This document shows positions 1-55,797 of a stretch of DNA of 55,797 bases, one piece after another. This DNA is from a virus. Where the stretch lies: positions 1 to 55,797 of the IMG/VR virus record IMGVR_UViG_3300020202_000007; one strand, 5' to 3'. Position 1 is the first letter of the stretch. Each line of letters begins with the position of its first letter. The notes under the pieces were generated by a model. The model was not told where the DNA came from. It did no database searches and saw only the letters and a list, made by a program, of their open reading frames with translations. The position numbers were made by a program, and so were the translations under genes.

Positions 1-127
1 CATCGTGGCCGCGCTGAAGAAATACATGGAACTGAAGATCGGCGGTGTGAATGACAAGAAAGGGCTGGCCGCCGTCCATGCCGCACGAATCGAGGCCCGC
101 GACGCGCGTATCGCCGTCGAGAAAACG
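1..127. repeat. Terminal direct repeat, left copy (assembly overlap)
   Basis: Identical over 127 bp to positions 55671-55797. A length of 127 equals a common maximum assembly k-mer, so this is best read as the overlap of a circular or circularly permuted contig, not a biological terminal repeat. The repeat lies inside a coding sequence that continues across the junction, which supports circular closure. Confidence 0.95.
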
Positions 128-1006
128 CGAAAGAAACTCAACGAGGAGGCGCTGGCTTGGCAGAAGAAGGTCAACGCCGAGGCCAAGCGCGTCACCGCTG
201 AGATCGAGCCAGTCGAAACCTACCTGCAAGAGCAGGAGGACGCTATTGAAGCCGAGAAGCAGCGGATCAGGGACGAGGCCGAGGCCAAACGCAAGGCCGT
301 CGTAAAGCAGCGATACGACGCGCTGCAAGCGGTTGGCTACACCGGCGACCTTACGGCAGTCCCGGAAATGTCCGACGAGCATTTCTCAATGGTGCTGTCG
401 GAGGCGGCAGACGCCAAGGCCGAGCGGGATCGAATAGCAGCGGAGGAGGCCCAAAGACAAGCGGCCGAGCAGGAGCGACTCAGGAAACTGGAGGCCGAGC
501 AGGCCGAGGCCCGCCGCAAGGCGGAGGAGCAGGCCGCCGAACAACGCCGCAAAGAGCAGGAGGCGATGGCGGCCGAGCGAGCGCGGTTGGCGGAAATCCA
601 GAAACAACAAGAGGCCGAGGCGGCAAAGCTGCGAGCTGAGCAAGAGCGGATTGCTGCCGAAAAGGCCGAGCACGAGCGGCAGGTTGCGATAGAGAAGGCC
701 CGACAGGAAGCGGCCGAGCGCGCCAAAAGGGAAACCGAGGAGCGTATCGCGCGGGAAGCCGCCGAGAGAAAGGCAGCCGAGGAGCGTAAGGCGGCGCAGG
801 CCAAGGCGGAGTCCGAAGCGGCAGAAGCGGCGCGGATCAAGGCGGAACAAGAACGACCGCACCGCGAGAAGATTCTGGCGATTGCTGACGCCATCGACGC
901 GATGAAATCGCCGGAAGGGCCGAAGCACGACGCTGTTGCGCTGGCATTGTCGGAGTGTGCGGTCAGGATTCGCGGTATCGCTAACGGGAAGACCGGCAAG
1001 CCCTAG
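1..1006 (+). CDS. Long coiled-coil phage protein (3' part; gene crosses the contig junction)
   Basis: The complete gene starts at ATG 55603 and continues here through the circular junction; frame is preserved and the full protein is about 357 residues. From about residue 60 to 320 it is almost uninterrupted Ala/Glu/Arg/Lys/Gln heptad-like sequence, so a long helical coiled coil is predicted. The N-terminal part around ELKIGGVNDKKG and the helical segment after it resemble DUF1351-type proteins that accompany phage single-strand annealing proteins. It sits directly behind the Rad52-type annealing gene and ahead of the exonuclease gene, so a recombination accessory role is a reasonable guess. 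The function is inferred from context only. Low-complexity charge makes homology claims weak. Confidence 0.85.
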   Translation, partial: IVAALKKYMELKIGGVNDKKGLAAVHAARIEARDARIAVEKTRKKLNEEALAWQKKVNAEAKRVTAEIEPVETYLQEQEDAIEAEKQRIRDEAEAKRKAVVKQRYDALQAVGYTGDLTAVPEMSDEHFSMVLSEAADAKAERDRIAAEEAQRQAAEQERLRKLEAEQAEARRKAEEQAAEQRRKEQEAMAAERARLAEIQKQQEAEAAKLRAEQERIAAEKAEHERQVAIEKARQEAAERAKRETEERIAREAAERKAAEERKAAQAKAESEAAEAARIKAEQERPHREKILAIADAIDAMKSPEGPKHDAVALALSECAVRIRGIANGKTGKP

Positions 1007-1020
1007 CCAGAGAAGAAGCC

Positions 1021-1500
1021 ATGACACGGATGCGAAAGCGATTTCTCAAATGCTCCGGCCTGGAAGACTGGCAAACCGAGTCGTGCGCCATCTGCCATCG
1101 TGGGTTTGAATGCAATCGGGATGTCCAGCGAACTAATGGCGTTCTGTACCACCGCTCATGCGCTGCAAGGACTGGCATTAGGGGGAGGTATCGAGGAGTA
1201 ACCTACGTGGCGAAGCGTGGAAAGTGGCTGGCTTACATTTCTGGGCACAAGTTCCGCGGCCCATTCTCAACAGAAATTGAAGCCGCCCAGGTTTACAACG
1301 AAATGGCCATCGCCTACTTCGGCGACAAGGCCATCCTGAACGAACTCCCTGGAGACCCCGAGCCGCCGACACCGGATGAAATCGCCCAGGCGTGCGCCGA
1401 GATTCGGAACGGCTGGAGGGAATCGGAGTACGCAGAACGCGCCCCGCACTTGGCGCGACCCCTGGCACGCGACTGGCTGGAAGCGTGGAGGACTGCGTAA
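1021..1500 (+). CDS. Zinc-finger plus AP2-domain DNA-binding protein
   Basis: 159 residues. A CxxC (C22, C25) and HxxC (H44, C47) pair near the N-terminus looks like a small zinc knuckle. Residues about 55-110 match the AP2/ERF fold pattern: RYRGV, a KWLAYI strand, a GPF turn, then an EAA...YNEMA helix ending in ILNEL. In phages AP2 domains usually occur as DNA-recognition modules of HNH homing endonucleases; here no HNH catalytic motif is visible, so this may be a DNA-binding remnant or regulator. The first nine residues (MTRMRKRFL) are nearly identical to the start of the next gene, whose ATG overlaps this stop codon by one base. The product family is fairly clear; the role is not. Confidence 0.8.
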   Translation: MTRMRKRFLKCSGLEDWQTESCAICHRGFECNRDVQRTNGVLYHRSCAARTGIRGRYRGVTYVAKRGKWLAYISGHKFRGPFSTEIEAAQVYNEMAIAYFGDKAILNELPGDPEPPTPDEIAQACAEIRNGWRESEYAERAPHLARPLARDWLEAWRTA

Positions 1501-2678
1501 TGACGCGAATGAGAAAGCGATTTCTTGACTGCCCCGGCCTGGACATGGAGCAAGCCGCATCGTTCGGCCGCGACCTGTCCGAATTCCAGCGCGATGTCAT
1601 GTTCTGGATTGGCGACCTCGCCCGCTATGCGGAAGCGCGCTGGCCCGACACCTGGCAGCAGGTTTTCCCGGAGTGGGTTTCGCCTGGAATGATCGCGCGG
1701 GCGGCGGGCGTCTGCCGAGCCTATCCAAACGAAGCTGATCGGGAGATCGACGCGACCTACAGCCAGTACACCCAGAACGCCGGGCACATGGACCGGCTGA
1801 CGCGCCTGGCACGGATTGTCGAGAAGGGGCTGACCACCGACGAATCGCGAGCAGCCGACAAGCAGGAGCGAGACGAGCAGCGCCAGCGATGGCTGCTCTG
1901 TGTGGACGTGCATTATTTTTTGCATCGCTTCTGGTTTTCCGGCGCCGGCGTCGAAGCGGCGGTTGGGGTAGCGACCTGGATTCAGCGGACGGTCGAACGA
2001 CTGAAAGAAAAGGGGCTCACCGACTGCGCCTGCTGCTTCGACTCGAAGACCAACCACCGCAAGGAATTCACGAAGGACTGGGAGGACCGCTATAAGGACC
2101 GCCCGCCGAAGGATGCGGAACTCGCGCAGCAGTTGAACCTCGTGCATGAGCTGCTTCAGGGTCGCGGCTTCGCCTGCGTCTCGCTCGAGGGCATGGAAGC
2201 GGACGACGTGATGGCGTCATTCGCGAAACAGTTTCCGGGGCGAGTGACGCTGCTTACCCAGGACAAGGACTGCCGCCAATGCCTGAGCTGTAAGTGCAAC
2301 ATGCTGCTCGACGTCGAATGGACTGAGGATGAAACGACCGGCGACCATCTCCCGACTTACAAATGGCTCAGCGCCAAGGATCACACGGAAGCGACGGGGA
2401 TTCCTCCGGGCCAGTGGGCCGAATACCAGACGATCATGGGCGACGCCACGGATGGGATTAAAGGCGCGGCCGGCATCGGCGAGAAGGGCTCCGCCGATCT
2501 GGTGAAGCTGTTCGGTACGGTCGAAGCGGCCATCGCCGCGGCCAAGGCCGATGACGAACGCATCAAGCCGGCCAAGCGCAAGGCGCTGATCGACTTCGAG
2601 TGCAAGCTCGAAGTGACGCGGAAGCTCGTGACGCTGCGAGAGGATTTGCCTCTACCCAACACAACGAGGATCACTTAA
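1500..2678 (+). CDS. 5'-3' exonuclease (FEN1/PolA N-terminal family) with extra N-terminal domain
   Basis: 392 residues from the ATG that overlaps the preceding TAA. The C-terminal two thirds carries the metal-binding acidic residues of PolA-type 5' nucleases: D136 in VDVHYF, E233/D235/D236 in GMEADD, D255/D257 in TQDKD, and D315/D318 in MGDATDG. A helix-3-turn-helix (GAAGIGEKGS, about 321-345) follows. Such enzymes trim 5' ends and flaps and, in phages, feed annealing-based recombination, which fits the nearby Rad52-type gene. Residues 1-125 do not belong to the nuclease; a WIGDL motif there recalls a small domain found alone in other phage and bacterial proteins, so this looks like a fusion. 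Downstream, transcription meets a large inverted repeat. Confidence 0.9.
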   Translation: MTRMRKRFLDCPGLDMEQAASFGRDLSEFQRDVMFWIGDLARYAEARWPDTWQQVFPEWVSPGMIARAAGVCRAYPNEADREIDATYSQYTQNAGHMDRLTRLARIVEKGLTTDESRAADKQERDEQRQRWLLCVDVHYFLHRFWFSGAGVEAAVGVATWIQRTVERLKEKGLTDCACCFDSKTNHRKEFTKDWEDRYKDRPPKDAELAQQLNLVHELLQGRGFACVSLEGMEADDVMASFAKQFPGRVTLLTQDKDCRQCLSCKCNMLLDVEWTEDETTGDHLPTYKWLSAKDHTEATGIPPGQWAEYQTIMGDATDGIKGAAGIGEKGSADLVKLFGTVEAAIAAAKADDERIKPAKRKALIDFECKLEVTRKLVTLREDLPLPNTTRIT

Positions 2679-2685
2679 CCGAAAC

Positions 2686-2813
2686 AAGCGACTTGAGTAG
2701 CAGCAGGCCCTACTCAGAAATGAGTCAGTCGTGGATGACCTGGATAAGCTCGCGCGGGCTAAACGAGCTGCAGATGCAGCACCGGGCGCGGCCTGCTGCT
2801 GCTCAAGTCGCTT
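2686..2813 (+). other. 24-bp inverted repeat enclosing small hairpins (possible structured RNA)
   Basis: The arms 2686-2709 and 2790-2813 are complementary at 23 of 24 positions and enclose 80 nt. Inside are ACTCA-GAAA-TGAGT (2712-2725, GNRA-type tetraloop), AGCTCG/CGAGCT (2747-2752 with 2764-2769), and an alternative GCTGC/GCAGC (2767-2780) that competes with it. The element fills the gap between the exonuclease stop and the ribosome-binding site of the next gene. Two GGAT motifs (2733 and 2742 region) resemble CsrA targets, but that is speculative. No target-site duplication or poly-T tract was seen. Confidence 0.6.
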
Positions 2814-2841
2814 CTCGCACCACAACGAGGAAAGGACTGCA

Positions 2842-3072
2842 ATGCCTACCATCCGCAAGAAAAACAATCTCAAGCAATTCATCATCACCGCGGCCGAGAA
2901 GCGGCGATTCGACGACGTGATTGAGTGCTTGAAGTACGTCGAATTCGCGCGCGACAAGGACGATCTCCTGACCAAAAGCTCTGGGAAGCTGGCCGAAGAC
3001 CTCGCGGCGCTGGCGGACGCGATGGCCAAGCCGCTGGCGAAGCGAACCGATTTGGCTGGCCCAGGAAAGTAG
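2842..3072 (+). CDS. Small hypothetical protein
   Basis: 76 residues, starting at an ATG preceded by a strong GAGGAAAGGA ribosome-binding site. An in-frame ATG exists at 2731 but lies inside the inverted-repeat element and has no good binding site, so the shorter form is preferred. The sequence is basic at the N-terminus (PTIRKKNNLKQF) and otherwise helical with many Asp/Lys/Leu residues. No family recognised. The next gene starts three bases after its stop with its own binding site, indicating an operon. Confidence 0.65.
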   Translation: MPTIRKKNNLKQFIITAAEKRRFDDVIECLKYVEFARDKDDLLTKSSGKLAEDLAALADAMAKPLAKRTDLAGPGK

Positions 3073-3074
3073 TC

Positions 3075-3320
3075 GTGCTTGATTTCGACGAGGACGACAT
3101 GCTCATCACCCCCTATCGCGTCGTTCCCGATCGCGGCCGCGCAGGGCAATTCGAATCGAACGTGTGCGAGTCATTCACCGCAGAGCAGCTTGACGCGCTC
3201 GCTCCGCTTGAACCGGACGACGCGAGGGAAATGGGGGCCTACACCACCCCCCGCTCCGAAACGATCTCGCGTGTGCAGAAGCGGATTCAGGCTGCCAGGA
3301 GGCTGAAGTATGGCGGTTAA
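3075..3320 (+). CDS. Small hypothetical protein
   Basis: 81 residues from a GTG; AGGAAAG about eight bases upstream supports this start over longer in-frame options that run into the previous gene. The protein begins MLDFDEDDMLITPYR and ends with a basic helix. No recognised domain. The last 11 bases overlap the start of the HNH gene, which suggests translational coupling. Confidence 0.65.
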   Translation: MLDFDEDDMLITPYRVVPDRGRAGQFESNVCESFTAEQLDALAPLEPDDAREMGAYTTPRSETISRVQKRIQAARRLKYGG

Positions 3321-3783
3321 GCAAAGGAAGAAGTCAGCCGGCGGCCTGCCAGCCAAGGGCCGGCTCCGGGATATGGCCGATACCCTCTGGTCGCTGGCCG
3401 TCCGCGGCGACTGGGCGAACAAGTGCGCCGTCTGCGGGGCGCGAGACTGCGAAGCCCATCACCTGGTTCCCAGGCAGCACGAGGCCACGCGGTACGACCT
3501 GCGAAACGGCATTGCCCTCTGCGCCAGTTGCCATCAGTTCGACCGCGACCTGTCACCGCATCAGAATTCCGCCGGCTGGATCAAGTGGCTGGAGTGGCAT
3601 CACCCGACCCTGGCAGAGTGGTACTTCGAGCATTGCCGGCCGAAGTTCGAGGGCACGAAGAACGCCGCGTATTACTGCGGCGTGATTCAATCGCTTCGCC
3701 AGTACGTTGATCCCGTGGACTTCGACCGAATCGTGGGCGTGAAATTCGGCCGGCATTTGGAGGAAGTCAATGACGTTGTTTGA
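3310..3783 (+). CDS. HNH nuclease-like protein, NinG/Rap-type arrangement
   Basis: 157 residues with an AGGAGG site before the ATG. A CAVCG pair, then EAHHL, LRNGIALC and SCHQF form the Zn-binding treble clef and His-rich core of HNH nucleases. The order (zinc pair, HH, NG..LC..CH) resembles phage NinG/Rap-type Holliday-junction or recombination nucleases, which fits its position in a recombination module. A plain HNH endonuclease is the alternative. The C-terminal 60 residues (aromatic, LEWHHPTLAEWYFEH) are not assigned. It overlaps both neighbours, typical of a compact early operon. Confidence 0.8.
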   Translation: MAVKQRKKSAGGLPAKGRLRDMADTLWSLAVRGDWANKCAVCGARDCEAHHLVPRQHEATRYDLRNGIALCASCHQFDRDLSPHQNSAGWIKWLEWHHPTLAEWYFEHCRPKFEGTKNAAYYCGVIQSLRQYVDPVDFDRIVGVKFGRHLEEVNDVV

Positions 3784-4660
3784 TACCGATCCAGAAATGA
3801 AAATCTCCGCGATATCGCCGTGGTTTGGCAGCAAGCGGAATCTTGCGCCTATCATCGTGCGAGAGTTGGGTCCGCATCGAAAGTACGACGAGCCTTTTTG
3901 CGGATCGTGTGCCGTCCTCCTCGCCAAAACGCCAGCCACATGCGAGACCGTCAATGACCTCCACGGAGATTTAATCAACCTCGCCCGAGTGCTGCAAGGC
4001 GAATCAACTTCCGTCGAGCTTTACGGGCGACTCTCGCGGATGCTAATGCACGAAGAGTTGTTTCATGAGGCCGCGTTGCGATGGCGGGCGCAAGGGAATG
4101 TCCCGGCTGATGCTGAGCCAAATTTAGATCGCGCAGCCGACTACATGATCTGTTCGTGGTTTGGCAGGAATGGCGTTGCCGGCACGTCGTCTTACAACCA
4201 AGGCTTTTGTGTTCGCTATACGAAGAACGGCGGGCACGCGGCGAAGCGATGGGTGTCGGCAGTCGATTCGATCCCGGCTTGGCATTGGCGACTGAGGCAC
4301 GTCACGATCCTAAACCGTGATGGATTTGAGCTACTTGAACGCCTGGAGGATGGCAAAGCCTGCGCGATCTATTGTGATCCGCCGTACATCGTGAAGGGTG
4401 CGAAGTACGTGCATGACTTCAGGGAAGGCGACCACAAGCGGCTTGCTGAGTCGCTTTCAAGATTCAAGACGACGCGGATCGTGGTCAGCTACTACGACCA
4501 TCCGGCACTCGCCGACCTCTATCCCGGATGGGCCGTCGTTCACTTGAAAGCCACGAAGGCGCTGGTGAATCAAGGCATGAGAGACGGTTCGGGCGGTGTC
4601 TCGGCCCCCGAGGTTCTGCTCATCAATGGAGAGAGTTACACAACCCCGAAAGGAGTCTGA
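3770..4660 (+). CDS. DNA adenine-N6 methyltransferase, D12 (Dam) class
   Basis: 296 residues, GGAGGAAG before the ATG. The alpha-class motif order is intact: PWFGSKRNL (residues 17-25), [10 protein letters not shown] (41-50, AdoMet motif I), NDLHGDLIN (62-70), then catalytic DPPY at 203-206. The N-terminal FxGxK and EPFxGxG order matches Dam/DpnM-type enzymes. No cognate restriction endonuclease lies next to it, so it is an orphan methylase, likely protecting phage DNA or marking it for regulation or packaging. Recognition sequence cannot be read from the protein. It overlaps the HNH gene by 14 bases. Confidence 0.93.
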
Positions 4661-4662
4661 GC

Positions 4663-4839
4663 ATGTTGGTTTTATCGAGGAAGAAGAACGAAAGCATCGT
4701 CATCGGCAAGGACATCACGATCGTCGTGGTCGAAGTCCGCGGAGACAAGGTGCGGCTGGGCACTGAGGCCCCTGACGATGTTTCCGTGCATCGCCAGGAA
4801 GTGTTTGACGCGATTCAGCGAGAGGGAAAACGTGCCTAA
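4663..4839 (+). CDS. csrA: CsrA/RsmA-family RNA-binding translational regulator
   Basis: 58 residues with AAAGGAG upstream. The protein starts [11 protein letters not shown] and contains RLGTEAP and SVHRQEV, the hallmark CsrA core; R6 and R44, which contact GGA-containing hairpin loops in characterised CsrA, are both present. CsrA dimers repress or stabilise mRNAs by binding GGA motifs near ribosome-binding sites. Here it lies in the early operon between the adenine methylase and a ParB-like gene whose GTG start overlaps its end by eight bases. A phage-borne copy could reprogramme host mRNA use or time phage late genes. Identification is secure; targets are unknown. Confidence 0.95.
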
Positions 4840-5782
4840 GTCCCTCTCCATCGACCTGCTCCGCATCGACGCCGGCACTCAGAACCGCGTCTCCATCAAC
4901 GAGGACGTGGTGGAGGACTACGCCGAACTCATCGCCCAGAGCAACGGGAAGTGGCCGTTCGCGCCGCTGGACGTGTTCCACGATGGGAGCGATTACTACG
5001 TCGGCGACGGCTTCCACCGGACTCTGGGGGCCAAGCGGGCGAATCGATCCTCAATTCCCTGCGAGATCCACAAGGGGACCGCCAGGGACGCCCGCATCTT
5101 CGGGATGACCGCGAACGACCGGCACGGACTGCGGATGAGCCGAGCCGACAAACGCGCATGCGTTGAGTGGCTCTTGGACAATGAGCCGCAGATGACCCAG
5201 GAGGAGATTGGGCGTAAGGCCGGAGTAAGTAAGCGTTTAGTGCAATTTATCGCGGCCGAGCGACGGTCCAAAAAAGCGCAAATTGCGCCTTTTGGCGGTT
5301 CCCGGCAAGGCTCAACCAGCGCCAAGGGGAAGCCGGGAAGCGTCGCGAACCAAAACGCGCCGCCAAGCCAGACCCCCGCCTCGTCCGCCCCGACCGGCGA
5401 GGCCGCTGATTCTTCAGGAGAGGACGAGCGAACGGATTCACCGGGCACGAAGCCCCAGGAACACGACCCCCGGCCGCCGAGGAACGGCAAGGCCGGGCCG
5501 GGGGTCTCTCAAGATTACGGGAAGTGCCCGAACTGTGCTTCGACGAAATGGACCTCCGACGAATTCGGGGTGAGCTGCGCCAAGTGCCACCATCCGCATG
5601 GTGAGCCAGTAGGCAACACCGATGAAGAACGGATCAGCACGCAGCGGCAGAAGACGGTCAAGACGGCGGAAGCCCTAATGCGCGCGTTCGATGACCTCAA
5701 TGCGCTGCTGGCGAAGCCTGAGCACGTGGAAGCGATTGCTTCGTGCAAGTTCTTACTCAAGACAGCGAGGGCGTGGAAATGA
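4832..5782 (+). CDS. ParB-like N-terminal domain protein with HTH and C-terminal zinc ribbon
   Basis: 316 residues from GTG 4832, chosen because it overlaps the csrA end with GAGGGAAAA upstream. Residues 1-90 follow the ParB/Srx fold (an [11 protein letters not shown] helix, then [16 protein letters not shown], analogous to the GERR-type box). An HTH follows ([19 protein letters not shown]), then a disordered Pro/Ser/Gly-rich linker, a zinc ribbon (CPNC...CAKC) and a helical tail. This looks like a DNA-binding regulator or plasmid-partition-type protein; it could maintain a non-integrated prophage or act in transcription. Positions 5276-5299 inside the gene carry a 24-bp element that recurs at 50891-50914. 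No ParA partner is visible. Confidence 0.85.
5276..5299. repeat. 24-bp dispersed element, copy 1 (13-bp palindromic core)
   Basis: The core GCGCAAATTGCGC (5276-5288) is an odd palindrome and is followed by CTTTTGGCGGT. The same 24 bp occurs at 50891-50914 with a single difference at the palindrome centre. Both copies have the same orientation on the plus strand although the host genes lie on opposite strands, so the conservation is at DNA level. Confidence 0.75.
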
Positions 5783-6189
5783 AACCGATGATGATCGTGC
5801 CGCCCGGCACATTCTCTCCAGAGGATTTGGCGCTACTGCGCGAGAACGGCCTGTGCGTCGTGGAGACTGCCGAGCCTTCCAGGGTGCGGTTCGTGGACCC
5901 GCTGCCGGCGGTGTCGAGTCGAACGCAAATCGAAAACGCTGCGATTGGCTTGTCTCGATTGCTTCTGAACAACGAGGGGCCGTGGAAGTGGACCGAAGAG
6001 ACGTGCGGAAAATTCGCGACGATGTACGCGCGATTGCTGATTAAAGGCACTCCGCTGGACATGCAGGCATTGCAGACCGAGCGGCTCAATCAGCAGGCAT
6101 TTGACGACGCCAAGGCGGACGAACTTCGCAAGCTCGCTCGCGAAGAAGCGAGGGCTGAACGCGCCGCGAAAAAGGCTGAGAAGAAATGA
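5779..6189 (+). CDS. Hypothetical phage protein with helical C-terminus
   Basis: 136 residues; the ATG overlaps the preceding TGA (ATGA), so this start is preferred over an upstream in-frame one. The first 60 residues look beta/alpha mixed (PPGTFSPEDLALLRENG, VVETAEPSRVRFVDP). The C-terminal 40 residues are a charged Ala/Glu/Lys helix. No family recognised. It overlaps the helicase start by four bases, so the two are probably translationally coupled. Confidence 0.75.
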   Translation: MKPMMIVPPGTFSPEDLALLRENGLCVVETAEPSRVRFVDPLPAVSSRTQIENAAIGLSRLLLNNEGPWKWTEETCGKFATMYARLLIKGTPLDMQALQTERLNQQAFDDAKADELRKLAREEARAERAAKKAEKK

Positions 6190-7775
6190 TCGCGCTCCCG
6201 TCCTTATATCCGCACCAGGAAGACCTGCGCGACAGGACGCGCGCCGCCCTGGCCAAGCACGGGCGGGTGATCCTCTGCGCCCAAACGGGCATGGGGAAGA
6301 CCCGCACGGCGAAGTGGATTCTGGGGGCGTCGGCGAATCGGGAGCCGCTGCCGAACCAGACCGGGCGGAGCCTGTTCTGCGTTCACCGTAGGGGGCTTGT
6401 TGACAACGCCAGCGACTCATTCTCGGAAGACCCGGCCCTACCCCATGCCGTCATCATGTCGGGACGGGAAACCGCTTACGGACGGCGGGTGCAAGTGGCG
6501 AGCATCGACACGCTTCTCAGTTGGTTCATTGAGAACGGAACCTATCCCTCCGACGTCACGTTCGACCTGATCGTGTGGGATGAAGCTCATTCCCATCACC
6601 CGAAGTTCGCGAAGTTCCTGAAGTACCACGATGACCGCCGGGAATCGCTCGGCCAGCGCCCGGCTTACGTGATCGGCCTGACGGCGACTCCCCAGGCCCA
6701 GGGGCTGGCGGACGTTTACAAGGAAATCGTGCTGGGCCCGTCAACCCAGTGGCTCATTGACAATCATTTTTTGTCGCCGTTTCGGTACTTCCGAGCGACC
6801 CAGGGGAGGCTCGGGCTGCTCGTGAAGCGCGGGGGCGAATTCACCAAGGATTCCGAAGCCGCCGCGATGGACGGGCTGGCGGGTGATCTTGTGCGGGACT
6901 GGAAGCGGTTCGCCGACGGGCGCCCGACGGTCGGATTCTTCCCACGGCGAAGCCACGCCCAGGACGCCCGAGCTCAGCTCGAGGCCGCCGGTCTGCGCGT
7001 GGGCTACGTGGACGGGGAAACGGAAGACGCAGCCCGGAAGACGATCTTCAGCCAACTGAATCACCACCAGATCGATTACCTCTGTAACGTCCAGGTGGTC
7101 GAGAGGGGAACGGATATTCCGAGGATCGGCTGTGTGCAGCTCTGCGTGGCGATCGGTTCGGTGGTCAGGTATCGGCAGATGGTCGGTCGTGGAAGCCGCG
7201 TCCACCCGGACAAAACTGACTGCCTCGTTCTCGATCACGGCGGGAACATTCTCAGGCACGGGTTCTTTGAAGACGATCCTCTCTGGTCCCTGGACATCAC
7301 CACGAAGGAGCCGGGCGAGCAGGGAGCCAGGCCCACGATCGAATGCCCCAAGTGTCAGGCGATTTACCGTGGGGGCCGGTGCCGGAACTGCGGCTATGAA
7401 CCGAGCCGTGCGGAGCGGCGCGGGCAGGGGCTGGAATTCAACGGGGTCGAGTTAGTTGAGGTCTCGCGAGAGGAGAAGCCGGCCAATGTTCGTTCGGCTG
7501 AGCAACTGATGATTTCGGCGATGTACGCGGCCGGGCGGGCTGGCCGGACGTGGAAGCAGGCTTGCGCCATCTTCCGCCGCATGAGCGAGAAGCAGGGGAC
7601 GAGCGACAAGGTTCCAGCGAGCGTGGTCGTCGGCGGCCACCGCTATCGGTGCCCGCGGTACGGCTCGGACGACGCGAATCGTCGCGTAGCTCAGCTTTAT
7701 CCGTTCACGGTGCAGCGAGGTCACGGCGGGGAGTATGAGGTTTCAGAAACCGCGAGCGTCGGAGCGCCGTACTGA
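6186..7775 (+). CDS. Superfamily 2 DNA/RNA helicase with C-terminal zinc ribbon
   Basis: 529 residues. All principal SF2 motifs are visible: AQTGMGKT (Walker A, 32-39), DEAH (132-135), LTATPQ (motif III, about 165-170), VVERGTDIP (motif V) and QMVGRGSR (motif VI). A CPKC...CRNCGY zinc ribbon lies beyond the helicase core, and the last 100 residues form an extra domain. It resembles the UvrB/RecG-like restriction-type helicases common in phages (T4 UvsW-like role: branch migration and origin processing). With Rad52, exonuclease and HNH genes in the same operon, a role in recombination-dependent replication is the best inference. It overlaps both neighbours by one to four bases. Confidence 0.92.
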   Translation: MIALPSLYPHQEDLRDRTRAALAKHGRVILCAQTGMGKTRTAKWILGASANREPLPNQTGRSLFCVHRRGLVDNASDSFSEDPALPHAVIMSGRETAYGRRVQVASIDTLLSWFIENGTYPSDVTFDLIVWDEAHSHHPKFAKFLKYHDDRRESLGQRPAYVIGLTATPQAQGLADVYKEIVLGPSTQWLIDNHFLSPFRYFRATQGRLGLLVKRGGEFTKDSEAAAMDGLAGDLVRDWKRFADGRPTVGFFPRRSHAQDARAQLEAAGLRVGYVDGETEDAARKTIFSQLNHHQIDYLCNVQVVERGTDIPRIGCVQLCVAIGSVVRYRQMVGRGSRVHPDKTDCLVLDHGGNILRHGFFEDDPLWSLDITTKEPGEQGARPTIECPKCQAIYRGGRCRNCGYEPSRAERRGQGLEFNGVELVEVSREEKPANVRSAEQLMISAMYAAGRAGRTWKQACAIFRRMSEKQGTSDKVPASVVVGGHRYRCPRYGSDDANRRVAQLYPFTVQRGHGGEYEVSETASVGAPY

Positions 7776-8305
7776 TGGAACTTCGCAAGCCGACAAACTG
7801 CTGGTGCAAAGGCGGCTGGAAAGCCAAGAGCCTGCGCTGGGGCTGCCTGAAACGGGAGAAGGACAGATCGCTTCTGTACTGCAAGGACTGCCGGCATGAA
7901 TGGTGGTCGTTCCGAAGCTACGCGGCCTCGATTCCCATGTGGGTCAAGGAAGTGCGTTCCGGGATGACCGACCAGGACATCATGAACCGTATCGTCTCCG
8001 GCTCCCTGCGCGTGATTGAGAGGAAGGAACTGGTGATCGTCGAGTCGATTACTCCCAATCACGGAATTACGAGACTGAAGCAGATCGAGCGGCAAGTTCA
8101 TCCGTATACGACCTACCGTTTCGTGAACATCTCCTGCGGCGGGCTCCAGAAGAAGATCGCCGTTCACCGCTTGAATTGGATGTTCAACCACAAGCGGCTC
8201 GTTCCCGAAGGCTTTCACGTTGACCACGAAAACGGGCGCGGGGACGTGATCGACAACCTGAGATTACTTCCGGCGGCGGAAAACTGCCGGACCAATGTTG
8301 CATGA
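7775..8305 (+). CDS. HNH homing-type endonuclease with N-terminal zinc finger
   Basis: 176 residues; starts inside the helicase stop (TGATG). The N-terminal 45 residues carry CWCKGG, then CxxC (YCKDC), which suggests a zinc finger. The C-terminal 50 residues match HNH_3: VHRLNWMFNHKR, HVDHENG, DNLRLLPAAENCRTN. Such proteins are usually free-standing homing endonucleases in phages, but the tight overlap with both neighbours suggests it is an established member of the operon. An alternative is a DNA-processing role in replication. Confidence 0.85.
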   Translation: MELRKPTNCWCKGGWKAKSLRWGCLKREKDRSLLYCKDCRHEWWSFRSYAASIPMWVKEVRSGMTDQDIMNRIVSGSLRVIERKELVIVESITPNHGITRLKQIERQVHPYTTYRFVNISCGGLQKKIAVHRLNWMFNHKRLVPEGFHVDHENGRGDVIDNLRLLPAAENCRTNVA

Positions 8306-8601
8306 CCGACCTTTCCGAACAACTTCGCGAGCGATTCGACGCCAAGCCGGACGCCTGGACGCTGGCATGGTGGCGGGAACAGTTCCAGGAGGTCCTGAAG
8401 GGCTACCGCGGAGCAACCCACGGCATCAACCGAGCATTGGCGGAGTACGAAGACGCTTGCACGAAACTCACGGAACTGCGCGAGTTGGTTCAGTCGCTGG
8501 CACAGGACCGCGAAGCCGACCGGGCGAAGATCGGTGAGCTTCAGGCGAGGGTGGAACGGATGGCGGAGTACCTGAACAAGTCGAAAGGGCAGAAGTTATG
8601 A
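8302..8601 (+). CDS. Small coiled-coil protein
   Basis: 99 residues, starting with an ATGA overlap. Residues about 45-99 are an amphipathic helix with heptad spacing (LTELRELVQSLAQDREADRAK). A WTLAWWREQF aromatic patch sits at residues 20-29. No family recognised. It is followed by another ATGA-overlapping small gene. Confidence 0.7.
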   Translation: MTDLSEQLRERFDAKPDAWTLAWWREQFQEVLKGYRGATHGINRALAEYEDACTKLTELRELVQSLAQDREADRAKIGELQARVERMAEYLNKSKGQKL

Positions 8602-8768
8602 CCGTTGCCGAGTTGGCTAACCTCGTCGCCGAAATGAGGCACGCCCAGACCAATTATTTCCGCACACGGAGCAATTCCGCCCTAGAAGAATCCAAACGCC
8701 TGGAACGTAAGGTAGACGAAGCCTGCCAGGCGATTCTGGACGGACAGAAGAAGCTGTTTGGGCCATGA
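8598..8768 (+). CDS. Small helical phage protein
   Basis: 56 residues, ATGA overlap with the gene before. The pattern LVAEMRHAQTNYFRTRS...ESKRLERKVDEA resembles a short protein seen in many phages (AEMR-AQ-YF-TR then LE-VD). It is predicted to be one helical hairpin. Function unknown. It is the last gene before a 317-bp non-coding interval. Confidence 0.7.
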   Translation: MTVAELANLVAEMRHAQTNYFRTRSNSALEESKRLERKVDEACQAILDGQKKLFGP

Positions 8769-9085
8769 AAGCGATTCACATAGCCCCCTGTTGGGCAAAA
8801 CGGTTCAACAGCACAGCTACCGACCGCTGAGGCGACAAAGGCTGTGCGACAAAGACCTACACCCGCCTAAGCGAGGGTAGTCACAAGGAAGCTGACGACA
8901 TCGCCGAGGGACGCGCCGGATGGCGCCGGGAGGCAAGGGGCCGTGAGGTACCAAAGGGGCCGCAGAGGAGCGGCCGATTGCAGCGGCTTAAAATAAATGC
9001 GGCTTGGAAGTATTGCGCGCTGAGACACCAGCGCCAGGGAGCGAGCCAGGCTGACCCCGGTGGAGGACAACCCCAAGGAGAACTT
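8769..9085 (+). ncRNA. Candidate structured non-coding RNA (at least six hairpins)
   Basis: No convincing reading frame with a ribosome-binding site. Predicted stems on the plus strand: CTGTTGGGC/GTTCAACAG (8788-8811, loop AAAACG, two GU pairs); CACAGC/GCTGTG (8812-8817 with 8841-8846); CTACACCCGC/GCGAGGGTAG (8857-8880, loop CTAA, two mismatches); GCGCC/GGCGC (8913-8926, loop GGAT); GGCCGC/GCGGCC (8958-8975, loop AGAGGA); GCGCTG/CAGCGC (9017-9034, loop AGACAC). GCGACAAAG occurs twice (8832 and 8846). Two loops present GGA, the CsrA recognition core. It is not recognisable as tmRNA, RNase P or a group I intron. Covariation cannot be tested here. Confidence 0.5.
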
Positions 9086-9511
9086 ATGAAGATTTACATT
9101 GCATCGTCATGGAAGAATCAGCACGCCGTGGAACTCATCACCGAGGGCTTGCGTTCACGCGGGCATGAGGTGCTGTCGTTTGTCGAGAACAATCACGGCG
9201 AGCTAATGGGCCACAAGGCATCAGAGGACGGCAAGCCGATGGCGCTTGACGAATGGTGCATGTCCGAGCGAGGCCGTAAATCGTTCGATTACGACACCAA
9301 GGGCGCGACAGAATCTGACCTCGTGATTTACGTCGGCCCGTCCGGCTGTGATGCCTGGGCGGAAGTCGGAGCGGCGTGGTCTCGCGGCGTGCCAATCATC
9401 GGCCTGCTGTCCAAGGGCGAACAAGTCGGGCTGATGCGCCGCATGGTCCTCTGGGTGCATAACGTGCGCGAGTTGTGGACGAAGTTCGATTCATTGGCGA
9501 AGGCGGCCTAA
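9086..9511 (+). CDS. Nucleoside 2-deoxyribosyltransferase-like protein
   Basis: 141 residues; AAGGAG upstream of ATG 9086 fixes the start. The N-terminal YIASSWKN strand, SDLVIYVGPSG, then CDAWAEVGAAWSRGVPIIGL match the nucleoside deoxyribosyltransferase fold, with E93 at the position of the catalytic Glu and D78/D89 nearby. Classical enzymes swap bases on deoxyribose through a covalent glutamate intermediate. Phage and defence-system relatives may act on NAD or nucleotides instead. The gene follows a highly structured non-coding interval. The superfamily is fairly sure, the substrate is not. Confidence 0.75.
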   Translation: MKIYIASSWKNQHAVELITEGLRSRGHEVLSFVENNHGELMGHKASEDGKPMALDEWCMSERGRKSFDYDTKGATESDLVIYVGPSGCDAWAEVGAAWSRGVPIIGLLSKGEQVGLMRRMVLWVHNVRELWTKFDSLAKAA

Positions 9512-9623
9512 CCACCTGACGCGGAGAGGGAGGGGCGCGAGGGAAATAAATGGTAACTATCCCTTTCACTCATCATCCGTAGTGCGGCGTACCGCATTCC
9601 GTCCAGGTTTTTAGGCAATACGC

Positions 9624-9651
9624 TTGACGCATCACGCCGACTTGTTAAAGT
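9624..9651 (+). promoter_or_regulatory. Possible sigma70-type promoter, preceded by a small hairpin
   Basis: TTGACG (9624-9629) and TAAAGT (9646-9651) are separated by 16 bp, 49 bp upstream of the next ATG. A hairpin with stem TGCGG/CCGCA and loop CGTA lies just before (9582-9595), followed after a gap by a short T run, which could be a weak terminator for the upstream unit. Weak evidence. Confidence 0.35.
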
Positions 9652-9700
9652 TATACGCATGACTCAGCAATTCGCGGGGTCGAAAACAAGGGGAACGACA

Positions 9701-10054
9701 ATGACAGCGACACTCGGGCCTTGTGAGGTAATCGGACAAATGGCAGTCGCAGACCTGGACCTGGAAGACTGCAAGCTCTTTGAGATCACGACGAAGCATG
9801 CGCCGTTTGCTGACTTCAGCACTGTTGGCTATGCCTTCGATGAAGCGGACGCCAAGCGTTTTGCTGCCTCTGGTGAAATGCTGGCGGCTCTCAAGCGGGC
9901 CGGCAAGGTGCTTTGGGAATACGTCTGCACACCCAACACGGTTGATATGTCGGTGTTCGCCGAAGTCGAGGCGGAAATTCGGGACTTGCTCGCCAACCTG
10001 GAAGGCATTGACCGGCACGATGAGATGCCGGCAATGCAGAATGAGTTGAGGTAG
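9701..10054 (+). CDS. Hypothetical protein
   Basis: 117 residues from ATG 9701, which has AAGGGGAA upstream; the in-frame ATG 42 bases earlier has no binding site. Composition is acidic (AVADLDLEDCKLFEI, EVEAEIRDLLANLE). No recognised family. It lies three bases before the transposase-like gene. Confidence 0.65.
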   Translation: MTATLGPCEVIGQMAVADLDLEDCKLFEITTKHAPFADFSTVGYAFDEADAKRFAASGEMLAALKRAGKVLWEYVCTPNTVDMSVFAEVEAEIRDLLANLEGIDRHDEMPAMQNELR

Positions 10055-10057
10055 CCC

Positions 10058-11293
10058 ATGCAGACCGAAGATGTAGCGATTAACGCTGGCTTCTACGTGC
10101 CGCGAATTGCTGAGCAAGGTGGTATGTTCGTCATCGAGCAGACTGACTCGATGTACCGAACGTACTACTGGTCCGCGAAGCGTGGCGAGTGGTTCAGTAT
10201 GCGAGAAAGCCTCCGATATGTGTCGCATTTTCGCAGCCGTGAGGCCGCAGAGCTTGAACTGAAACGGATTCGACTCAAGCTGACGCCTGAGTACCCGAAA
10301 TCCAAACTCCGAAAGCTCCAAGCCATGACCGACACCCCGAAAACCCTGCTCGATGCCGTCCGCTACTACAGCGATCCGAAGGTTTGTTTCGAGACGATGC
10401 TGCGGGTCAAGTTCCCGGACGGCAAGATTAAGTGCCCCAAGTGCCAGAGCGAGGCGGTGGGCGTGATCCGCTCCCGGTCGATGCTGCAATGCAAGGCGAA
10501 GGAATGCCGCAAACAGTTCAGCGTCAAAGTCGGGACGATTTTCGAGGATAGCCCACTTGGACTCGACAAGTGGTTCGTGGCCGTATGGTGCATCGCGAAC
10601 ATGAAGAACGGCATCAGCAGCCTCGAACTGTCGCGGGCCTTGGGCGTGCGCCAGCCAACCGCTTGGTTCATGCTCCACCGCATCCGCTGCGCGATGAAAA
10701 CGCGGACCTTCCGCAAACTGAACGGCGAAGTCGAGAGCGACGAATCGTTCTTTGGCGGCAAGGCTGCCAACATGCACAAGCACCGTCGCGAAAAGCTCAT
10801 CAGGGGCCGTGGCAGCGTCGGCAAGGCGATTGTCCAGGGATTGCTGGAGAGAAGCCAAGGCGACGGGCCAAGCCAGTTCCGGGGCTTTGTGGTGCCTAAT
10901 ACGACTGAGGAAACGCTTTGCGTCAACGTGATGCGGAACGTCGAAATGGGCAGCCACGTTTACACGGACGCCGCCACGGCCTACGGCGCTCTGGCGCTCC
11001 GCTACTGGCACGCCAGCGTCGATCACCTGACCAAGTACGTTTCGGCCCGCGTCCACACGAACGGGCTGGAGAACTTCTGGAGCTTGCTCAAGCGGGCGAT
11101 TCGAGGCACCTACGTTGCCGTCGCCGCCTTCCACCTTGAGCGGTATCTGGACGAACAAGCGTTCCGGTTCAATAACCGGGATGTAGGCGATGGGTTGCGT
11201 TTTCAGCGCGTCTTGCGGGCAGTTGTCGGCAAGCGCCTCACCTATCGGATGCTCACCGCGCAAGGTGACGCCGGCTTTATGGGGATTCGATGA
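10058..11293 (+). CDS. IS1595 (ISXO2-like) family transposase with 89-residue N-terminal extension
   Basis: 411 residues. From about residue 91 the protein is a typical IS1595 transposase: a zinc ribbon (C126, C129, C145, C150), an HTH region (LSRALGVRQPTAWFMLHRIR), then the catalytic core with D228 in ESDESFFGG, D304 in VYTDAATAYG and E338 in TNGLENFWSLLKR. M90 (10325) would be the normal transposase start. Residues 1-89 are not transposase-like and are read in the same frame. The stop overlaps the next gene and no terminal inverted repeats or target duplications are seen, so it may be immobile or adopted by the phage. Confidence 0.88.
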   Translation: MQTEDVAINAGFYVPRIAEQGGMFVIEQTDSMYRTYYWSAKRGEWFSMRESLRYVSHFRSREAAELELKRIRLKLTPEYPKSKLRKLQAMTDTPKTLLDAVRYYSDPKVCFETMLRVKFPDGKIKCPKCQSEAVGVIRSRSMLQCKAKECRKQFSVKVGTIFEDSPLGLDKWFVAVWCIANMKNGISSLELSRALGVRQPTAWFMLHRIRCAMKTRTFRKLNGEVESDESFFGGKAANMHKHRREKLIRGRGSVGKAIVQGLLERSQGDGPSQFRGFVVPNTTEETLCVNVMRNVEMGSHVYTDAATAYGALALRYWHASVDHLTKYVSARVHTNGLENFWSLLKRAIRGTYVAVAAFHLERYLDEQAFRFNNRDVGDGLRFQRVLRAVVGKRLTYRMLTAQGDAGFMGIR

Positions 11294-11535
11294 TGGGCAT
11301 TCGTACGGCAGACAATGTGGCAACGCCAGAGCAGCTATGTGAGGCCGCTCGGCATTTGGCAAAGTCCGAAAAGGGCAGGGACGCTCTGCGGCGAGTCGTG
11401 GATTGGCTGGAAGCGTCCGGCCTGTCGCTCGACTACGTGAACCAGGACGCGATTCTGACGCTGCTTGACGCGGCCTGGAATGGCTACGCTGGCACTGTGC
11501 GCGAGGCAATGCACGAGGCTCTGGGCGATGGGTAA
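11290..11535 (+). CDS. Small hypothetical protein
   Basis: 81 residues; starts within the transposase stop (ATGATG, so either ATG could be used). It is helical with a DWLEASGLSLDYV segment. No family recognised. It is tightly coupled to the transposase gene upstream and overlaps the next small gene by eight bases. Confidence 0.65.
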   Translation: MMGIRTADNVATPEQLCEAARHLAKSEKGRDALRRVVDWLEASGLSLDYVNQDAILTLLDAAWNGYAGTVREAMHEALGDG

Positions 11536-11656
11536 TATCCGCATCCGCCCGTTGTTCGCATGGTACGACATTTGGGTCGGCGTTTTCATCGACACCGGTA
11601 AGCGGCGAGTTTACGTGCTGCCGCTGCCGTGCATCGGCGTCGTCATCAACTACTAA
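11528..11656 (+). CDS. Conserved short phage protein (WYDxWVG type)
   Basis: 42 residues starting at ATG 11528. FAWYDIWVGVFIDTGKRR followed by YVLPLPCIGVV is a pattern I recognise from short proteins in many phage genomes (WYD-WVG, then basic pair, then PLP and hydrophobic end). It may be membrane associated. Function unknown. Confidence 0.7.
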   Translation: MGNIRIRPLFAWYDIWVGVFIDTGKRRVYVLPLPCIGVVINY

Positions 11657-11673
11657 CCAAAAGGGACTTTGTG

Positions 11674-11829
11674 ATGGTACGGAAGCCTGAGGGAGCGGAC
11701 GCAGCGGAGTCGCTGTTATCGAAACTGGTCCAAGTGCCGAAGACCGAACTGGACCGTGAGGTTGCGAAGGCCAAGGCCAAACGCAAGACGCCCAAAAAAT
11801 CAGCAAGTAAGCGTAAACGAAAGTCATAG
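11674..11829 (+). CDS. Short basic protein
   Basis: 51 residues from ATG 11674 (GTG 11671 is also possible). The N-terminal half is helical with VPKTELDREVAK; the C-terminal half is Lys/Arg-rich (KRKTPKKSASKRKRKS), suggesting nucleic-acid contact. Similar short VPK..E.. basic proteins occur in many phages. Function unknown. Confidence 0.65.
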   Translation: MVRKPEGADAAESLLSKLVQVPKTELDREVAKAKAKRKTPKKSASKRKRKS

Positions 11830-11880
11830 GTCACGTTGATGAGTCAACTGGATAGTTACCCAAACAAAAGGAGCTAGCGG

Positions 11881-12171
11881 ATGAGGACGAGTAAACGCAA
11901 GAAGTCCAAGCTGGTCGAGCATGACCCGGCGACCGGTTTTTGCGTCACGATTGGCGGCCACTTGCCGTATGTAGGAGAGTTCGAGCCAGCGCTGGGAAAT
12001 CCGAGCGCCGAGCAAAAACTGCAAGACAGGTGGCCAAGCGATGGGGTCACGACACGCAAGGTTGTTCGCGCGGTCGTGCTTACGAAACGCGATTACCGCC
12101 GATTGCTGAAGCTGGCCCAAGCCGCCCTCTCACCCCAGGAGCAAAGCCCGTGCATAAGACCATCGAAGTGA
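11881..12171 (+). CDS. Hypothetical protein
   Basis: 96 residues with AAAAGGAG upstream. Basic start (RTSKRKKSKL), a short beta-rich middle and a helical C-terminus (KRDYRRLLKLAQAAL). Not recognised. It overlaps the next gene by 22 bases. Confidence 0.65.
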   Translation: MRTSKRKKSKLVEHDPATGFCVTIGGHLPYVGEFEPALGNPSAEQKLQDRWPSDGVTTRKVVRAVVLTKRDYRRLLKLAQAALSPQEQSPCIRPSK

Positions 12172-12356
12172 AACTGACCTGCGAGGTTCCAATGGCACCG
12201 AACTTCCTCAGGACCCCAGCCGGAACGGTGCCTCTGTGCGCCGTCACCGAGGACGCTTTAAGGACACTTGGGGCGATGTGGACTGAGGCGCTGATCGAGC
12301 GCGCCAGGAAGCAACGACAGGAGAAGCGCGAAAGGGATAGAAGCCATGAGCGATAG
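12150..12356 (+). CDS. Small hypothetical phage protein
   Basis: 68 residues from a GTG with CAGGAG upstream. The N-terminal strand IEVKLTCEVPMAPNFLR resembles a short conserved phage protein of beta-hairpin plus helix type. The C-terminus is a basic helix. It overlaps the next tiny frame by 11 bases. Function unknown. Confidence 0.6.
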   Translation: MHKTIEVKLTCEVPMAPNFLRTPAGTVPLCAVTEDALRTLGAMWTEALIERARKQRQEKRERDRSHER

Positions 12357-12426
12357 TTCGTTGGGGCGAATGTATCTCGGCACGAATCAGGCGCTTAACG
12401 CCATGCAGAGGGAGAGCGGGAGTTGA
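12346..12426 (+). CDS. Very short possible protein (26 aa)
   Basis: A 26-residue frame in the gap between two genes, with GGGATAG upstream of its ATG. Its TGA overlaps the TTG start of the next gene. It may be a leader that couples translation. Support is mostly positional. Confidence 0.35.
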   Translation: MSDSSLGRMYLGTNQALNAMQRESGS

Positions 12427-12695
12427 ACATTGCACTTGACTACGACGGGACGTACACGGCTGACAGCACGCTCTGGGACCGCTTTGTTGCTGACGCGAAG
12501 GAGCGCGGCCACAAGGTCTGGATTGTCACTTGCCGTCGCGACACTGACGAAAACCGCGAGGACATCGGCAGGCCCGCTGGGTGCTTAGTCCTGTTCACAA
12601 ACTTGTCCGCAAAGCGGTGGGCGCTTGAGCAACGAGGACTGCGAGTGGATGTCTGGATCGATGACGATCCAGACTGTGTGATGAGGGGCAAGTAG
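12423..12695 (+). CDS. HAD-superfamily hydrolase-like protein
   Basis: 90 residues, TTG start overlapping the upstream stop. LDYDGTYT matches HAD motif I (D6, D8), VTCRR resembles motif II, and WIDDDPD at the C-terminus fits motif IV. The cap domain is minimal. Such short phage HAD proteins may be 5'-nucleotidases or polynucleotide 3'-phosphatase-like, but the substrate cannot be named. Confidence 0.75.
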   Translation: MNIALDYDGTYTADSTLWDRFVADAKERGHKVWIVTCRRDTDENREDIGRPAGCLVLFTNLSAKRWALEQRGLRVDVWIDDDPDCVMRGK

Positions 12696-12741
12696 CCAGT
12701 TGGGCTGAGGGAACGAGGGATTTGGCAGGGAGGATTTCATA

Positions 12742-12945
12742 ATGGCAAACGGAAGCGACCGGGGACACAAGGCAGTCAGGCAGGCGGTGGCGAAAACAAA
12801 AGCCAGCGACTTGGTTGGCCGCAAGAAGCATGTGGGCGTTCGCTGCCCTCATTGCTACAGAATCAAGCGCCTTGAAATGCGCGAAGTGGATGGAGTCGTA
12901 AGGCTGTACGGGGCTTTTGACTTGACGAACCCCGCCGCCGGCTAA
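12742..12945 (+). CDS. Small protein with CxxC motif
   Basis: 67 residues, AGGGAGG upstream. Basic N-terminus, then a single CPHC motif at about residue 35 in a short beta-rich segment. Only one Cys pair is present, so a full zinc ribbon would need a dimer. It is the last gene before a terminator. Confidence 0.6.
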   Translation: MANGSDRGHKAVRQAVAKTKASDLVGRKKHVGVRCPHCYRIKRLEMREVDGVVRLYGAFDLTNPAAG

Positions 12946-12987
12946 TACATTGCGGTTGTTCAGTGCCCAGGCACTTACCTCCCTGGG

Positions 12988-13007
12988 GCGGCTTCGGGCC
13001 GCGTTTT
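12988..13007 (+). terminator. Rho-independent terminator
   Basis: Stem GCGGC/GCCGC with loop TTCGG (12988-13002), followed by G and TTTT. It closes the early run of small genes before the secreted-protein module. Confidence 0.7.
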
Positions 13008-13083
13008 ACAGCCAACTAATGCTGTGAATCGCGCGCCATCTTTTGGGCCGCCGGCTCCCAGCAAAACATAGGGGAGCTATCGC

Positions 13084-13464
13084 GTGGCAAATTCTCAAGG
13101 CGTAGGTCATCACACCACCCTGCATTCGATGCAGGAAATCGCCGTTCAATATTCCGCGTTCTTGCGGAAGGTTCTCGAATTCGGCCCAAAAACGCCCGAG
13201 TTCACCAATCACCTGCAAGCCGGCGCGCTCGAATTCCGTGAGGCGTACGACATGGTGATTGAGCATTTCGGCGTGTCGGCGGCCCCGGTTGAAGTCAACT
13301 GGGAAGAGGTCGCCGCGATCAATGATGTTCAGACCATCGAACAACAGGTCGTCGAGAAGGTTGGCGTCTCTGCGGGCGTCGGCGGGCTGCGCGAGATTTT
13401 CGCGTTCCTCGTTCAGTCGGGGCTGCTCGAACTGATCACGAAAACTTGGTTCAAGACGACCTGA
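13084..13464 (+). CDS. Hypothetical protein ahead of the secreted-protein module
   Basis: 126 residues from GTG 13084 with GGGGAG upstream. Mostly helical; the C-terminus is hydrophobic (REIFAFLVQSGLLELITKTWF) and could be membrane-associated. It lies between the terminator and the secreted protease genes, so a link to lysis is possible but unproven. Confidence 0.65.
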   Translation: MANSQGVGHHTTLHSMQEIAVQYSAFLRKVLEFGPKTPEFTNHLQAGALEFREAYDMVIEHFGVSAAPVEVNWEEVAAINDVQTIEQQVVEKVGVSAGVGGLREIFAFLVQSGLLELITKTWFKTT

Positions 13465-13503
13465 TTCACGGTCCCCGCAACCATCTCACGAAAGGGACCG
13501 CGC

Positions 13504-14220
13504 ATGATTCGTTCGCTCGTCATCGCCTTGCTATTGGCGGTTCCTGCGTTCGCGGCGCCGCCGGCCGTTGAGATCCCCGGTGAGGTCAAGCCATCGGGGC
13601 AGTATGTGACGCTTACGCCCAAGACTGAGGCGGCAGCTATCACGTACATCGGGCTATCCGGCATCGAGCCATTGCCGCCAGCCGTTCTCAAAGACCCGCG
13701 AATGTTTTTGCTCGACACGCGGGGGCTCGCTGTCGGCCGGTATCAATTCGTGGCTGTTGCCAGCCTCAAGGACGAGCACACCCGCGTTGACTTCTCGGTT
13801 GTCATTGGCACACCGCCACCGGGGCCGCCAGTAAACCCTCAGCCACCCGCACCTCCGCAGCCGCTGGCGGGGATGCGGGTACTAACGATTTGGGAGACGG
13901 ACAAGCCGTTGCCGCGCGATTACCAGAACGCGATAGCGTCTCAGGAGGTGGCGGCTTACCTCGACGTGAAGTGCTTGAAGGGGCCGGACGGCAAGACACC
14001 GGAGCGCCGGATATTCGACGAGGACTCATCGTTAGCCCAGCTCCCCAAGCCCTGGCAAGACCTGCGAGCCGCCCTACCTTCGGTCCTGCCCCTGTCCCCC
14101 GACGGATTCCAAGTGCCCCACGTAGCAATTGGGGCGGCGGATGGTTCCGTCGTAACTAGCGGGCCATATCCGCGTGCCGAAACAGAAGCCTTGGAGTTTT
14201 TCAAAAAGCATGGTGGATGA
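13504..14220 (+). CDS. Secreted protein with proline-rich linker
   Basis: 238 residues with GAAAGGGA upstream. A clear signal peptide (IRSLVIALLLAVPAFA, predicted cut after residue 17) is followed by a beta-rich domain, a Pro/Gly linker at about 102-122 and a C-terminal domain of about 115 residues ending in a FFKKHGG helix. The first 100 residues resemble immunoglobulin-like extracellular modules. No catalytic motif is seen. It overlaps the metalloprotease gene by 11 bases, so the two products probably act together at the envelope. Confidence 0.75.
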   Translation: MIRSLVIALLLAVPAFAAPPAVEIPGEVKPSGQYVTLTPKTEAAAITYIGLSGIEPLPPAVLKDPRMFLLDTRGLAVGRYQFVAVASLKDEHTRVDFSVVIGTPPPGPPVNPQPPAPPQPLAGMRVLTIWETDKPLPRDYQNAIASQEVAAYLDVKCLKGPDGKTPERRIFDEDSSLAQLPKPWQDLRAALPSVLPLSPDGFQVPHVAIGAADGSVVTSGPYPRAETEALEFFKKHGG

Positions 14221-15061
14221 TCGAACCATCATCGAAGCCTTGCACAAGTACGGCTATCTGCATCAGGTGGCACGGACGGAGTTGCACCTGTTCACGATTG
14301 AAGATGCAGTTGTTAAAGAGGCGTTGCGGAAGTATCAGGATTTCTGCCACTACCCGCTCAACGCGATTGTGTGGCGACATCATCGGCGCGATCTAAATGC
14401 GGATGGTGAAGTAGGCCCTGCGACTCGCGAACTGTTTGCTAGGCCGCGATGTGAGATTCCCGACTTCGGCCCAGGCTCGGGCGTGAGCCTTCAAGGCAGC
14501 GGAAGCTGGCCAGCGTCGTGCCAAAAGAGTGGCATCAAAATGTTCGTGAGCATGGCTGGCTGCCCAGTGCGGGACGAGTGGCCGCAGATTCAGGCGGATG
14601 TTCTCGAAGCCTATCGGCTAATCGGACTCAAGGTGAACATCGTTGACTTGCAAGCCAAGGCCAACGTGCATGTTTACTTCCGCTCGTTCTTCGGCGGCAC
14701 GATCGGTTTGGCTGAGTTCAACGGCCAAAGTTGCTCGGACAAGGTGTTCTGCTCGATGAGCAGCAGCTACCGGGGGGAGAACCGCGGGCTGTTCAAGCAT
14801 GAGTTTGGCCACAACTGCAATCTTTCACACACACGCGGCGGGACGATGAACCCGTACATTCTCGACGAGACGCACCCGCGGGCGTTCTGGGAGTCGAGCG
14901 ACCCGAGTTATCGAACTCTGGTCCGATACTTCGACGGCGCGCCCGTTGGAGAGCCAGGGCCAGGACCGCAGCCGCATCCACCACCGCCGCCACCCGATGA
15001 ACCAGACGAGCCCTACGTGGGGCCAATCATCCGCTTCCTTCGCAAACTATTTGGATGGTAG
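14210..15061 (+). CDS. Matrixin-like metalloprotease with peptidoglycan-binding-type prodomain
   Basis: 283 residues from ATG 14210. Residues about 5-78 fit a PG_binding_1 domain (ALRKYQDFCHYP, DGEVGPATREL). They are followed by PRCEIPDFG (79-87), close to the PRCGxPD cysteine switch that keeps matrix metalloproteases inactive, with C81 as the switch residue. The catalytic zinc motif HEFGHNCNLSH (H197, E198, H201, H207) and Met-turn (GTMNPY, M213) define a metzincin. A Pro-rich stretch (248-262) leads to a short basic-aromatic tail (RFLRKLFGW). There is no obvious signal peptide. Likely an envelope- or lysis-associated protease. Confidence 0.85.
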   Translation: MVDDRTIIEALHKYGYLHQVARTELHLFTIEDAVVKEALRKYQDFCHYPLNAIVWRHHRRDLNADGEVGPATRELFARPRCEIPDFGPGSGVSLQGSGSWPASCQKSGIKMFVSMAGCPVRDEWPQIQADVLEAYRLIGLKVNIVDLQAKANVHVYFRSFFGGTIGLAEFNGQSCSDKVFCSMSSSYRGENRGLFKHEFGHNCNLSHTRGGTMNPYILDETHPRAFWESSDPSYRTLVRYFDGAPVGEPGPGPQPHPPPPPPDEPDEPYVGPIIRFLRKLFGW

Positions 15062-15064
15062 CCC

Positions 15065-15961
15065 ATGCCATTTGTATCTGAACTAGCGCTGCGCCTGCCT
15101 GTCATGGACGACAGCAATTATCGGCAGTTCGCGATGCCGATGTCATCGACGGACGACGGGCATATTCAATCTCTGTCGGGTTACATTCCCCGCGACTTTG
15201 ACGCTGAGCCGATCGGTTCAGGTGTCGGCGCTGTGCTCGCAGACGAGGACGTTCTCCGGATGTACCCAGACGAGAAGGTATGGCGCGAGCGGTTCGAGGA
15301 ATTGGAGCGTAAGGGGCTGGACATCCCAACCGTTCTAAAGAAGTCGTTTCTCGCTGGCATCTGGCGCGGACTAAATCAAGACCCGACGAACTACTGCTGG
15401 ACGTATGGAACCGTTCACGCCTACATGGTTGAGCGGCTGTTGATGGGCGAGCCGTTCGTCCGCATGTCGCCCTATAGCGTGGCCTGCATCGTCAAGAACT
15501 TCTCGAACATCGGTGGCTGGGGGTCGCAGGCGCTGCAACAGATGGTCAAGGAAGGCGTAGCGTCGGAGGAGTTCTGGCCGCAAGAGAAGCCGGGCATGAG
15601 CAGCAGCGAGCGGCGCACGGCGAACATGAACGCCATCCGCAACGGCCGGCAATACTTGGCCGGAAGCCGCGCGAATGCGGCCATGCACAAGATCATTGAA
15701 TACAACGATTTGCCGTCGCGCAGCATCGCGCACAAAATGGCTTACCTCTGCGTGCCGCATCCAATCGCCAGCGGTTACAACCGCATCGGCCATGAACGAT
15801 GCACGGTTGCCGGCGTCGTTCTCTCTAACGGCGGTCTCGGTTTCGCGGACCTCGACTCTTACACCGACGATGGTTCCCCGGACATCAAGGTTGTCGCCAA
15901 CAGCTTCGGCGCTGGCGAGGACATGGTAATTCCGCGTGTTGGGATGCCATCGAACGTTTGA
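15065..15961 (+). CDS. Papain-like (C1 family) cysteine protease
   Basis: 298 residues. Q105-x5-C111 (in NQDPTNYCWTYG) matches the oxyanion Gln and active-site Cys spacing of papain. SPYSVACIV and NIGGWGSQALQQMVKEG match the region after the active Cys, including the GG turn. H243 (GHERCTV) and N279 (VANSFG) supply the remaining triad. The first 90 residues (with MPMSSTDDG and IPRDFD) look like a prodomain. There is no signal peptide. It follows the metalloprotease by three bases, and its end is 14 bp from the convergent late operon. It may degrade host envelope or scaffold proteins. Confidence 0.8.
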   Translation: MPFVSELALRLPVMDDSNYRQFAMPMSSTDDGHIQSLSGYIPRDFDAEPIGSGVGAVLADEDVLRMYPDEKVWRERFEELERKGLDIPTVLKKSFLAGIWRGLNQDPTNYCWTYGTVHAYMVERLLMGEPFVRMSPYSVACIVKNFSNIGGWGSQALQQMVKEGVASEEFWPQEKPGMSSSERRTANMNAIRNGRQYLAGSRANAAMHKIIEYNDLPSRSIAHKMAYLCVPHPIASGYNRIGHERCTVAGVVLSNGGLGFADLDSYTDDGSPDIKVVANSFGAGEDMVIPRVGMPSNV

Positions 15962-15975
15962 GGGCCGGACTGTCA

Positions 15976-18900
15976 CTACTCGTAAATCCGCTTCAGCGCC
16001 CGCAGCCTCGGGAAGTAGCCCTCCGTAATCCCGCCGCGCCGGCCCTTCTCGTCCGGCCGGCGGTAGTAGTCCTTCAGGAGTTCGCGTGCTTCCTCGAAGG
16101 AAACGCCCATCTCCTTCAGGTGTTCGCGGTTCTTGTCCCGCGTGACCATCTCCTGCTCGTCCTTGCCGCCGTATGTCGCGTTGTAAACGACCAGGCCGCG
16201 TTTCTCCTGCCGTCTCTGCTCGAACTGCTCGAGTTGTCCAGCGGTCAGGAACTCGCTGTAGGCTGGCTCGGGCGAGTCCCATGCCATTGCCTTCAGGTCT
16301 TTCGCGATTTGCGCCTGGCGTTCTTCCTCGTCGCCGGTCATGTACTCCGTCCTGGGGCCGTAGGTGCTCATGCCGACCCCCAGGATCGACAGGAGCGACA
16401 TGGCAGTGCCCTTGGGGAGCCCCTGGGCTCGCATCGTCGTCACGACGTCTTTCATTGACAGCGGGCTGACCATCGAACCGGCCAGCGACCACGTAGTCTC
16501 CTTCTGGCCGACAATGTTCGTCCAGTCGTCGGCGACAGTGGCGATGGCGCCGGGAACGGGGGCGAACTTCGTCCGGCCAAACCTTGCCAGAGCGGACATG
16601 CGGGTCTCTGGCTTGTATCCCTCGCCGAAATTCCTGATCTTGCCCGTGACGCTGCTCTTGCTTTGCCCAACCGTTAGACGCGAAGACAGTACGATGACCT
16701 GGGAGAGACCGGCCATGAAGTCGAGCCGGGTCTCGCCGATTCTGACCTTCAGGAAGTCCGAGGAGCGGGCGTCGGTCTCGATCTGAGGGCGGTCGTCATC
16801 GTCATCGTCGTAGAGGAGCTGCCCCAACAGCGCGAACAGCCCGAGCGCGGTCCCGATTCCCGCGGCGGTCCTGCCGTACTCCTGATAAATGGCCCGCTTC
16901 ACCCGCCAGCTCCCCTTCGTGAACGGCAGATAGAATGGCATAGCGAGGTACTGGAACCGGGAAGCCACGTACCGCGGGGCGAAGAACACCATGTTCAGCG
17001 TGGCCGCGGCACGGTTGAACATTTTCAGGTCAGCCCGGCCGGTGGCGACATTCACGAAGCTGGCAATCACCTTCGCCTCATCCATCGTGACTTTGCCGCC
17101 CCTGCCGAGATTCTGCACCATCGAATCGAACAGGTCGGCCCGCAACTTGTTGAGGATCATCGTGTAGAGCCGAGAGCTGACGGCGACCCCCGGAACCAGC
17201 TTCCCCCAACGGCCCTGGAACGCTTCCTCCTGCCTGGTAATCGCCTGGTCGGTGCTGGGCAGGTTCAGGCCAGCCTTCAGCCGGAATTCCCCCTCGGCCC
17301 CTTGGGTCAGCTTGTGCATAAAGCTGAACTCGGCCTGCCGGCTGTCGATCGTGCTCAGGAACTTACTGACGTTCTCGAGCGTGACGCCGCCCTGAAGGGC
17401 TTTGGCGTTGGCGGAATTGTAGGTGCTGGCGATGGAAACGACCGTCTCGACCAGTGCCCGCTTCGCCAGAACCGGATGCCCCATCGCCGCCAGGCCGCCT
17501 TGCCGCATGACCGCCGACAAGTCGAACGACGTCATCAGGGCACGCGACAGGTGGGCCGCTTCCATGATCTTGTCGGCAGTCCAGGCGATTCCCTTCAGGT
17601 GGGCCAGGTGGTAATCCGCGTACTTCTGAAGAACCTGATGCCGAATGTCCTCCATCTCCCGCTTGAGCTTGAGTTCTGAAGCCGACAGTTCCCGCGGACC
17701 CTTCTTCGGCTTGGGCGAAAAGTCCCCCTCGGCGAGAGTCTGCTGATAGTCGGCAATCCTCCGGCGCAGGGATGCTTCGTACACGCGCCGCGCGATCTCG
17801 GCGTCTGAAAGCGGAACCCTTCCCGTCGGCCTTCCGCCTTCCCCTTCCATTCGGTCTAATTCGAGCGCCTTGGCCGCTTCCCGCGCCGCCCGCAACTGTT
17901 GAAGCCTCGCGCGCCGGGCGTTCAGTTCTGGCGACGATAGCGTAGCTCGCCGCTCCTGGTCGAAGTCCCTGGTTTCCAGTTGCTTCTCCATCTGCTCGAT
18001 CGCCCTGTCCGCCGCCCGGATGGCGCTGGCGATTCGCTGAGCCTCTGTCATCGTCTTCTTCTTCGGCGGGAACATCTCCCGGTGAATATTCAGCAGGGCG
18101 TCACGTTCCGCTTCCAGGGCCGTAATTCGCTCGCTGGTGGGCCGCTCGCGATTCTCCCGGACGATACGTTCCCCGTGCTCGATCTCCCAGCGGAGGTCTT
18201 GAATCCGGTTCGTGAGCGACCGCTCGATCTGAGCGAGTGCCGTCTGGAGGAGCCCCGCCTTGCCCGCGGGGGTCGCGGGAATCGCCTTCTTCAGCTCGTT
18301 GTACTTCTGAGTCAGTTGCCGGATGGTATGACTGGGCCTGTCCCGGACCAGTCCGGTCGCTTCCACCAGCAGCTTCTCGTCGGCCAGGGCTTTGCCGATC
18401 TCCTCGTCGGTTTTTCCCTGGGCCCGCAGTTCGTCCACTCGCTGCATCGCCTTCTCGATCTGGTCGATCTGCGAGAGCTTCAGGATCTCCGCGTTCATCC
18501 CGCGAATCAGCTTTTCGATTTCGTCCTGCGACTGGGTTTGAAACTGCCCATACCGGGAGAGGGCGTCCATTGCCTGTCGGCGGGTAAGGTCGGGGAGTTC
18601 TTCCTTCAGGGCCTGATGAACCGTATCAATCACCTGCTCCCTGTCGGTCATCCCCAATTCCACGAGCGTCCTCTGAATCCTGCGGGCTTCCTTGGTGAGA
18701 GAAGCTCGGTCGGTCAGGTCCACTTCGGGAGCTTCGGACGTCTGGTCCCATGCCTGCCGGAATAGCTTCTCGTCGGCGTCGGGGATGTTCTGACGCACGG
18801 CCGCCATGAATTCCGCGAAGCGGACATATCCCAGTTCGACGTAAGCCTTGGCGACTTCCACCGCCGGGCCGAGAAGATGCGGGCCGGCGCCGGCCTGGGT

Positions 18901-21900
18901 CAGAGCCGCCTTGCGGAAGTTTTCCCAAGCGTCCGCGAGTTTTTTCTCGGCCGCCTTCCGCTTGTCCGATTTGCGGAGAATCTTCGTCTGCCTGACCTGT
19001 TTGACGGTTTCTTCGTGGTGCCGCTTGGAAGCGAGCTCGGCTTCGAGTGCCTCGGTCTTGCGCCGCTGCTCGTCGAATTGCTTTTGCAGGTCTTCGAGTT
19101 GCTTGGATAGCTTCGTCAGTTCGGCCGTCTGATCAGGACTGAGTTCTTCCCCGTTATTCGCTTCCTGCCCCCTGCGCAGAATCGCTTCGAGCGAGAAGTC
19201 CTTCCTGAGCATCTGCTGAAGCGCAACGCCTGTCCGCCCCCAGGTCTCCTTCGACGGGTGAATGGTCTCCTCGAAATCGGTCATCGCCTTGCGGGCGTTT
19301 ATCAGGGCGGTGCGCGCCGTGGCGATCGCTACCGGGTCTTTCGAGTTCACGGCCTCGAAATACTCGTCCACCACCGGCTGCAGTTCGTTGGCCAACTGCC
19401 GGTAGCGGAACTGCAGCAGCATCGCGTCGTGCTGGCTGATCGGCCTGGGGCTCGTCGCTAGCTCGTTCACCAGTCGAATCGCCGCCTTGGGGTCTGCCGC
19501 CAGCGTCACGCGCGCGGCTTCCGCCCACTCTTCGACGGTCTGCGGAGTCGAGCCTTCCATCTCGGGCAGCCCGACCATCTCCCGCAGTTCGTTGACGATG
19601 GCCTTCTTAATGCTGGTCAGGTCATCGCTCGACGGCGGCGGCGCCTCAGCCGTCGCTTCTGGGGTCCGTGGCTCCATGCCCGCCACTTCGCCGGATCTCT
19701 GCAGCCGGTCCCATTCCGCTTCGAGGGCGGGCCTGATTCGATCGACAGCGGCCTGCCCGATGCTCTTGGCCAGGCGTTCGATGAGCGAGGCGAACTTCAG
19801 CGTGCCGGCCTTGGCGAACTTCGCGACGACTCGCCCGGCCCCAGCGATAACTTCCGGGTCGAGCATCGGGTTGCTGGCGAGGCCCTTGCCTTTGAGCGTC
19901 TTGCCGAAGGCGTCCAGTTCGTCGAAGGCTTCCTTGGTGGCTGCGTCGGCGGCTTGCTGGAGCTTGGTTGGCTTCGGCTGTGCATCGCCGCCATCCAAAC
20001 CGTCCACGTCGAACATCGTCTCTTGGCCGGGCAGGTCTTTGCCCAATCCGCTGATGAACGCCTTCTGCTTCTCTTTCGGCGTTTTGAACTGCTTGTTCGC
20101 CTGCCCGATCTCTTCGCGTCGCTCCTGGCTGGCAACGGCTTCTTCGGTTCCGGGGATGGCTGTTTGTTTGACCTCGGGAGCATTCGCGCCAAAGTCGAAA
20201 GACTCATCGCCGAGTTCTGCCGCGATCTCGGCGGCCAGCTCCTCGTCGATCTCGGCTTCCATCGCCGCATCGTCTTTGGTGAACGACTCGCTGGCGAGCA
20301 GTGCGAACAGCTTGTGCTCGTCGGTGGGCAGGCCAAGTTCTGGGTGGTCCTTGGCGTATTCCACCATCTCGTCGAAGCGCTTCAGCGAGTCGGCATCGCC
20401 ACGCTCCGCGGCGTTAAGCAGCTTCAGCTTGAACTTGCCGCGCTGGCCCTTCCCGACAAACTGAGACACAAGCTCATCGACAGCATCGTTGCGCCGCTGG
20501 AGTTCCTCTTTCGCCAGCTTTAACCGCTCGGCTCGTTCTTGCTCGAACGCTCCAGCCGTTTCTTCTTCCAGATAGCCAATGCTCGTTCGACGGCGGCCCT
20601 GCGCTCGTTCGGAGGCATCGAGTTCAGCTTGTTTCGCAATTTCTCGAGCAGCGTCGAGGAGACCTGGGGTTGGGTCTTGGCGGAAGAAGTATCCTTTGCC
20701 TGCTCGCTTCCCTTGGTAGTCGATTTGGAGTCCATCTGCGATCTCCTTCGGAATGCCGGTCACGGACCAGCCTTTCGGAGTGCTCTTTATTGTAATCCCC
20801 GCCTGAGTCAGTTCGGGAGGTACTGCTTCACGAACTGGCTCAGGCTGGGCACTGGTTTGCTCCTGGGGCTGAATTGCCCACGTCGCATCCGGCGTCAGAA
20901 CGCGACCCCTCTTCGTGACCACTTTCCCGTCGTCGCGGACCTTGGCAATCTTGAATCCACTCGGAACTTTGGGCGTGGCAACGGTGACAGGGCCTTCTTC
21001 GAGGGCGGAACGGATTTCGATAACGATGTCACGCTGCGGAGCGGTCTCGGCTGCTGGCTGCTGAATCGGCTCGGCGGCTGTCGCTGGGACTTCCTCGTCT
21101 GTCTCTACTGGCGGTTGGACCGACTGTTCCGCTTCCGGCGCTGCCGCTTCAGCTTGGGCCAGCCAGTTGAGCAGTTCTTGTGAGGTCAGTATTTCCGGTG
21201 CTGCAGCGACTTCGCCCGCTGGCTCCGCTGGTACTTCGACTTGCCCTTCCCCACGAATACCTTCGCCGCCTTCGGGTTGCCGTACTTCCGTTTCAGGGCC
21301 TGATACTGCGCTGGCATTTTGAATCTCCTGCTCGAGTTGTTGGATTTCCGCGTCGGCGCTGGCCAGCCGTTCCCTGCGGGTCTCTCCGGGGATCCCTGCG
21401 GCTTGGCCGTCCTCTGCGGAGACATAGCCCTTGGCGCGAATCTCCTTGAGTTGAGCCAGCCGTGCGGGCCGGGCAGCGCTTTCCCGGGCGACTTGCACAC
21501 CGCCAACCGCTGCTCCAGGTGCGACCATCAGGGCCAATGGCAGGGCGGTGTCCCGAATTTCCGACAAGCCGCTGGCGAGGGTCTGCCCGAATCCCTGGTC
21601 GGGAATCCGGTCGTCCATTTGGCGGCCGACTTCCAGGGCCGTTTCGCTCACGATCCTCTGAAGCCCCTCTTCTGCCAGTTCCTTCGTGTAATTGGCGGTG
21701 TACTGCTTCAGTAGCTTGCCAGCCACCTGCCGCACGGAACCACGGAACGCCGCCCCATATCCAGAAAACGGGTCGGGGAGAATGGATTCAATTGCCGCTT
21801 CGATTGGTGCGCTGATAGCGGTAATCGTGCGAGCGGTGTTCGGGTCTGCTCCTTCAGCAATTTGCGAGGAGTAGGTCTGATCGGCAATTTGCGGCAGAGA

Positions 21901-22497
21901 AGCGCCTGCCACACCAGTCGCCGTAGCGATTCCAGTGGCCTTCGCGCCCAATCCCAATGCGCGGCCGACAGCGCCAACAGCCTTCCCGCCAGTGACGGCA
22001 TGTACCGCCGGAAAGCTCATGCGACCTGTCTGCTGGACCGCACGACCAAGGAAGTTGGTTTCAGGCAGGATCGTCGGGTCGCTGCTTTCCCGGAGGCCGA
22101 TCAATTCCTGTTTGAATCTCTCTTGCTCAGCATCTAATTTTGGAAGCGCACCAACCATCTTCGCCAACGGCACACCTACGTCAGTGAACCCTTGGACCGC
22201 GGAGGTCGCCAGACGCGTCCCATAGCCAACCTTTGTCATGGTCCGGTCGGCCGCGTACTGCTTCGCGAGCATGGCCCTGAACAATTCCCAGTCGGAACGC
22301 GGAATCGCGTGCGCCGCTGAGTGCTCCCCGATCGTTGTAGCCGGCGTGCCCGAGAACCGTTCTGCGATGGCAGTGTACGCCTTGACCTTCTTCGGATTGG
22401 CTATCGCGATGATCTCATCGTGACCAAGTTCGTCCGCCGCGATGGCGTCTCCCGGAGGAGTCCACGCCACGGCATCTGTCGGTGGTTCCCAGGGCAT
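15976..22497 (-). CDS. Giant internal virion / ejection-type protein (2173 aa)
   Basis: Read from ATG 22497, just after the upstream gene's stop. The N-terminal 400 residues are Ala/Gly-rich with hydrophobic stretches, the middle (about 450-1100) is disordered and acidic, and the rest is long helix. Near residue 1890 the segment GTALGLFALLGQLLYDDD is a likely membrane helix followed by an acidic patch. No transglycosylase or RNA-polymerase motif is recognised. Size, position at the end of the late operon and helical-membrane composition fit the internal virion proteins that podoviruses inject to build a DNA conduit. Confidence 0.75.
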   Translation of the reverse strand: MPWEPPTDAVAWTPPGDAIAADELGHDEIIAIANPKKVKAYTAIAERFSGTPATTIGEHSAAHAIPRSDWELFRAMLAKQYAADRTMTKVGYGTRLATSAVQGFTDVGVPLAKMVGALPKLDAEQERFKQELIGLRESSDPTILPETNFLGRAVQQTGRMSFPAVHAVTGGKAVGAVGRALGLGAKATGIATATGVAGASLPQIADQTYSSQIAEGADPNTARTITAISAPIEAAIESILPDPFSGYGAAFRGSVRQVAGKLLKQYTANYTKELAEEGLQRIVSETALEVGRQMDDRIPDQGFGQTLASGLSEIRDTALPLALMVAPGAAVGGVQVARESAARPARLAQLKEIRAKGYVSAEDGQAAGIPGETRRERLASADAEIQQLEQEIQNASAVSGPETEVRQPEGGEGIRGEGQVEVPAEPAGEVAAAPEILTSQELLNWLAQAEAAAPEAEQSVQPPVETDEEVPATAAEPIQQPAAETAPQRDIVIEIRSALEEGPVTVATPKVPSGFKIAKVRDDGKVVTKRGRVLTPDATWAIQPQEQTSAQPEPVREAVPPELTQAGITIKSTPKGWSVTGIPKEIADGLQIDYQGKRAGKGYFFRQDPTPGLLDAAREIAKQAELDASERAQGRRRTSIGYLEEETAGAFEQERAERLKLAKEELQRRNDAVDELVSQFVGKGQRGKFKLKLLNAAERGDADSLKRFDEMVEYAKDHPELGLPTDEHKLFALLASESFTKDDAAMEAEIDEELAAEIAAELGDESFDFGANAPEVKQTAIPGTEEAVASQERREEIGQANKQFKTPKEKQKAFISGLGKDLPGQETMFDVDGLDGGDAQPKPTKLQQAADAATKEAFDELDAFGKTLKGKGLASNPMLDPEVIAGAGRVVAKFAKAGTLKFASLIERLAKSIGQAAVDRIRPALEAEWDRLQRSGEVAGMEPRTPEATAEAPPPSSDDLTSIKKAIVNELREMVGLPEMEGSTPQTVEEWAEAARVTLAADPKAAIRLVNELATSPRPISQHDAMLLQFRYRQLANELQPVVDEYFEAVNSKDPVAIATARTALINARKAMTDFEETIHPSKETWGRTGVALQQMLRKDFSLEAILRRGQEANNGEELSPDQTAELTKLSKQLEDLQKQFDEQRRKTEALEAELASKRHHEETVKQVRQTKILRKSDKRKAAEKKLADAWENFRKAALTQAGAGPHLLGPAVEVAKAYVELGYVRFAEFMAAVRQNIPDADEKLFRQAWDQTSEAPEVDLTDRASLTKEARRIQRTLVELGMTDREQVIDTVHQALKEELPDLTRRQAMDALSRYGQFQTQSQDEIEKLIRGMNAEILKLSQIDQIEKAMQRVDELRAQGKTDEEIGKALADEKLLVEATGLVRDRPSHTIRQLTQKYNELKKAIPATPAGKAGLLQTALAQIERSLTNRIQDLRWEIEHGERIVRENRERPTSERITALEAERDALLNIHREMFPPKKKTMTEAQRIASAIRAADRAIEQMEKQLETRDFDQERRATLSSPELNARRARLQQLRAAREAAKALELDRMEGEGGRPTGRVPLSDAEIARRVYEASLRRRIADYQQTLAEGDFSPKPKKGPRELSASELKLKREMEDIRHQVLQKYADYHLAHLKGIAWTADKIMEAAHLSRALMTSFDLSAVMRQGGLAAMGHPVLAKRALVETVVSIASTYNSANAKALQGGVTLENVSKFLSTIDSRQAEFSFMHKLTQGAEGEFRLKAGLNLPSTDQAITRQEEAFQGRWGKLVPGVAVSSRLYTMILNKLRADLFDSMVQNLGRGGKVTMDEAKVIASFVNVATGRADLKMFNRAAATLNMVFFAPRYVASRFQYLAMPFYLPFTKGSWRVKRAIYQEYGRTAAGIGTALGLFALLGQLLYDDDDDDRPQIETDARSSDFLKVRIGETRLDFMAGLSQVIVLSSRLTVGQSKSSVTGKIRNFGEGYKPETRMSALARFGRTKFAPVPGAIATVADDWTNIVGQKETTWSLAGSMVSPLSMKDVVTTMRAQGLPKGTAMSLLSILGVGMSTYGPRTEYMTGDEEERQAQIAKDLKAMAWDSPEPAYSEFLTAGQLEQFEQRRQEKRGLVVYNATYGGKDEQEMVTRDKNREHLKEMGVSFEEARELLKDYYRRPDEKGRRGGITEGYFPRLRALKRIYE

Positions 22498-22499
22498 GT

Positions 22500-23603
22500 C
22501 TATGGCTTCCGCTTGATGTAAACCTTGCCGTCCGGTCCACGCATGGATTGTCCTACTTCGAGCCCGGCCCACTGCTGGTCGAAATCAGCGGTGCCTCCTT
22601 GTGTTGCGCCGCCCGTGGTCCACGAACGCTCTCCGCGCGCCAGCCGAGCCTGCATGTCATCGTAAGCTGCCTGCATGCGCGGCGCAGTTGGCCCGCCGAT
22701 TCGCGGCACGGCCGGCTGTTGCGCCCCGCCTCCCGAAAGCCGCTGACGGAATTGCTCGACCTGCATTTGCTCCGCGATGGCCCGCTGCTGGGCCTCCTCG
22801 TCGGACAATAGCTCGCCCGTGTCTTCGTTCGCCTGACCTCGCAACTTCTCATACCGCTTCACCACGCCTTCCCGGAACTCCTGCGCCGCCTTGGCCTGCC
22901 CGTCACCCGGCATCTTGAACCCAGAGGGCAGCGACATTTCACCTTGATCGTTGAATTGCCAAGGCAGGTTCTTGAACTGCTCGTAGTTGTTGCCCAACTT
23001 CCCCTTCACTCGCTCGTCGTAGGGAATCTCGTTGGTCGGCTGGGCCAATCGCAGAAGCTGCCGCTTTTCCGCGTCGTAGCTCTGCCGAAACTCCTCCTGC
23101 TCGGCTGGCGCCAGTTTCATCGCATCGACTCGGCCGGCTTCGAGTTGCCGAAGCCTCTTTTGAGCCGCTTCGGGAAGCACCAATTCGCCTCTCTGAAGGC
23201 CTGTCTGAATGTGCTGGTCGGCGATAAAGTCCTGCTGACGCTGCTGCTCAAGTAGTCGCTGCTTGCGGTCTAAGTCGGACTCGTCGGCGCGAGCGTCGAG
23301 TACGGCTTCCTGCTGCCCTGCTTGAAACTTGCGACCCAGATCCGCCTGCTCTCCGCGGAATTGCAACTCCGCCTTCTGCTGCCCCGCTTGAAACTCGCGG
23401 CCGATTTGCGCGAGGTCTGCCGTTTGCTGGCGCGAGAGGGCATTCTGCCCGGCCTGGAAGTTCTGCTGCTGCTTCAGGAGTTGCTCCTGCTGCCACCGCT
23501 TTAGCGCGTCGTCCTGAAGTTTGTTTTCTCGATGGCCTCTGCCGGCCGCAAAGCCAGCGAGCAGTACAGGACCAGGGGCGCCATATTTGAGGACGATTGC
23601 CAT
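22500..23603 (-). CDS. Gln-rich coiled-coil virion-type protein
   Basis: 367 residues. After a short Gly/Ala-rich start comes about 150 residues of Gln/Glu/Arg helix containing three repeats of a FQAGQ.. unit, then a mixed domain and a disordered Gly/Gln stretch. It lies directly ahead of the giant internal protein gene and overlaps the gene before it by one base. Likely a second internal virion or ejection protein. Confidence 0.65.
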   Translation of the reverse strand: MAIVLKYGAPGPVLLAGFAAGRGHRENKLQDDALKRWQQEQLLKQQQNFQAGQNALSRQQTADLAQIGREFQAGQQKAELQFRGEQADLGRKFQAGQQEAVLDARADESDLDRKQRLLEQQRQQDFIADQHIQTGLQRGELVLPEAAQKRLRQLEAGRVDAMKLAPAEQEEFRQSYDAEKRQLLRLAQPTNEIPYDERVKGKLGNNYEQFKNLPWQFNDQGEMSLPSGFKMPGDGQAKAAQEFREGVVKRYEKLRGQANEDTGELLSDEEAQQRAIAEQMQVEQFRQRLSGGGAQQPAVPRIGGPTAPRMQAAYDDMQARLARGERSWTTGGATQGGTADFDQQWAGLEVGQSMRGPDGKVYIKRKP

Positions 23604-23935
23604 CAGTTATTCCTCGCTGTGAATCGGCCGACCCACGAGAGCCATCTGCCCACCCAAGCCCCGACGCGGTTCAAGCTGGCCTCTCGCTCGCCGCAGCCGC
23701 ACTTGGGCGCGAGACCGAGCTTGCGCTTGAGCCAGAGGTAGTCTCGCTTGCGGATGAAGCAGGCGGCCAGAATGAGCGTGAGCCAGTGGCCGAGTTCGCT
23801 CCATTCTGGATACGCCGAACACATAACCGGATCGCCCTTCCATTTCGACGGATGATCCTGGGACGGAATCGGTTTTCTGTTGCACCGAGGACACTGCCAC
23901 CCACCCTCTGACGGCTCTAAGCGACACGGAATCAT
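23603..23935 (-). CDS. Small zinc-binding, possibly membrane-anchored protein
   Basis: 110 residues. CPRC near the N-terminus and CGCG further on suggest zinc sites. A hydrophobic segment (LGHWLTLILAACFI) may span the membrane. The C-terminus is basic and Trp-rich. The next gene starts in its stop (TGATG). Unknown function. Confidence 0.6.
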   Translation of the reverse strand: MIPCRLEPSEGGWQCPRCNRKPIPSQDHPSKWKGDPVMCSAYPEWSELGHWLTLILAACFIRKRDYLWLKRKLGLAPKCGCGEREASLNRVGAWVGRWLSWVGRFTARNN

Positions 23936-24597
23936 ATTGCAGTCACCTCAGCGGCGCCGGTTCCGACCTGTGCATTGCAATGGCTCGAGGCAGCAAAGAC
24001 AGCATTTATCGGATACGACTCCGAAGACAGGCTGCCGCAGTCTGCGCCGCCGGCAAATGTTTTATCGTAAATGAAAATATGGTCGAACGTACCGCCACCA
24101 CCTTCCGGCAAGTGATGGCAATCGCCTCCCGGATTTGGAGTGTAAAACCGCGTAAACGCAACTCGCGAATATGTACTTACACCCAGAACAATGAATTCCA
24201 GATAGATGCCGTTCACAGCCAATCTCTGGTCGGTCGCCTCTTCCGCTGGCCCAATGCACTTGCAGGTGTCGAATGTCGCGCGAAACACGCACCCGGCGGT
24301 CGCCCCCGCTAGATATGGCGACTCACTCAGTATGTACGTCCCATTGAAGTCTCCGGGGCAATCGCACAGTCCGCCCACTGCGTTGGCCATTCCCTGCACG
24401 AGAATCGAGTATTGGGCCGCTGGCGAAGACGTGCATCGACCGCACGCAGGTGGAAATATGGGCCGGAACAGCCCGAGCGGCGTCCATGCGTGGAACGCAA
24501 TGAAGTACACCGCGGACTCCTGCCAGATAGCGCATGCTGCCAGCACTGCCGCGCATAGCAGCCAGAATCGAATCGTTAGCAGGCGGTGGTCGGTCAT
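23932..24597 (-). CDS. Cys-rich protein with N-terminal membrane segment
   Basis: 221 residues. An N-terminal hydrophobic stretch (FWLLCAAVLAACAIW) looks like a signal anchor. About ten further Cys residues occur in pairs (CGRC, CDC, CKC), with a FNGTYIL segment similar to one seen in planctomycete extracellular and phage proteins. Likely a disulfide-stabilised surface domain. It overlaps both neighbours by four bases. Confidence 0.65.
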   Translation of the reverse strand: MTDHRLLTIRFWLLCAAVLAACAIWQESAVYFIAFHAWTPLGLFRPIFPPACGRCTSSPAAQYSILVQGMANAVGGLCDCPGDFNGTYILSESPYLAGATAGCVFRATFDTCKCIGPAEEATDQRLAVNGIYLEFIVLGVSTYSRVAFTRFYTPNPGGDCHHLPEGGGGTFDHIFIYDKTFAGGADCGSLSSESYPINAVFAASSHCNAQVGTGAAEVTAI

Positions 24598-25661
24598 GTC
24601 TGGTGCGGAGAAACATATGCCTGACCGTTGACGACCTCCACAAAGCCGTATTTAGTGTTCGGCCACGATACCGATGAGCGGTTGTAAACGCTGATATTGA
24701 ACCCAGAGTCGGATTCGCTGCCCGCCGTGCCACCCCAGACATCGACTGTGCGGGTTCCCCCTGCGGGAACCGCTGAGCCACTATTGTTCTTCACGAGAAT
24801 CTGACCGGGAATCCTTTGGATGATGTTGACCTTCGTGCCGTCAGCGCCGCCCAAAATGAAAAAGCCGGGACCGTTTTTATGGAGCAGCCACGAATCGGGA
24901 ACCGGGGACCATTGCTCGCCCGGCTGCGGCGTGTTGGCAGTGTTGTAGAGCGCGTATTGCTCCGGCTCGTCGCTGGTATAGAAATAGCCCGTCCCGAGCC
25001 TGTCGTCCGCAATGGCGCGCGGACCGTTAATCAGATACAGCCCGCTCCAATTATTGTCAGCCTTGTCAATCACCAAGCTGAATGGCTGGCCAGCGGCTTT
25101 GGCAATGTCATCCGTGATCTTCATCACCGCGTAGGCCGGTGCCGTTTCCCCGGAATCGTTGAGAAATGTAATGCCGGGGCGCGGCAGGCAGCTTATATCC
25201 AGCCAGGAAATCGCTACGTCGTTGTCATCCCGCAGTAACCCTATCGTCTCTTCCAAATCGCCAGGCTGCCCGATGTACTGGCTAGACACCCCTTGGTTAT
25301 CGCCAAGCCGCGTGCGAATCCGCGCTGCTACCAAGACCTCACCACGCCTATAAGGAAACGTGCCGCGCAGCGAGTACGGTTTGGCCACATTGATCGGCTG
25401 CGAGCCCCCGGCCGTTGCCGGATCATGTAGATACCGGAAGCGTGGATCGACGGTAGGCTCGAACCCGCGGCAGACGATGTAGTTGGCGTGGTTGTCTGCC
25501 TGATCTGGGTCGTCGGGGTCGTCGCCAATCACCTGAAATGTCGCCAGCACGGTCCCGGTGGTGTCATAGCGCCCCAAAGGCGCACGTTCGCCAGTAGCCG
25601 GGTTGTATGGTGCCCCCGGCATCCTGAAGTGCGGCGCAGGTTGTCGCTTCTTTCTGAACAT
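24594..25661 (-). CDS. Putative minor structural protein
   Basis: 355 residues, rich in Gly/Asn/Thr and beta-prone. Begins with a basic MFRKKRQPAPHF segment. No enzyme motif seen. Its place among virion genes and beta-rich composition suggest a tail or capsid accessory protein. It overlaps neighbours by one to four bases. Confidence 0.65.
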   Translation of the reverse strand: MFRKKRQPAPHFRMPGAPYNPATGERAPLGRYDTTGTVLATFQVIGDDPDDPDQADNHANYIVCRGFEPTVDPRFRYLHDPATAGGSQPINVAKPYSLRGTFPYRRGEVLVAARIRTRLGDNQGVSSQYIGQPGDLEETIGLLRDDNDVAISWLDISCLPRPGITFLNDSGETAPAYAVMKITDDIAKAAGQPFSLVIDKADNNWSGLYLINGPRAIADDRLGTGYFYTSDEPEQYALYNTANTPQPGEQWSPVPDSWLLHKNGPGFFILGGADGTKVNIIQRIPGQILVKNNSGSAVPAGGTRTVDVWGGTAGSESDSGFNISVYNRSSVSWPNTKYGFVEVVNGQAYVSPHQT

Positions 25662-27658
25662 TACGGCGCAACCCAGCCCGAACCGGCGTCTCCCAAGGAG
25701 AACGCCAGCTTGGAAATTTCGCTGACATCGGGGTATTCGTCGCTGCGATCCTGAATCACGCGGAACATCCCCACCAGGAAGTTGTTCCGGCTATCAAGCT
25801 GGTACTTCATCAGCTCCAGCTCCCCCTGAGAGGTTCCCTGCTTTGCTTGCAGTCGGCGGGCGGCGATTTCCATGAGCTGAACATTGAGCTTGACCCGCAT
25901 ATCGCAGAGGTATCCCCCCTTTTGCAGGCTCATCGCCGAGTATTTCGCCCTGCCGTCCAGAACCGCCGCCACGGCATCGTTGAGTTGGGCGAGCAGCTTG
26001 TCTCGCTGGGCGGTTTCGTTGCGTGACACGTCCAGGGTGGCAGCATGGGACTGGACCGTCCCTTCAATTCGCTGGCGGCGAATGGCGGACAGCTCGGCGA
26101 AGATCTGGGATGTGTTCTGGAGCTTTACCCGGTCGAGGGCGTCGCGCAACACCTGCACACGATCGCGGGCCTCCATCGTGCGCGTCCTGACCGCCGTAAG
26201 CCGGGTTTCGAGATTGTCGGCGATTTCCGCTTGGAACCGTGTGAACTGATCCTTCAGTCCATAAATTGCCGTCTGAGCCGAGAGCGTCCTGTCCCTGACG
26301 CCTTGTAGTTGTCCGAAAAGCTGATGGGCCGACTGCGCGCGGTAGCGAAGCATATCCTGCTGAATGCCGTGCAGACGATCCCGGCCGTCGAGGCTACGGG
26401 CCCGCATCTTGTCTTGCTGCTCGAAAATCTGGTGTTGGTTCGCCAGTTTCTCACGCGCCAGCCGGTCGTTCAGTTCCACGATGGCCTGATTTCGCTCGCG
26501 CTCGACGCGATCCTGCTGGTCGTTCAGGAGCCCCGATGAGTAAAGGCCGCGATCCATCAGCTTCTGCGCGACATCCGCCAGCCGGGCGTCGAACGCTTCG
26601 TTGATCCTGGCGAGTTCCGTCGCTCCGAGGTTGGTCAAAAACGCGCGTGCCGTGCTGGCGTGGGTGGTGAAGTCGGACGCCAGCGAGGAGAGGATTGCTT
26701 CGTAGCTGACTTGATGGCTGCTGAAAGCGTTTTCAATGCGAGTCATCAGCGATCCGATGGAGCTCGAGAGCGAGCTGTAGTCCGACAATATCGAGGACAG
26801 CAGTGAATCGACTTGAGCGCCGTAGGCCGTCAGGACCGCCTGGGCGCTAGTTTTCAGTGCGTTGACTGCGGAAGCGTGAGCCGTGTGGTCTGCCAGCAGC
26901 TTATCGGTCAGTGCCAGTTGAGCGGTTATGTGGGGTTCCAAGTCGTCCGTCATTTCGCTCAGCAGATCGGCGAGCGATTCCGTGTGCGTCAGGTACTCCT
27001 CGTCCAGCAAGTCCAGTTGTGCGATGTAATCTTCCAAGTAGGCTTCCAGGGCATCGCTCTGCTGCGTTAGCAGGGTTGCGATCGTTTCGGCGTGGCCCTC
27101 GTAGTTGACTTCGATGTCGTTGAGCTTCTCTAGGTAGGCGGCAAGCTGCGTTGCCACCCTATCGGACTCGGCCAGTGCCTCGCTCCGGGCCAGCCCGATT
27201 TGCGTGGAGATGGCATCCAGATCGTTCGTGAACGGGGTCATATAGACCACCACGTCGGCATCCGACTTGGCGGTCATCTGCCGGTAGTGCTGCTGCGACT
27301 GTGCGAAGGCGTTGTTCCAGACGGTGACAATATCTCTGTACCGGAGATAGTTCATCGTCCGGCCTTCGTTGAACGCGCTGGTCAGCGAATTCATCAACTG
27401 CTGTAGGATCAGCCAGTTGTTCATGGACGCCTTGTACATCGCATATGATGGCGTCGGCGGCGACGTGGTGCTGTCGTGAGAAACCGACGCCACTGCCCAG
27501 CCCTGCGCCGTCAGCCAGCCCATCATTTCGTGGTCAATTCCCGTGACGTAGGACTGGGTAAACCAGTCCGGCGCGAACGGCGACTGGTACCGTTGCGGCG
27601 GGATGTTGTGGGTCATCTGCCCACCGGGATTCATTGTCGGAAGATTCGGTGTCGCCAT
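25661..27658 (-). CDS. Long helical virion-type protein
   Basis: 665 residues, AAGGACG upstream. From about residue 100 to 600 it is nearly all helix with regular Leu/Ala spacing and many DR/ER pairs, interrupted by short Gly turns (DRGLYSSGLLNDQQ). The first 90 residues are Pro/Trp/Tyr-rich. Comparable long-helix proteins near fibre and internal-protein genes are tail or internal structural proteins in podoviruses. No tape-measure membrane segments are seen. Confidence 0.7.
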   Translation of the reverse strand: MATPNLPTMNPGGQMTHNIPPQRYQSPFAPDWFTQSYVTGIDHEMMGWLTAQGWAVASVSHDSTTSPPTPSYAMYKASMNNWLILQQLMNSLTSAFNEGRTMNYLRYRDIVTVWNNAFAQSQQHYRQMTAKSDADVVVYMTPFTNDLDAISTQIGLARSEALAESDRVATQLAAYLEKLNDIEVNYEGHAETIATLLTQQSDALEAYLEDYIAQLDLLDEEYLTHTESLADLLSEMTDDLEPHITAQLALTDKLLADHTAHASAVNALKTSAQAVLTAYGAQVDSLLSSILSDYSSLSSSIGSLMTRIENAFSSHQVSYEAILSSLASDFTTHASTARAFLTNLGATELARINEAFDARLADVAQKLMDRGLYSSGLLNDQQDRVERERNQAIVELNDRLAREKLANQHQIFEQQDKMRARSLDGRDRLHGIQQDMLRYRAQSAHQLFGQLQGVRDRTLSAQTAIYGLKDQFTRFQAEIADNLETRLTAVRTRTMEARDRVQVLRDALDRVKLQNTSQIFAELSAIRRQRIEGTVQSHAATLDVSRNETAQRDKLLAQLNDAVAAVLDGRAKYSAMSLQKGGYLCDMRVKLNVQLMEIAARRLQAKQGTSQGELELMKYQLDSRNNFLVGMFRVIQDRSDEYPDVSEISKLAFSLGDAGSGWVAP

Positions 27659-27668
27659 CGCTTCGTCC

Positions 27669-29945
27669 TTATGCCAGTACGAAAATTAAGCACGCGCTCA
27701 GGTCCAAGGCGTCGCCGTTGGTGCCTGGCGTGACGCGCAACTCAATCGCGTCGTTCCACGCCACGTCGTAATTCGCGGTGGAGATGGCCACGGCCGAACC
27801 ATCGACCCAGGCTCCGGCCGTGGAGAGTTGCAGTCCCGCATTGCTGTCTTGCGTGGACACGAGATTGCCGGCGATCTTCGCGTTCAGTTTCGGCTGGGCC
27901 GCGCCGGTGTCCGCGGTTTTGTGCGTGGCTGAAATCGCCACGAGGTAAGCGGCCGACTTTCGCCAGCGGATATACTGGCCTCCTTCCCCGGCCAGAATGT
28001 CCTCCACGTTGTCGGCGTAGGTTCCGGCCACCTTCAGGTCCATAACAACCACTTGGCCAGTCGTGCCGATTTCCAGGGCGGTCAGGGCCTGGCCAACATC
28101 CAGCGGCGCGCCGGCAATCGTCATCAAGGAATTGGCCGCCAGCGCCGTGATGATGCCGTAGTAGGTTGTTCCGCCGTAGGTGTATCGAACCGGCCTTCCA
28201 ACGGCCAGGCCGCTGGTGTCGGAGAATGTCACGGTGGACGTGCTCGCTGGCGTGGCCGTGTACTTGGTCGCGGAAATAGTCGTCCATTCCGGGTTAGTGT
28301 TCTCGCCGGCGATGTAATCCGCCAGCGCGCTCATCGACGTGTACTTCGGCGTTCCTCCCTGAGAGACCAGCATCTTGTCGGTATCCGCGATGGTCGCCTG
28401 GGAGAGCGTCTCGATGTAGGCCGCGGCGTCCGCCAGAATCACCAGGCCAACCGCATCGACGGTCGCCTGCTTCGCCACGCCGGATTGACACACCAACAAT
28501 TGATCGGTCCCTGCTACCGTGGCGGCGTCGAGCCCGGAGATGTCCAGAGCGCTTGCTTGCAAGCCTACCAGCAGGAATGTCTGCAACTGACTGACCGTGG
28601 CTTCCTTCTTGGTTCCGCTTTGGTCGATCAGGAACGTGTCGGTCCCGGCGACTGACGCGGCGGCACTGGCCCCCCACATGGTTGTTTCTACATAGGTCGC
28701 GATTTCCAGACCCGTGCAATATTTCGGAGTGCCTGAGACGAGGATGTAGAACTTGTCGGTGGCGAGGAGCGTCCCGGTATCGGACAAGGCCGCAACATAG
28801 GTAGCGAAGTCCGCGTTTAGTTTCGTCTCCAAGGCCGTCAGCGTGGTCTTTTTGCCGACGCCTGACTGGACCACCAGATAGTTGTCGGTCGCGCCAAGCG
28901 TCGCGGTATCTAGGCCGGAGATGTTCAACACGGTGCCCTGGATGCCGTTTAGCACGAACGTCTGCAAGGCGTCCACCGTGGCTGTCTTGCTCACGTTACT
29001 GCGGCCGATTACCAATTCATCGCCCGTGTTAATCGTCGCCACCGTGGTCTGGCTCCACGCTTGCGCGAGTACGTAATCCACAACGTCGGCAATGTCCGCC
29101 GTCTTCGCCACCGAACTGCGGTAGAGCACGAACTTGTCGCTGGCCGCTACCGGGCTGACTGCGGAACTGGCCCCGAGCGCGGCTAGGGCGAAATCCGAAA
29201 CCGTGTCCACCGTGACGGTCTTCTGTACGTCCGACCGCTGGCAGACCAACACATCGGTCCCAAGAGCCGGATCAACCGCGGCGCCGTCCCATGCGGAGTC
29301 GATAACAGCCGCCCCAATTTCTGCCAAGAAATAAGCGGCCAGAGTATCCGCGTTCACATACTTCGGAACCCCGCCCTGAATCGAGTAGAACACGTCGCCG
29401 TCCACGACAGCAGTGTTCTCGGTCAGGCCAGCGGCATAGACAGCGAAGTCCGCCCAGAACTTCGCTTCCAGGTCGGCGAGCGTTGTCTTTTTTGCCGTCG
29501 TCGTTTGGCACACTACCAACAGATCGCTCGCCCCCAAAGTTGCGGCGTCAAGCCCGGACAGGTCGAGGACGTCAGCCTGAACGCCATCCAGCACGAATGC
29601 TTGCAGGTTGTCCGCCGTGATCGTCTTCGCCACCCCAGACCGCTCGATGACTACCAAGTCGCCGGTCGCGATCGACGTAACCACGGTCGAGTCGAATGCC
29701 CTTGTCAGGGCGTAATCCGCCACGCCGTCCAGCGTGAACGTCTTGATCGTTCCGGCACGGTCCCCATGCAGAATGTCGCCAGATGCCGGTGTCTCGACAC
29801 TCGCGGCGACTTGCGCGGCATTGATGTACGTCAACAGCAAGGCGGGCGTGACGTAGTAAGGCGTCGTATCAACGACGGGGATCTTCTCGGAACCGCCGAT
29901 CGTATCGACCGAGAGCGCCCCAACAAATTCACTGAACTTTGGCAT
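27669..29945 (-). CDS. Repeat-built tail fibre or adhesin
   Basis: 758 residues, GGGAA upstream. Residues about 75-540 hold three copies of a roughly 110-residue block (each with a LSGLDAAT or LSGLDTAT turn), and each block contains shorter units of the type D.LLV.QSG..KK.T. The last 200 residues are a different beta-rich domain ending in LDLSACLIFVLA. The pattern suggests a trimeric shaft with a receptor-binding tip. Recombination between blocks could change length. Confidence 0.8.
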   Translation of the reverse strand: MPKFSEFVGALSVDTIGGSEKIPVVDTTPYYVTPALLLTYINAAQVAASVETPASGDILHGDRAGTIKTFTLDGVADYALTRAFDSTVVTSIATGDLVVIERSGVAKTITADNLQAFVLDGVQADVLDLSGLDAATLGASDLLVVCQTTTAKKTTLADLEAKFWADFAVYAAGLTENTAVVDGDVFYSIQGGVPKYVNADTLAAYFLAEIGAAVIDSAWDGAAVDPALGTDVLVCQRSDVQKTVTVDTVSDFALAALGASSAVSPVAASDKFVLYRSSVAKTADIADVVDYVLAQAWSQTTVATINTGDELVIGRSNVSKTATVDALQTFVLNGIQGTVLNISGLDTATLGATDNYLVVQSGVGKKTTLTALETKLNADFATYVAALSDTGTLLATDKFYILVSGTPKYCTGLEIATYVETTMWGASAAASVAGTDTFLIDQSGTKKEATVSQLQTFLLVGLQASALDISGLDAATVAGTDQLLVCQSGVAKQATVDAVGLVILADAAAYIETLSQATIADTDKMLVSQGGTPKYTSMSALADYIAGENTNPEWTTISATKYTATPASTSTVTFSDTSGLAVGRPVRYTYGGTTYYGIITALAANSLMTIAGAPLDVGQALTALEIGTTGQVVVMDLKVAGTYADNVEDILAGEGGQYIRWRKSAAYLVAISATHKTADTGAAQPKLNAKIAGNLVSTQDSNAGLQLSTAGAWVDGSAVAISTANYDVAWNDAIELRVTPGTNGDALDLSACLIFVLA

Positions 29946-29956
29946 CTGCTATTCCC

Positions 29957-30820
29957 TTACGTTGCGGACGGGCTGCTCGACGGTGAAGAAGACACTGACG
30001 CGGATGGTGAGCTCGACCTGGACGAGGATGGCGACGCTGACGGCGACGGACTCGCAGATGGTGAGCTCGACCGGGAGGTCGATGGCGTGGATGACGGGCT
30101 GGCTGATACCGAGGTGGACGGAGACGTGGATGGCGATATAGACGGGCTCGAGGAGGGCGTGCTCGAAACCGATGCCGATGGCGACGGGCTGGAGGATGGC
30201 GTCGAGGACGGCGACGCGGATACCGACGCGGACGGCGACGGGCTGCTCGACGGCGTGCTCGACACTGAAGCAGACCGCGACGTGGACGGGCTGCCGGAAA
30301 CCGATGTTGACGGCGAGGAGGAGGCGGATGGGCTGCTCGAAGCCGTAGCAGACGGCGACGAGGATCGGCTTTTCGAGGGGCTGCTGGAACGCGATGACGA
30401 TGGCGACGGGCTGCTCGAAGCGGTGGAGGACGGCGACGCCGAAGGGCTGGTCGATCGACTTGTTGAGGGCGACGACGACTGAGACGCTGAGGGCGATGAG
30501 GATCGCGATGCGGATGGCGATGCGGACGGTGTTGCGGAAGCAGACTGAGACGGACTGCTCGATTTAGAGGCTGACGGCGAAGCGGAAGGCGAACTGGATC
30601 GTGAAGTCGATGGCGACGCCGACTTCGACGACGATGGAGACCGGGACGGCGACGTGGACGGCGTGGACGACACCGAAGCGGACCGCGATGTTGATGGGGA
30701 GTGGGATGCCGAAGCAGAAGGCGAAGTGGACGGGGAACCTGATGGGCTGCTCGACGGAGAGACCACGCCGCCGGGAACCCGGCCGTCGTCACTTCCACGC
30801 CATTGTCCTGATACTGCCAT
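29957..30820 (-). CDS. Ser-Pro repeat protein (virion-associated, low complexity)
   Basis: 287 residues; after 20 residues almost the whole protein is alternating Ser-Pro-Ser-X (X mostly Ser, Ala, Thr, Arg). The reverse strand also stays open over most of the tract but has no ribosome-binding site and would be an anomalous Asp/Glu/Gly polymer; the minus frame is in series with its neighbours, so it is preferred. Such tracts are disordered and likely flexible or heavily modified, perhaps with glycans given the neighbouring glycosyltransferases. Confidence 0.65.
   Translation of the reverse strand: MAVSGQWRGSDDGRVPGGVVSPSSSPSGSPSTSPSASASHSPSTSRSASVSSTPSTSPSRSPSSSKSASPSTSRSSSPSASPSASKSSSPSQSASATPSASPSASRSSSPSASQSSSPSTSRSTSPSASPSSTASSSPSPSSSRSSSPSKSRSSSPSATASSSPSASSSPSTSVSGSPSTSRSASVSSTPSSSPSPSASVSASPSSTPSSSPSPSASVSSTPSSSPSISPSTSPSTSVSASPSSTPSTSRSSSPSASPSPSASPSSSRSSSPSASVSSSPSSSPSAT
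29960..30760 (-). repeat. Ser-Pro coding minisatellite, tract 1
   Basis: About 800 bp of degenerate GAxGGC-type hexamers on the plus strand (codons for Ser-Pro on the minus). The longest of three such tracts in the window. Confidence 0.85.
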
Positions 30821-30821
30821 T

Positions 30822-32378
30822 TCAGCCGCTCATCGTGTCGAACATCATGCTTTCAAAGGCCCACTTGTCCGTGGATTGCAGCCACAGGCAACACCAAATC
30901 CCTCGCACTCGCGGATAAACCATGATCGACCGCCCGGCCTTCCAGTTCCCGCTCTGCTTTACCAAACTGGAATAGCTCGCGCCGCTGCGGAATGACTCGA
31001 TGGCCGTCTTCGCGTTAGCGGCCGCTTCTTCGGCCGTGTCCCCTGTCAGAATGCGCCAGTTCACTCGTCCGCTGCCGGCCGCCAGGCTGGCGTGAAGATT
31101 TATCATGCGGCCATAGTGACCTTTGATTCCAAGGCGGATTGGGCCGAAGACGACATGCGACGTAATCGCCGCGCCATCGTCATTGTCTCCAGTGACCTTG
31201 CGCACGTACCCATCCCCGCCGGCTAAAAGCAATTCCCCGTCATGCTGGCAGACCACGCGAGGCGAATGGCTGTCCTGAAGCCATATCGGCCAGAACGCTT
31301 GCGGAACGGTTTCATAGAGCCAGTGGGTGTCTCTTCCCCCGGATGTTCGGAGGTAGATATGGAACGCCCGACGATCCTGCTCCCAGCCCAGCGAAACGGT
31401 CGTCGTGCTCGTGTCGATGTCCCGCAGTTCGTCCGGGATCGTGTCAGGCGTCAGGGGCGTGAGGCCGGAGCCGTCGGCCTGAACCTGATATAGTCCGTCT
31501 TCGGACAGGAAGACGATCGTGCCATCCACCTTGACCCAGGCTTTGGAACCGATGATCCCGATTGTTTCGGAGATCCTTCGCAAAGCCCCGTTGGCGGTCG
31601 GGTCGCCTTGAACCACCCACAGGCTCCGAGCCGTGGCGCAGATCAGGTAGGCGTCCATGCACGGAATCATCGCGGTCGGCCTAGCCCCAACATCCGCGCT
31701 CAAGGCCAACTGAAACGGAACTGCTCGCGCCGTGTCCTCGAACGAAGCCCCGAAGTCGAAGTCACCGTACACACCCTGCCGACTCATGTAGATCGCGTTG
31801 TCCTGCCCGGAGAGGCATAGCCGGTCTCGATAGACCGCCCCGAACGTGCAGTTTGCTGGAATCGTGCCGGCCACTGCCGCGAGGGTGTCAATCTGACCTG
31901 TCTTCGGGTCGATCTTCGTGACGCCACTGGTAGTCACCGCGAATACTTTCTGCTGGCCAGTGACGAGGAACCCGGAGGCCGGCACGGAGCCTTCGCCGAT
32001 CGTGATCGGCACTTCGTCTTCGTTGGTAATGACCTGGCCGGCTTCGTTCGTCAGGTAGGCCACCAGCGCCGTCGTCGTGCCGTTCTCGACCACCTTGATC
32101 GACGAATCCACCAGCACAAGCAGGACTTCACTGGCCCCGCCGGCTGCGCTCGACACATTGAGCGAAGCCATGTCGGAGATCGTGGTCCCCATGTCGTCGT
32201 TGACGAACTTTGCCAGACCGGGACGACTGCCGCCGCGCAGGCGCCGGGAGATGTTGTCCTCAACTCGGCAGTTCGCGGCCCAGACGGCAGGCCACGGTCC
32301 GCGCGTATCGGGAGCGGCCCGCAGCGCTCCGCGTCGCACGACTCCGCGCATCGGAAACAGGATGTCCTTAGTGGTCAT
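30822..32378 (-). CDS. Propeller-like tail or DNA-stabilisation protein
   Basis: 518 residues. The N-terminus has an ANCRVEDNISRRLRGG segment followed by many beta strands with regular turns (GVYGDFDFG, DGTIVFLSEDGLYQV, SLGWEQDRRAFHIYL), as in beta-propeller proteins that form the nozzle or plug of short-tailed phages (T7 gp12, P22 gp10 class). Assignment rests on architecture and position, not on a diagnostic motif. Starts in the preceding stop (TAATG). Confidence 0.7.
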   Translation of the reverse strand: MTTKDILFPMRGVVRRGALRAAPDTRGPWPAVWAANCRVEDNISRRLRGGSRPGLAKFVNDDMGTTISDMASLNVSSAAGGASEVLLVLVDSSIKVVENGTTTALVAYLTNEAGQVITNEDEVPITIGEGSVPASGFLVTGQQKVFAVTTSGVTKIDPKTGQIDTLAAVAGTIPANCTFGAVYRDRLCLSGQDNAIYMSRQGVYGDFDFGASFEDTARAVPFQLALSADVGARPTAMIPCMDAYLICATARSLWVVQGDPTANGALRRISETIGIIGSKAWVKVDGTIVFLSEDGLYQVQADGSGLTPLTPDTIPDELRDIDTSTTTVSLGWEQDRRAFHIYLRTSGGRDTHWLYETVPQAFWPIWLQDSHSPRVVCQHDGELLLAGGDGYVRKVTGDNDDGAAITSHVVFGPIRLGIKGHYGRMINLHASLAAGSGRVNWRILTGDTAEEAAANAKTAIESFRSGASYSSLVKQSGNWKAGRSIMVYPRVRGIWCCLWLQSTDKWAFESMMFDTMSG

Positions 32379-32824
32379 TAAGGATCGACCGGGCTTTCTC
32401 GATCGTGCCTTGATTTAAGTTCTGATTCCGCCTTGCTCAGCCGCTCGAGCAATTCCTTTTGGGTGGTGGCTGTGCCAGCGATGTCACGGGCCGCGTGAAC
32501 CATGTCGCGGGCATCGCTCATAATCCGCAGAATCACTTTCCGCAGTTCCGCACACTCGCCAGAAAACGTATCCGTCAGCGACGAGCAGCGCGCCTCGTGC
32601 TTCGCGCTGATGTCCAGCAATGTCCTGTTGGCTTCTACGTGAATCTCGCGCGCATGCGTCAGCATGTATCGCAGTACGAAAAACGCACCTAAGCTCGCCA
32701 GGGTAAGTACGACGACGAACAGGTAGATGACGTTGCTCTGGCCGGCACTACTGGCCGACGCTTTTTTGATCTCTTCCAAGAGGACCGGGATCGTCACGGA
32801 TTCGACTATTTGTGCGAATAGCAT
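32378..32824 (-). CDS. Membrane protein with C-terminal coiled coil
   Basis: 148 residues from ATG 32824. One strong membrane helix (NVIYLFVVVLTLASLGAFF) at about 35-54, followed by about 90 residues of charged helix. An amphipathic N-terminal helix precedes the membrane segment. It could be a spanin-like, holin-accessory or ejection protein; no motif decides. Confidence 0.65.
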   Translation of the reverse strand: MLFAQIVESVTIPVLLEEIKKASASSAGQSNVIYLFVVVLTLASLGAFFVLRYMLTHAREIHVEANRTLLDISAKHEARCSSLTDTFSGECAELRKVILRIMSDARDMVHAARDIAGTATTQKELLERLSKAESELKSRHDRESPVDP

Positions 32825-32832
32825 TGGATGAT

Positions 32833-33774
32833 TTAATGCCAATCGGGGATGGGGCGGAAATGCTCGATCAACCAGGACAGATGACGCTGCGCGTGGGGCC
32901 ACTTGCCATTTAGCCATAGTTCGCGCGAGTACGCCCGCGCTGCGTCGATCTGTCGCTGGCTGATCGGGTAGGGCCAGGATGACTCTCCGTTCTTGCCGAA
33001 GTTGCCGGTGCGGAAGAGGTGGGCGAACCATGTCTTGAGCGACGTCACCATCCTGCCCCCGGACAGCCACGCCTTGCACGATAGCTCCGTTCCGTATTGG
33101 CCCCAGGAGCCGTGCCCCTCATCCATGCCGCCGAGCTTCAGGAACCGCTCCCGTTCCATCAGGAAGCAGGCCCCAATGCAGCTCATCGTCTCGACGACGC
33201 CGCTGGACTCTTCCGCCTTGTACTTCTCCGTGTGCCTGTAGCCCCGCCAATATTGGAAGTGAAGGGCCTTGTCGAATCGCCAGGCCGTCGTGGCTGGGTA
33301 CTCGAAACGCGGCTGCCAGACCATGACCATCGTGAAATCCGTTCCCTTACACTCCTTGCACTCCTTCGGACGAGTGCCCTGATACTCTCGCTCGCCGCAG
33401 CCGTTGCAGTGCCAGTCGAAAACGTGAAGCCGGTGCATCGACGGAATCATCGTCATGTCGGGCTGCATGTCCGCGAGCAGCTTCACGTCGAAGCCGTCCT
33501 CGACCGAGCAGTGGGCGTCGAGTTTGCAAATGTATTTGGCCCGGCTGATCGCGGCCCCGTAGTTCGTCGCGGCCCGCTGGCCTACAGACTGCCCGAAGTG
33601 AACGACCTGCAATCGCGGGTGCTGAACCAGCGGTGGATTCGGCCAATACTCGTCACAGATCGCTATGACCTCCGTGTCTTCGCCGGTGTGCGCAAGCACG
33701 TCATCGACCGTGTGGAACATGAATTGTTCGTTCCGGCCGGGAATGATGATCGACAACAGCTTAGCCTTCGACAC
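32833..33774 (-). CDS. Family 2 glycosyltransferase with zinc-ribbon insert
   Basis: 313 residues. SIIIPGRNE starts a GT-A nucleotide-binding fold; a KLDAHCSV segment supplies the DxH-type metal site. FLMERERF..GGMDEGHGSWGQYGTELS is the acceptor-side motif of GalNAc-transferase-like GT2 enzymes. Between the halves sits a CxxC...CxxC pair (CNGCGEREY, CKECKG), an unusual zinc ribbon. It probably decorates virion proteins or host surface glycans. The start overlaps the next glycosyltransferase by 14 bases. Confidence 0.88.
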   Translation of the reverse strand: MSKAKLLSIIIPGRNEQFMFHTVDDVLAHTGEDTEVIAICDEYWPNPPLVQHPRLQVVHFGQSVGQRAATNYGAAISRAKYICKLDAHCSVEDGFDVKLLADMQPDMTMIPSMHRLHVFDWHCNGCGEREYQGTRPKECKECKGTDFTMVMVWQPRFEYPATTAWRFDKALHFQYWRGYRHTEKYKAEESSGVVETMSCIGACFLMERERFLKLGGMDEGHGSWGQYGTELSCKAWLSGGRMVTSLKTWFAHLFRTGNFGKNGESSWPYPISQRQIDAARAYSRELWLNGKWPHAQRHLSWLIEHFRPIPDWH

Positions 33775-34504
33775 GCTCTCTCCTTTGCTGCTGATGCCAG
33801 AAGTTGCGACTCGTCTTGCGCGTCAGTTTGTGAAACAGCCCCTTGGGATCAGCGTCTACGTCGCCGACATACTTCCCGTTCGGGAACATGAACATCTTCG
33901 GGCGGTACGGGCAGACCATTGACCCCTCTCCGCCGTGCGCTAGCTCGTACGTCCGCCATGCGCTGCGAAATGCCCGATCTTCGCCTTGGGGGTAGGGTTT
34001 CTCCGCAAGGTCTTCGCGGTAGCCGCCCAGTTCCCAGAACAAGTCCCGCCGCATGGCAAAGTTGTTCGGCAGCGGGCCGAGCTTGAGACTGCTGTGCTTT
34101 GGAAGACCGTACTCCGCCAGCACGTCCCGGTCCTGCGTCAGCCTGCCAAACTCGTCCAGAATTCCGAACTCCCGCGTGAACTGCACCTTGAGGCCCTTGA
34201 ACCCTCTCACGAAGTCCAGCAGATTGCGGTCGGCGATGTGGTCCAGGTCGAACATGAGGAGATAATCGCCGGTCGCCATCCGAGCCCCGGCGTTCCGGGC
34301 CAGCGCCCAGGTCCAGGGTCGCTTGTCGTTCGTCCGGTGAATCCTCGCCAGGCGGGAGAAGTCGTTCTCGATTGGCGGGTCGCTCCCGTCATCCACCAGG
34401 ATCAACTCGGTGTCTCCGGGCAGTCCGATGCGATAGAAGTGCAGCAGTTGCCGGCGTACGACCTCGTGGCTGTTGAGGCACGGAATTACAATGCTTAACC
34501 GCAT
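33761..34504 (-). CDS. Family 2 glycosyltransferase
   Basis: 247 residues from ATG 34504. LSIVIPCLNS, ELILVDDGSDP and LLMFDLDHI (DLD metal site) are the GT2 motifs in order; FAMRRDLFWELGGYREDL is the usual later motif, with QGEDRAF supplying the catalytic acidic residues. A longer in-frame extension lies inside the HNH gene and is rejected. Confidence 0.9.
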   Translation of the reverse strand: MRLSIVIPCLNSHEVVRRQLLHFYRIGLPGDTELILVDDGSDPPIENDFSRLARIHRTNDKRPWTWALARNAGARMATGDYLLMFDLDHIADRNLLDFVRGFKGLKVQFTREFGILDEFGRLTQDRDVLAEYGLPKHSSLKLGPLPNNFAMRRDLFWELGGYREDLAEKPYPQGEDRAFRSAWRTYELAHGGEGSMVCPYRPKMFMFPNGKYVGDVDADPKGLFHKLTRKTSRNFWHQQQRRERVEG

Positions 34505-35115
34505 AGGGACTTCCTCTCCCTCTTGATCCTGAAGATTTCCTTCTTCTCTCGGATGGTCTTTCTGGCGTGGCAGTTGGGGCAAAGCGTCTGCATGTTGCTC
34601 AGATCTTCCCGTAATTCCGGGTAGATCGCCTTCGGCTTGATGTGGTCAACGCAGGCGATTTCCTCATCCCGAAGTCCGCACACTTGGCATGTGTAATCGT
34701 CTCGCTTCAGAGCCCGTCGCTTTTGATACTGCTCTTTGCCTCCCTTCCAGTTGGCGGATTCCTCATCGGTCCTGTTCGGGAAGTGCAGGCAATGTGCGTC
34801 ACTGATGGCAATTACCCTCCGTTTCGCCTTTGTTTCGGGGGACTGCTTCTTTCCGTATGTTGGCCCTTTGAAGCCGCGAGCCGCCTTGGCCTCCCGAATC
34901 CGCTGCCTGTGCTCATCGGAATACCTGTAGCCTCGCTTGCCGCCGTTGGCATGGTCTTCCGCAGTGAAGCGATACCTGTTCGCCACTTGGTTGTGGCCGC
35001 GAACGAACCGCAGCGGCTGCCCCCTCACCCAGCCCCGCTTCTTGTTCGAGAACGGGGCGATCGGTGCAGGCTTTCCGCAGCCACATTCACACAGTTTGCC
35101 GATCGGTGTCCTCAT
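34495..35115 (-). CDS. HNH homing endonuclease with NUMOD-type DNA-binding motif
   Basis: 206 residues from ATG 35115. CECGCGKPAP at the N-terminus, a NUMOD3-like YGKKQSPETKAKRR segment, then the HNH core: RDDYTCQVCGL, CVDHIKPK, LSNMQTLCPNCHARKT. It sits inside the glycosylation cluster, overlapping both the methyltransferase (four bases) and glycosyltransferase (ten bases) genes, consistent with a precisely inserted homing gene. Confidence 0.9.
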   Translation of the reverse strand: MRTPIGKLCECGCGKPAPIAPFSNKKRGWVRGQPLRFVRGHNQVANRYRFTAEDHANGGKRGYRYSDEHRQRIREAKAARGFKGPTYGKKQSPETKAKRRVIAISDAHCLHFPNRTDEESANWKGGKEQYQKRRALKRDDYTCQVCGLRDEEIACVDHIKPKAIYPELREDLSNMQTLCPNCHARKTIREKKEIFRIKRERKSLCG

Positions 35116-35738
35116 GAGCCCAGCCCCGCCCTTTCCGCTCCACGCTGCCAGAACGCGGTTGGCTCCATGTCGCGCGTCACGTACCACGGGTCGATCCAAT
35201 GGCAGTGCGTATAGGCGTCGATCGCTGGAATGACGCCTGACATTCCGAACGCGCAGTAATCGTGAACTAGCACCAGTCCGCCTTCGCGGACCTTCGGCGC
35301 CCAGCGGATGACGTCCTGCACGGCGGCGTCGAATGAATGATCCCCGTCGATATGGACCCAATCGAGCGAGCCGTCAGCGAAGTCGTCCACGGCTTCCAGG
35401 CTGGGCTTGCGCAGAATTTTGAACCCGTACTGCGAGGCGTTCCCCTGCGCGCCGGCGTAGATCAAGTCCTGCCGGGCCTGAGACACCCGATGATAGGCGC
35501 GGTACGGGTCGATGCAGGTGATGTCCAGATCGGGAATGTGCTCGCGCCAGAGCTTCGCCGAAGCCCCGTAGCGGCAGCCGATCTCCGCGGCCTTGACCAG
35601 ACCCATGTCTCGCATCGTTCGCGCCAGCGCCACTCGCCCGCCCTCGCGACGGGAATGTGGCGTCGCCAACAGCGGGAGATTGTCCAGTCCGCCGATGAAG
35701 CGAAAGTGCCTCTCAAGGTGCTTGCGCAGATCGAGCAT
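35112..35738 (-). CDS. Class I SAM-dependent methyltransferase
   Basis: 208 residues. AEIGCRYGASA is motif I, DITCIDPYR the acidic motif II loop, LDWVHIDGDHSFDAA motif IV, and VREGGLVLVHDY a following strand, as in Methyltransf_24-type enzymes that act on sugars or small molecules. Placed between glycosyltransferases, it likely methylates a glycan. Confidence 0.88.
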   Translation of the reverse strand: MLDLRKHLERHFRFIGGLDNLPLLATPHSRREGGRVALARTMRDMGLVKAAEIGCRYGASAKLWREHIPDLDITCIDPYRAYHRVSQARQDLIYAGAQGNASQYGFKILRKPSLEAVDDFADGSLDWVHIDGDHSFDAAVQDVIRWAPKVREGGLVLVHDYCAFGMSGVIPAIDAYTHCHWIDPWYVTRDMEPTAFWQRGAERAGLGS

Positions 35739-36444
35739 CCGCTACTCCCTGGTTGTAAATGGCCGTGATGTCCGAGGCTTTTCCCCAGACCGGAATGTCC
35801 CACGCTTTCAATTCGCCTGGCTTTCGTTCCAGCCCCGGAGTATTGATGTACGTGGGGGAAAGTCCCTGGGGATGGCACAGGTTCACCATCGGTTCGATGC
35901 ACCACCACTCGACCAAATTCCGCCGAGTCACCCCAAGTATCTTCTCGACCTCCCGCCGGCCGATCTCCCCGGTGTAATCCTTGCCGCTCGGGTACTTTCT
36001 TTCGCGCTCTTCTAAAGCGTCGATCACCAACTGCCGCGGGCCGATCATCGTGAAGTTGCCGTGCTTGCGAATCGCCGAGAAGAACGGCCGCTGCGCCCAT
36101 GAAAAAACGCTCCACCGCGACATGTCGTAGGCCACCGCGTCGTCCGGTGGCCGGAAGTCGTTGAAGTGCCTGGCCGGGTAGAGCGTGTCGTCCTCCGCCA
36201 CGGCCACGTACTTCGTTTCTGCCAGCTTCGCTCCGCGCAGCAATTGCCGGTACACGTTCCACGCGCAGAACGGACCCTCCTGAATCAGGTAGGTCGTCCC
36301 AGGCCGGTCCAGCTCCATCTTCTCCCTGGAAATGACCACCATCGGCCTGCCGTCCGCTGCGCGCAGCAGATGCTCCAGATGGAATTTCTCCCACCTGGAT
36401 GGAAGGGCGTTCAGCGTCAGGAAAATGATGGTCAGGTCGGACAT
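35713..36444 (-). CDS. Glycosyltransferase-like protein (GT-A fold)
   Basis: 243 residues. LTIIFLTLNALPSRW and KYVAVAEDDTLYPARHF (EDD metal site) give a GT-A type start; WCIEPMVNLCHPQGLSPTYI is a plausible acceptor part. Similar proteins occur in phage glycosylation clusters. It overlaps the methyltransferase gene by 26 bases. Confidence 0.75.
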   Translation of the reverse strand: MSDLTIIFLTLNALPSRWEKFHLEHLLRAADGRPMVVISREKMELDRPGTTYLIQEGPFCAWNVYRQLLRGAKLAETKYVAVAEDDTLYPARHFNDFRPPDDAVAYDMSRWSVFSWAQRPFFSAIRKHGNFTMIGPRQLVIDALEERERKYPSGKDYTGEIGRREVEKILGVTRRNLVEWWCIEPMVNLCHPQGLSPTYINTPGLERKPGELKAWDIPVWGKASDITAIYNQGVADARSAQAP

Positions 36445-36447
36445 GGG

Positions 36448-36948
36448 CTACGTCGCGGAAGGCGAACTCGATGGAGAACTCGACGTTGACGCCGATGGAG
36501 AGCTCGACGTCGAGGCCGATGGCGAACTCGACGTCGATGCTGATGGGCTCGTGGACGGGCTGCTCGACGGCGACGCGGAAGAAATCACCGTGCCGACGTT
36601 GCCCTCCAGGACTTCCCAACGGTACGAGCCGGCGGAGATCGTCACGGAGATCAGCGACAGGAAATCGCTGGCGTCGGCAAACGTGGCCTGGGTTTCCAGC
36701 GCGACGTTCAGCCCGGCCGGCGCCGTGACCACGACATCCCCGCCGCCGTCCGTCTTTAGGCGGAGGACGAATCGAATGCCCGGCTTGGTGGGATTCGCCA
36801 GCGTCCGGGTTTCCGCGGAACCGCCTGACACCATCTCACAGATCAGCAAGTCGCCGTTGGGGCGAATGATTTTGCCGCTCCCGGGGTCGGTGAGAATCTT
36901 CGGGCCGCGATAAAGGTCGTGATGGATGCGATGCGGAGACATTGACAT
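36448..36948 (-). CDS. Small structural protein with Ser-Pro tail (paralogue of next gene)
   Basis: 166 residues. Residues 1-122 share the motif order HRIH.DL, PGSGK..R, TRTL..PTKPGIRFVLRL, T.ADASDFL, SYRWEVLEGN with the 125-residue protein at 36993-37370. The extra 44 residues are a Ser-Pro-Thr-Ala low-complexity tail. A beta-rich head- or tail-decoration role is plausible. Confidence 0.7.
   Translation of the reverse strand: MSMSPHRIHHDLYRGPKILTDPGSGKIIRPNGDLLICEMVSGGSAETRTLANPTKPGIRFVLRLKTDGGGDVVVTAPAGLNVALETQATFADASDFLSLISVTISAGSYRWEVLEGNVGTVISSASPSSSPSTSPSASTSSSPSASTSSSPSASTSSSPSSSPSAT
36451..36582 (-). repeat. Ser-Pro coding minisatellite, tract 2
   Basis: About 130 bp with near-identical repeats of roughly 30 bp encoding the C-terminal tail. 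It is shorter and more regular than the other two tracts. Confidence 0.85.
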
Positions 36949-36992
36949 AGGAACAGTCCTTTCGGAAAGAGGAACAGGGCTTGGCCCAGAAG

Positions 36993-37370
36993 CTACGCGG
37001 AGATCGTGACGCCCGTATTGCCCTCCATGACCTCCCAGCGGTACGTTGCCGGGGCTGTGGCCGTTGGTGCGGTGTACTCCACAGACACGAGCTGCAGTAA
37101 ATCGCTCGCATCGGCAAACCGGGCCTGCGTCTCGCCAGCGACGTTGAAGCCGTTCTCGGCGGTTACAACCACGTCCCCGCCGTCAGTCATCAGGCGGAGG
37201 ACGAAGCGGATTCCCGGCTTAGTGGGAGCCTTGAGCGTGCGCGTCTCGGCCGCAGTGGAGACCATCTCCAGGATCTGGAGGTCTTCCGTGACGCGAATCG
37301 TTCCGCCGTTGCCGGGGTCGGGCATCGACTTTGGAACGCGGAGCAAGTCGGAGTGGATTCGATGGGACAT
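36993..37370 (-). CDS. Small structural protein (tandem paralogue without tail)
   Basis: 125 residues, beta-rich. Shares the block order TRTLKAPTKPGIRFVLRL and AGETQARFADASDLLQL with the neighbour at 36448-36948 but ends at TISA without a Ser-Pro tail. Likely a tandem duplication with the tail added to one copy. Function unknown; capsid decoration or tail decoration are options. Confidence 0.7.
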   Translation of the reverse strand: MSHRIHSDLLRVPKSMPDPGNGGTIRVTEDLQILEMVSTAAETRTLKAPTKPGIRFVLRLMTDGGDVVVTAENGFNVAGETQARFADASDLLQLVSVEYTAPTATAPATYRWEVMEGNTGVTISA

Positions 37371-37405
37371 AGGAACATCCTTTTGGCAAGGAAGAGGAAA
37401 GACAC

Positions 37406-37771
37406 TTAATCGTCCGAGTCGATAATCGCCTCGATCGAGCCAGTCAGCGCGTTGCCACCCTGGGCGACGACCACCTTGATTCGCTCGCCGACAACGGGAA
37501 TCATTTCCGCCAGGTCGGTGAACGCTGCCCCATCCGCGACCTTATGGGGAATCGCCCGCGGGTAGAAGAACGCATTGCTCGTCCCCGCGTTGGCCTTCGT
37601 GAGGATGGGAATGCCTGACGTTTCTCCGGTGATCGCCAGATCCGCTCCCGTGTCGAGCGTTCCTGGCCGGTAGATAATGGCCACCAATCGACCGCGAATC
37701 TTCGATCCGAGGTACACCGTGGCATCGCCGCCGCTGTCGGTCGTGATCGCTGTTGTCAGTTTGTGAAGCAT
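37406..37771 (-). CDS. Small phage structural protein
   Basis: 121 residues, beta-rich (GDATVYLGSKIRGRLVAIIYRPG, LTKANAGTSNAFFYPRA). The pattern resembles short phage head- or tail-associated proteins found next to adaptor genes. Start overlaps the upstream gene by one base. No diagnostic motif. Confidence 0.65.
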   Translation of the reverse strand: MLHKLTTAITTDSGGDATVYLGSKIRGRLVAIIYRPGTLDTGADLAITGETSGIPILTKANAGTSNAFFYPRAIPHKVADGAAFTDLAEMIPVVGERIKVVVAQGGNALTGSIEAIIDSDD

Positions 37772-39012
37772 CAGAGATTGTCTCCGTCGAGGGTCAGGCT
37801 GCCGATCCTTGCAGACCGCGCCCAGTATTCCGAATCGAACACTCGTGATCTCCCTCCCCTGTCCGGTCCCAAACTGGTTGGGGCGGACTTGTCCAGATCA
37901 GCCCGGATCGCCAGGGGTAGCATCGCCTGAAACATTTGCGTGTGCCGGCCGTCTGTCTTCTCGTAGAAGTCGAGTTCAACAGCCGACAGGCACGCTTCGA
38001 CGATGAGTTGCGCCAGCGTCTCGCCACCCACCGGGTACTGGTTCGTGGCGTCGATCATCGTGGGACGCAAGATCATCGGGACTCTCAGGACGTAGGCCGC
38101 GTCCGGCGTGGGATGGAGCGCCAATCGCTTCCGCGATCCTGTCGTCGGGTCGAATTCAACCGTGCGCACGGAATAGAAAACGGGCCGGTCGTAGTACGGA
38201 TTGTCCTGCTGCCATGTCCGAATCGCCCTGTCATGCCGCTGCCGCACTGGCGGATAGAGGTTGTTTTGATCCGGGTAGTAGGTCAAGTCGCTGTCGTTCG
38301 CGATGGCCTCGAACGCAGCGGGAAGCTCGATTTCCGGCCTGCCAAGCTGAAAAGCACTGGCCGAGGCCACCGTGACCGAAGTATCGTCGAGCGTGATTTG
38401 CGTGTTTCCATTTCGGGTGGCGACGGAATAGTAGCTATTGCTGACCTTGAGAATTCCATCGGCCGCCCAGCTTGGGAATGTGCCGCCCGTGAGCGTCACC
38501 ACACCGGCAGCGATCGTGACCGTTCCCGTGGCGTAAGGCGCGGTCGTCGTGATGTCTTTGGTCGGTTTGAAGAAGGACCAGTCGTGCGCCGTGTAAACGT
38601 AATGCAATCCGTCCCGAATGCACTGGAGAATGTCCACGAGCTGGTCGGCCGTGAACCCGCTACGGATGCCGAACAGTTCATGCCCAACACGCTCGAGCAG
38701 GCTGTTGTAGCTGGCGACCATCCCGAAGTCGTCGGAGACCGCCGGAAGGTCGAACTCGATGTAGATCGTGTCGCCGTCATAGACGAATTCGATGTACGCC
38801 GTGTAGGCGACGCCGTACTCTGCTGAGAACGTGTACTCGTAAACGCCCGTGGCGCTGTTGGTCATGTTCGTGCCATCGGCCACGACCATCGCACTGGTGT
38901 CGTTGCGCTTGATGCCGAACGTGCCCGTGGGATCAGACAGCTTGGCCGACGTGACGTTGGTGGGCGTGCTGCCGACCTTGAACGTCTGCGAGATGGTTCG
39001 TGAAACGGGCAT
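37771..39012 (-). CDS. Putative adaptor / tail-tube type protein (podovirus gatekeeper class)
   Basis: 413 residues. The central part has the helical LVDILQCIRDGLHYVY followed by HDWSFFKP, typical of phage adaptor/gatekeeper proteins that attach below the portal; the first 90 residues form a beta sandwich-like module with AYIEFVYDGDTIYIEFDLP. Gene position after the capsid genes and before the nozzle-like gene agrees. Confidence 0.65.
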   Translation of the reverse strand: MPVSRTISQTFKVGSTPTNVTSAKLSDPTGTFGIKRNDTSAMVVADGTNMTNSATGVYEYTFSAEYGVAYTAYIEFVYDGDTIYIEFDLPAVSDDFGMVASYNSLLERVGHELFGIRSGFTADQLVDILQCIRDGLHYVYTAHDWSFFKPTKDITTTAPYATGTVTIAAGVVTLTGGTFPSWAADGILKVSNSYYSVATRNGNTQITLDDTSVTVASASAFQLGRPEIELPAAFEAIANDSDLTYYPDQNNLYPPVRQRHDRAIRTWQQDNPYYDRPVFYSVRTVEFDPTTGSRKRLALHPTPDAAYVLRVPMILRPTMIDATNQYPVGGETLAQLIVEACLSAVELDFYEKTDGRHTQMFQAMLPLAIRADLDKSAPTSLGPDRGGRSRVFDSEYWARSARIGSLTLDGDNL

Positions 39013-39734
39013 CAGCTAACCTCTGTTTCCTCGAACGTGTAGGTAAAACTGCCGACCGAGACGGGAACCACTCTGATCTCACGCGAACTATCCACGTTCA
39101 CGCCGGGCGGACCGCGAGTGAAACACCGCCCCTCGACAATGATGACCGCCCCTTCGCCGCTGGGGCTCGTGCTGGGGGAAGTCGAGATACTAAACGACGG
39201 CGAAGGGCTGGCTGACGGCGAGGACGATACGGATGCGCTGGGACTGGTGCTCGGCGATGCGCTGACGCTGGCGGAAGGCGAACTGGACGGCGTTCCCGAC
39301 ACCGACGCCGAAGGCGAGGAGCTAACAGATGCGCTTGGCGATGCCGAGGCGCTGGCGGATGGCGACGTGGACGGCGAGGCGGATGCTGAGCTCGAAGGCG
39401 ATGTCGATGGAGAACTGCTTACGCTGACGCTCGGTGAGGCGGAGGCGCTCGCCGATGGCGAGGAGCTTGGCGTGGCGCTGGCCGAAGCGCTTGGTGAAGC
39501 GCTGGGCGAGGAGGAAGGGGACGGCGATGCGGACGGTGAGCTTGAAAGGGAACTGCTTGGCGATGCGGATGGAGACGCTGACGGAGACGCACTAGCCGAA
39601 GCCGAAGGGCTGGAAGAGGGGCTGCTGCTGGCGCTCGTTGACGGGCTGAGGGATGGCGATGATGACGGCGACGAACCACCAGCCGCTGGCAGGGCGCTGA
39701 TCGGCAGTTCGGAAATTGCACCAAAACCAAGCAT
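39012..39734 (-). CDS. Virion-associated protein with central Ser-Pro tract
   Basis: 240 residues. The start MLGFGAISELPISALP is a short motif I recognise at the N-terminus of small phage structural proteins. It is followed by about 170 residues of Ser-Pro-X low complexity and a 48-residue beta-type end (GEGAVIIVEGRCF). The order suggests an attachment peptide, a flexible stalk and a tip. Confidence 0.65.
   Translation of the reverse strand: MLGFGAISELPISALPAAGGSSPSSSPSLSPSTSASSSPSSSPSASASASPSASPSASPSSSLSSSPSASPSPSSSPSASPSASASATPSSSPSASASASPSVSVSSSPSTSPSSSASASPSTSPSASASASPSASVSSSPSASVSGTPSSSPSASVSASPSTSPSASVSSSPSASPSPSFSISTSPSTSPSGEGAVIIVEGRCFTRGPPGVNVDSSREIRVVPVSVGSFTYTFEETEVS
39159..39677 (-). 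repeat. Ser-Pro coding minisatellite, tract 3
   Basis: About 520 bp of degenerate repeats encoding alternating Ser-Pro. It shares codon-level pattern with tracts at 29960-30760 and 36451-36582. Confidence 0.85.
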
Positions 39735-39832
39735 GTCAGCCGCTTATAGGGTTTTCGCTGATGGCTCCCCTGCCATCGTCGGTGTGCATCCACGCCAGTA
39801 GTCGCTCTATCAACCGCCGGTCTCGAATCCCA

Positions 39833-40192
39833 CTAATCCAGGCCAGCGATGCGAAAGGCGACGGCAGCAAACCGTGCAACCTCCTCCCGCGTGAACGGGT
39901 CATTCGTCTCATTGATCTTGCTCAGCATGTCAGCCCGATTTCGGAACGCAGCGTAAAACAGGGCATCAGGGTTGACTGTTGCAGCAATGCCATTTTGAGT
40001 AAGTGTCCCGCCGTCCATGCGGAACTGAGCGCTATTCGTGTTGTAGGCGGCAATCAGGCCGGCATTGGTCAGCTCATCAAATTGCAGTTCGTACGCTGTG
40101 CCCGCTGGCGGCACTAGGTTTTGTTTTTCCTCGATGTAGTTGGCGAAGAATTGTGTAATGTCGCCGGCTGCGTTGGCTCGAAACCTGGCCAT
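39833..40192 (-). CDS. Small phage structural protein
   Basis: 119 residues. Begins MARFRANAAGDITQFF, contains FDELTNAGLIAAYNTN and a helical end RFAAVAFRIAG. It shares with the neighbouring 40202-40606 protein the block of an acidic E/DETNAxL helix and a following residue-rich N-terminal, suggesting related folds. The 98 bp downstream (39735-39832) contain nothing recognised. Confidence 0.6.
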   Translation of the reverse strand: MARFRANAAGDITQFFANYIEEKQNLVPPAGTAYELQFDELTNAGLIAAYNTNSAQFRMDGGTLTQNGIAATVNPDALFYAAFRNRADMLSKINETNDPFTREEVARFAAVAFRIAGLD

Positions 40193-40201
40193 GCTCTGCT
40201 C

Positions 40202-40606
40202 CTATAGGACTTTGCGAATTAGGCGGACGAGAAGCGGGATGATTCGGTTGTTTTGCTGGGTGAGTGCCCTCACTTGAGCCGCCACCTGCGCGTTCGTAGG
40301 ATTGCTGATTGCCAGATAGGTGCCGTTCGTGGCCACCGCGTTATCGGCTGCGTTTAGGAGTCCGTCGCGGTCCTGCTTGGGCTGCCCGTCAGATTGAACC
40401 GCGACGTTTACGCCGTTCTTCTGTAACTGCCCACCGGCAATTGCATAGGCGTTGTGGTTGCGGTCGAAATCGCTCAGCAGGGCCGCATTTGTCTCGGCGT
40501 CGAACGGGACCACGGCAGCGCCACCGGGGACCGGCTGAAGCGATTCCTCAAAATCGGTGCGCAAAAGCCCGATTGATTGACCAGCGACCTGGAAAAACTT
40601 AGCCAT
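40202..40606 (-). CDS. Small phage structural protein
   Basis: 134 residues from ATG 40606; its start overlaps the upstream TGA. AVVPFDAETNAALLSDFDRN followed by a QLQKNGVNVAV strand. It ends in a basic helix RIIPLLVRLIRKVL. Weak similarity to 39833-40192. Function unknown. Confidence 0.6.
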   Translation of the reverse strand: MAKFFQVAGQSIGLLRTDFEESLQPVPGGAAVVPFDAETNAALLSDFDRNHNAYAIAGGQLQKNGVNVAVQSDGQPKQDRDGLLNAADNAVATNGTYLAISNPTNAQVAAQVRALTQQNNRIIPLLVRLIRKVL

Positions 40607-41604
40607 CACTCTTCCTTCCAACTGAGCAGCGTCATGCCAATTGCTGAACCAAATGGATCAATAAAAAACCCAACCTCATCGGCCGTCAAAAAGTCCGTCC
40701 GACCGATGCTGTGCTGCTGGAGCCAATGCTGCCCATCGCAGGACACCCACGTCTTTCGATTTGTCCCATCGTCCCCAATTCTCAGCCAATAGAGTCCCGC
40801 TATTAGCCCTTTAGAATTTGATGTGCTGTACGCGGCGCTGAACGTCGTCGCGTTAGTCATCTTCTTATTCCAGAAATAAAAATCAGCGCCAGCGCCACCA
40901 GGCGCTGGGCCTACGGCTACAACCTTGCCGTCCGACGACTGGCGAAAGCAAAGCCCGCAGTGGGACAGCCCGAGTGCAGGCGCGTCATCGTGAAAGCGAA
41001 AGCAGGCTGTAATCGTGTAGGGAGTCGCAGGGGCTGCCTTCTTGCGGATGTTAAGGCCGTAAGTTCCTCCGTTTGAGTCGTTTGAAAGGTGAACGCCGCC
41101 GTTCGTCGTGTCGATGGTGGCCGAGTCCTGGTTGATCCAGGCGAAGTCACCACTGACTGGCGCGGTGAACGGGAAGATAGGCCCCCACGGGACGAGGGCG
41201 GAACCTGTGTCGCGGTAGATGCTGAAACCGTTGCTTGGGAGCAGGAGGCGGCCCGCCTGAGCGGCAGCCATGTTGGCGACCGTGTTCGTGGGATGAAGAT
41301 ACTGGGCGGCAAAATCAGCCGGCAGCGTGAGAAACACGTCCTTGGTTCCCGCGGACAGGTTCACCGCCGCGCCCGCATTGCTGCTGGCCAGAATCGTCGT
41401 GCGGGCGAGCGTCGTACCGCTCGCGGTGTATGTGCCAATTCCGACTTCCCACTCCGTCCCGCCGACGATTGTGTAGAAGCAGGTGTTGCCATTGCCGACG
41501 ACGCTGAAATCACGGAAGCCGCTCGCCGCGCCGGCCAAGGTCAGTGTGCCCGTGCCTGTCGTGGTAGTGGTCTCTTTAACGCGGTCGTAAAGCAGCGGTC
41601 CCAT
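40606..41604 (-). CDS. Tail-associated protein with conserved N-terminal domain and lectin-like C-terminus
   Basis: 332 residues. Residues 1-95 (YDRVKETTTTTGTGTLTL, RTTILASSNAGAAV, SAGTKDVFLTLPA) match a domain I recognise from many phage tail proteins. The remaining 230 residues form a beta-sandwich, lectin/LamG-like region (CFRFHDDAPALG, WVSCDGQHWLQQH), which may bind host glycans. Confidence 0.75.
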   Translation of the reverse strand: MGPLLYDRVKETTTTTGTGTLTLAGAASGFRDFSVVGNGNTCFYTIVGGTEWEVGIGTYTASGTTLARTTILASSNAGAAVNLSAGTKDVFLTLPADFAAQYLHPTNTVANMAAAQAGRLLLPSNGFSIYRDTGSALVPWGPIFPFTAPVSGDFAWINQDSATIDTTNGGVHLSNDSNGGTYGLNIRKKAAPATPYTITACFRFHDDAPALGLSHCGLCFRQSSDGKVVAVGPAPGGAGADFYFWNKKMTNATTFSAAYSTSNSKGLIAGLYWLRIGDDGTNRKTWVSCDGQHWLQQHSIGRTDFLTADEVGFFIDPFGSAIGMTLLSWKEE

Positions 41605-41633
41605 AGTTTATCCCGCGGTGCAAGGCAGAGTAT

Positions 41634-41658
41634 CTCCGCGGAATTATGCTCCGCGGAG
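41634..41658 (-). promoter_or_regulatory. 9-bp perfect hairpin in an intercistronic gap
   Basis: CTCCGCGGA/TCCGCGGAG with 7-nt loop (41643-41649). Lies between two late genes; no U tract, so an RNA-processing or stability element is likelier than a terminator. Confidence 0.5.
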
Positions 41659-41677
41659 GTGATTTACTATCCAATGA

Positions 41678-42523
41678 CTACAGGAGCTGCGCTGCGCCCC
41701 ACCAGTCGAGTTTCAGGTTCAGTGCCGTGTCCGCGGACTGCGCCTTGGCTCCGATGATCGGCGCCAGGAGTACGTCACCGGGGAACGTCGCCGCGTCAAT
41801 CTCCGCCGCGGTCAGACGCGCCGGGGCGAGGTTTCCTCCGGGGAGCACGCCGTCCACGAACCACTCAACCTTCTTCGGGTGGGCGCGGAAGCGGAAGCCC
41901 ATCCTGATGTACGTGTTGGCCACGCACGTCGCGATGTCGTTCAGCTTCGTCTTCGTCGCACCGTCCTGGTACGTCTGTCCATCCGCCTTGTAAGCCCCGT
42001 GAAAGGCCGCTCCTTCAGCGGCCAAATGGACGAGGCCAAGGAAGTTCTTGTCGGCCAAGGCCCCGCCATCCGTGAACAGGCCGTCAGTGGCGCCCATACT
42101 CACTTCCCCGAGGCCGAGTCCGATGTCCCACTTCGCCGCCGTGATCGCCGACAGGCTGAACCGGGCTTCGAACACGAGGTCTTTGTCCGCCAGCTTGAAC
42201 GGGGCTGCGAGCCCGCGACCCCACTGGAGGACCGCTTCGTCGTTGTCGGCGTTCCCGTCGAGGGCCAACTGAACAAGTCCCTTCTCGGTCGCCGTGTCGG
42301 CGATCTGCTCGACCGTGCAGCCGGCAGACTCCAGGATCAGGTACGGTCCTTCCAGTGTCGAAGCCTGGAACGAATGGAAGTTGTCAAAAAACCCGAAGGC
42401 GGGATTCCCGCTGGGAGTCGTCCAATGAGTGCCGAGTGGCCCCATCGAAGCCGGCGGCGCAAAACTCCTCCACAGACGACCGGAAGGAAGTCTGGAATCG
42501 AAATCGTCGAACGTCAGAAGCAT
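41678..42523 (-). CDS. Putative capsid-associated structural protein
   Basis: 281 residues, AAAGGAATG upstream. Beta-rich with Gly/Ala/Trp-rich strands; ARFSLSAITAAKWDIGLGLGE and EWFVDGVLPGG resemble beta-sandwich decoration or fibre domains. Located directly after the capsid gene, so a decoration protein is plausible. No diagnostic motif. Confidence 0.65.
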   Translation of the reverse strand: MLLTFDDFDSRLPSGRLWRSFAPPASMGPLGTHWTTPSGNPAFGFFDNFHSFQASTLEGPYLILESAGCTVEQIADTATEKGLVQLALDGNADNDEAVLQWGRGLAAPFKLADKDLVFEARFSLSAITAAKWDIGLGLGEVSMGATDGLFTDGGALADKNFLGLVHLAAEGAAFHGAYKADGQTYQDGATKTKLNDIATCVANTYIRMGFRFRAHPKKVEWFVDGVLPGGNLAPARLTAAEIDAATFPGDVLLAPIIGAKAQSADTALNLKLDWWGAAQLL

Positions 42524-42630
42524 CGTTCATTCCTTTTGGTTAGCGGGAGTGTCCCAGCCAAGGGTGGGCGTTTTCCCTGAAGTAAAATGGGGCTCTTGTT
42601 TTCCGTCGCGCCCCTTTTTACGACGCTACG

Positions 42631-42651
42631 GCCGTACTTCAGGAGTACGGC
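42631..42651 (-). promoter_or_regulatory. 8-bp perfect hairpin at the end of the capsid gene
   Basis: GCCGTACT/AGTACGGC, loop TCAGG, overlapping the capsid stop codon. No U tract follows. May protect the abundant capsid mRNA 3' end or cause partial termination. Confidence 0.5.
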
Positions 42652-43769
42652 TACGCGGTTTCGGTCACGGTTGCGGTGCAGTAGCCGCGGAAGTTGGCCC
42701 GGCGGTTGAAGCACACGAGTTGCACCGAGTCGTCCATGCAGCGGACGCGGACGTTGCTCATCTCGGGGTGCTGGAATGCCTTGCGCTTCCGCATCACGCG
42801 GCCCGCAGCGCGATAGCACTTGAACGTCGCCCAGTTGACGCCCAGGATGATCCCGTCCGTGCGGGCGTTTTCCGAAGAGGCGTTCGTCCAAGCGGGAACC
42901 CAGTTCAGAGGAACGCCACGGATGTAAACCGATCCGCTGTGCGCCGCCATGTCATCGCCGATATTGTCGTTGCCCAATTGAAGCAAGCGACGCGCTTGAG
43001 CCAATCGCGAATGCGTGGTCAACAGCTCCCAGTTCGGCTTGCCCTGCGCCACGATGTCGGGACGCTGGACCGGGGGCTCGAATTGACAGAGGTCCATCGA
43101 GTTGATGACCTTCTCCACGAAGTCGTCGCGATCAACGACCGTGTAGGGGAACGTGCGGTTCCGCCACTGGTCATAGGTCGCACAGGAAATCCCGCCGACG
43201 CCGTTCGACCCCCAGCCCACGGGCTCGAATCCGTCGAAGCCCTCTTCGGAGTTGTTCTCCGTCGTGCTGTCGTCCGTGGCAGTGATCCACCACAGCAGCG
43301 AGACGGGCGGGAAGGGCGATTGTGTCGGGCTGGAAGGACCAGGCCCGAACATCAGGTCTTCCATGCCGGTGTAGAACGACGTCATCAGGTCGCGCTCCAG
43401 CGACTCCATGTAGTCGTAAATCTGCCGGCCGCCGGTGCGGAAAATCTCCTCGTCGATGTCGTAGTGGTAGTTGTTGGTCGTCAGACCCCACTTCAGCGAG
43501 CCTTCGTCGAGGACGTTCACGCGGTTCGAGGAATCGCGGTGGTACAGCCCGACGACCTGAAAATTGTCGTTGGTCCGCACCTTGAGTTTCCACTTGCACT
43601 GCGACGTAGACATCGTGTCCTTCGCAATGTTCTTGTCGAACAGCCGCGATGCGTACTTGTAGCTTTGCAGCGGCAGGGAAATGTCCTGCGCCGCCAGCCT
43701 GTTCTCACCGGCAAACTTCTGGTGAATCGAGGCTACAAAGTCATCAATCTGTTCAATGCCGAGTGCCAT
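42651..43769 (-). CDS. Major capsid protein
   Basis: 372 residues, AAAGGACC upstream. Position (after scaffold, portal, terminase), length and mixed alpha/beta pattern fit a HK97-fold capsid protein: an N-terminal helix, an E-loop-like RTNDNFQVVGLY region, a long spine helix (DYMESLERDLMTSFYTG) and a C-terminal beta domain (RRANFRGYCTATV). No direct fold test is possible here. Confidence 0.8.
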   Translation of the reverse strand: MALGIEQIDDFVASIHQKFAGENRLAAQDISLPLQSYKYASRLFDKNIAKDTMSTSQCKWKLKVRTNDNFQVVGLYHRDSSNRVNVLDEGSLKWGLTTNNYHYDIDEEIFRTGGRQIYDYMESLERDLMTSFYTGMEDLMFGPGPSSPTQSPFPPVSLLWWITATDDSTTENNSEEGFDGFEPVGWGSNGVGGISCATYDQWRNRTFPYTVVDRDDFVEKVINSMDLCQFEPPVQRPDIVAQGKPNWELLTTHSRLAQARRLLQLGNDNIGDDMAAHSGSVYIRGVPLNWVPAWTNASSENARTDGIILGVNWATFKCYRAAGRVMRKRKAFQHPEMSNVRVRCMDDSVQLVCFNRRANFRGYCTATVTETA

Positions 43770-43785
43770 GAAGCGGGTCCTTTAA

Positions 43786-44781
43786 CTATGCCCCGGCAAG
43801 TTCCCTGTAGAGCCGATCGGCTTCGTCCCGTGGGTCTTCCCGCGGGTCTTGCGGGCGAGTCGCCCCGCCGCCCTGCCGTCCGTTGCTCTGCCTGGAAATC
43901 TTGCGGGTTCTGTTTTTGAGGTCTTTCTTGCCGAGATCTTCCGCGAAGACCATGCGGGCCACGCGGTTGACTAGCGATTCATTGAGTTCAGTCGGCCGTC
44001 CCAGTTGCGCCAGACCGATCAGTTGGGCTTTCACCGCAACATGCAGGTCTTTCCGCCGCTGAAGCTGCTTGGCGTCCTCCGCATCGGTCTTCCCGAACAG
44101 GTCGGCATGACCGAGCGAATCCACCAGGCTGTCGAAGTGCCTCTCCTCCGCCGCGGCGTCGGCGGCGGCGAGGCGCTCGTCGAGCGCGGCGAACCGCGCT
44201 TCATAAGCGTCCAAGCGAGTTTCGTAGTGGTCACGCAATCGCGTGAGTTCACCCACGATGTCCTCGTCGTACGCCTCCTTGAACTTCGGACTGATCTCAA
44301 ACCGTCCGTCCTTTGCCTCTTCAGGCTTTTGGTCGGCCTTGGGCTTCTTCTCGAACTGGCCCCTCTCGTTGCGAGGCTGGCCTTTGTCGTCTTCCGACTC
44401 AGCCAGCGCCTTGCGTCCCGCTTCGAGTGCCTTCTTGTCGAAAAGTCGCAGCGCCCGTTCCAACTCCTCGCGGCTGGCGAAATCGGCAAGCTCCGATTCC
44501 TCAAGACCAATCGCGGCTGCCTCGGCTTTTAGTCCCGCGTCTAACCAGGACTCCTCACCGGCTTTCTCGCCTTCCTCGGCGGCTTCATCGCCGGACTTTT
44601 TCTCGGCGAGTGTTTCTTTGGCCCCTTCGGGCTTGTGTTCGTTGTCGGCGTGCTCGGAAGTGATCCGGGCGTCGCCCTTCTCTTCTCCGGCGCGATCCGC
44701 TTCCACTTCCTTGACGACCTGCTCGGCGTACTCCTTCACGTCTTCGGTCGTGCTGTCGGCGGTAAGTTCTTCGAGTGCCAT
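43786..44781 (-). CDS. Scaffolding-type protein
   Basis: 331 residues from ATG 44781, chosen because the longer frame runs into the preceding gene. Very acidic N-terminus (Glu/Ala/Lys), then long helices and a basic Arg/Lys-rich end (RTRKISRQSNGRQGG). Typical of phage scaffold proteins, immediately before the capsid gene. Confidence 0.75.
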   Translation of the reverse strand: MALEELTADSTTEDVKEYAEQVVKEVEADRAGEEKGDARITSEHADNEHKPEGAKETLAEKKSGDEAAEEGEKAGEESWLDAGLKAEAAAIGLEESELADFASREELERALRLFDKKALEAGRKALAESEDDKGQPRNERGQFEKKPKADQKPEEAKDGRFEISPKFKEAYDEDIVGELTRLRDHYETRLDAYEARFAALDERLAAADAAAEERHFDSLVDSLGHADLFGKTDAEDAKQLQRRKDLHVAVKAQLIGLAQLGRPTELNESLVNRVARMVFAEDLGKKDLKNRTRKISRQSNGRQGGGATRPQDPREDPRDEADRLYRELAGA

Positions 44782-44785
44782 CGAA

Positions 44786-45067
44786 TTATCTCTTTCTGAC
44801 TGAGAAGCCAACCCGGCATCCGCCCTCTAGCCCTGAAAGGACATGACCGCGCGGCGCAATCGGCATGCGAGCCTCTTCGGCGTTGACAGCAACGCATGGG
44901 CTGTTCAAGTCCAGCCCGTGAGGAAGTCCGATAAACCTCATTGGCACGCCACAGTCGGCGCACTTGATGCGCACATCGGCCATCCAGCGATAAGGATCGC
45001 CGCCCTCTTCGGAGGTGATGCGGTTGACATCGACCTCGGCTTCAAAATTTAAGTGCTCGCACATCAT
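44786..45067 (-). CDS. Conserved small Cys-containing phage protein
   Basis: 93 residues. HLNFEAEVDVNRI, ADVRIKCADCGVPMRFIGLP and PIAPRG form a pattern I know from phage genomes. Two Cys in CADC may bind zinc with C3. Start overlaps the stop of the next upstream gene (ATGA). Function unknown. Confidence 0.75.
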   Translation of the reverse strand: MMCEHLNFEAEVDVNRITSEEGGDPYRWMADVRIKCADCGVPMRFIGLPHGLDLNSPCVAVNAEEARMPIAPRGHVLSGLEGGCRVGFSVRKR

Positions 45068-45261
45068 CCACCAGGGTTTAGCTTGGCCCGCACGGCCGCA
45101 TCCTTTGCCTCAAGCAACTTCCTCAAGGCCACGGTCCTCTCTGGCCCAGCCTCCACGCTGGCACACAGGCTGGCGGCCAACTCACCAAACGGCTTCGACA
45201 CCTCCTGAAGGTGCGCGGGAAGGTGGGTGTATTCAAACCACTTCAGCATTCGCTCGTTCAT
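45064..45261 (-). CDS. Acb2/Tad1-hairpin-like small protein (possible cyclic-nucleotide sponge)
   Basis: 65 residues, AGGAGAG upstream. MLKWFEYTHLP, then ..QEVSKPFGELA and ERTVALRKLLEAKDAAVRA give the two-helix hairpin pattern I associate with phage Acb2/Tad1-type proteins, which bind cyclic nucleotides and disarm CBASS or Thoeris signalling. The similarity is by motif spacing, not by alignment, so the family is plausible rather than certain. It sits among structural genes next to other small conserved proteins. Confidence 0.5.
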   Translation of the reverse strand: MNERMLKWFEYTHLPAHLQEVSKPFGELAASLCASVEAGPERTVALRKLLEAKDAAVRAKLNPGG

Positions 45262-45272
45262 TGATCACTCTC

Positions 45273-45587
45273 CTAGTCTGAGTACCCGGCGTCCGAATCC
45301 ACCAACCCGCGAACCGCCAGCAGTTCCTTGCGCCCGCGGCGGCTGGTGATTTCGAGTTGCCCGTTGTCTTTGACCGCCACGCCCTGAATGTTGTGCCGGC
45401 GAATCGTTTTCCGCAGTTCTGGAACCTGCGATTTCATGCAGCCCAGTCCGTCCGAAACGAGCGGGTCGTGCGCGGTGTACGTGTTCGCCGTCATCGGGGG
45501 ACCGTCGAGCCAGTCCGACTTGGCGCCGGCGCGGAATTCCTCCGCGGTGACTTCGCGGCCGTTCAGCGTGTAAACGGTCTTGCTCAT
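45273..45587 (-). CDS. Conserved small phage protein
   Basis: 104 residues. DPLVSDGLGCMKSQVPELR and IRRHNIQGVAVKDNGQLEI form a pattern seen in other phages next to portal genes. It starts inside the portal stop (ATGA). Function unknown. Confidence 0.7.
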   Translation of the reverse strand: MSKTVYTLNGREVTAEEFRAGAKSDWLDGPPMTANTYTAHDPLVSDGLGCMKSQVPELRKTIRRHNIQGVAVKDNGQLEITSRRGRKELLAVRGLVDSDAGYSD

Positions 45588-47374
45588 GCCGGCCTCCGTG
45601 ACATGGCTTTTGCCTGCTGGCCGTTGACCCCGGAAGACTTTCCACCAAGGAGCGACTGGATCATGGTCGCCGAGCGCGATTCCTGCGTTCCGCCAGTGCT
45701 GATGTTCCGCCGCACGGTCTCTCGTGAAGTGACTGGCGACTGCTTCACCGTGTTCTGATCGCCGCCGAGCATCATCGCCGGGTTGGCGAACGTGATGAAC
45801 CGCTTGAACTCCGGCCGGTTCTTGAGTCGCGCGATCTCATCGACGATTGCTTCTGCGTCCAGTGTCGCCCCAGACGCCTGGAACATCGGCCAAAGAGGTG
45901 CAATCTGTTGGAGGGTTTGGAATAACTCCTGAAGTTTCTGCTCGGGAGTCTTGAAGACCATCGAGTAGGGCTCAACGCGGAACTCGTAGTCTTCAAACGC
46001 ACCCACGCGTAGATCAGGCGTCCAGTTCGAGGACACCTGGATTCCACTGTTTCCAACGGGCATCGACGACTGAAGCTCAAGAGTTTGGTCCTCCCACATG
46101 AGGCGTCCGAGATCGAGGATGCAGTCCGAAGCGAACGAGACGACGGACATGCGCATGTCGGCGACGTTTCGCGAAAGCTGGCCGTGGACCAGTTCCTCCT
46201 GCCCCAATGTCGCAGCCTGCGGGCCCAGACCGCCCATCGCTTGCAGGTTCCCGGCGAGGCGGTCGTATTCGTCCTGAATGAACGTCGCCAGCGCCATGTC
46301 ACGCTGGTCGATGCCGCCGACTTCGACCTGATTGACCGCATTGGGATCGTTCATCCGATGCCAGGAATTGCGCGCGGCAGTGCGAATCTTCTCCGCGTCT
46401 TCGGCTCCCGCCGGGTTGTAAACATTGACGATGCGATGCGCGTCAGAATCTTCCTCCATCCGTTTGTGAAGGCGATTCTGCAGATCGTGCATCCCCTTGA
46501 GATTCACTGCCGGCGAGGTGGGGATCACATTGTCAGGAGTGTCGCCCAGCGACAGGAACTTGTACGGCCCCGCCTGCGAGCCGGTCCACTCCCGTTCGAT
46601 GAGCGGCTCCAAGTCCTGGTCGCAGGCCATCGTGACGACCGACTTGTTCTCCGCGATCCAAATGTCCTGAAGCCAGATCATGTCCTTCAGGTCGTCGTCC
46701 TGAGCCTGGCCATGCTCGGAAGCGATGTCACGCACGGCCCCGCTCTGATCGTGATGTTCGCGGCTGGCCGGCTTGAGCTTGTCCTTGACCTTCTTGGAAT
46801 AGCCCGGCTCGTCCATGACCTTCTCGTAATCCGCCCGGTAGCGATGCCCGCAGTAGCGCATCTTCGTGAGCTCTCGGGCGGGCATATCCAGAATCAGATC
46901 GTCGAGCGAAACCCGGTTCAGCCACGGCTCTCCCGGATCGAGCCACACGTCCTCTTCGGATTCCAGGAGCCCGTGAAAGCGAGTGTCGGTGTCGCGCATC
47001 ATCACGACCGCGCAGCCGATGCAGAAGAAAGCGTCGAGCACGATCGCCCGGAACGTCTGGTCCAGTGCCATGTCCGAGATCAGCTTGTTCAGGTTGACCT
47101 CGAAGCGGCGGGAGAACGGCAGGTTCTCAACGCGCGGAGTCGAGACGAGCACTTGCGGGTTGTTCGCGGCCAGCGCCACCGTGTAGATGCGCGCCGTCTG
47201 GTTCATCAGGTTGACGAGCGTTTTATTCCGCGCGCCGCCTTCCGCGTACCACGAACCGACGTAATCGCGGATGAGTTCCTTGCGAACCCGGCGAAACGGC
47301 TCCAGGGCGTCACGCGACGACTTGATCGCCTTGAGCAGCCGGCCGCGCTTCTCGTCGTTTGCTAGATCGAACAT
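45584..47374 (-). CDS. Portal protein
   Basis: 596 residues from ATG 47374. Typical portal composition: helical N-terminus (FRRVRKELIRDYVGSWY), a mixed clip/wing region, a long kinked helix (QDEYDRLAGNLQAMGG) and a helical crown. Lies between the terminase genes and the scaffold/capsid pair. The alternative start upstream (TTG 47401) lies in the terminator-like hairpin and is not preferred. Confidence 0.85.
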   Translation of the reverse strand: MFDLANDEKRGRLLKAIKSSRDALEPFRRVRKELIRDYVGSWYAEGGARNKTLVNLMNQTARIYTVALAANNPQVLVSTPRVENLPFSRRFEVNLNKLISDMALDQTFRAIVLDAFFCIGCAVVMMRDTDTRFHGLLESEEDVWLDPGEPWLNRVSLDDLILDMPARELTKMRYCGHRYRADYEKVMDEPGYSKKVKDKLKPASREHHDQSGAVRDIASEHGQAQDDDLKDMIWLQDIWIAENKSVVTMACDQDLEPLIEREWTGSQAGPYKFLSLGDTPDNVIPTSPAVNLKGMHDLQNRLHKRMEEDSDAHRIVNVYNPAGAEDAEKIRTAARNSWHRMNDPNAVNQVEVGGIDQRDMALATFIQDEYDRLAGNLQAMGGLGPQAATLGQEELVHGQLSRNVADMRMSVVSFASDCILDLGRLMWEDQTLELQSSMPVGNSGIQVSSNWTPDLRVGAFEDYEFRVEPYSMVFKTPEQKLQELFQTLQQIAPLWPMFQASGATLDAEAIVDEIARLKNRPEFKRFITFANPAMMLGGDQNTVKQSPVTSRETVRRNISTGGTQESRSATMIQSLLGGKSSGVNGQQAKAMSRRPA

Positions 47375-47382
47375 CGCTCGCC

Positions 47383-47422
47383 AAAAGAAAGAAGGGGCCA
47401 ACGCCGGTCACGGCGCGGCCCC
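47383..47422 (-). terminator. Terminator-like hairpin just before portal
   Basis: On the minus strand: GGGGCC and GGCCCC arms with an inner GCCG/CGGC pair, followed by a T-rich run (TTCTTTCTTTT) and then the portal start. It could end transcripts from the terminase side or act as an attenuator controlling portal dosage. Confidence 0.55.
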
Positions 47423-47491
47423 CTCAAAGGCTGCGATGTTGAGGCACCTCAGCGGTAGCTACTCCGCTTATGCCTTTGCTGCCGACGCCGC

Positions 47492-47665
47492 TTAAGCGCC
47501 GGCCCCTTGCTTCCTCGACTTGTTCTCCGTTATTGCGGCGAACGCTCCCTTGACGTGAGCCAGGTTCTGCGCCGCCTGCGAGAATTTCTGAGCGTCGTCC
47601 GCCTTGACATTCGGTCGAATCATCGCCAGCAAATTCTCAATCGCTCTGTCGATCTTTTCGTCCAT
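47492..47665 (-). CDS. Small helical protein (57 aa)
   Basis: Short frame with an excellent GGAGGT site before its ATG. Predicted helical: MDEKIDRAIENLLAMI, ADDAQKFSQAAQNLAHVKGAF, ending in a basic segment. No family recognised. It lies between the tRNA-like element and the terminator. Confidence 0.7.
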   Translation of the reverse strand: MDEKIDRAIENLLAMIRPNVKADDAQKFSQAAQNLAHVKGAFAAITENKSRKQGAGA

Positions 47666-47687
47666 CGGGTTTTACCTCCGAGTGAAG

Positions 47688-47758
47688 TGGCGGCCACGGG
47701 AGTCAAACCCGCATTCGTCAGGCAATGAACCTGATCGAGGCCCGGCCTCGCCAGCCGC
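47688..47758 (-). tRNA. tRNA-like element, anticodon CAT (Met/Ile type)
   Basis: Fits the gap between the terL stop and the next gene's binding site (length 71). Anticodon arm TCAGG/CCTGA with loop TTCATTG is perfect (T33 kept). T arm stem GCGGG/CCCGT with TTTGACT loop is good, though C56 is T. D arm is GAGG/CCTC with a short loop; the acceptor pairs only when shifted (GCGGC with GCCGC, then two GU). No CCA is encoded. Could be a real, diverged tRNA or a decayed one. Confidence 0.5.
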
Positions 47759-47759
47759 G

Positions 47760-49688
47760 TCAATAACACAGCACATCCCGAATCCCAAATTCCGGCCCCG
47801 CAGGGTTCGCCCGAACCCGCTCCTGCTGCTCGCGCCACAGGAAGCTGCCGTATTCAGGAGTTTCCCCCGTTTCTTCGCTCGTGTCAATCTTGCTGGGGGT
47901 GTTGTCCGAAGAATAGACCAGCCAGGCCACGCCCAGAGCGATTACCCGGTCGCCGTGATTCGTCTCCACTGCACCCCGGTTTTTCGTGGGGGCGTGAATG
48001 ATCTTGCCCTTCTCCCACTCGTATTCGTTGCACTCGCGAAGCGCGTCTTCGGAGCGAACCGTCAGGTCGCCGGTCTCCATCGCCAGGGCCAGCTTCTCGA
48101 ACAGATCCGCTTTGTCCTCGTTGCTGCGATTCGACCAGCCGGCCTTGCGGGACTTCCTTCGTGAGCCGATCTCCGGCACTTCGCGATAGAAGACGTTTCC
48201 GTAGCAGATCATCTCCATGATCTCCTTCGCGAAGGGCGCGGCCATGCCGGAATCTTCCCAGCCCAGGTAAGCGTTTCTGAGCCAGAGGCATAAACCAACG
48301 ACCACCCGTGCGAACTTAATCAGCTCCATGCCCTTGATCGCGTATTCACCGACCTGTTCACCCGTGCGGTCGTCAAGGATGCTCGCGACCGAATTGGAGG
48401 CGTACGCCCCGTCCGAACCGGCGGCCATGTCACAGCCAACGGTGAACGGACCCAGCGGGCAGGAGTTGTCGATTCCGGGCTTGAACCATAGCTTCAGCGG
48501 CCCGTCGTCCCTGGTGAGAAGCCCTTTCAGCTTGTAGGTCTCGGAATCGAAGACAGGCTGACCCTGCCAAACCGGCGACTTGACCTTCTCCCGCTTCATT
48601 CGATCGAGCAGGTCGGAAGCGAACACCTTTCCAACGGCGCCGCGGGGATCGCGGTCGAGCTGCGAAGCGATCAGGCGTGGCGTGCTCGTCGGCCGCAGGC
48701 AGCGCATGTCGTACCACGGGCTGCGAACTCGCGCCTCGAACTTGAACCCCTTGCGTTCGAGGCGCGCTTTCAGGTCCGGATTCTCTTGGTGGTAAGCGTC
48801 CACAGCCGGCTGATCGTCCTTGCGAACAGCTTCGGCCTGCCCGTCGCGCACCACATAAGAATTCTTCCCGTGAATCGGATTGTCCTTCCAATCGAGAACC
48901 AGATAGACGCTGCTCTTCGAAGTGTCAGGGTTCTCGCAGGCTTCATGGAAGACTCCGCTATCGACGTAACGGGCCGAGACCATGCGCAAGCAATTCGTGA
49001 CGTCATGGAGGCTCTCTTGAATTGCTTCATCCTTTCCACCGCTGACGAAATCCCGCGCGCCGGCTTCGTCCACCGTGAACACCGTCTTGCGGCCGCCGGT
49101 CCCCGCGTCCTGGCCGGCGGCGTAGCCCACGAGCGAACCGCCGGTCTGCGGATTCAAGAGCGAGTGGTTCGTGTAACTGCGATGCTGTTTCCAGTCGAAG
49201 CCTTTGGGGGCCATCCAGAAGGGCAAGCGATTGAGCGCCCAGTCGAGCTTCCAGAACAACGTGTCGGGGTCGGTCTTGGAGTCGACCAGCGATTCGTTCC
49301 TTGTCACGTAGCCCGCGGAGAACATCGGGTCGCGGAGCCATCTGCGCAGGTCGATCCACAGATAGCCGAACGTCCCGCCTTGGGCGCGGGCCTTGTCCAC
49401 GATCACGTCGATCGACATTTCCTTCCGCTCGGCCTCATCGACGGCCTGGTCGATCTTGACGAAGACGCGCTCCTGGTGGGGCCAGGGGATGAACGGCCTG
49501 ACCTTCACCTTCGCCCGCGGTTCAAACGACCAGCAGGCGAAGGCCATCCAGAACAGCACGTCCTCCATGCACGCCTGATAGATCGCCGCCCGAAACCTCA
49601 GATCAACCAGCGCTCGCTCCCGGCAGCGAATTCGCCACTTCAGGTTCTCGATCTGGTCTTTCGGGTAAAGGTCGTAGTAGGGCGTCAT
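47760..49688 (-). CDS. terL: Terminase large subunit
   Basis: 642 residues from ATG 49688, overlapping the recombinase stop. The ATPase half has VDKARAQGGTFGY (Walker A-type, deviant) and KTVFTVDEAG (Walker B with catalytic Glu). The nuclease half shows FTVGCDMAAGSDGAY (first Asp), WEDSGMAAPF and EDKADLFEKLALAM. YVTRNESLVDSKTDPDTLFWK between them is a pattern I know from other phage TerL proteins. Confidence 0.92.
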   Translation of the reverse strand: MTPYYDLYPKDQIENLKWRIRCRERALVDLRFRAAIYQACMEDVLFWMAFACWSFEPRAKVKVRPFIPWPHQERVFVKIDQAVDEAERKEMSIDVIVDKARAQGGTFGYLWIDLRRWLRDPMFSAGYVTRNESLVDSKTDPDTLFWKLDWALNRLPFWMAPKGFDWKQHRSYTNHSLLNPQTGGSLVGYAAGQDAGTGGRKTVFTVDEAGARDFVSGGKDEAIQESLHDVTNCLRMVSARYVDSGVFHEACENPDTSKSSVYLVLDWKDNPIHGKNSYVVRDGQAEAVRKDDQPAVDAYHQENPDLKARLERKGFKFEARVRSPWYDMRCLRPTSTPRLIASQLDRDPRGAVGKVFASDLLDRMKREKVKSPVWQGQPVFDSETYKLKGLLTRDDGPLKLWFKPGIDNSCPLGPFTVGCDMAAGSDGAYASNSVASILDDRTGEQVGEYAIKGMELIKFARVVVGLCLWLRNAYLGWEDSGMAAPFAKEIMEMICYGNVFYREVPEIGSRRKSRKAGWSNRSNEDKADLFEKLALAMETGDLTVRSEDALRECNEYEWEKGKIIHAPTKNRGAVETNHGDRVIALGVAWLVYSSDNTPSKIDTSEETGETPEYGSFLWREQQERVRANPAGPEFGIRDVLCY

Positions 49689-50305
49689 CACCACTCCCGG
49701 CTTCTCATTCGCTCCAGCCGCGCTTTGGGGTTGATCTGCTTGAGATACCTGTCCGTCGTGGCCGCATTGGAATGACCGAGTTGTTCCTGGATTTCTAACA
49801 GCGAAGCCCCTTCCTCGACAAGTTCCGACGCCCCGGTATGCCTGAGACCATGGGCGTGGACCCGCTTGGTGATTCCCGCCTTCTCACCAAGCTTGGGCAG
49901 CTTCTCCCTGATTTGGGCGCTGTCGATCCGGCCGCCCCTCAGTGTGCAGAACAGCGGCTGATGGCCATTGACCCCCAGCTTCGCCCGGGCTTCGAGCCAG
50001 ACTCCGACGACCGCACAGCACTTCGAATCGATTCCCACCGTCCGAAACTTCCCGCCCTTCCCCCCGAGCACCTTTACCGTCCCCGTCTGAAGGTCCACGT
50101 CCGCCGGCTTCAGCTTCAGGGCCTCGCTGATCCTGAGTTGCCCTCTCCAGAGCAGGCAAATGATCGCCCGATCCCGCTTCCCGGTGGGAGCCCGCTTCGA
50201 ACAAGCGTCCATCAGCGACTGAACCTCTTCCTTGGTGAGAACCTCGGGAGGAAGCCGCCGGCCTTTGTTGTGCATGGGAGCGGTGCTGGACATGAGGTTG
50301 CCCAT
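49688..50305 (-). CDS. Minimal tyrosine recombinase (catalytic domain only)
   Basis: 205 residues; shorter than integrases because the core-binding domain is missing. All catalytic residues are visible: R58 in LRISEAL, K83/K86, H152 and R155 in HGLRH, H178 in LGHSN and Y187 in TDRYLKQ. The stop overlaps terL. It could resolve genome multimers before packaging, or be a second integrase. Confidence 0.88.
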   Translation of the reverse strand: MGNLMSSTAPMHNKGRRLPPEVLTKEEVQSLMDACSKRAPTGKRDRAIICLLWRGQLRISEALKLKPADVDLQTGTVKVLGGKGGKFRTVGIDSKCCAVVGVWLEARAKLGVNGHQPLFCTLRGGRIDSAQIREKLPKLGEKAGITKRVHAHGLRHTGASELVEEGASLLEIQEQLGHSNAATTDRYLKQINPKARLERMRSREW

Positions 50306-50498
50306 CTTAACAGGGAAAATGGAGGTGCATGGGGAAGGGATAATCGTGGTGGGCCCCCCGGCGAGCCGGCCCGGTCTGGTTCGATTTCCGGGCGGACACG
50401 ATTTCCCGGCAGACCCACGCTTTTAACCAATAGCGTAAGTCTGTCGCACGCGCAGAGGCCAGTACACCCACGATCTGGCACAAAGCGTAAGTATTTCT
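50306..50498. other. 193-bp gap with two AGCGTAAGT repeats and a GC-rich hairpin
   Basis: No gene recognised. Two copies of AGCGTAAGT (50432-50440, 50484-50492) are in the same orientation, 52 bp apart, about five helical turns. A GC-rich hairpin (GGGCC/GGCCC, 50351-50372) sits nearer the recombinase. Possible regulatory or DNA-processing site between the two late genes. Confidence 0.45.
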
Positions 50499-51380
50499 CT
50501 AAAGCATCTCAGCCAGCAGCGAGCGAATCTCATCGACCTGCATGCGCTCCGCCCTCACTTGCGCCTGCTCGTCCTGTGCTGTGCCTGAGACCTTGGCTGC
50601 GACCTCGACGAACTTGGCATAGCTCCTGATCGACGTCTCGAGCCAGCCGATCGCAGCCCGGGAAGGCGCCGGCTCGTGGGCTCGATCCAGCCGCACCCGC
50701 GTCCCGCCCGCGGCCAGTTCTTCGACGACGTACAGCCGGTTGGCCTGCACCCAGCCGATTTCTGCGGCCAGGCTCGCGTTTGCCGGCAACTCGGGCCAAC
50801 CTGGCGGCAAGTCGCCGAGACCCTGAACCCTGCCGGAATCAGCCACTTGAGAACTGGCAGCCTGTTTGCCTGAGTTTTCGGAGTCGGAAGGCGCAATTTG
50901 CGCCTTTTGGCGGTCTTCCGCAACGGGCGGATAGAGCCGGTCGAGCTCGGAATAGACCCAGCTCATGGCCGCTTCTCGCTCGATGCCCTTCGCCCGGCAT
51001 TCGCGAAACATATCGTCACGTAACTTGTCCAGCCCCAACGACTTCCAGCGACCGTCAGCCTGCAAGCGGCCAAACACCTGCCCGCGAAGCTCCTTCGCGC
51101 GTGCGAGGGCCGTGTCGTCGCCCTGCGGATCAGACCCAGCGGCGACGGGTGCGACGTTCCCCACCTCTTGCTGGCCAAGTTGAGCGGCTGCTGCAGCAGT
51201 GCCCTCCGGTCGCGTGCTCTTATGAGTGCTTGCGTTGGAATCGCTGTGCTGGCTTGGCTTTGGCGGCTGATCTCCGGCGGCTGCCATTCTCGCCTCTGCC
51301 TCTTCAGTGGCGTCTGCCGTGGAATCGGCGTGCTGGGCGGCCCGGGAAGCGGCCTGCTCGTTCTTTCGTCGCTTAGCCAT
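50499..51380 (-). CDS. Possible small terminase / planctomycete-type conserved protein
   Basis: 293 residues. After a disordered N-terminal 90 residues comes a helical DNA-binding-type region (AKELRGQVFGRLQADGRWK, EAAMSWVYSELDRLYP), a second linker and a C-terminal helical domain (ASLAAEIGWVQANRLYVVEE, AAIGWLETSIRSYAKFVEV). I recognise the last part from planctomycete proteins. Its place before the recombinase and terL makes a TerS role plausible. Carries the second 24-bp element at 50891-50914. Confidence 0.6.
   Translation of the reverse strand: MAKRRKNEQAASRAAQHADSTADATEEAEARMAAAGDQPPKPSQHSDSNASTHKSTRPEGTAAAAAQLGQQEVGNVAPVAAGSDPQGDDTALARAKELRGQVFGRLQADGRWKSLGLDKLRDDMFRECRAKGIEREAAMSWVYSELDRLYPPVAEDRQKAQIAPSDSENSGKQAASSQVADSGRVQGLGDLPPGWPELPANASLAAEIGWVQANRLYVVEELAAGGTRVRLDRAHEPAPSRAAIGWLETSIRSYAKFVEVAAKVSGTAQDEQAQVRAERMQVDEIRSLLAEML
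50891..50914. repeat. 24-bp dispersed element, copy 2 (13-bp palindromic core)
   Basis: Differs from the copy at 5276-5299 only at the central base of the palindrome (T instead of A) and has the same plus-strand orientation, although here the gene runs on the minus strand. Confidence 0.75.
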
Positions 51381-51520
51381 GACGACAGTTTACACGCCTT
51401 TGAAGCGTCGGCACGTAGGGCGCACCAGCGGCAGAGGATGCCAGCCCGCTCGTTGCGGGCCGCTGGGGCTGTGGCCGAGGTAGAATATTGGCATAAGGCC
51501 CACCATCGTTGGAGGACGCA

Positions 51521-51706
51521 ATGACGATCGAAGTATTCAACGACAGCGACCAACCGATTAAAGAAGGCACGGTCTGCGAGATCACTGGCGACGTGAAGAC
51601 GCTTGAGGATGGCACGACGCTTCCGATTGTCAGGCCCGTTCAGGTGCCGCATTCGATTTGCTTTCCCGAGGATTTGCCGGCCGCCGCTCGCCCTCGTCTT
51701 GCCTGA
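51521..51706 (+). CDS. Small hypothetical protein
   Basis: 61 residues, GGAGG upstream. Begins MTIEVFNDSDQPIKEG, beta-rich, ends in a Pro/Ala/Arg tail. It is divergent from the putative small terminase gene. No family recognised. Confidence 0.6.
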   Translation: MTIEVFNDSDQPIKEGTVCEITGDVKTLEDGTTLPIVRPVQVPHSICFPEDLPAAARPRLA

Positions 51707-51767
51707 TGGGTGTGCGACCACAATCCGTAGCGGCCACTACGCCGTGCGTGAACTTGCAACCACTTCA

Positions 51768-51788
51768 CCCGCGAACTAAATTTGCGGG
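51768..51788 (+). promoter_or_regulatory. Hairpin immediately upstream of the membrane-protein ATG
   Basis: CCCGCGAA/TTTGCGGG with loop CTAAA; includes one GU pair. The 3' arm ends two bases before ATG 51790. It could control access of ribosomes, a sensible feature for a lysis-timing protein. Confidence 0.4.
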
Positions 51789-51789
51789 C

Positions 51790-52083
51790 ATGAGCGCACT
51801 GGTCTATGCCGTGTGGATCGCGTCCGTTTTTGCTAATTTCTACACCATTGAGGTCGCAACCGAGCGATGGGGCTTTCCTGGAAGACTGGGAGCATTTTGC
51901 ATTCTGGCGGCTGGCGGCATGTCTATGGGATTGGGGATGCCGCTGCTTCTGCACCAGATGGGTGTTGATAAGCAACGGATCTGGCTTCCGGGGGTCGTGG
52001 CCGGAATCGTCTTCAATGCGGTGTTCGTTGCGATTGGAGTGCTTCTCTCGCGCGCAAAGACTCGCGCCGGACGGGCCGGATGA
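51790..52083 (+). CDS. Membrane protein, three membrane segments (holin-like)
   Basis: 97 residues from ATG 51790. Hydrophobic segments: VYAVWIASVFANFYTI, LGAFCILAAGGMSMGLGM, WLPGVVAGIVFNAVFVAIGVLL; short basic tail. Size and topology fit a holin but no motif proves it. A longer frame starts at ATG 51706 in the preceding stop. The 8-bp stem at 51768-51788 would mask the region just before ATG 51790. Confidence 0.6.
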   Translation: MSALVYAVWIASVFANFYTIEVATERWGFPGRLGAFCILAAGGMSMGLGMPLLLHQMGVDKQRIWLPGVVAGIVFNAVFVAIGVLLSRAKTRAGRAG

Positions 52084-52104
52084 GCGGCCGCGGGCGCCGA
52101 TGGG

Positions 52105-53028
52105 TCAGGCGGCGCGCGGCGGGTCGGGCTGCGGAACGCGCCAGGGGACAAACAGCTTCGGCGGCGGGGCCGCGGTGAATCGCTTGTCCTCGTAAAACCG
52201 CTCGCTCGTGCTCTCGCTGCTATGGCTCATCAAAGGCGAATGGTGGCCGGTCATCACTTTCGTCCAAGTGTTGTGAGTGACTCGCAGCGATTGTGTTTTG
52301 TGCTTGCGGTCGTTCGGAATCTGCGCGTCCTCAAGAATCGTCCCGTACCGCTTGTAGTACGCGCCAGCCGTTTTCTCCCAGGGGAACACGAGTTCGCGCC
52401 GCGGCTCGTGGATGCGGCGTAGTAGCCACGTCACCTCGTCCCACAGGTGATAGACAGCCGGCTTTCTCTTGCCCTTGCGTACATTCGCCGGAATCGAGAC
52501 GACTCCGCGATCAAGATCCACCCAGTCCCATCGCGTGGCGAGGGTGGCGCCCTTGCGCTCGCTCGTGCAAAAAACGAAGCCGAACAGTGCTGGCCACCAA
52601 TAGCGCGCCGGCACGCCGCAAATCATCCCTGGCCGGCAGTGCGCCGACTCAAAGAGCCGCGTCAGTTGAGATTCGTCTAGCGCGATCGGCTCCGGCTCCG
52701 GCGCCTGCGGCAGCTCCACGGTCGGAAACGCATCGACCATTCGACGGCAAGCGAGGAACCGCCATAGCGTGAGCACGCGGCCAACACGAGACAACGCCGT
52801 TTCAACGCTCCGCGGCTCATCCAGGCTATCGCCTTTCGTGAGCATGTCGCCGAGCCAAAGCGTAACGCAGTCGTCGTTCAAATCGACGAGCTCAGCCGGG
52901 CGGCCAAGGAAGCGGCCAAAGTCATTCAGCGCGTAGCGGTAATGCTCGCGAGTCAGCGGAGAGCGAATTTTCAGGCGGCGCGGGAAGTAAACGCTATTAC
53001 AGATGTCCCAAAGATTTGCAGAAGTCAC
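52105..53028 (-). CDS. int: Divergent tyrosine recombinase (integrase)
   Basis: 307 residues. N-terminal 100 residues form a helical core-binding domain (LTREHYRYALNDFGRFLGR). The catalytic part retains R158 (TSERKGATLATRW), Lys-rich KGKRKP, R249 (SLRVTHNTW, usual H replaced by Q246), H269 (MSHSSESTSERFY) and Y279. Similar divergent integrases occur in planctomycetes. It is the likely phage integrase, next to an intergenic region that may hold attP. Confidence 0.75.
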   Translation of the reverse strand: MTSANLWDICNSVYFPRRLKIRSPLTREHYRYALNDFGRFLGRPAELVDLNDDCVTLWLGDMLTKGDSLDEPRSVETALSRVGRVLTLWRFLACRRMVDAFPTVELPQAPEPEPIALDESQLTRLFESAHCRPGMICGVPARYWWPALFGFVFCTSERKGATLATRWDWVDLDRGVVSIPANVRKGKRKPAVYHLWDEVTWLLRRIHEPRRELVFPWEKTAGAYYKRYGTILEDAQIPNDRKHKTQSLRVTHNTWTKVMTGHHSPLMSHSSESTSERFYEDKRFTAAPPPKLFVPWRVPQPDPPRAA

Positions 53029-53341
53029 GGCTATTCAGGTGGTGCATTGTCATTGCTGCGTCCGTGTGACCTCGCCTCGGCGGTCCTTAATCCCTCGTTA
53101 CAACCATACGTCAAACCGGGTCCGGTAGTCGCTGTTATTCCGATTCTGCGCGCTGCCGTAGTTGATTCCCGATGCTAGTGCGCTAGGGGGTAATGAGTGA
53201 AACAGAGTAATTCGGTGTTGCGAAAACGCAACTGTTTTCCTGAGACAACACCACAAAAACGCGGCAGTCGGTTTCGGAAATCGTGATACACGCGGCACTT
53301 CGCCGCTGGTTCGCTTGGTCCCTAGCTGAAAGGCGGTGGTA
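53029..53341. other. 313-bp intergenic region, candidate attP
   Basis: No gene found. Contains nested inverted repeats: GGTGTTG (53214-53220) with CAACACC (53246-53252), and GTTGCG-AAAA-CGCAAC (53217-53232). Other short repeats (CTAG..CTAG near 53175-53186) are present. Its place at the integrase start suggests attP or integrase regulatory sites. Confidence 0.4.
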
Positions 53342-53611
53342 ATGGTCCGGTCTGTGTTAGCGCTGCTTGTCGTTGCGCTCTGCTGTGTTGTTGCAGACGC
53401 CCACGGCCCAGTCAGTGTTCGAGGTTATACCCGCTCGAACGGGACTTACGTGGCTCCGCACTACCGCAGTGCTCCAGACAGCAGCTTTTACAACAACTGG
53501 TCCACGCAGGGAAATTTTAATCCCTACACGGGCCGGGCCGGAACTCGAATCGCGCCGAGCTATTCGTCGCCGAGTTACCGATCGTATCGCCCTTCGTACT
53601 ACTCGCCGTAA
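53342..53611 (+). CDS. Small secreted Tyr/Ser-rich protein
   Basis: 89 residues. Signal peptide (VRSVLALLVVALCCVVADA), then VRGYTRSNGTYVAPHYRSAPD, NNWSTQGN and NPYTGRAGT, a pattern recurrent in bacterial and phage proteins, then a Tyr/Ser/Pro tail. Could be expressed from the prophage. Confidence 0.75.
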   Translation: MVRSVLALLVVALCCVVADAHGPVSVRGYTRSNGTYVAPHYRSAPDSSFYNNWSTQGNFNPYTGRAGTRIAPSYSSPSYRSYRPSYYSP

Positions 53612-53699
53612 TGGCAGGTAGCACTAGTTTGAAAACACGCGGCGGGGGCCGGTTGGGTGCTACGCAGTCGCATCCTCTCTGACCCGGCTCCCGTCGCAT

Positions 53700-53728
53700 T
53701 TGACAGGGCGTAGCATATCTTTTACGAT
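53700..53728 (+). promoter_or_regulatory. Promoter with operator repeat, in front of the repressor
   Basis: TTGACA (53700-53705), 17-bp spacer, TACGAT (53723-53728). The 15-bp CATATCTTTTACGAT (53714-53728) is repeated exactly at 54002-54016. The transcript would start near ATG 53735, giving a leaderless repressor mRNA. Confidence 0.75.
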
Positions 53729-53734
53729 AGGGGA

Positions 53735-53980
53735 ATGGAAGAGATGGCCCACGCGAACACTGAGTTCTTTCGCAGGAACTTGGCGGCCCTCTGCGCCGAG
53801 CATGGAAGCGTTCAGGCCTTGGCCGACAAAGCAGGCCTCACCCGCGTTTATCTCAGCCGAATCATTCACGGAAGGTCGGTACCGACCATCGACGTGGCGG
53901 CACGAATCGCGGATGCACTAGAAGTCCCGCTGTCTTCGCTACTGGAAAAATCTTCTAGAAAATTTGCCGCGGCGGGCTAA
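53735..53980 (+). CDS. C1/Cro-type HTH repressor
   Basis: 81 residues. Residues about 25-70 are an HTH_3 domain (QALADKAGLTRVYLSRIIHGRSVPTI). No C-terminal dimerisation domain, so it is Cro-like in size. Flanked by two identical 15-bp sites in promoter context, a usual lysogeny-control arrangement. Confidence 0.9.
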   Translation: MEEMAHANTEFFRRNLAALCAEHGSVQALADKAGLTRVYLSRIIHGRSVPTIDVAARIADALEVPLSSLLEKSSRKFAAAG

Positions 53981-53986
53981 TACCCC

Positions 53987-54016
53987 TTGACGGCTTCGTA
54001 TCATATCTTTTACGAT
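53987..54016 (+). promoter_or_regulatory. Second promoter/operator copy, facing the early operon
   Basis: TTGACG (53987-53992), 18-bp spacer, TACGAT (54011-54016), overlapping the exact 15-bp repeat (54002-54016). It probably drives early genes and is repressed by the HTH protein. Confidence 0.7.
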
Positions 54017-54032
54017 TGCCAAAGTTGGTTAG

Positions 54033-54188
54033 GTGTCAGAGCCGAGCCAACGACGGATTAGGACTGCGACTTCTTTAGCCCCTGCTGCTCTCTGGGCTTG
54101 GTTGTCGCGATTCACGGACAACAGCTCGCCTTCATGGATGGCGGGCAAATGGATTTGCTTCTATGGCGAGTTCTCTACGCGCCGTTGA
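54033..54188 (+). CDS. Possible small protein (51 aa)
   Basis: GTG-started frame in the gap after the second promoter. Composition is unremarkable, weak binding site, and it overlaps the next gene by 26 bases. Low support. Confidence 0.25.
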   Translation: MSEPSQRRIRTATSLAPAALWAWLSRFTDNSSPSWMAGKWICFYGEFSTRR

Positions 54189-54456
54189 AACGCTGATTCT
54201 GTGCGGCTGCTCGCGCTGCGGGCGAAGGCTGATCTACGAAGACCATCGCCTGCCTTGCGTCGTGGACGCTTTGGACGGCACTCCCACGGCGGTTCATTGC
54301 TCGACGTGCGCCGGCATCGTGGAGGCCGGTCGTCAGGGGCGGGAAGCGGCGATGGCCGGTTTGGCGATTGGCGACTTCCGCTTTGAGACCGAAGCCGAGC
54401 GGCAGGAATTCGAGGCGGAGTATCGGCGGACGATGGCGATTCTGGGGAGTGCCTAG
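54163..54456 (+). CDS. Small zinc-binding early protein
   Basis: 97 residues. CGCSRCG near residue 15 and CSTC near 46 suggest a zinc ribbon; the C-terminal half is an acidic helix. Unknown role in the early operon. Confidence 0.65.
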   Translation: MASSLRAVETLILCGCSRCGRRLIYEDHRLPCVVDALDGTPTAVHCSTCAGIVEAGRQGREAAMAGLAIGDFRFETEAERQEFEAEYRRTMAILGSA

Positions 54457-54458
54457 CG

Positions 54459-54737
54459 ATGGCGACTGAGATGTTCGTGATCTTTGACAAGTCACGCGAG
54501 ATGTGGTGGTGCGACAACGAGTGCGGGTACACGGCGGAGCTGCTGTGCGCCGGGCTCTACACGCAAGAGAAGATCGATCAGTTGAGTCGCGAGCGGCGAC
54601 TGGACCAGGACACGCCCTATCCGCTGCACGTGGCGCTGGAGGCGATGCGGCGGAGATCGCCGAACGGATTAGCGTCGATGGTCGTGGAGTCGCTTTTTGA
54701 CGTGGCACGAGGAAACAGCCCCACCGCCGCGCCATAA
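54459..54737 (+). CDS. Conserved early phage protein
   Basis: 92 residues. FVIFDKSREMWWCDNECGYT resembles short phage proteins with a WW then GYT pattern. Followed by a helical stretch. Function unknown. Confidence 0.65.
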   Translation: MATEMFVIFDKSREMWWCDNECGYTAELLCAGLYTQEKIDQLSRERRLDQDTPYPLHVALEAMRRRSPNGLASMVVESLFDVARGNSPTAAP

Positions 54738-54826
54738 GGCCAATCGTGCTGGCTCCGTCAGATGGGCTCTGCCCGCTGCACTGAGACGGAGGCGGCGGTG
54801 GGTGTTTGAGATATGGAGATAACGCG

Positions 54827-55588
54827 GTGAACCTATCCAAGCTCAGCGAACCGTTCCCAGCCGAGGACATCGAATGGCGAGTGTCCCGCGCCGGCGTTGG
54901 TGGTCAGCGAGGTATCTGGTGCTCGGTGTTGGCCTACATCACGGCCCGCGCGATTCAGAAACGCTTGGACGACGTGTGCGGCCCCGAGAACTGGCAGATC
55001 GAAGAACCACGAATCATCGAGATCAACGGCAAGAGCGCCTTCGCGGCGGGAATCTCCATTCGGATCGACAACCAGTGGATCACGAAATGGGACGTGGCCG
55101 AGCCGACGAACATCGAACCGGCCAAGGGCGGATTCAGCGGGGCCATGAAGCGCGCTGGAGCGCAGTGGGGCATCGGCCGCTACCTGTACTACATGGACGA
55201 GGTTAAAGCCGACACCGAACAGACAAGGCAGGATGGCCGCCAGTGGAACTGGGCGAAACTTCCAAAAGACAAAGGCGGAGTCGAATACTGGTGGAAAACT
55301 CCCGCACTCCCCGCGTGGGCGCTGCCGAAGGACGCGGAGCACGAAGTCACCGACAAAGAGGTGGCAGCCCTCAAGCAATCATGGCGATTGAAGTTCGCGG
55401 CCACGACGAAGAACCCCAAGGATCTGCGGGAAGGCTTCACGCGATTCGTCACTGGCGTTGTCGGCGAATTCCCGAGCGCTGATTCGACCTGCTGGACGCG
55501 CGACGCACTGGAGGAGTGCCGCGAGCGAATTAACGCGACGACCGATCCGGCGGGCGTGAGTTCCGATGTTCCGTTTGATTCCAAATAG
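54827..55588 (+). CDS. Rad52/Rad22-type single-strand annealing protein
   Basis: 253 residues from GTG 54827 with GGAG upstream. VLAYITARAIQKRLDDVCGPENWQ, then WDVAEPTNIEP, GGFSGAMKRAGAQWGIGRYLY is the Rad52 N-terminal fold core. Phage members anneal complementary single strands, working with a 5'-3' exonuclease like the one encoded at 1500-2678. An upstream TTG (54806) is possible but lacks a good site. Confidence 0.92.
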   Translation: MNLSKLSEPFPAEDIEWRVSRAGVGGQRGIWCSVLAYITARAIQKRLDDVCGPENWQIEEPRIIEINGKSAFAAGISIRIDNQWITKWDVAEPTNIEPAKGGFSGAMKRAGAQWGIGRYLYYMDEVKADTEQTRQDGRQWNWAKLPKDKGGVEYWWKTPALPAWALPKDAEHEVTDKEVAALKQSWRLKFAATTKNPKDLREGFTRFVTGVVGEFPSADSTCWTRDALEECRERINATTDPAGVSSDVPFDSK

Positions 55589-55602
55589 GAGTGCCTTAAC
55601 CG

Positions 55603-55797
55603 ATGACCGCAGCAGCAGAAGCCGAAGCAACTATTCCCGATCAGTTGGCTGTGTTTCGCAAGCAGGACGCCATCGTGGCCGCGCTGAAGAAATACATGGA
55701 ACTGAAGATCGGCGGTGTGAATGACAAGAAAGGGCTGGCCGCCGTCCATGCCGCACGAATCGAGGCCCGCGACGCGCGTATCGCCGTCGAGAAAACG
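55603..55797 (+). CDS. Long coiled-coil phage protein (5' part; continues at position 1)
   Basis: ATG 55603 follows the Rad52-type gene by 14 bases. The frame passes into the 127-bp end repeat and continues at 1-1006; it adds 24 residues (MTAAAEAEATIPDQL...) before the part described there. Confidence 0.85.
   Translation, partial: MTAAAEAEATIPDQLAVFRKQDAIVAALKKYMELKIGGVNDKKGLAAVHAARIEARDARIAVEKT
55671..55797. repeat. Terminal direct repeat, right copy (assembly overlap)
   Basis: Exact copy of 1-127; removing one copy closes the genome at 55,670 bp. Confidence 0.95.

What the first reader, a model, noticed from the sequence alone, without database searches (positions are those of the whole stretch)
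14210..15961. Tandem protease module: matrixin-like enzyme with cysteine switch next to a papain-like protease
The first protein has the order PG-binding-type domain, PRCEIPD (close to the MMP PRCGxPD switch), HExxHxxxxxH zinc site and Met-turn, i.e. matrix-metalloprotease zymogen architecture. The next has Q105/C111/H243/N279 of papain. No amidase, muramidase or transglycosylase was recognised in the genome. A lysis strategy based on proteolysis of a protein-rich host envelope is possible.
Basis: partly seen in the sequence, partly recalled or inferred. Interest (0 to 1): 0.75.

Follow-up and report, generated by a model that had tools for sequence, protein, structure and literature searches.

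The report
Phage MMP-type zymogen beside papain-like protease
An uncultured bacterial virus carries, where a cell-wall-cutting enzyme would be expected, a protease built like an animal matrix metalloproteinase, with the same cysteine 'safety catch', next to a papain-like protease; relatives suggest that these viruses may burst their hosts by digesting protein rather than peptidoglycan.

Summary
Gene 14210-15061 encodes a prodomain, RCEIPD, HEFGHNCNLSH and Met213; gene 15065-15961 encodes a papain-like protein (Q105, C111, H243). Five other IMG/VR contigs encode the metalloprotease (30-64% identity). R80, C81, D85, the zinc ligands, the Met and two more cysteines are invariant in all six; one relative has exact PRCGYPD, another passes Pfam Matrixin. 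The six-sequence profile matches proMMP-10, -3 and -1 (E 8e-7 to 6e-6), for MMP-10 across switch and catalytic domain. The genome is complete (127-nt terminal repeat); no peptidoglycan hydrolase was found in it or in seven related records for the families tested. In relatives, small membrane genes, one a clear r1t holin (E 9e-19), precede a secreted-protein gene and the metalloprotease: the endolysin slot. The metalloproteases lack signal peptides. Best reading: latent proteases made in the cytoplasm, let out by a holin, digesting a protein-rich envelope. Identity is well supported; the lytic role is inferred; the host (Planctomycetota?) is unproven. Corrections: papain N279 is not conserved, D264 is likelier; no holin was identified in this genome; the catalytic domain could not be modelled confidently.

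The parts
13129..13464 (+). g23, 111 aa (GTG start at 13084 also possible); soluble N-part and hydrophobic C-terminus; conserved cassette member, function unknown, conceivable membrane or regulatory partner
   Evidence: 36-37% identical homologue directly after the metalloprotease in L002
13504..14220 (+). g24, 238 aa: signal-peptide-like N-terminus, extracellular domain, Pro-rich linker, about 115-aa C-terminal domain; secreted partner
   Evidence: hydrophobic N-terminus; homologues directly or nearly directly before the papain-like gene in L002, L003, L005, L006; no PDB relative found for the C-terminal domain
14210..15061 (+). g25, 283 aa: MMP-type (matrixin-like) metalloprotease zymogen, no signal peptide
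14210..14446 (+). prodomain of g25 (residues 1-79), helical, PG_binding_1/MMP-prodomain-like
   Evidence: AF2 with A9: block means of pLDDT 66-89 over residues 1-80; nearest PDB matches proMMP-9
14447..14464 (+). cysteine switch R80-C81-E-I-P-D85
   Evidence: R, C, D invariant in 6 of 6 sequences; exact PRCGYPD in L023, PRCGFAD in L025
14798..14830 (+). zinc-binding motif HEFGHNCNLSH (residues 197-207)
   Evidence: H197, E198, H201, H207 invariant in 6 of 6
14846..14848 (+). Met213 of the presumed Met-turn (GGTMNPY; ALMYP in L025)
   Evidence: invariant in 6 of 6
14948..15058 (+). Pro-rich linker and short hydrophobic/amphipathic C-terminal tail (PIIRFLRKLFGW; PLLDWLWKWFST at the corresponding end in L002)
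   Evidence: only in window and L002; hydrophobic moment 0.71 and 0.48
15065..15961 (+). g26, 298 aa: papain-like (C1-type) cysteine protease, no signal peptide, about 100-aa N-terminal extension
15377..15397 (+). Q105-x5-C111, papain Gln/Cys pair (QDPTNYC)
   Evidence: invariant Q, C in 5 of 5 relatives
15791..15793 (+). H243, catalytic His candidate (GHER)
   Evidence: invariant in 5 of 5
15854..15856 (+). D264, likelier third catalytic residue (D/D/D/N/N in relatives)
   Evidence: sequence context only, no structure
32378..32824 (-). g35, 148 aa, one N-terminal TM + coiled-coil-like region: the only small TM protein found; weak holin/lysis-accessory candidate, far from the cassette
   Evidence: hydropathy 2.61; no Pfam family

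Best explanation
g25 is a matrixin-like zinc protease made as an MMP-style zymogen. An N-terminal prodomain holds Cys81 on the catalytic zinc (inferred from sequence), so a protease with many cytosolic substrates can accumulate harmlessly in the infected cell. It has no signal peptide, so like a classical endolysin it would cross the inner membrane through a holin lesion. Outside, loss of the Cys-zinc bond (thiol chemistry, or cleavage of the prodomain by itself, by the papain-like g26 or by a host protease) would activate it, and the two proteases together would digest a protein-rich, disulfide-rich envelope layer and complete lysis, in place of a peptidoglycan hydrolase. g24 (secreted) and g23 are conserved partners of unknown detail. 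Shown: zymogen-type sequence architecture, conservation, operon, absence of tested lysin families, holin linkage in relatives. Inferred: latency, export, activation, substrate and lytic role.
For: Six phage or virus contigs with invariant R-C-D switch, zinc ligands, Met and two more cysteines. Profile hits proMMP-10/-3/-1. L025 above the Pfam Matrixin cut-off. Prodomain model nearest proMMP-9. No signal-peptide-like N-terminus in the metalloproteases, in contrast to their neighbours. L020 contig: r1t holin (8.8e-19) and two more small TM genes directly upstream of secreted gene + metalloprotease; L022: two small TM genes, one weakly XhlA-like, in the same place; L023: a 58-aa TM protein a few genes upstream. 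The module lies shortly before the large terminase gene in L002, L003 (papain part) and L023. No lysin family found in the complete genome or in seven related records, within the families tested. Codon-position divergence fits purifying selection on both proteases.
Against: No holin identified in this genome. Holin family linkage is strong in only one relative. The catalytic domain was not modelled confidently. Host and wall unknown; Planctomycetes do have peptidoglycan and lysozyme disrupts their cells and sacculi (PMC4432640). The lysin hunt covers known families only. Papain-like protein and metalloprotease co-occur only in the window and the L002 record among the contigs that hold either (several of the others are fragments).
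Confidence: 0.6

Rival explanations
1. g25 is a genuine endolysin that cuts peptidoglycan cross-links: a metallopeptidase with a PG-binding prodomain that acts on murein peptides rather than protein, with the switch as latency device.
For: Endolysin-slot position behind a holin in L020; PG_binding_1 similarity of the prodomain; precedent for a latent murein metallopeptidase with a proregion switch: LytM, 'asparagine switch' (PMC4594094).
Against: Sequence profile points to MMPs and not to M23/M15; I know of no metzincin that cleaves peptidoglycan; a papain-like partner adds nothing obvious to murein cleavage.
Confidence: 0.17
2. The proteases are lysis helpers or envelope modifiers (as with the Listeria Mtz metzincin, which acts on a lipoprotein partner), and the real lysin is an unrecognised protein.
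For: Phage-origin metzincin with a lipoprotein partner sensitises Listeria to phage lysis (PMC8235301); here too a secreted partner gene is conserved next to the protease; many window proteins have no known family.
Against: Mtz is secreted by Sec, g25 is not; no lysin candidate found in eight records for the families tested.
Confidence: 0.16
3. They act early or outside lysis: virion-borne entry proteases, anti-superinfection factors, or proteases that attack competitor or host surface proteins.
For: The window cassette lies on the early strand, convergent with the late operon; L006-type contigs carry the papain pair among replication-type genes.
Against: Holin and terminase proximity in relatives; no signal peptide for release without lysis.
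Confidence: 0.07

Closest known systems
Animal matrix metalloproteinase zymogens (MEROPS M10A; proMMP-1, -3, -9, -10)
   Same: Order prodomain / RC..(P)D switch / HExxHx5H / Met; profile alignment to proMMP-10 runs from prodomain to beyond the zinc site.
   Different: Low identity; G of PRCGxPD is E in the window, G of HExxHxxGxxH is N; no signal peptide; extra invariant cysteines; phage cassette.
Listeria phage-origin Mtz-Tim metzincin/TIMP-like pair (PMC8235301)
   Same: Metzincin of phage origin paired with a secreted protein and linked to lysis.
   Different: Mtz has a Sec signal peptide; the paper mentions no cysteine switch; it sensitises to lysins rather than occupying the lysin slot; partner is a lipoprotein.
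Papain family C1 (mexicain, ficin, cathepsin K)
   Same: Q-x5-C, His, D/N in the NSW-like position; N-terminal extension.
   Different: Below Pfam C1 detection; matched only over the N-terminal half; Asp instead of Asn; no signal peptide.
Canonical holin-endolysin cassettes (r1t-type holin)
   Same: Holin gene upstream, enzyme without signal peptide, near packaging genes in several relatives.
   Different: Enzyme is a protease zymogen; no tested peptidoglycan-hydrolase family.

Membership tests
Matrixins / MMPs (M10A) | Extended zinc motif HExxHxxGxxH | tested here: met
   H197, E198, H201, H207 invariant in six; the Gly is Asn in window and L002, Ser in L023, Gly in L020, L022, L025
Matrixins / MMPs (M10A) | Met-turn methionine after the zinc motif | tested here: met
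   M213 invariant; ALMYP in L025; geometry not verified
Matrixins / MMPs (M10A) | Cysteine-switch prodomain PRCGxPD | tested here: met
   R, C, D invariant; RCEIPD in window, exact PRCGYPD in L023; latency itself not tested
Matrixins / MMPs (M10A) | Pfam Peptidase_M10 above cut-off | tested here: not met
   window no match; relative L025 27.8 bits against 24
Matrixins / MMPs (M10A) | Profile similarity to solved proMMPs over prodomain and catalytic domain | tested here: met
   proMMP-10 8.4e-7, proMMP-3 4.8e-6, proMMP-1 6e-6
Matrixins / MMPs (M10A) | Metzincin fold with C81 on the zinc | tested here: inconclusive
   AF2 confident only for the prodomain; catalytic region about 25-45 pLDDT; Foldseek best proMMP-9, E 0.22
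Papain family C1 | Gln and Cys (Q19/C25 equivalents) | tested here: met
   Q105, C111 invariant in five; profile to mexicain 3e-7
Papain family C1 | Catalytic His and Asn | tested here: inconclusive
   H243 invariant; N279 not conserved; D264 (N in L005, L006) likelier; no structure
Papain family C1 | Pfam Peptidase_C1 match | tested here: not met
   no match in window, L002, L003, L005 or L006 records
Phage endolysin / lysis cassette | Adjacent holin | tested here: inconclusive
   window: none found; L020: r1t holin 8.8e-19 two genes upstream; L022 small TM genes
Phage endolysin / lysis cassette | Peptidoglycan hydrolase domain | tested here: not met
   sub-threshold frame-broken lysozyme match only
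Phage endolysin / lysis cassette | Lytic activity | not testable with these tools
   needs experiment
Listeria Mtz-Tim pair | Sec signal peptide on the metzincin and TIMP-like lipoprotein partner | tested here: not met
   no hydrophobic N-terminus on g25; g24 has a signal-peptide-like start, not compared with TIMPs

The most novel reading that the evidence does not exclude
A family of phages lyses its hosts without any peptidoglycan hydrolase, using cysteine-switch (MMP-type) zymogen proteases, some paired with papain-like proteases, as 'protein-wall endolysins'; latency keeps the protease harmless until holin release. This would also place the MMP-type prodomain and switch in phages as a derivative of a peptidoglycan-binding domain.
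Probability: 0.4. Interest if true: 0.88.

Novelty: new variant of a known kind. Interest (0 to 1): 0.72.

Why it matters
Phage lysis enzymes known to me cleave peptidoglycan (or pseudomurein). Lysis by zymogen proteases would be a different chemistry, would explain why the enzyme needs a latency device, and would offer tools for opening bacteria whose walls depend on protein. If the hosts are Planctomycetota, it bears on the dispute about what holds their wall together: cysteine-rich YTV proteins are in wall preparations (PMC8567305) and many peptidoglycan-synthesis genes are dispensable in Planctopirus (PMC10632474). It also shows MMP-style cysteine-switch zymogens in phages.

Tried and rejected
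(1) AF2 on two sequences: useless (pLDDT 37). (2) AF2 on six: prodomain only. (3) Host assignment: no relatives in phage or plasmid collections for the proteases; g24 none in plasmids; terminase/portal searches gave no informative host; IS1595 transposase matched diverse hosts; a Planctomycetota phylum search was not possible because no genome handle of that phylum was available. The Planctopirus plasmid pPLIM01, which bears phage genes, lacks all three protein families. (4) g34 'amidase' PHROG match rejected: overlaps a tail-protein match, Pfam shows only weak beta-propeller-type families. (5) Phage_lysozyme match at 33300-33458 rejected: below cut-off, two stops. (6) g24 C-terminal domain as thioredoxin: looked plausible by eye, no CxxC, no PDB match; not claimed. 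(7) genome-contig hit L007 (Croceivirga): a cellular protein matching only the catalytic part, no help.

Full report
WHAT IS THERE. The window is a virus genome record of 55,797 bases with an exact 127-base direct terminal repeat, hence most likely complete, and two integrase genes. On the + strand four genes lie close together: g23 13129-13464, g24 13504-14220, g25 14210-15061, g26 15065-15961. The gaps are 39, -11 and 3 bases. They run into the end of a long convergent late operon.

THE METALLOPROTEASE. g25 has a 79-residue helical prodomain, R80-C81-E-I-P-D85, HEFGHNCNLSH and Met213. Alone it gives modest Pfam matches. Searching IMG/VR with it and its relatives brought in five more contigs: L002, L020, L022, L023, L025. 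Across these six, R80, C81, D85, H197, E198, H201, H207, M213 and also C104 and C175 are invariant. L023 reads PRCGYPD, the textbook switch; L025 reads PRCGFAD with HEFGHGLGMNH and ALMYP and passes the Pfam Matrixin cut-off. The six-sequence profile matches solved proMMP-10, -3 and -1 at 8e-7 to 6e-6; for proMMP-10 the aligned stretch runs from the prodomain through the switch and the zinc site. Shuffling the protein 200,000 times never produced the pattern.

STRUCTURE. AF2 with the six sequences is confident only for the prodomain (block means of pLDDT 66-89); its best PDB neighbours are proMMP-9 chains, Foldseek probability 0.90 but E 0.22. The catalytic region is not modelled reliably, so the refutation tests 'no metzincin fold' and 'C81 far from zinc' remain open.

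THE PAPAIN-LIKE PROTEIN. g26 has relatives in L002, L003, L005 and a divergent group L006/L013-L015. A five-sequence profile matches mexicain at 3e-7, ficins and cathepsin K, over the half with Gln and Cys. Pfam C1 itself does not recognise it.

THE NEIGHBOURHOOD. A gene for a secreted protein, often with a Pro-rich linker, lies directly or nearly directly before the protease in the contigs inspected, although the C-terminal domain differs between the papain-linked and the metalloprotease-only versions. L002 holds metalloprotease, g23-like, g24-like, a small TM protein, papain, a TM/coiled-coil protein, then terminase, portal and Mu F-like genes. In L020 three small TM genes stand directly upstream of secreted gene + metalloprotease; one is an r1t holin at 8.8e-19. 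L022 has two such genes, one weakly XhlA-like; L023 has one of 58 aa a few genes upstream. After the L020 metalloprotease comes a membrane protein with a CPPC thioredoxin-like segment (weak: Pfam 0.025). Thus in relatives the metalloprotease occupies the endolysin slot. In the window itself no holin was identified; g35 is the only small TM protein and lies elsewhere.

NO CONVENTIONAL LYSIN. Pfam scans of the called window proteins and of 50 proteins of the L002 record show none; the scan of the L023 record (78 proteins; that record is also complete, 121-base terminal repeat) listed only 25 of 50 families and is not conclusive by itself. Six-frame searches of eight records for Amidase_2, SLT, M15_3, M23, Amidase_3 and GH108 are empty; Phage_lysozyme gives one sub-threshold, stop-broken match in the window.

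HOW IT PROBABLY WORKS. The metalloproteases carry no signal-peptide-like N-terminus, as in holin-dependent endolysins, yet conserve two extra cysteines. A protease, unlike a muramidase, would find substrates in the cytoplasm; a cysteine-switch prodomain is a natural way to keep it silent until the holin opens. The partner papain-like protease may help to remove the prodomain or act in parallel. These steps are inference. The likely substrate is an envelope protein layer. Planctomycetota fit (cysteine-rich YTV proteins in wall preparations, PMC8567305; many peptidoglycan-synthesis genes dispensable in Planctopirus, PMC10632474), but they also have lysozyme-sensitive peptidoglycan (PMC4432640), and no evidence here ties the window to that phylum.

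RIVALS. A murein-cutting enzyme with a switch (compare latent LytM, PMC4594094); a helper that weakens the envelope, as the Listeria Mtz-Tim pair does (PMC8235301); or a role outside lysis. See the rival list.

VERDICT. The identification as an MMP-type zymogen family in phages is well supported; its use for lysis is the most economical reading but unproven. A recent survey of viral lytic proteins does not mention metalloproteases, matrixins or papain in its main text (PMC12596118). New variant of a known kind; interest 0.72.

Noticed in passing
window 29957-30820 (-), 36448-36948 (-), 39012-39734 (-): Three late-operon proteins made largely or partly of Ser-Pro-Ala repeats (SPSASPSSSPS...); the L020 and L023 contigs have comparable Ser-rich repeat stretches. 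Function unknown.
   Followed up: no
window 10058-11290 (+): IS1595-family transposase gene inside the early region; best plasmid matches about 40% identity in diverse hosts.
   Followed up: partly
window 49691-50305 (-) and 52108-53028 (-): Two tyrosine integrase-type genes, suggesting a temperate phage.
   Followed up: no
window 32836-34504 (-) and 35716-36444 (-): Two glycosyltransferase-2-type genes, an HNH/NUMOD3 gene (34498-35187) and a further protein of glycosyltransferase-like appearance within the late operon.
   Followed up: no
L020:8942-10078: Protein after the metalloprotease has a hydrophobic segment and a CPPC thioredoxin-like segment (Pfam 0.025, PHROG thioredoxin 0.005); possible reducer of wall disulfides or of the switch.
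   Followed up: partly
L010:9779-10435: The L002 phage record encodes a further protein with HEIGHH, possibly a second metalloprotease.
   Followed up: no
L044/L046 (NC_014149): Plasmid pPLIM01 of Planctopirus limnophila carries terminase, portal, capsid, tape measure and integrase genes: a phage-plasmid of a Planctomycete; it lacks all three protein families studied here.
   Followed up: partly
window 15979-22497 (-): 2173-aa late protein with almost no recognisable domain (weak HEAT, 0.01); presumably an internal virion or ejection protein.
   Followed up: no
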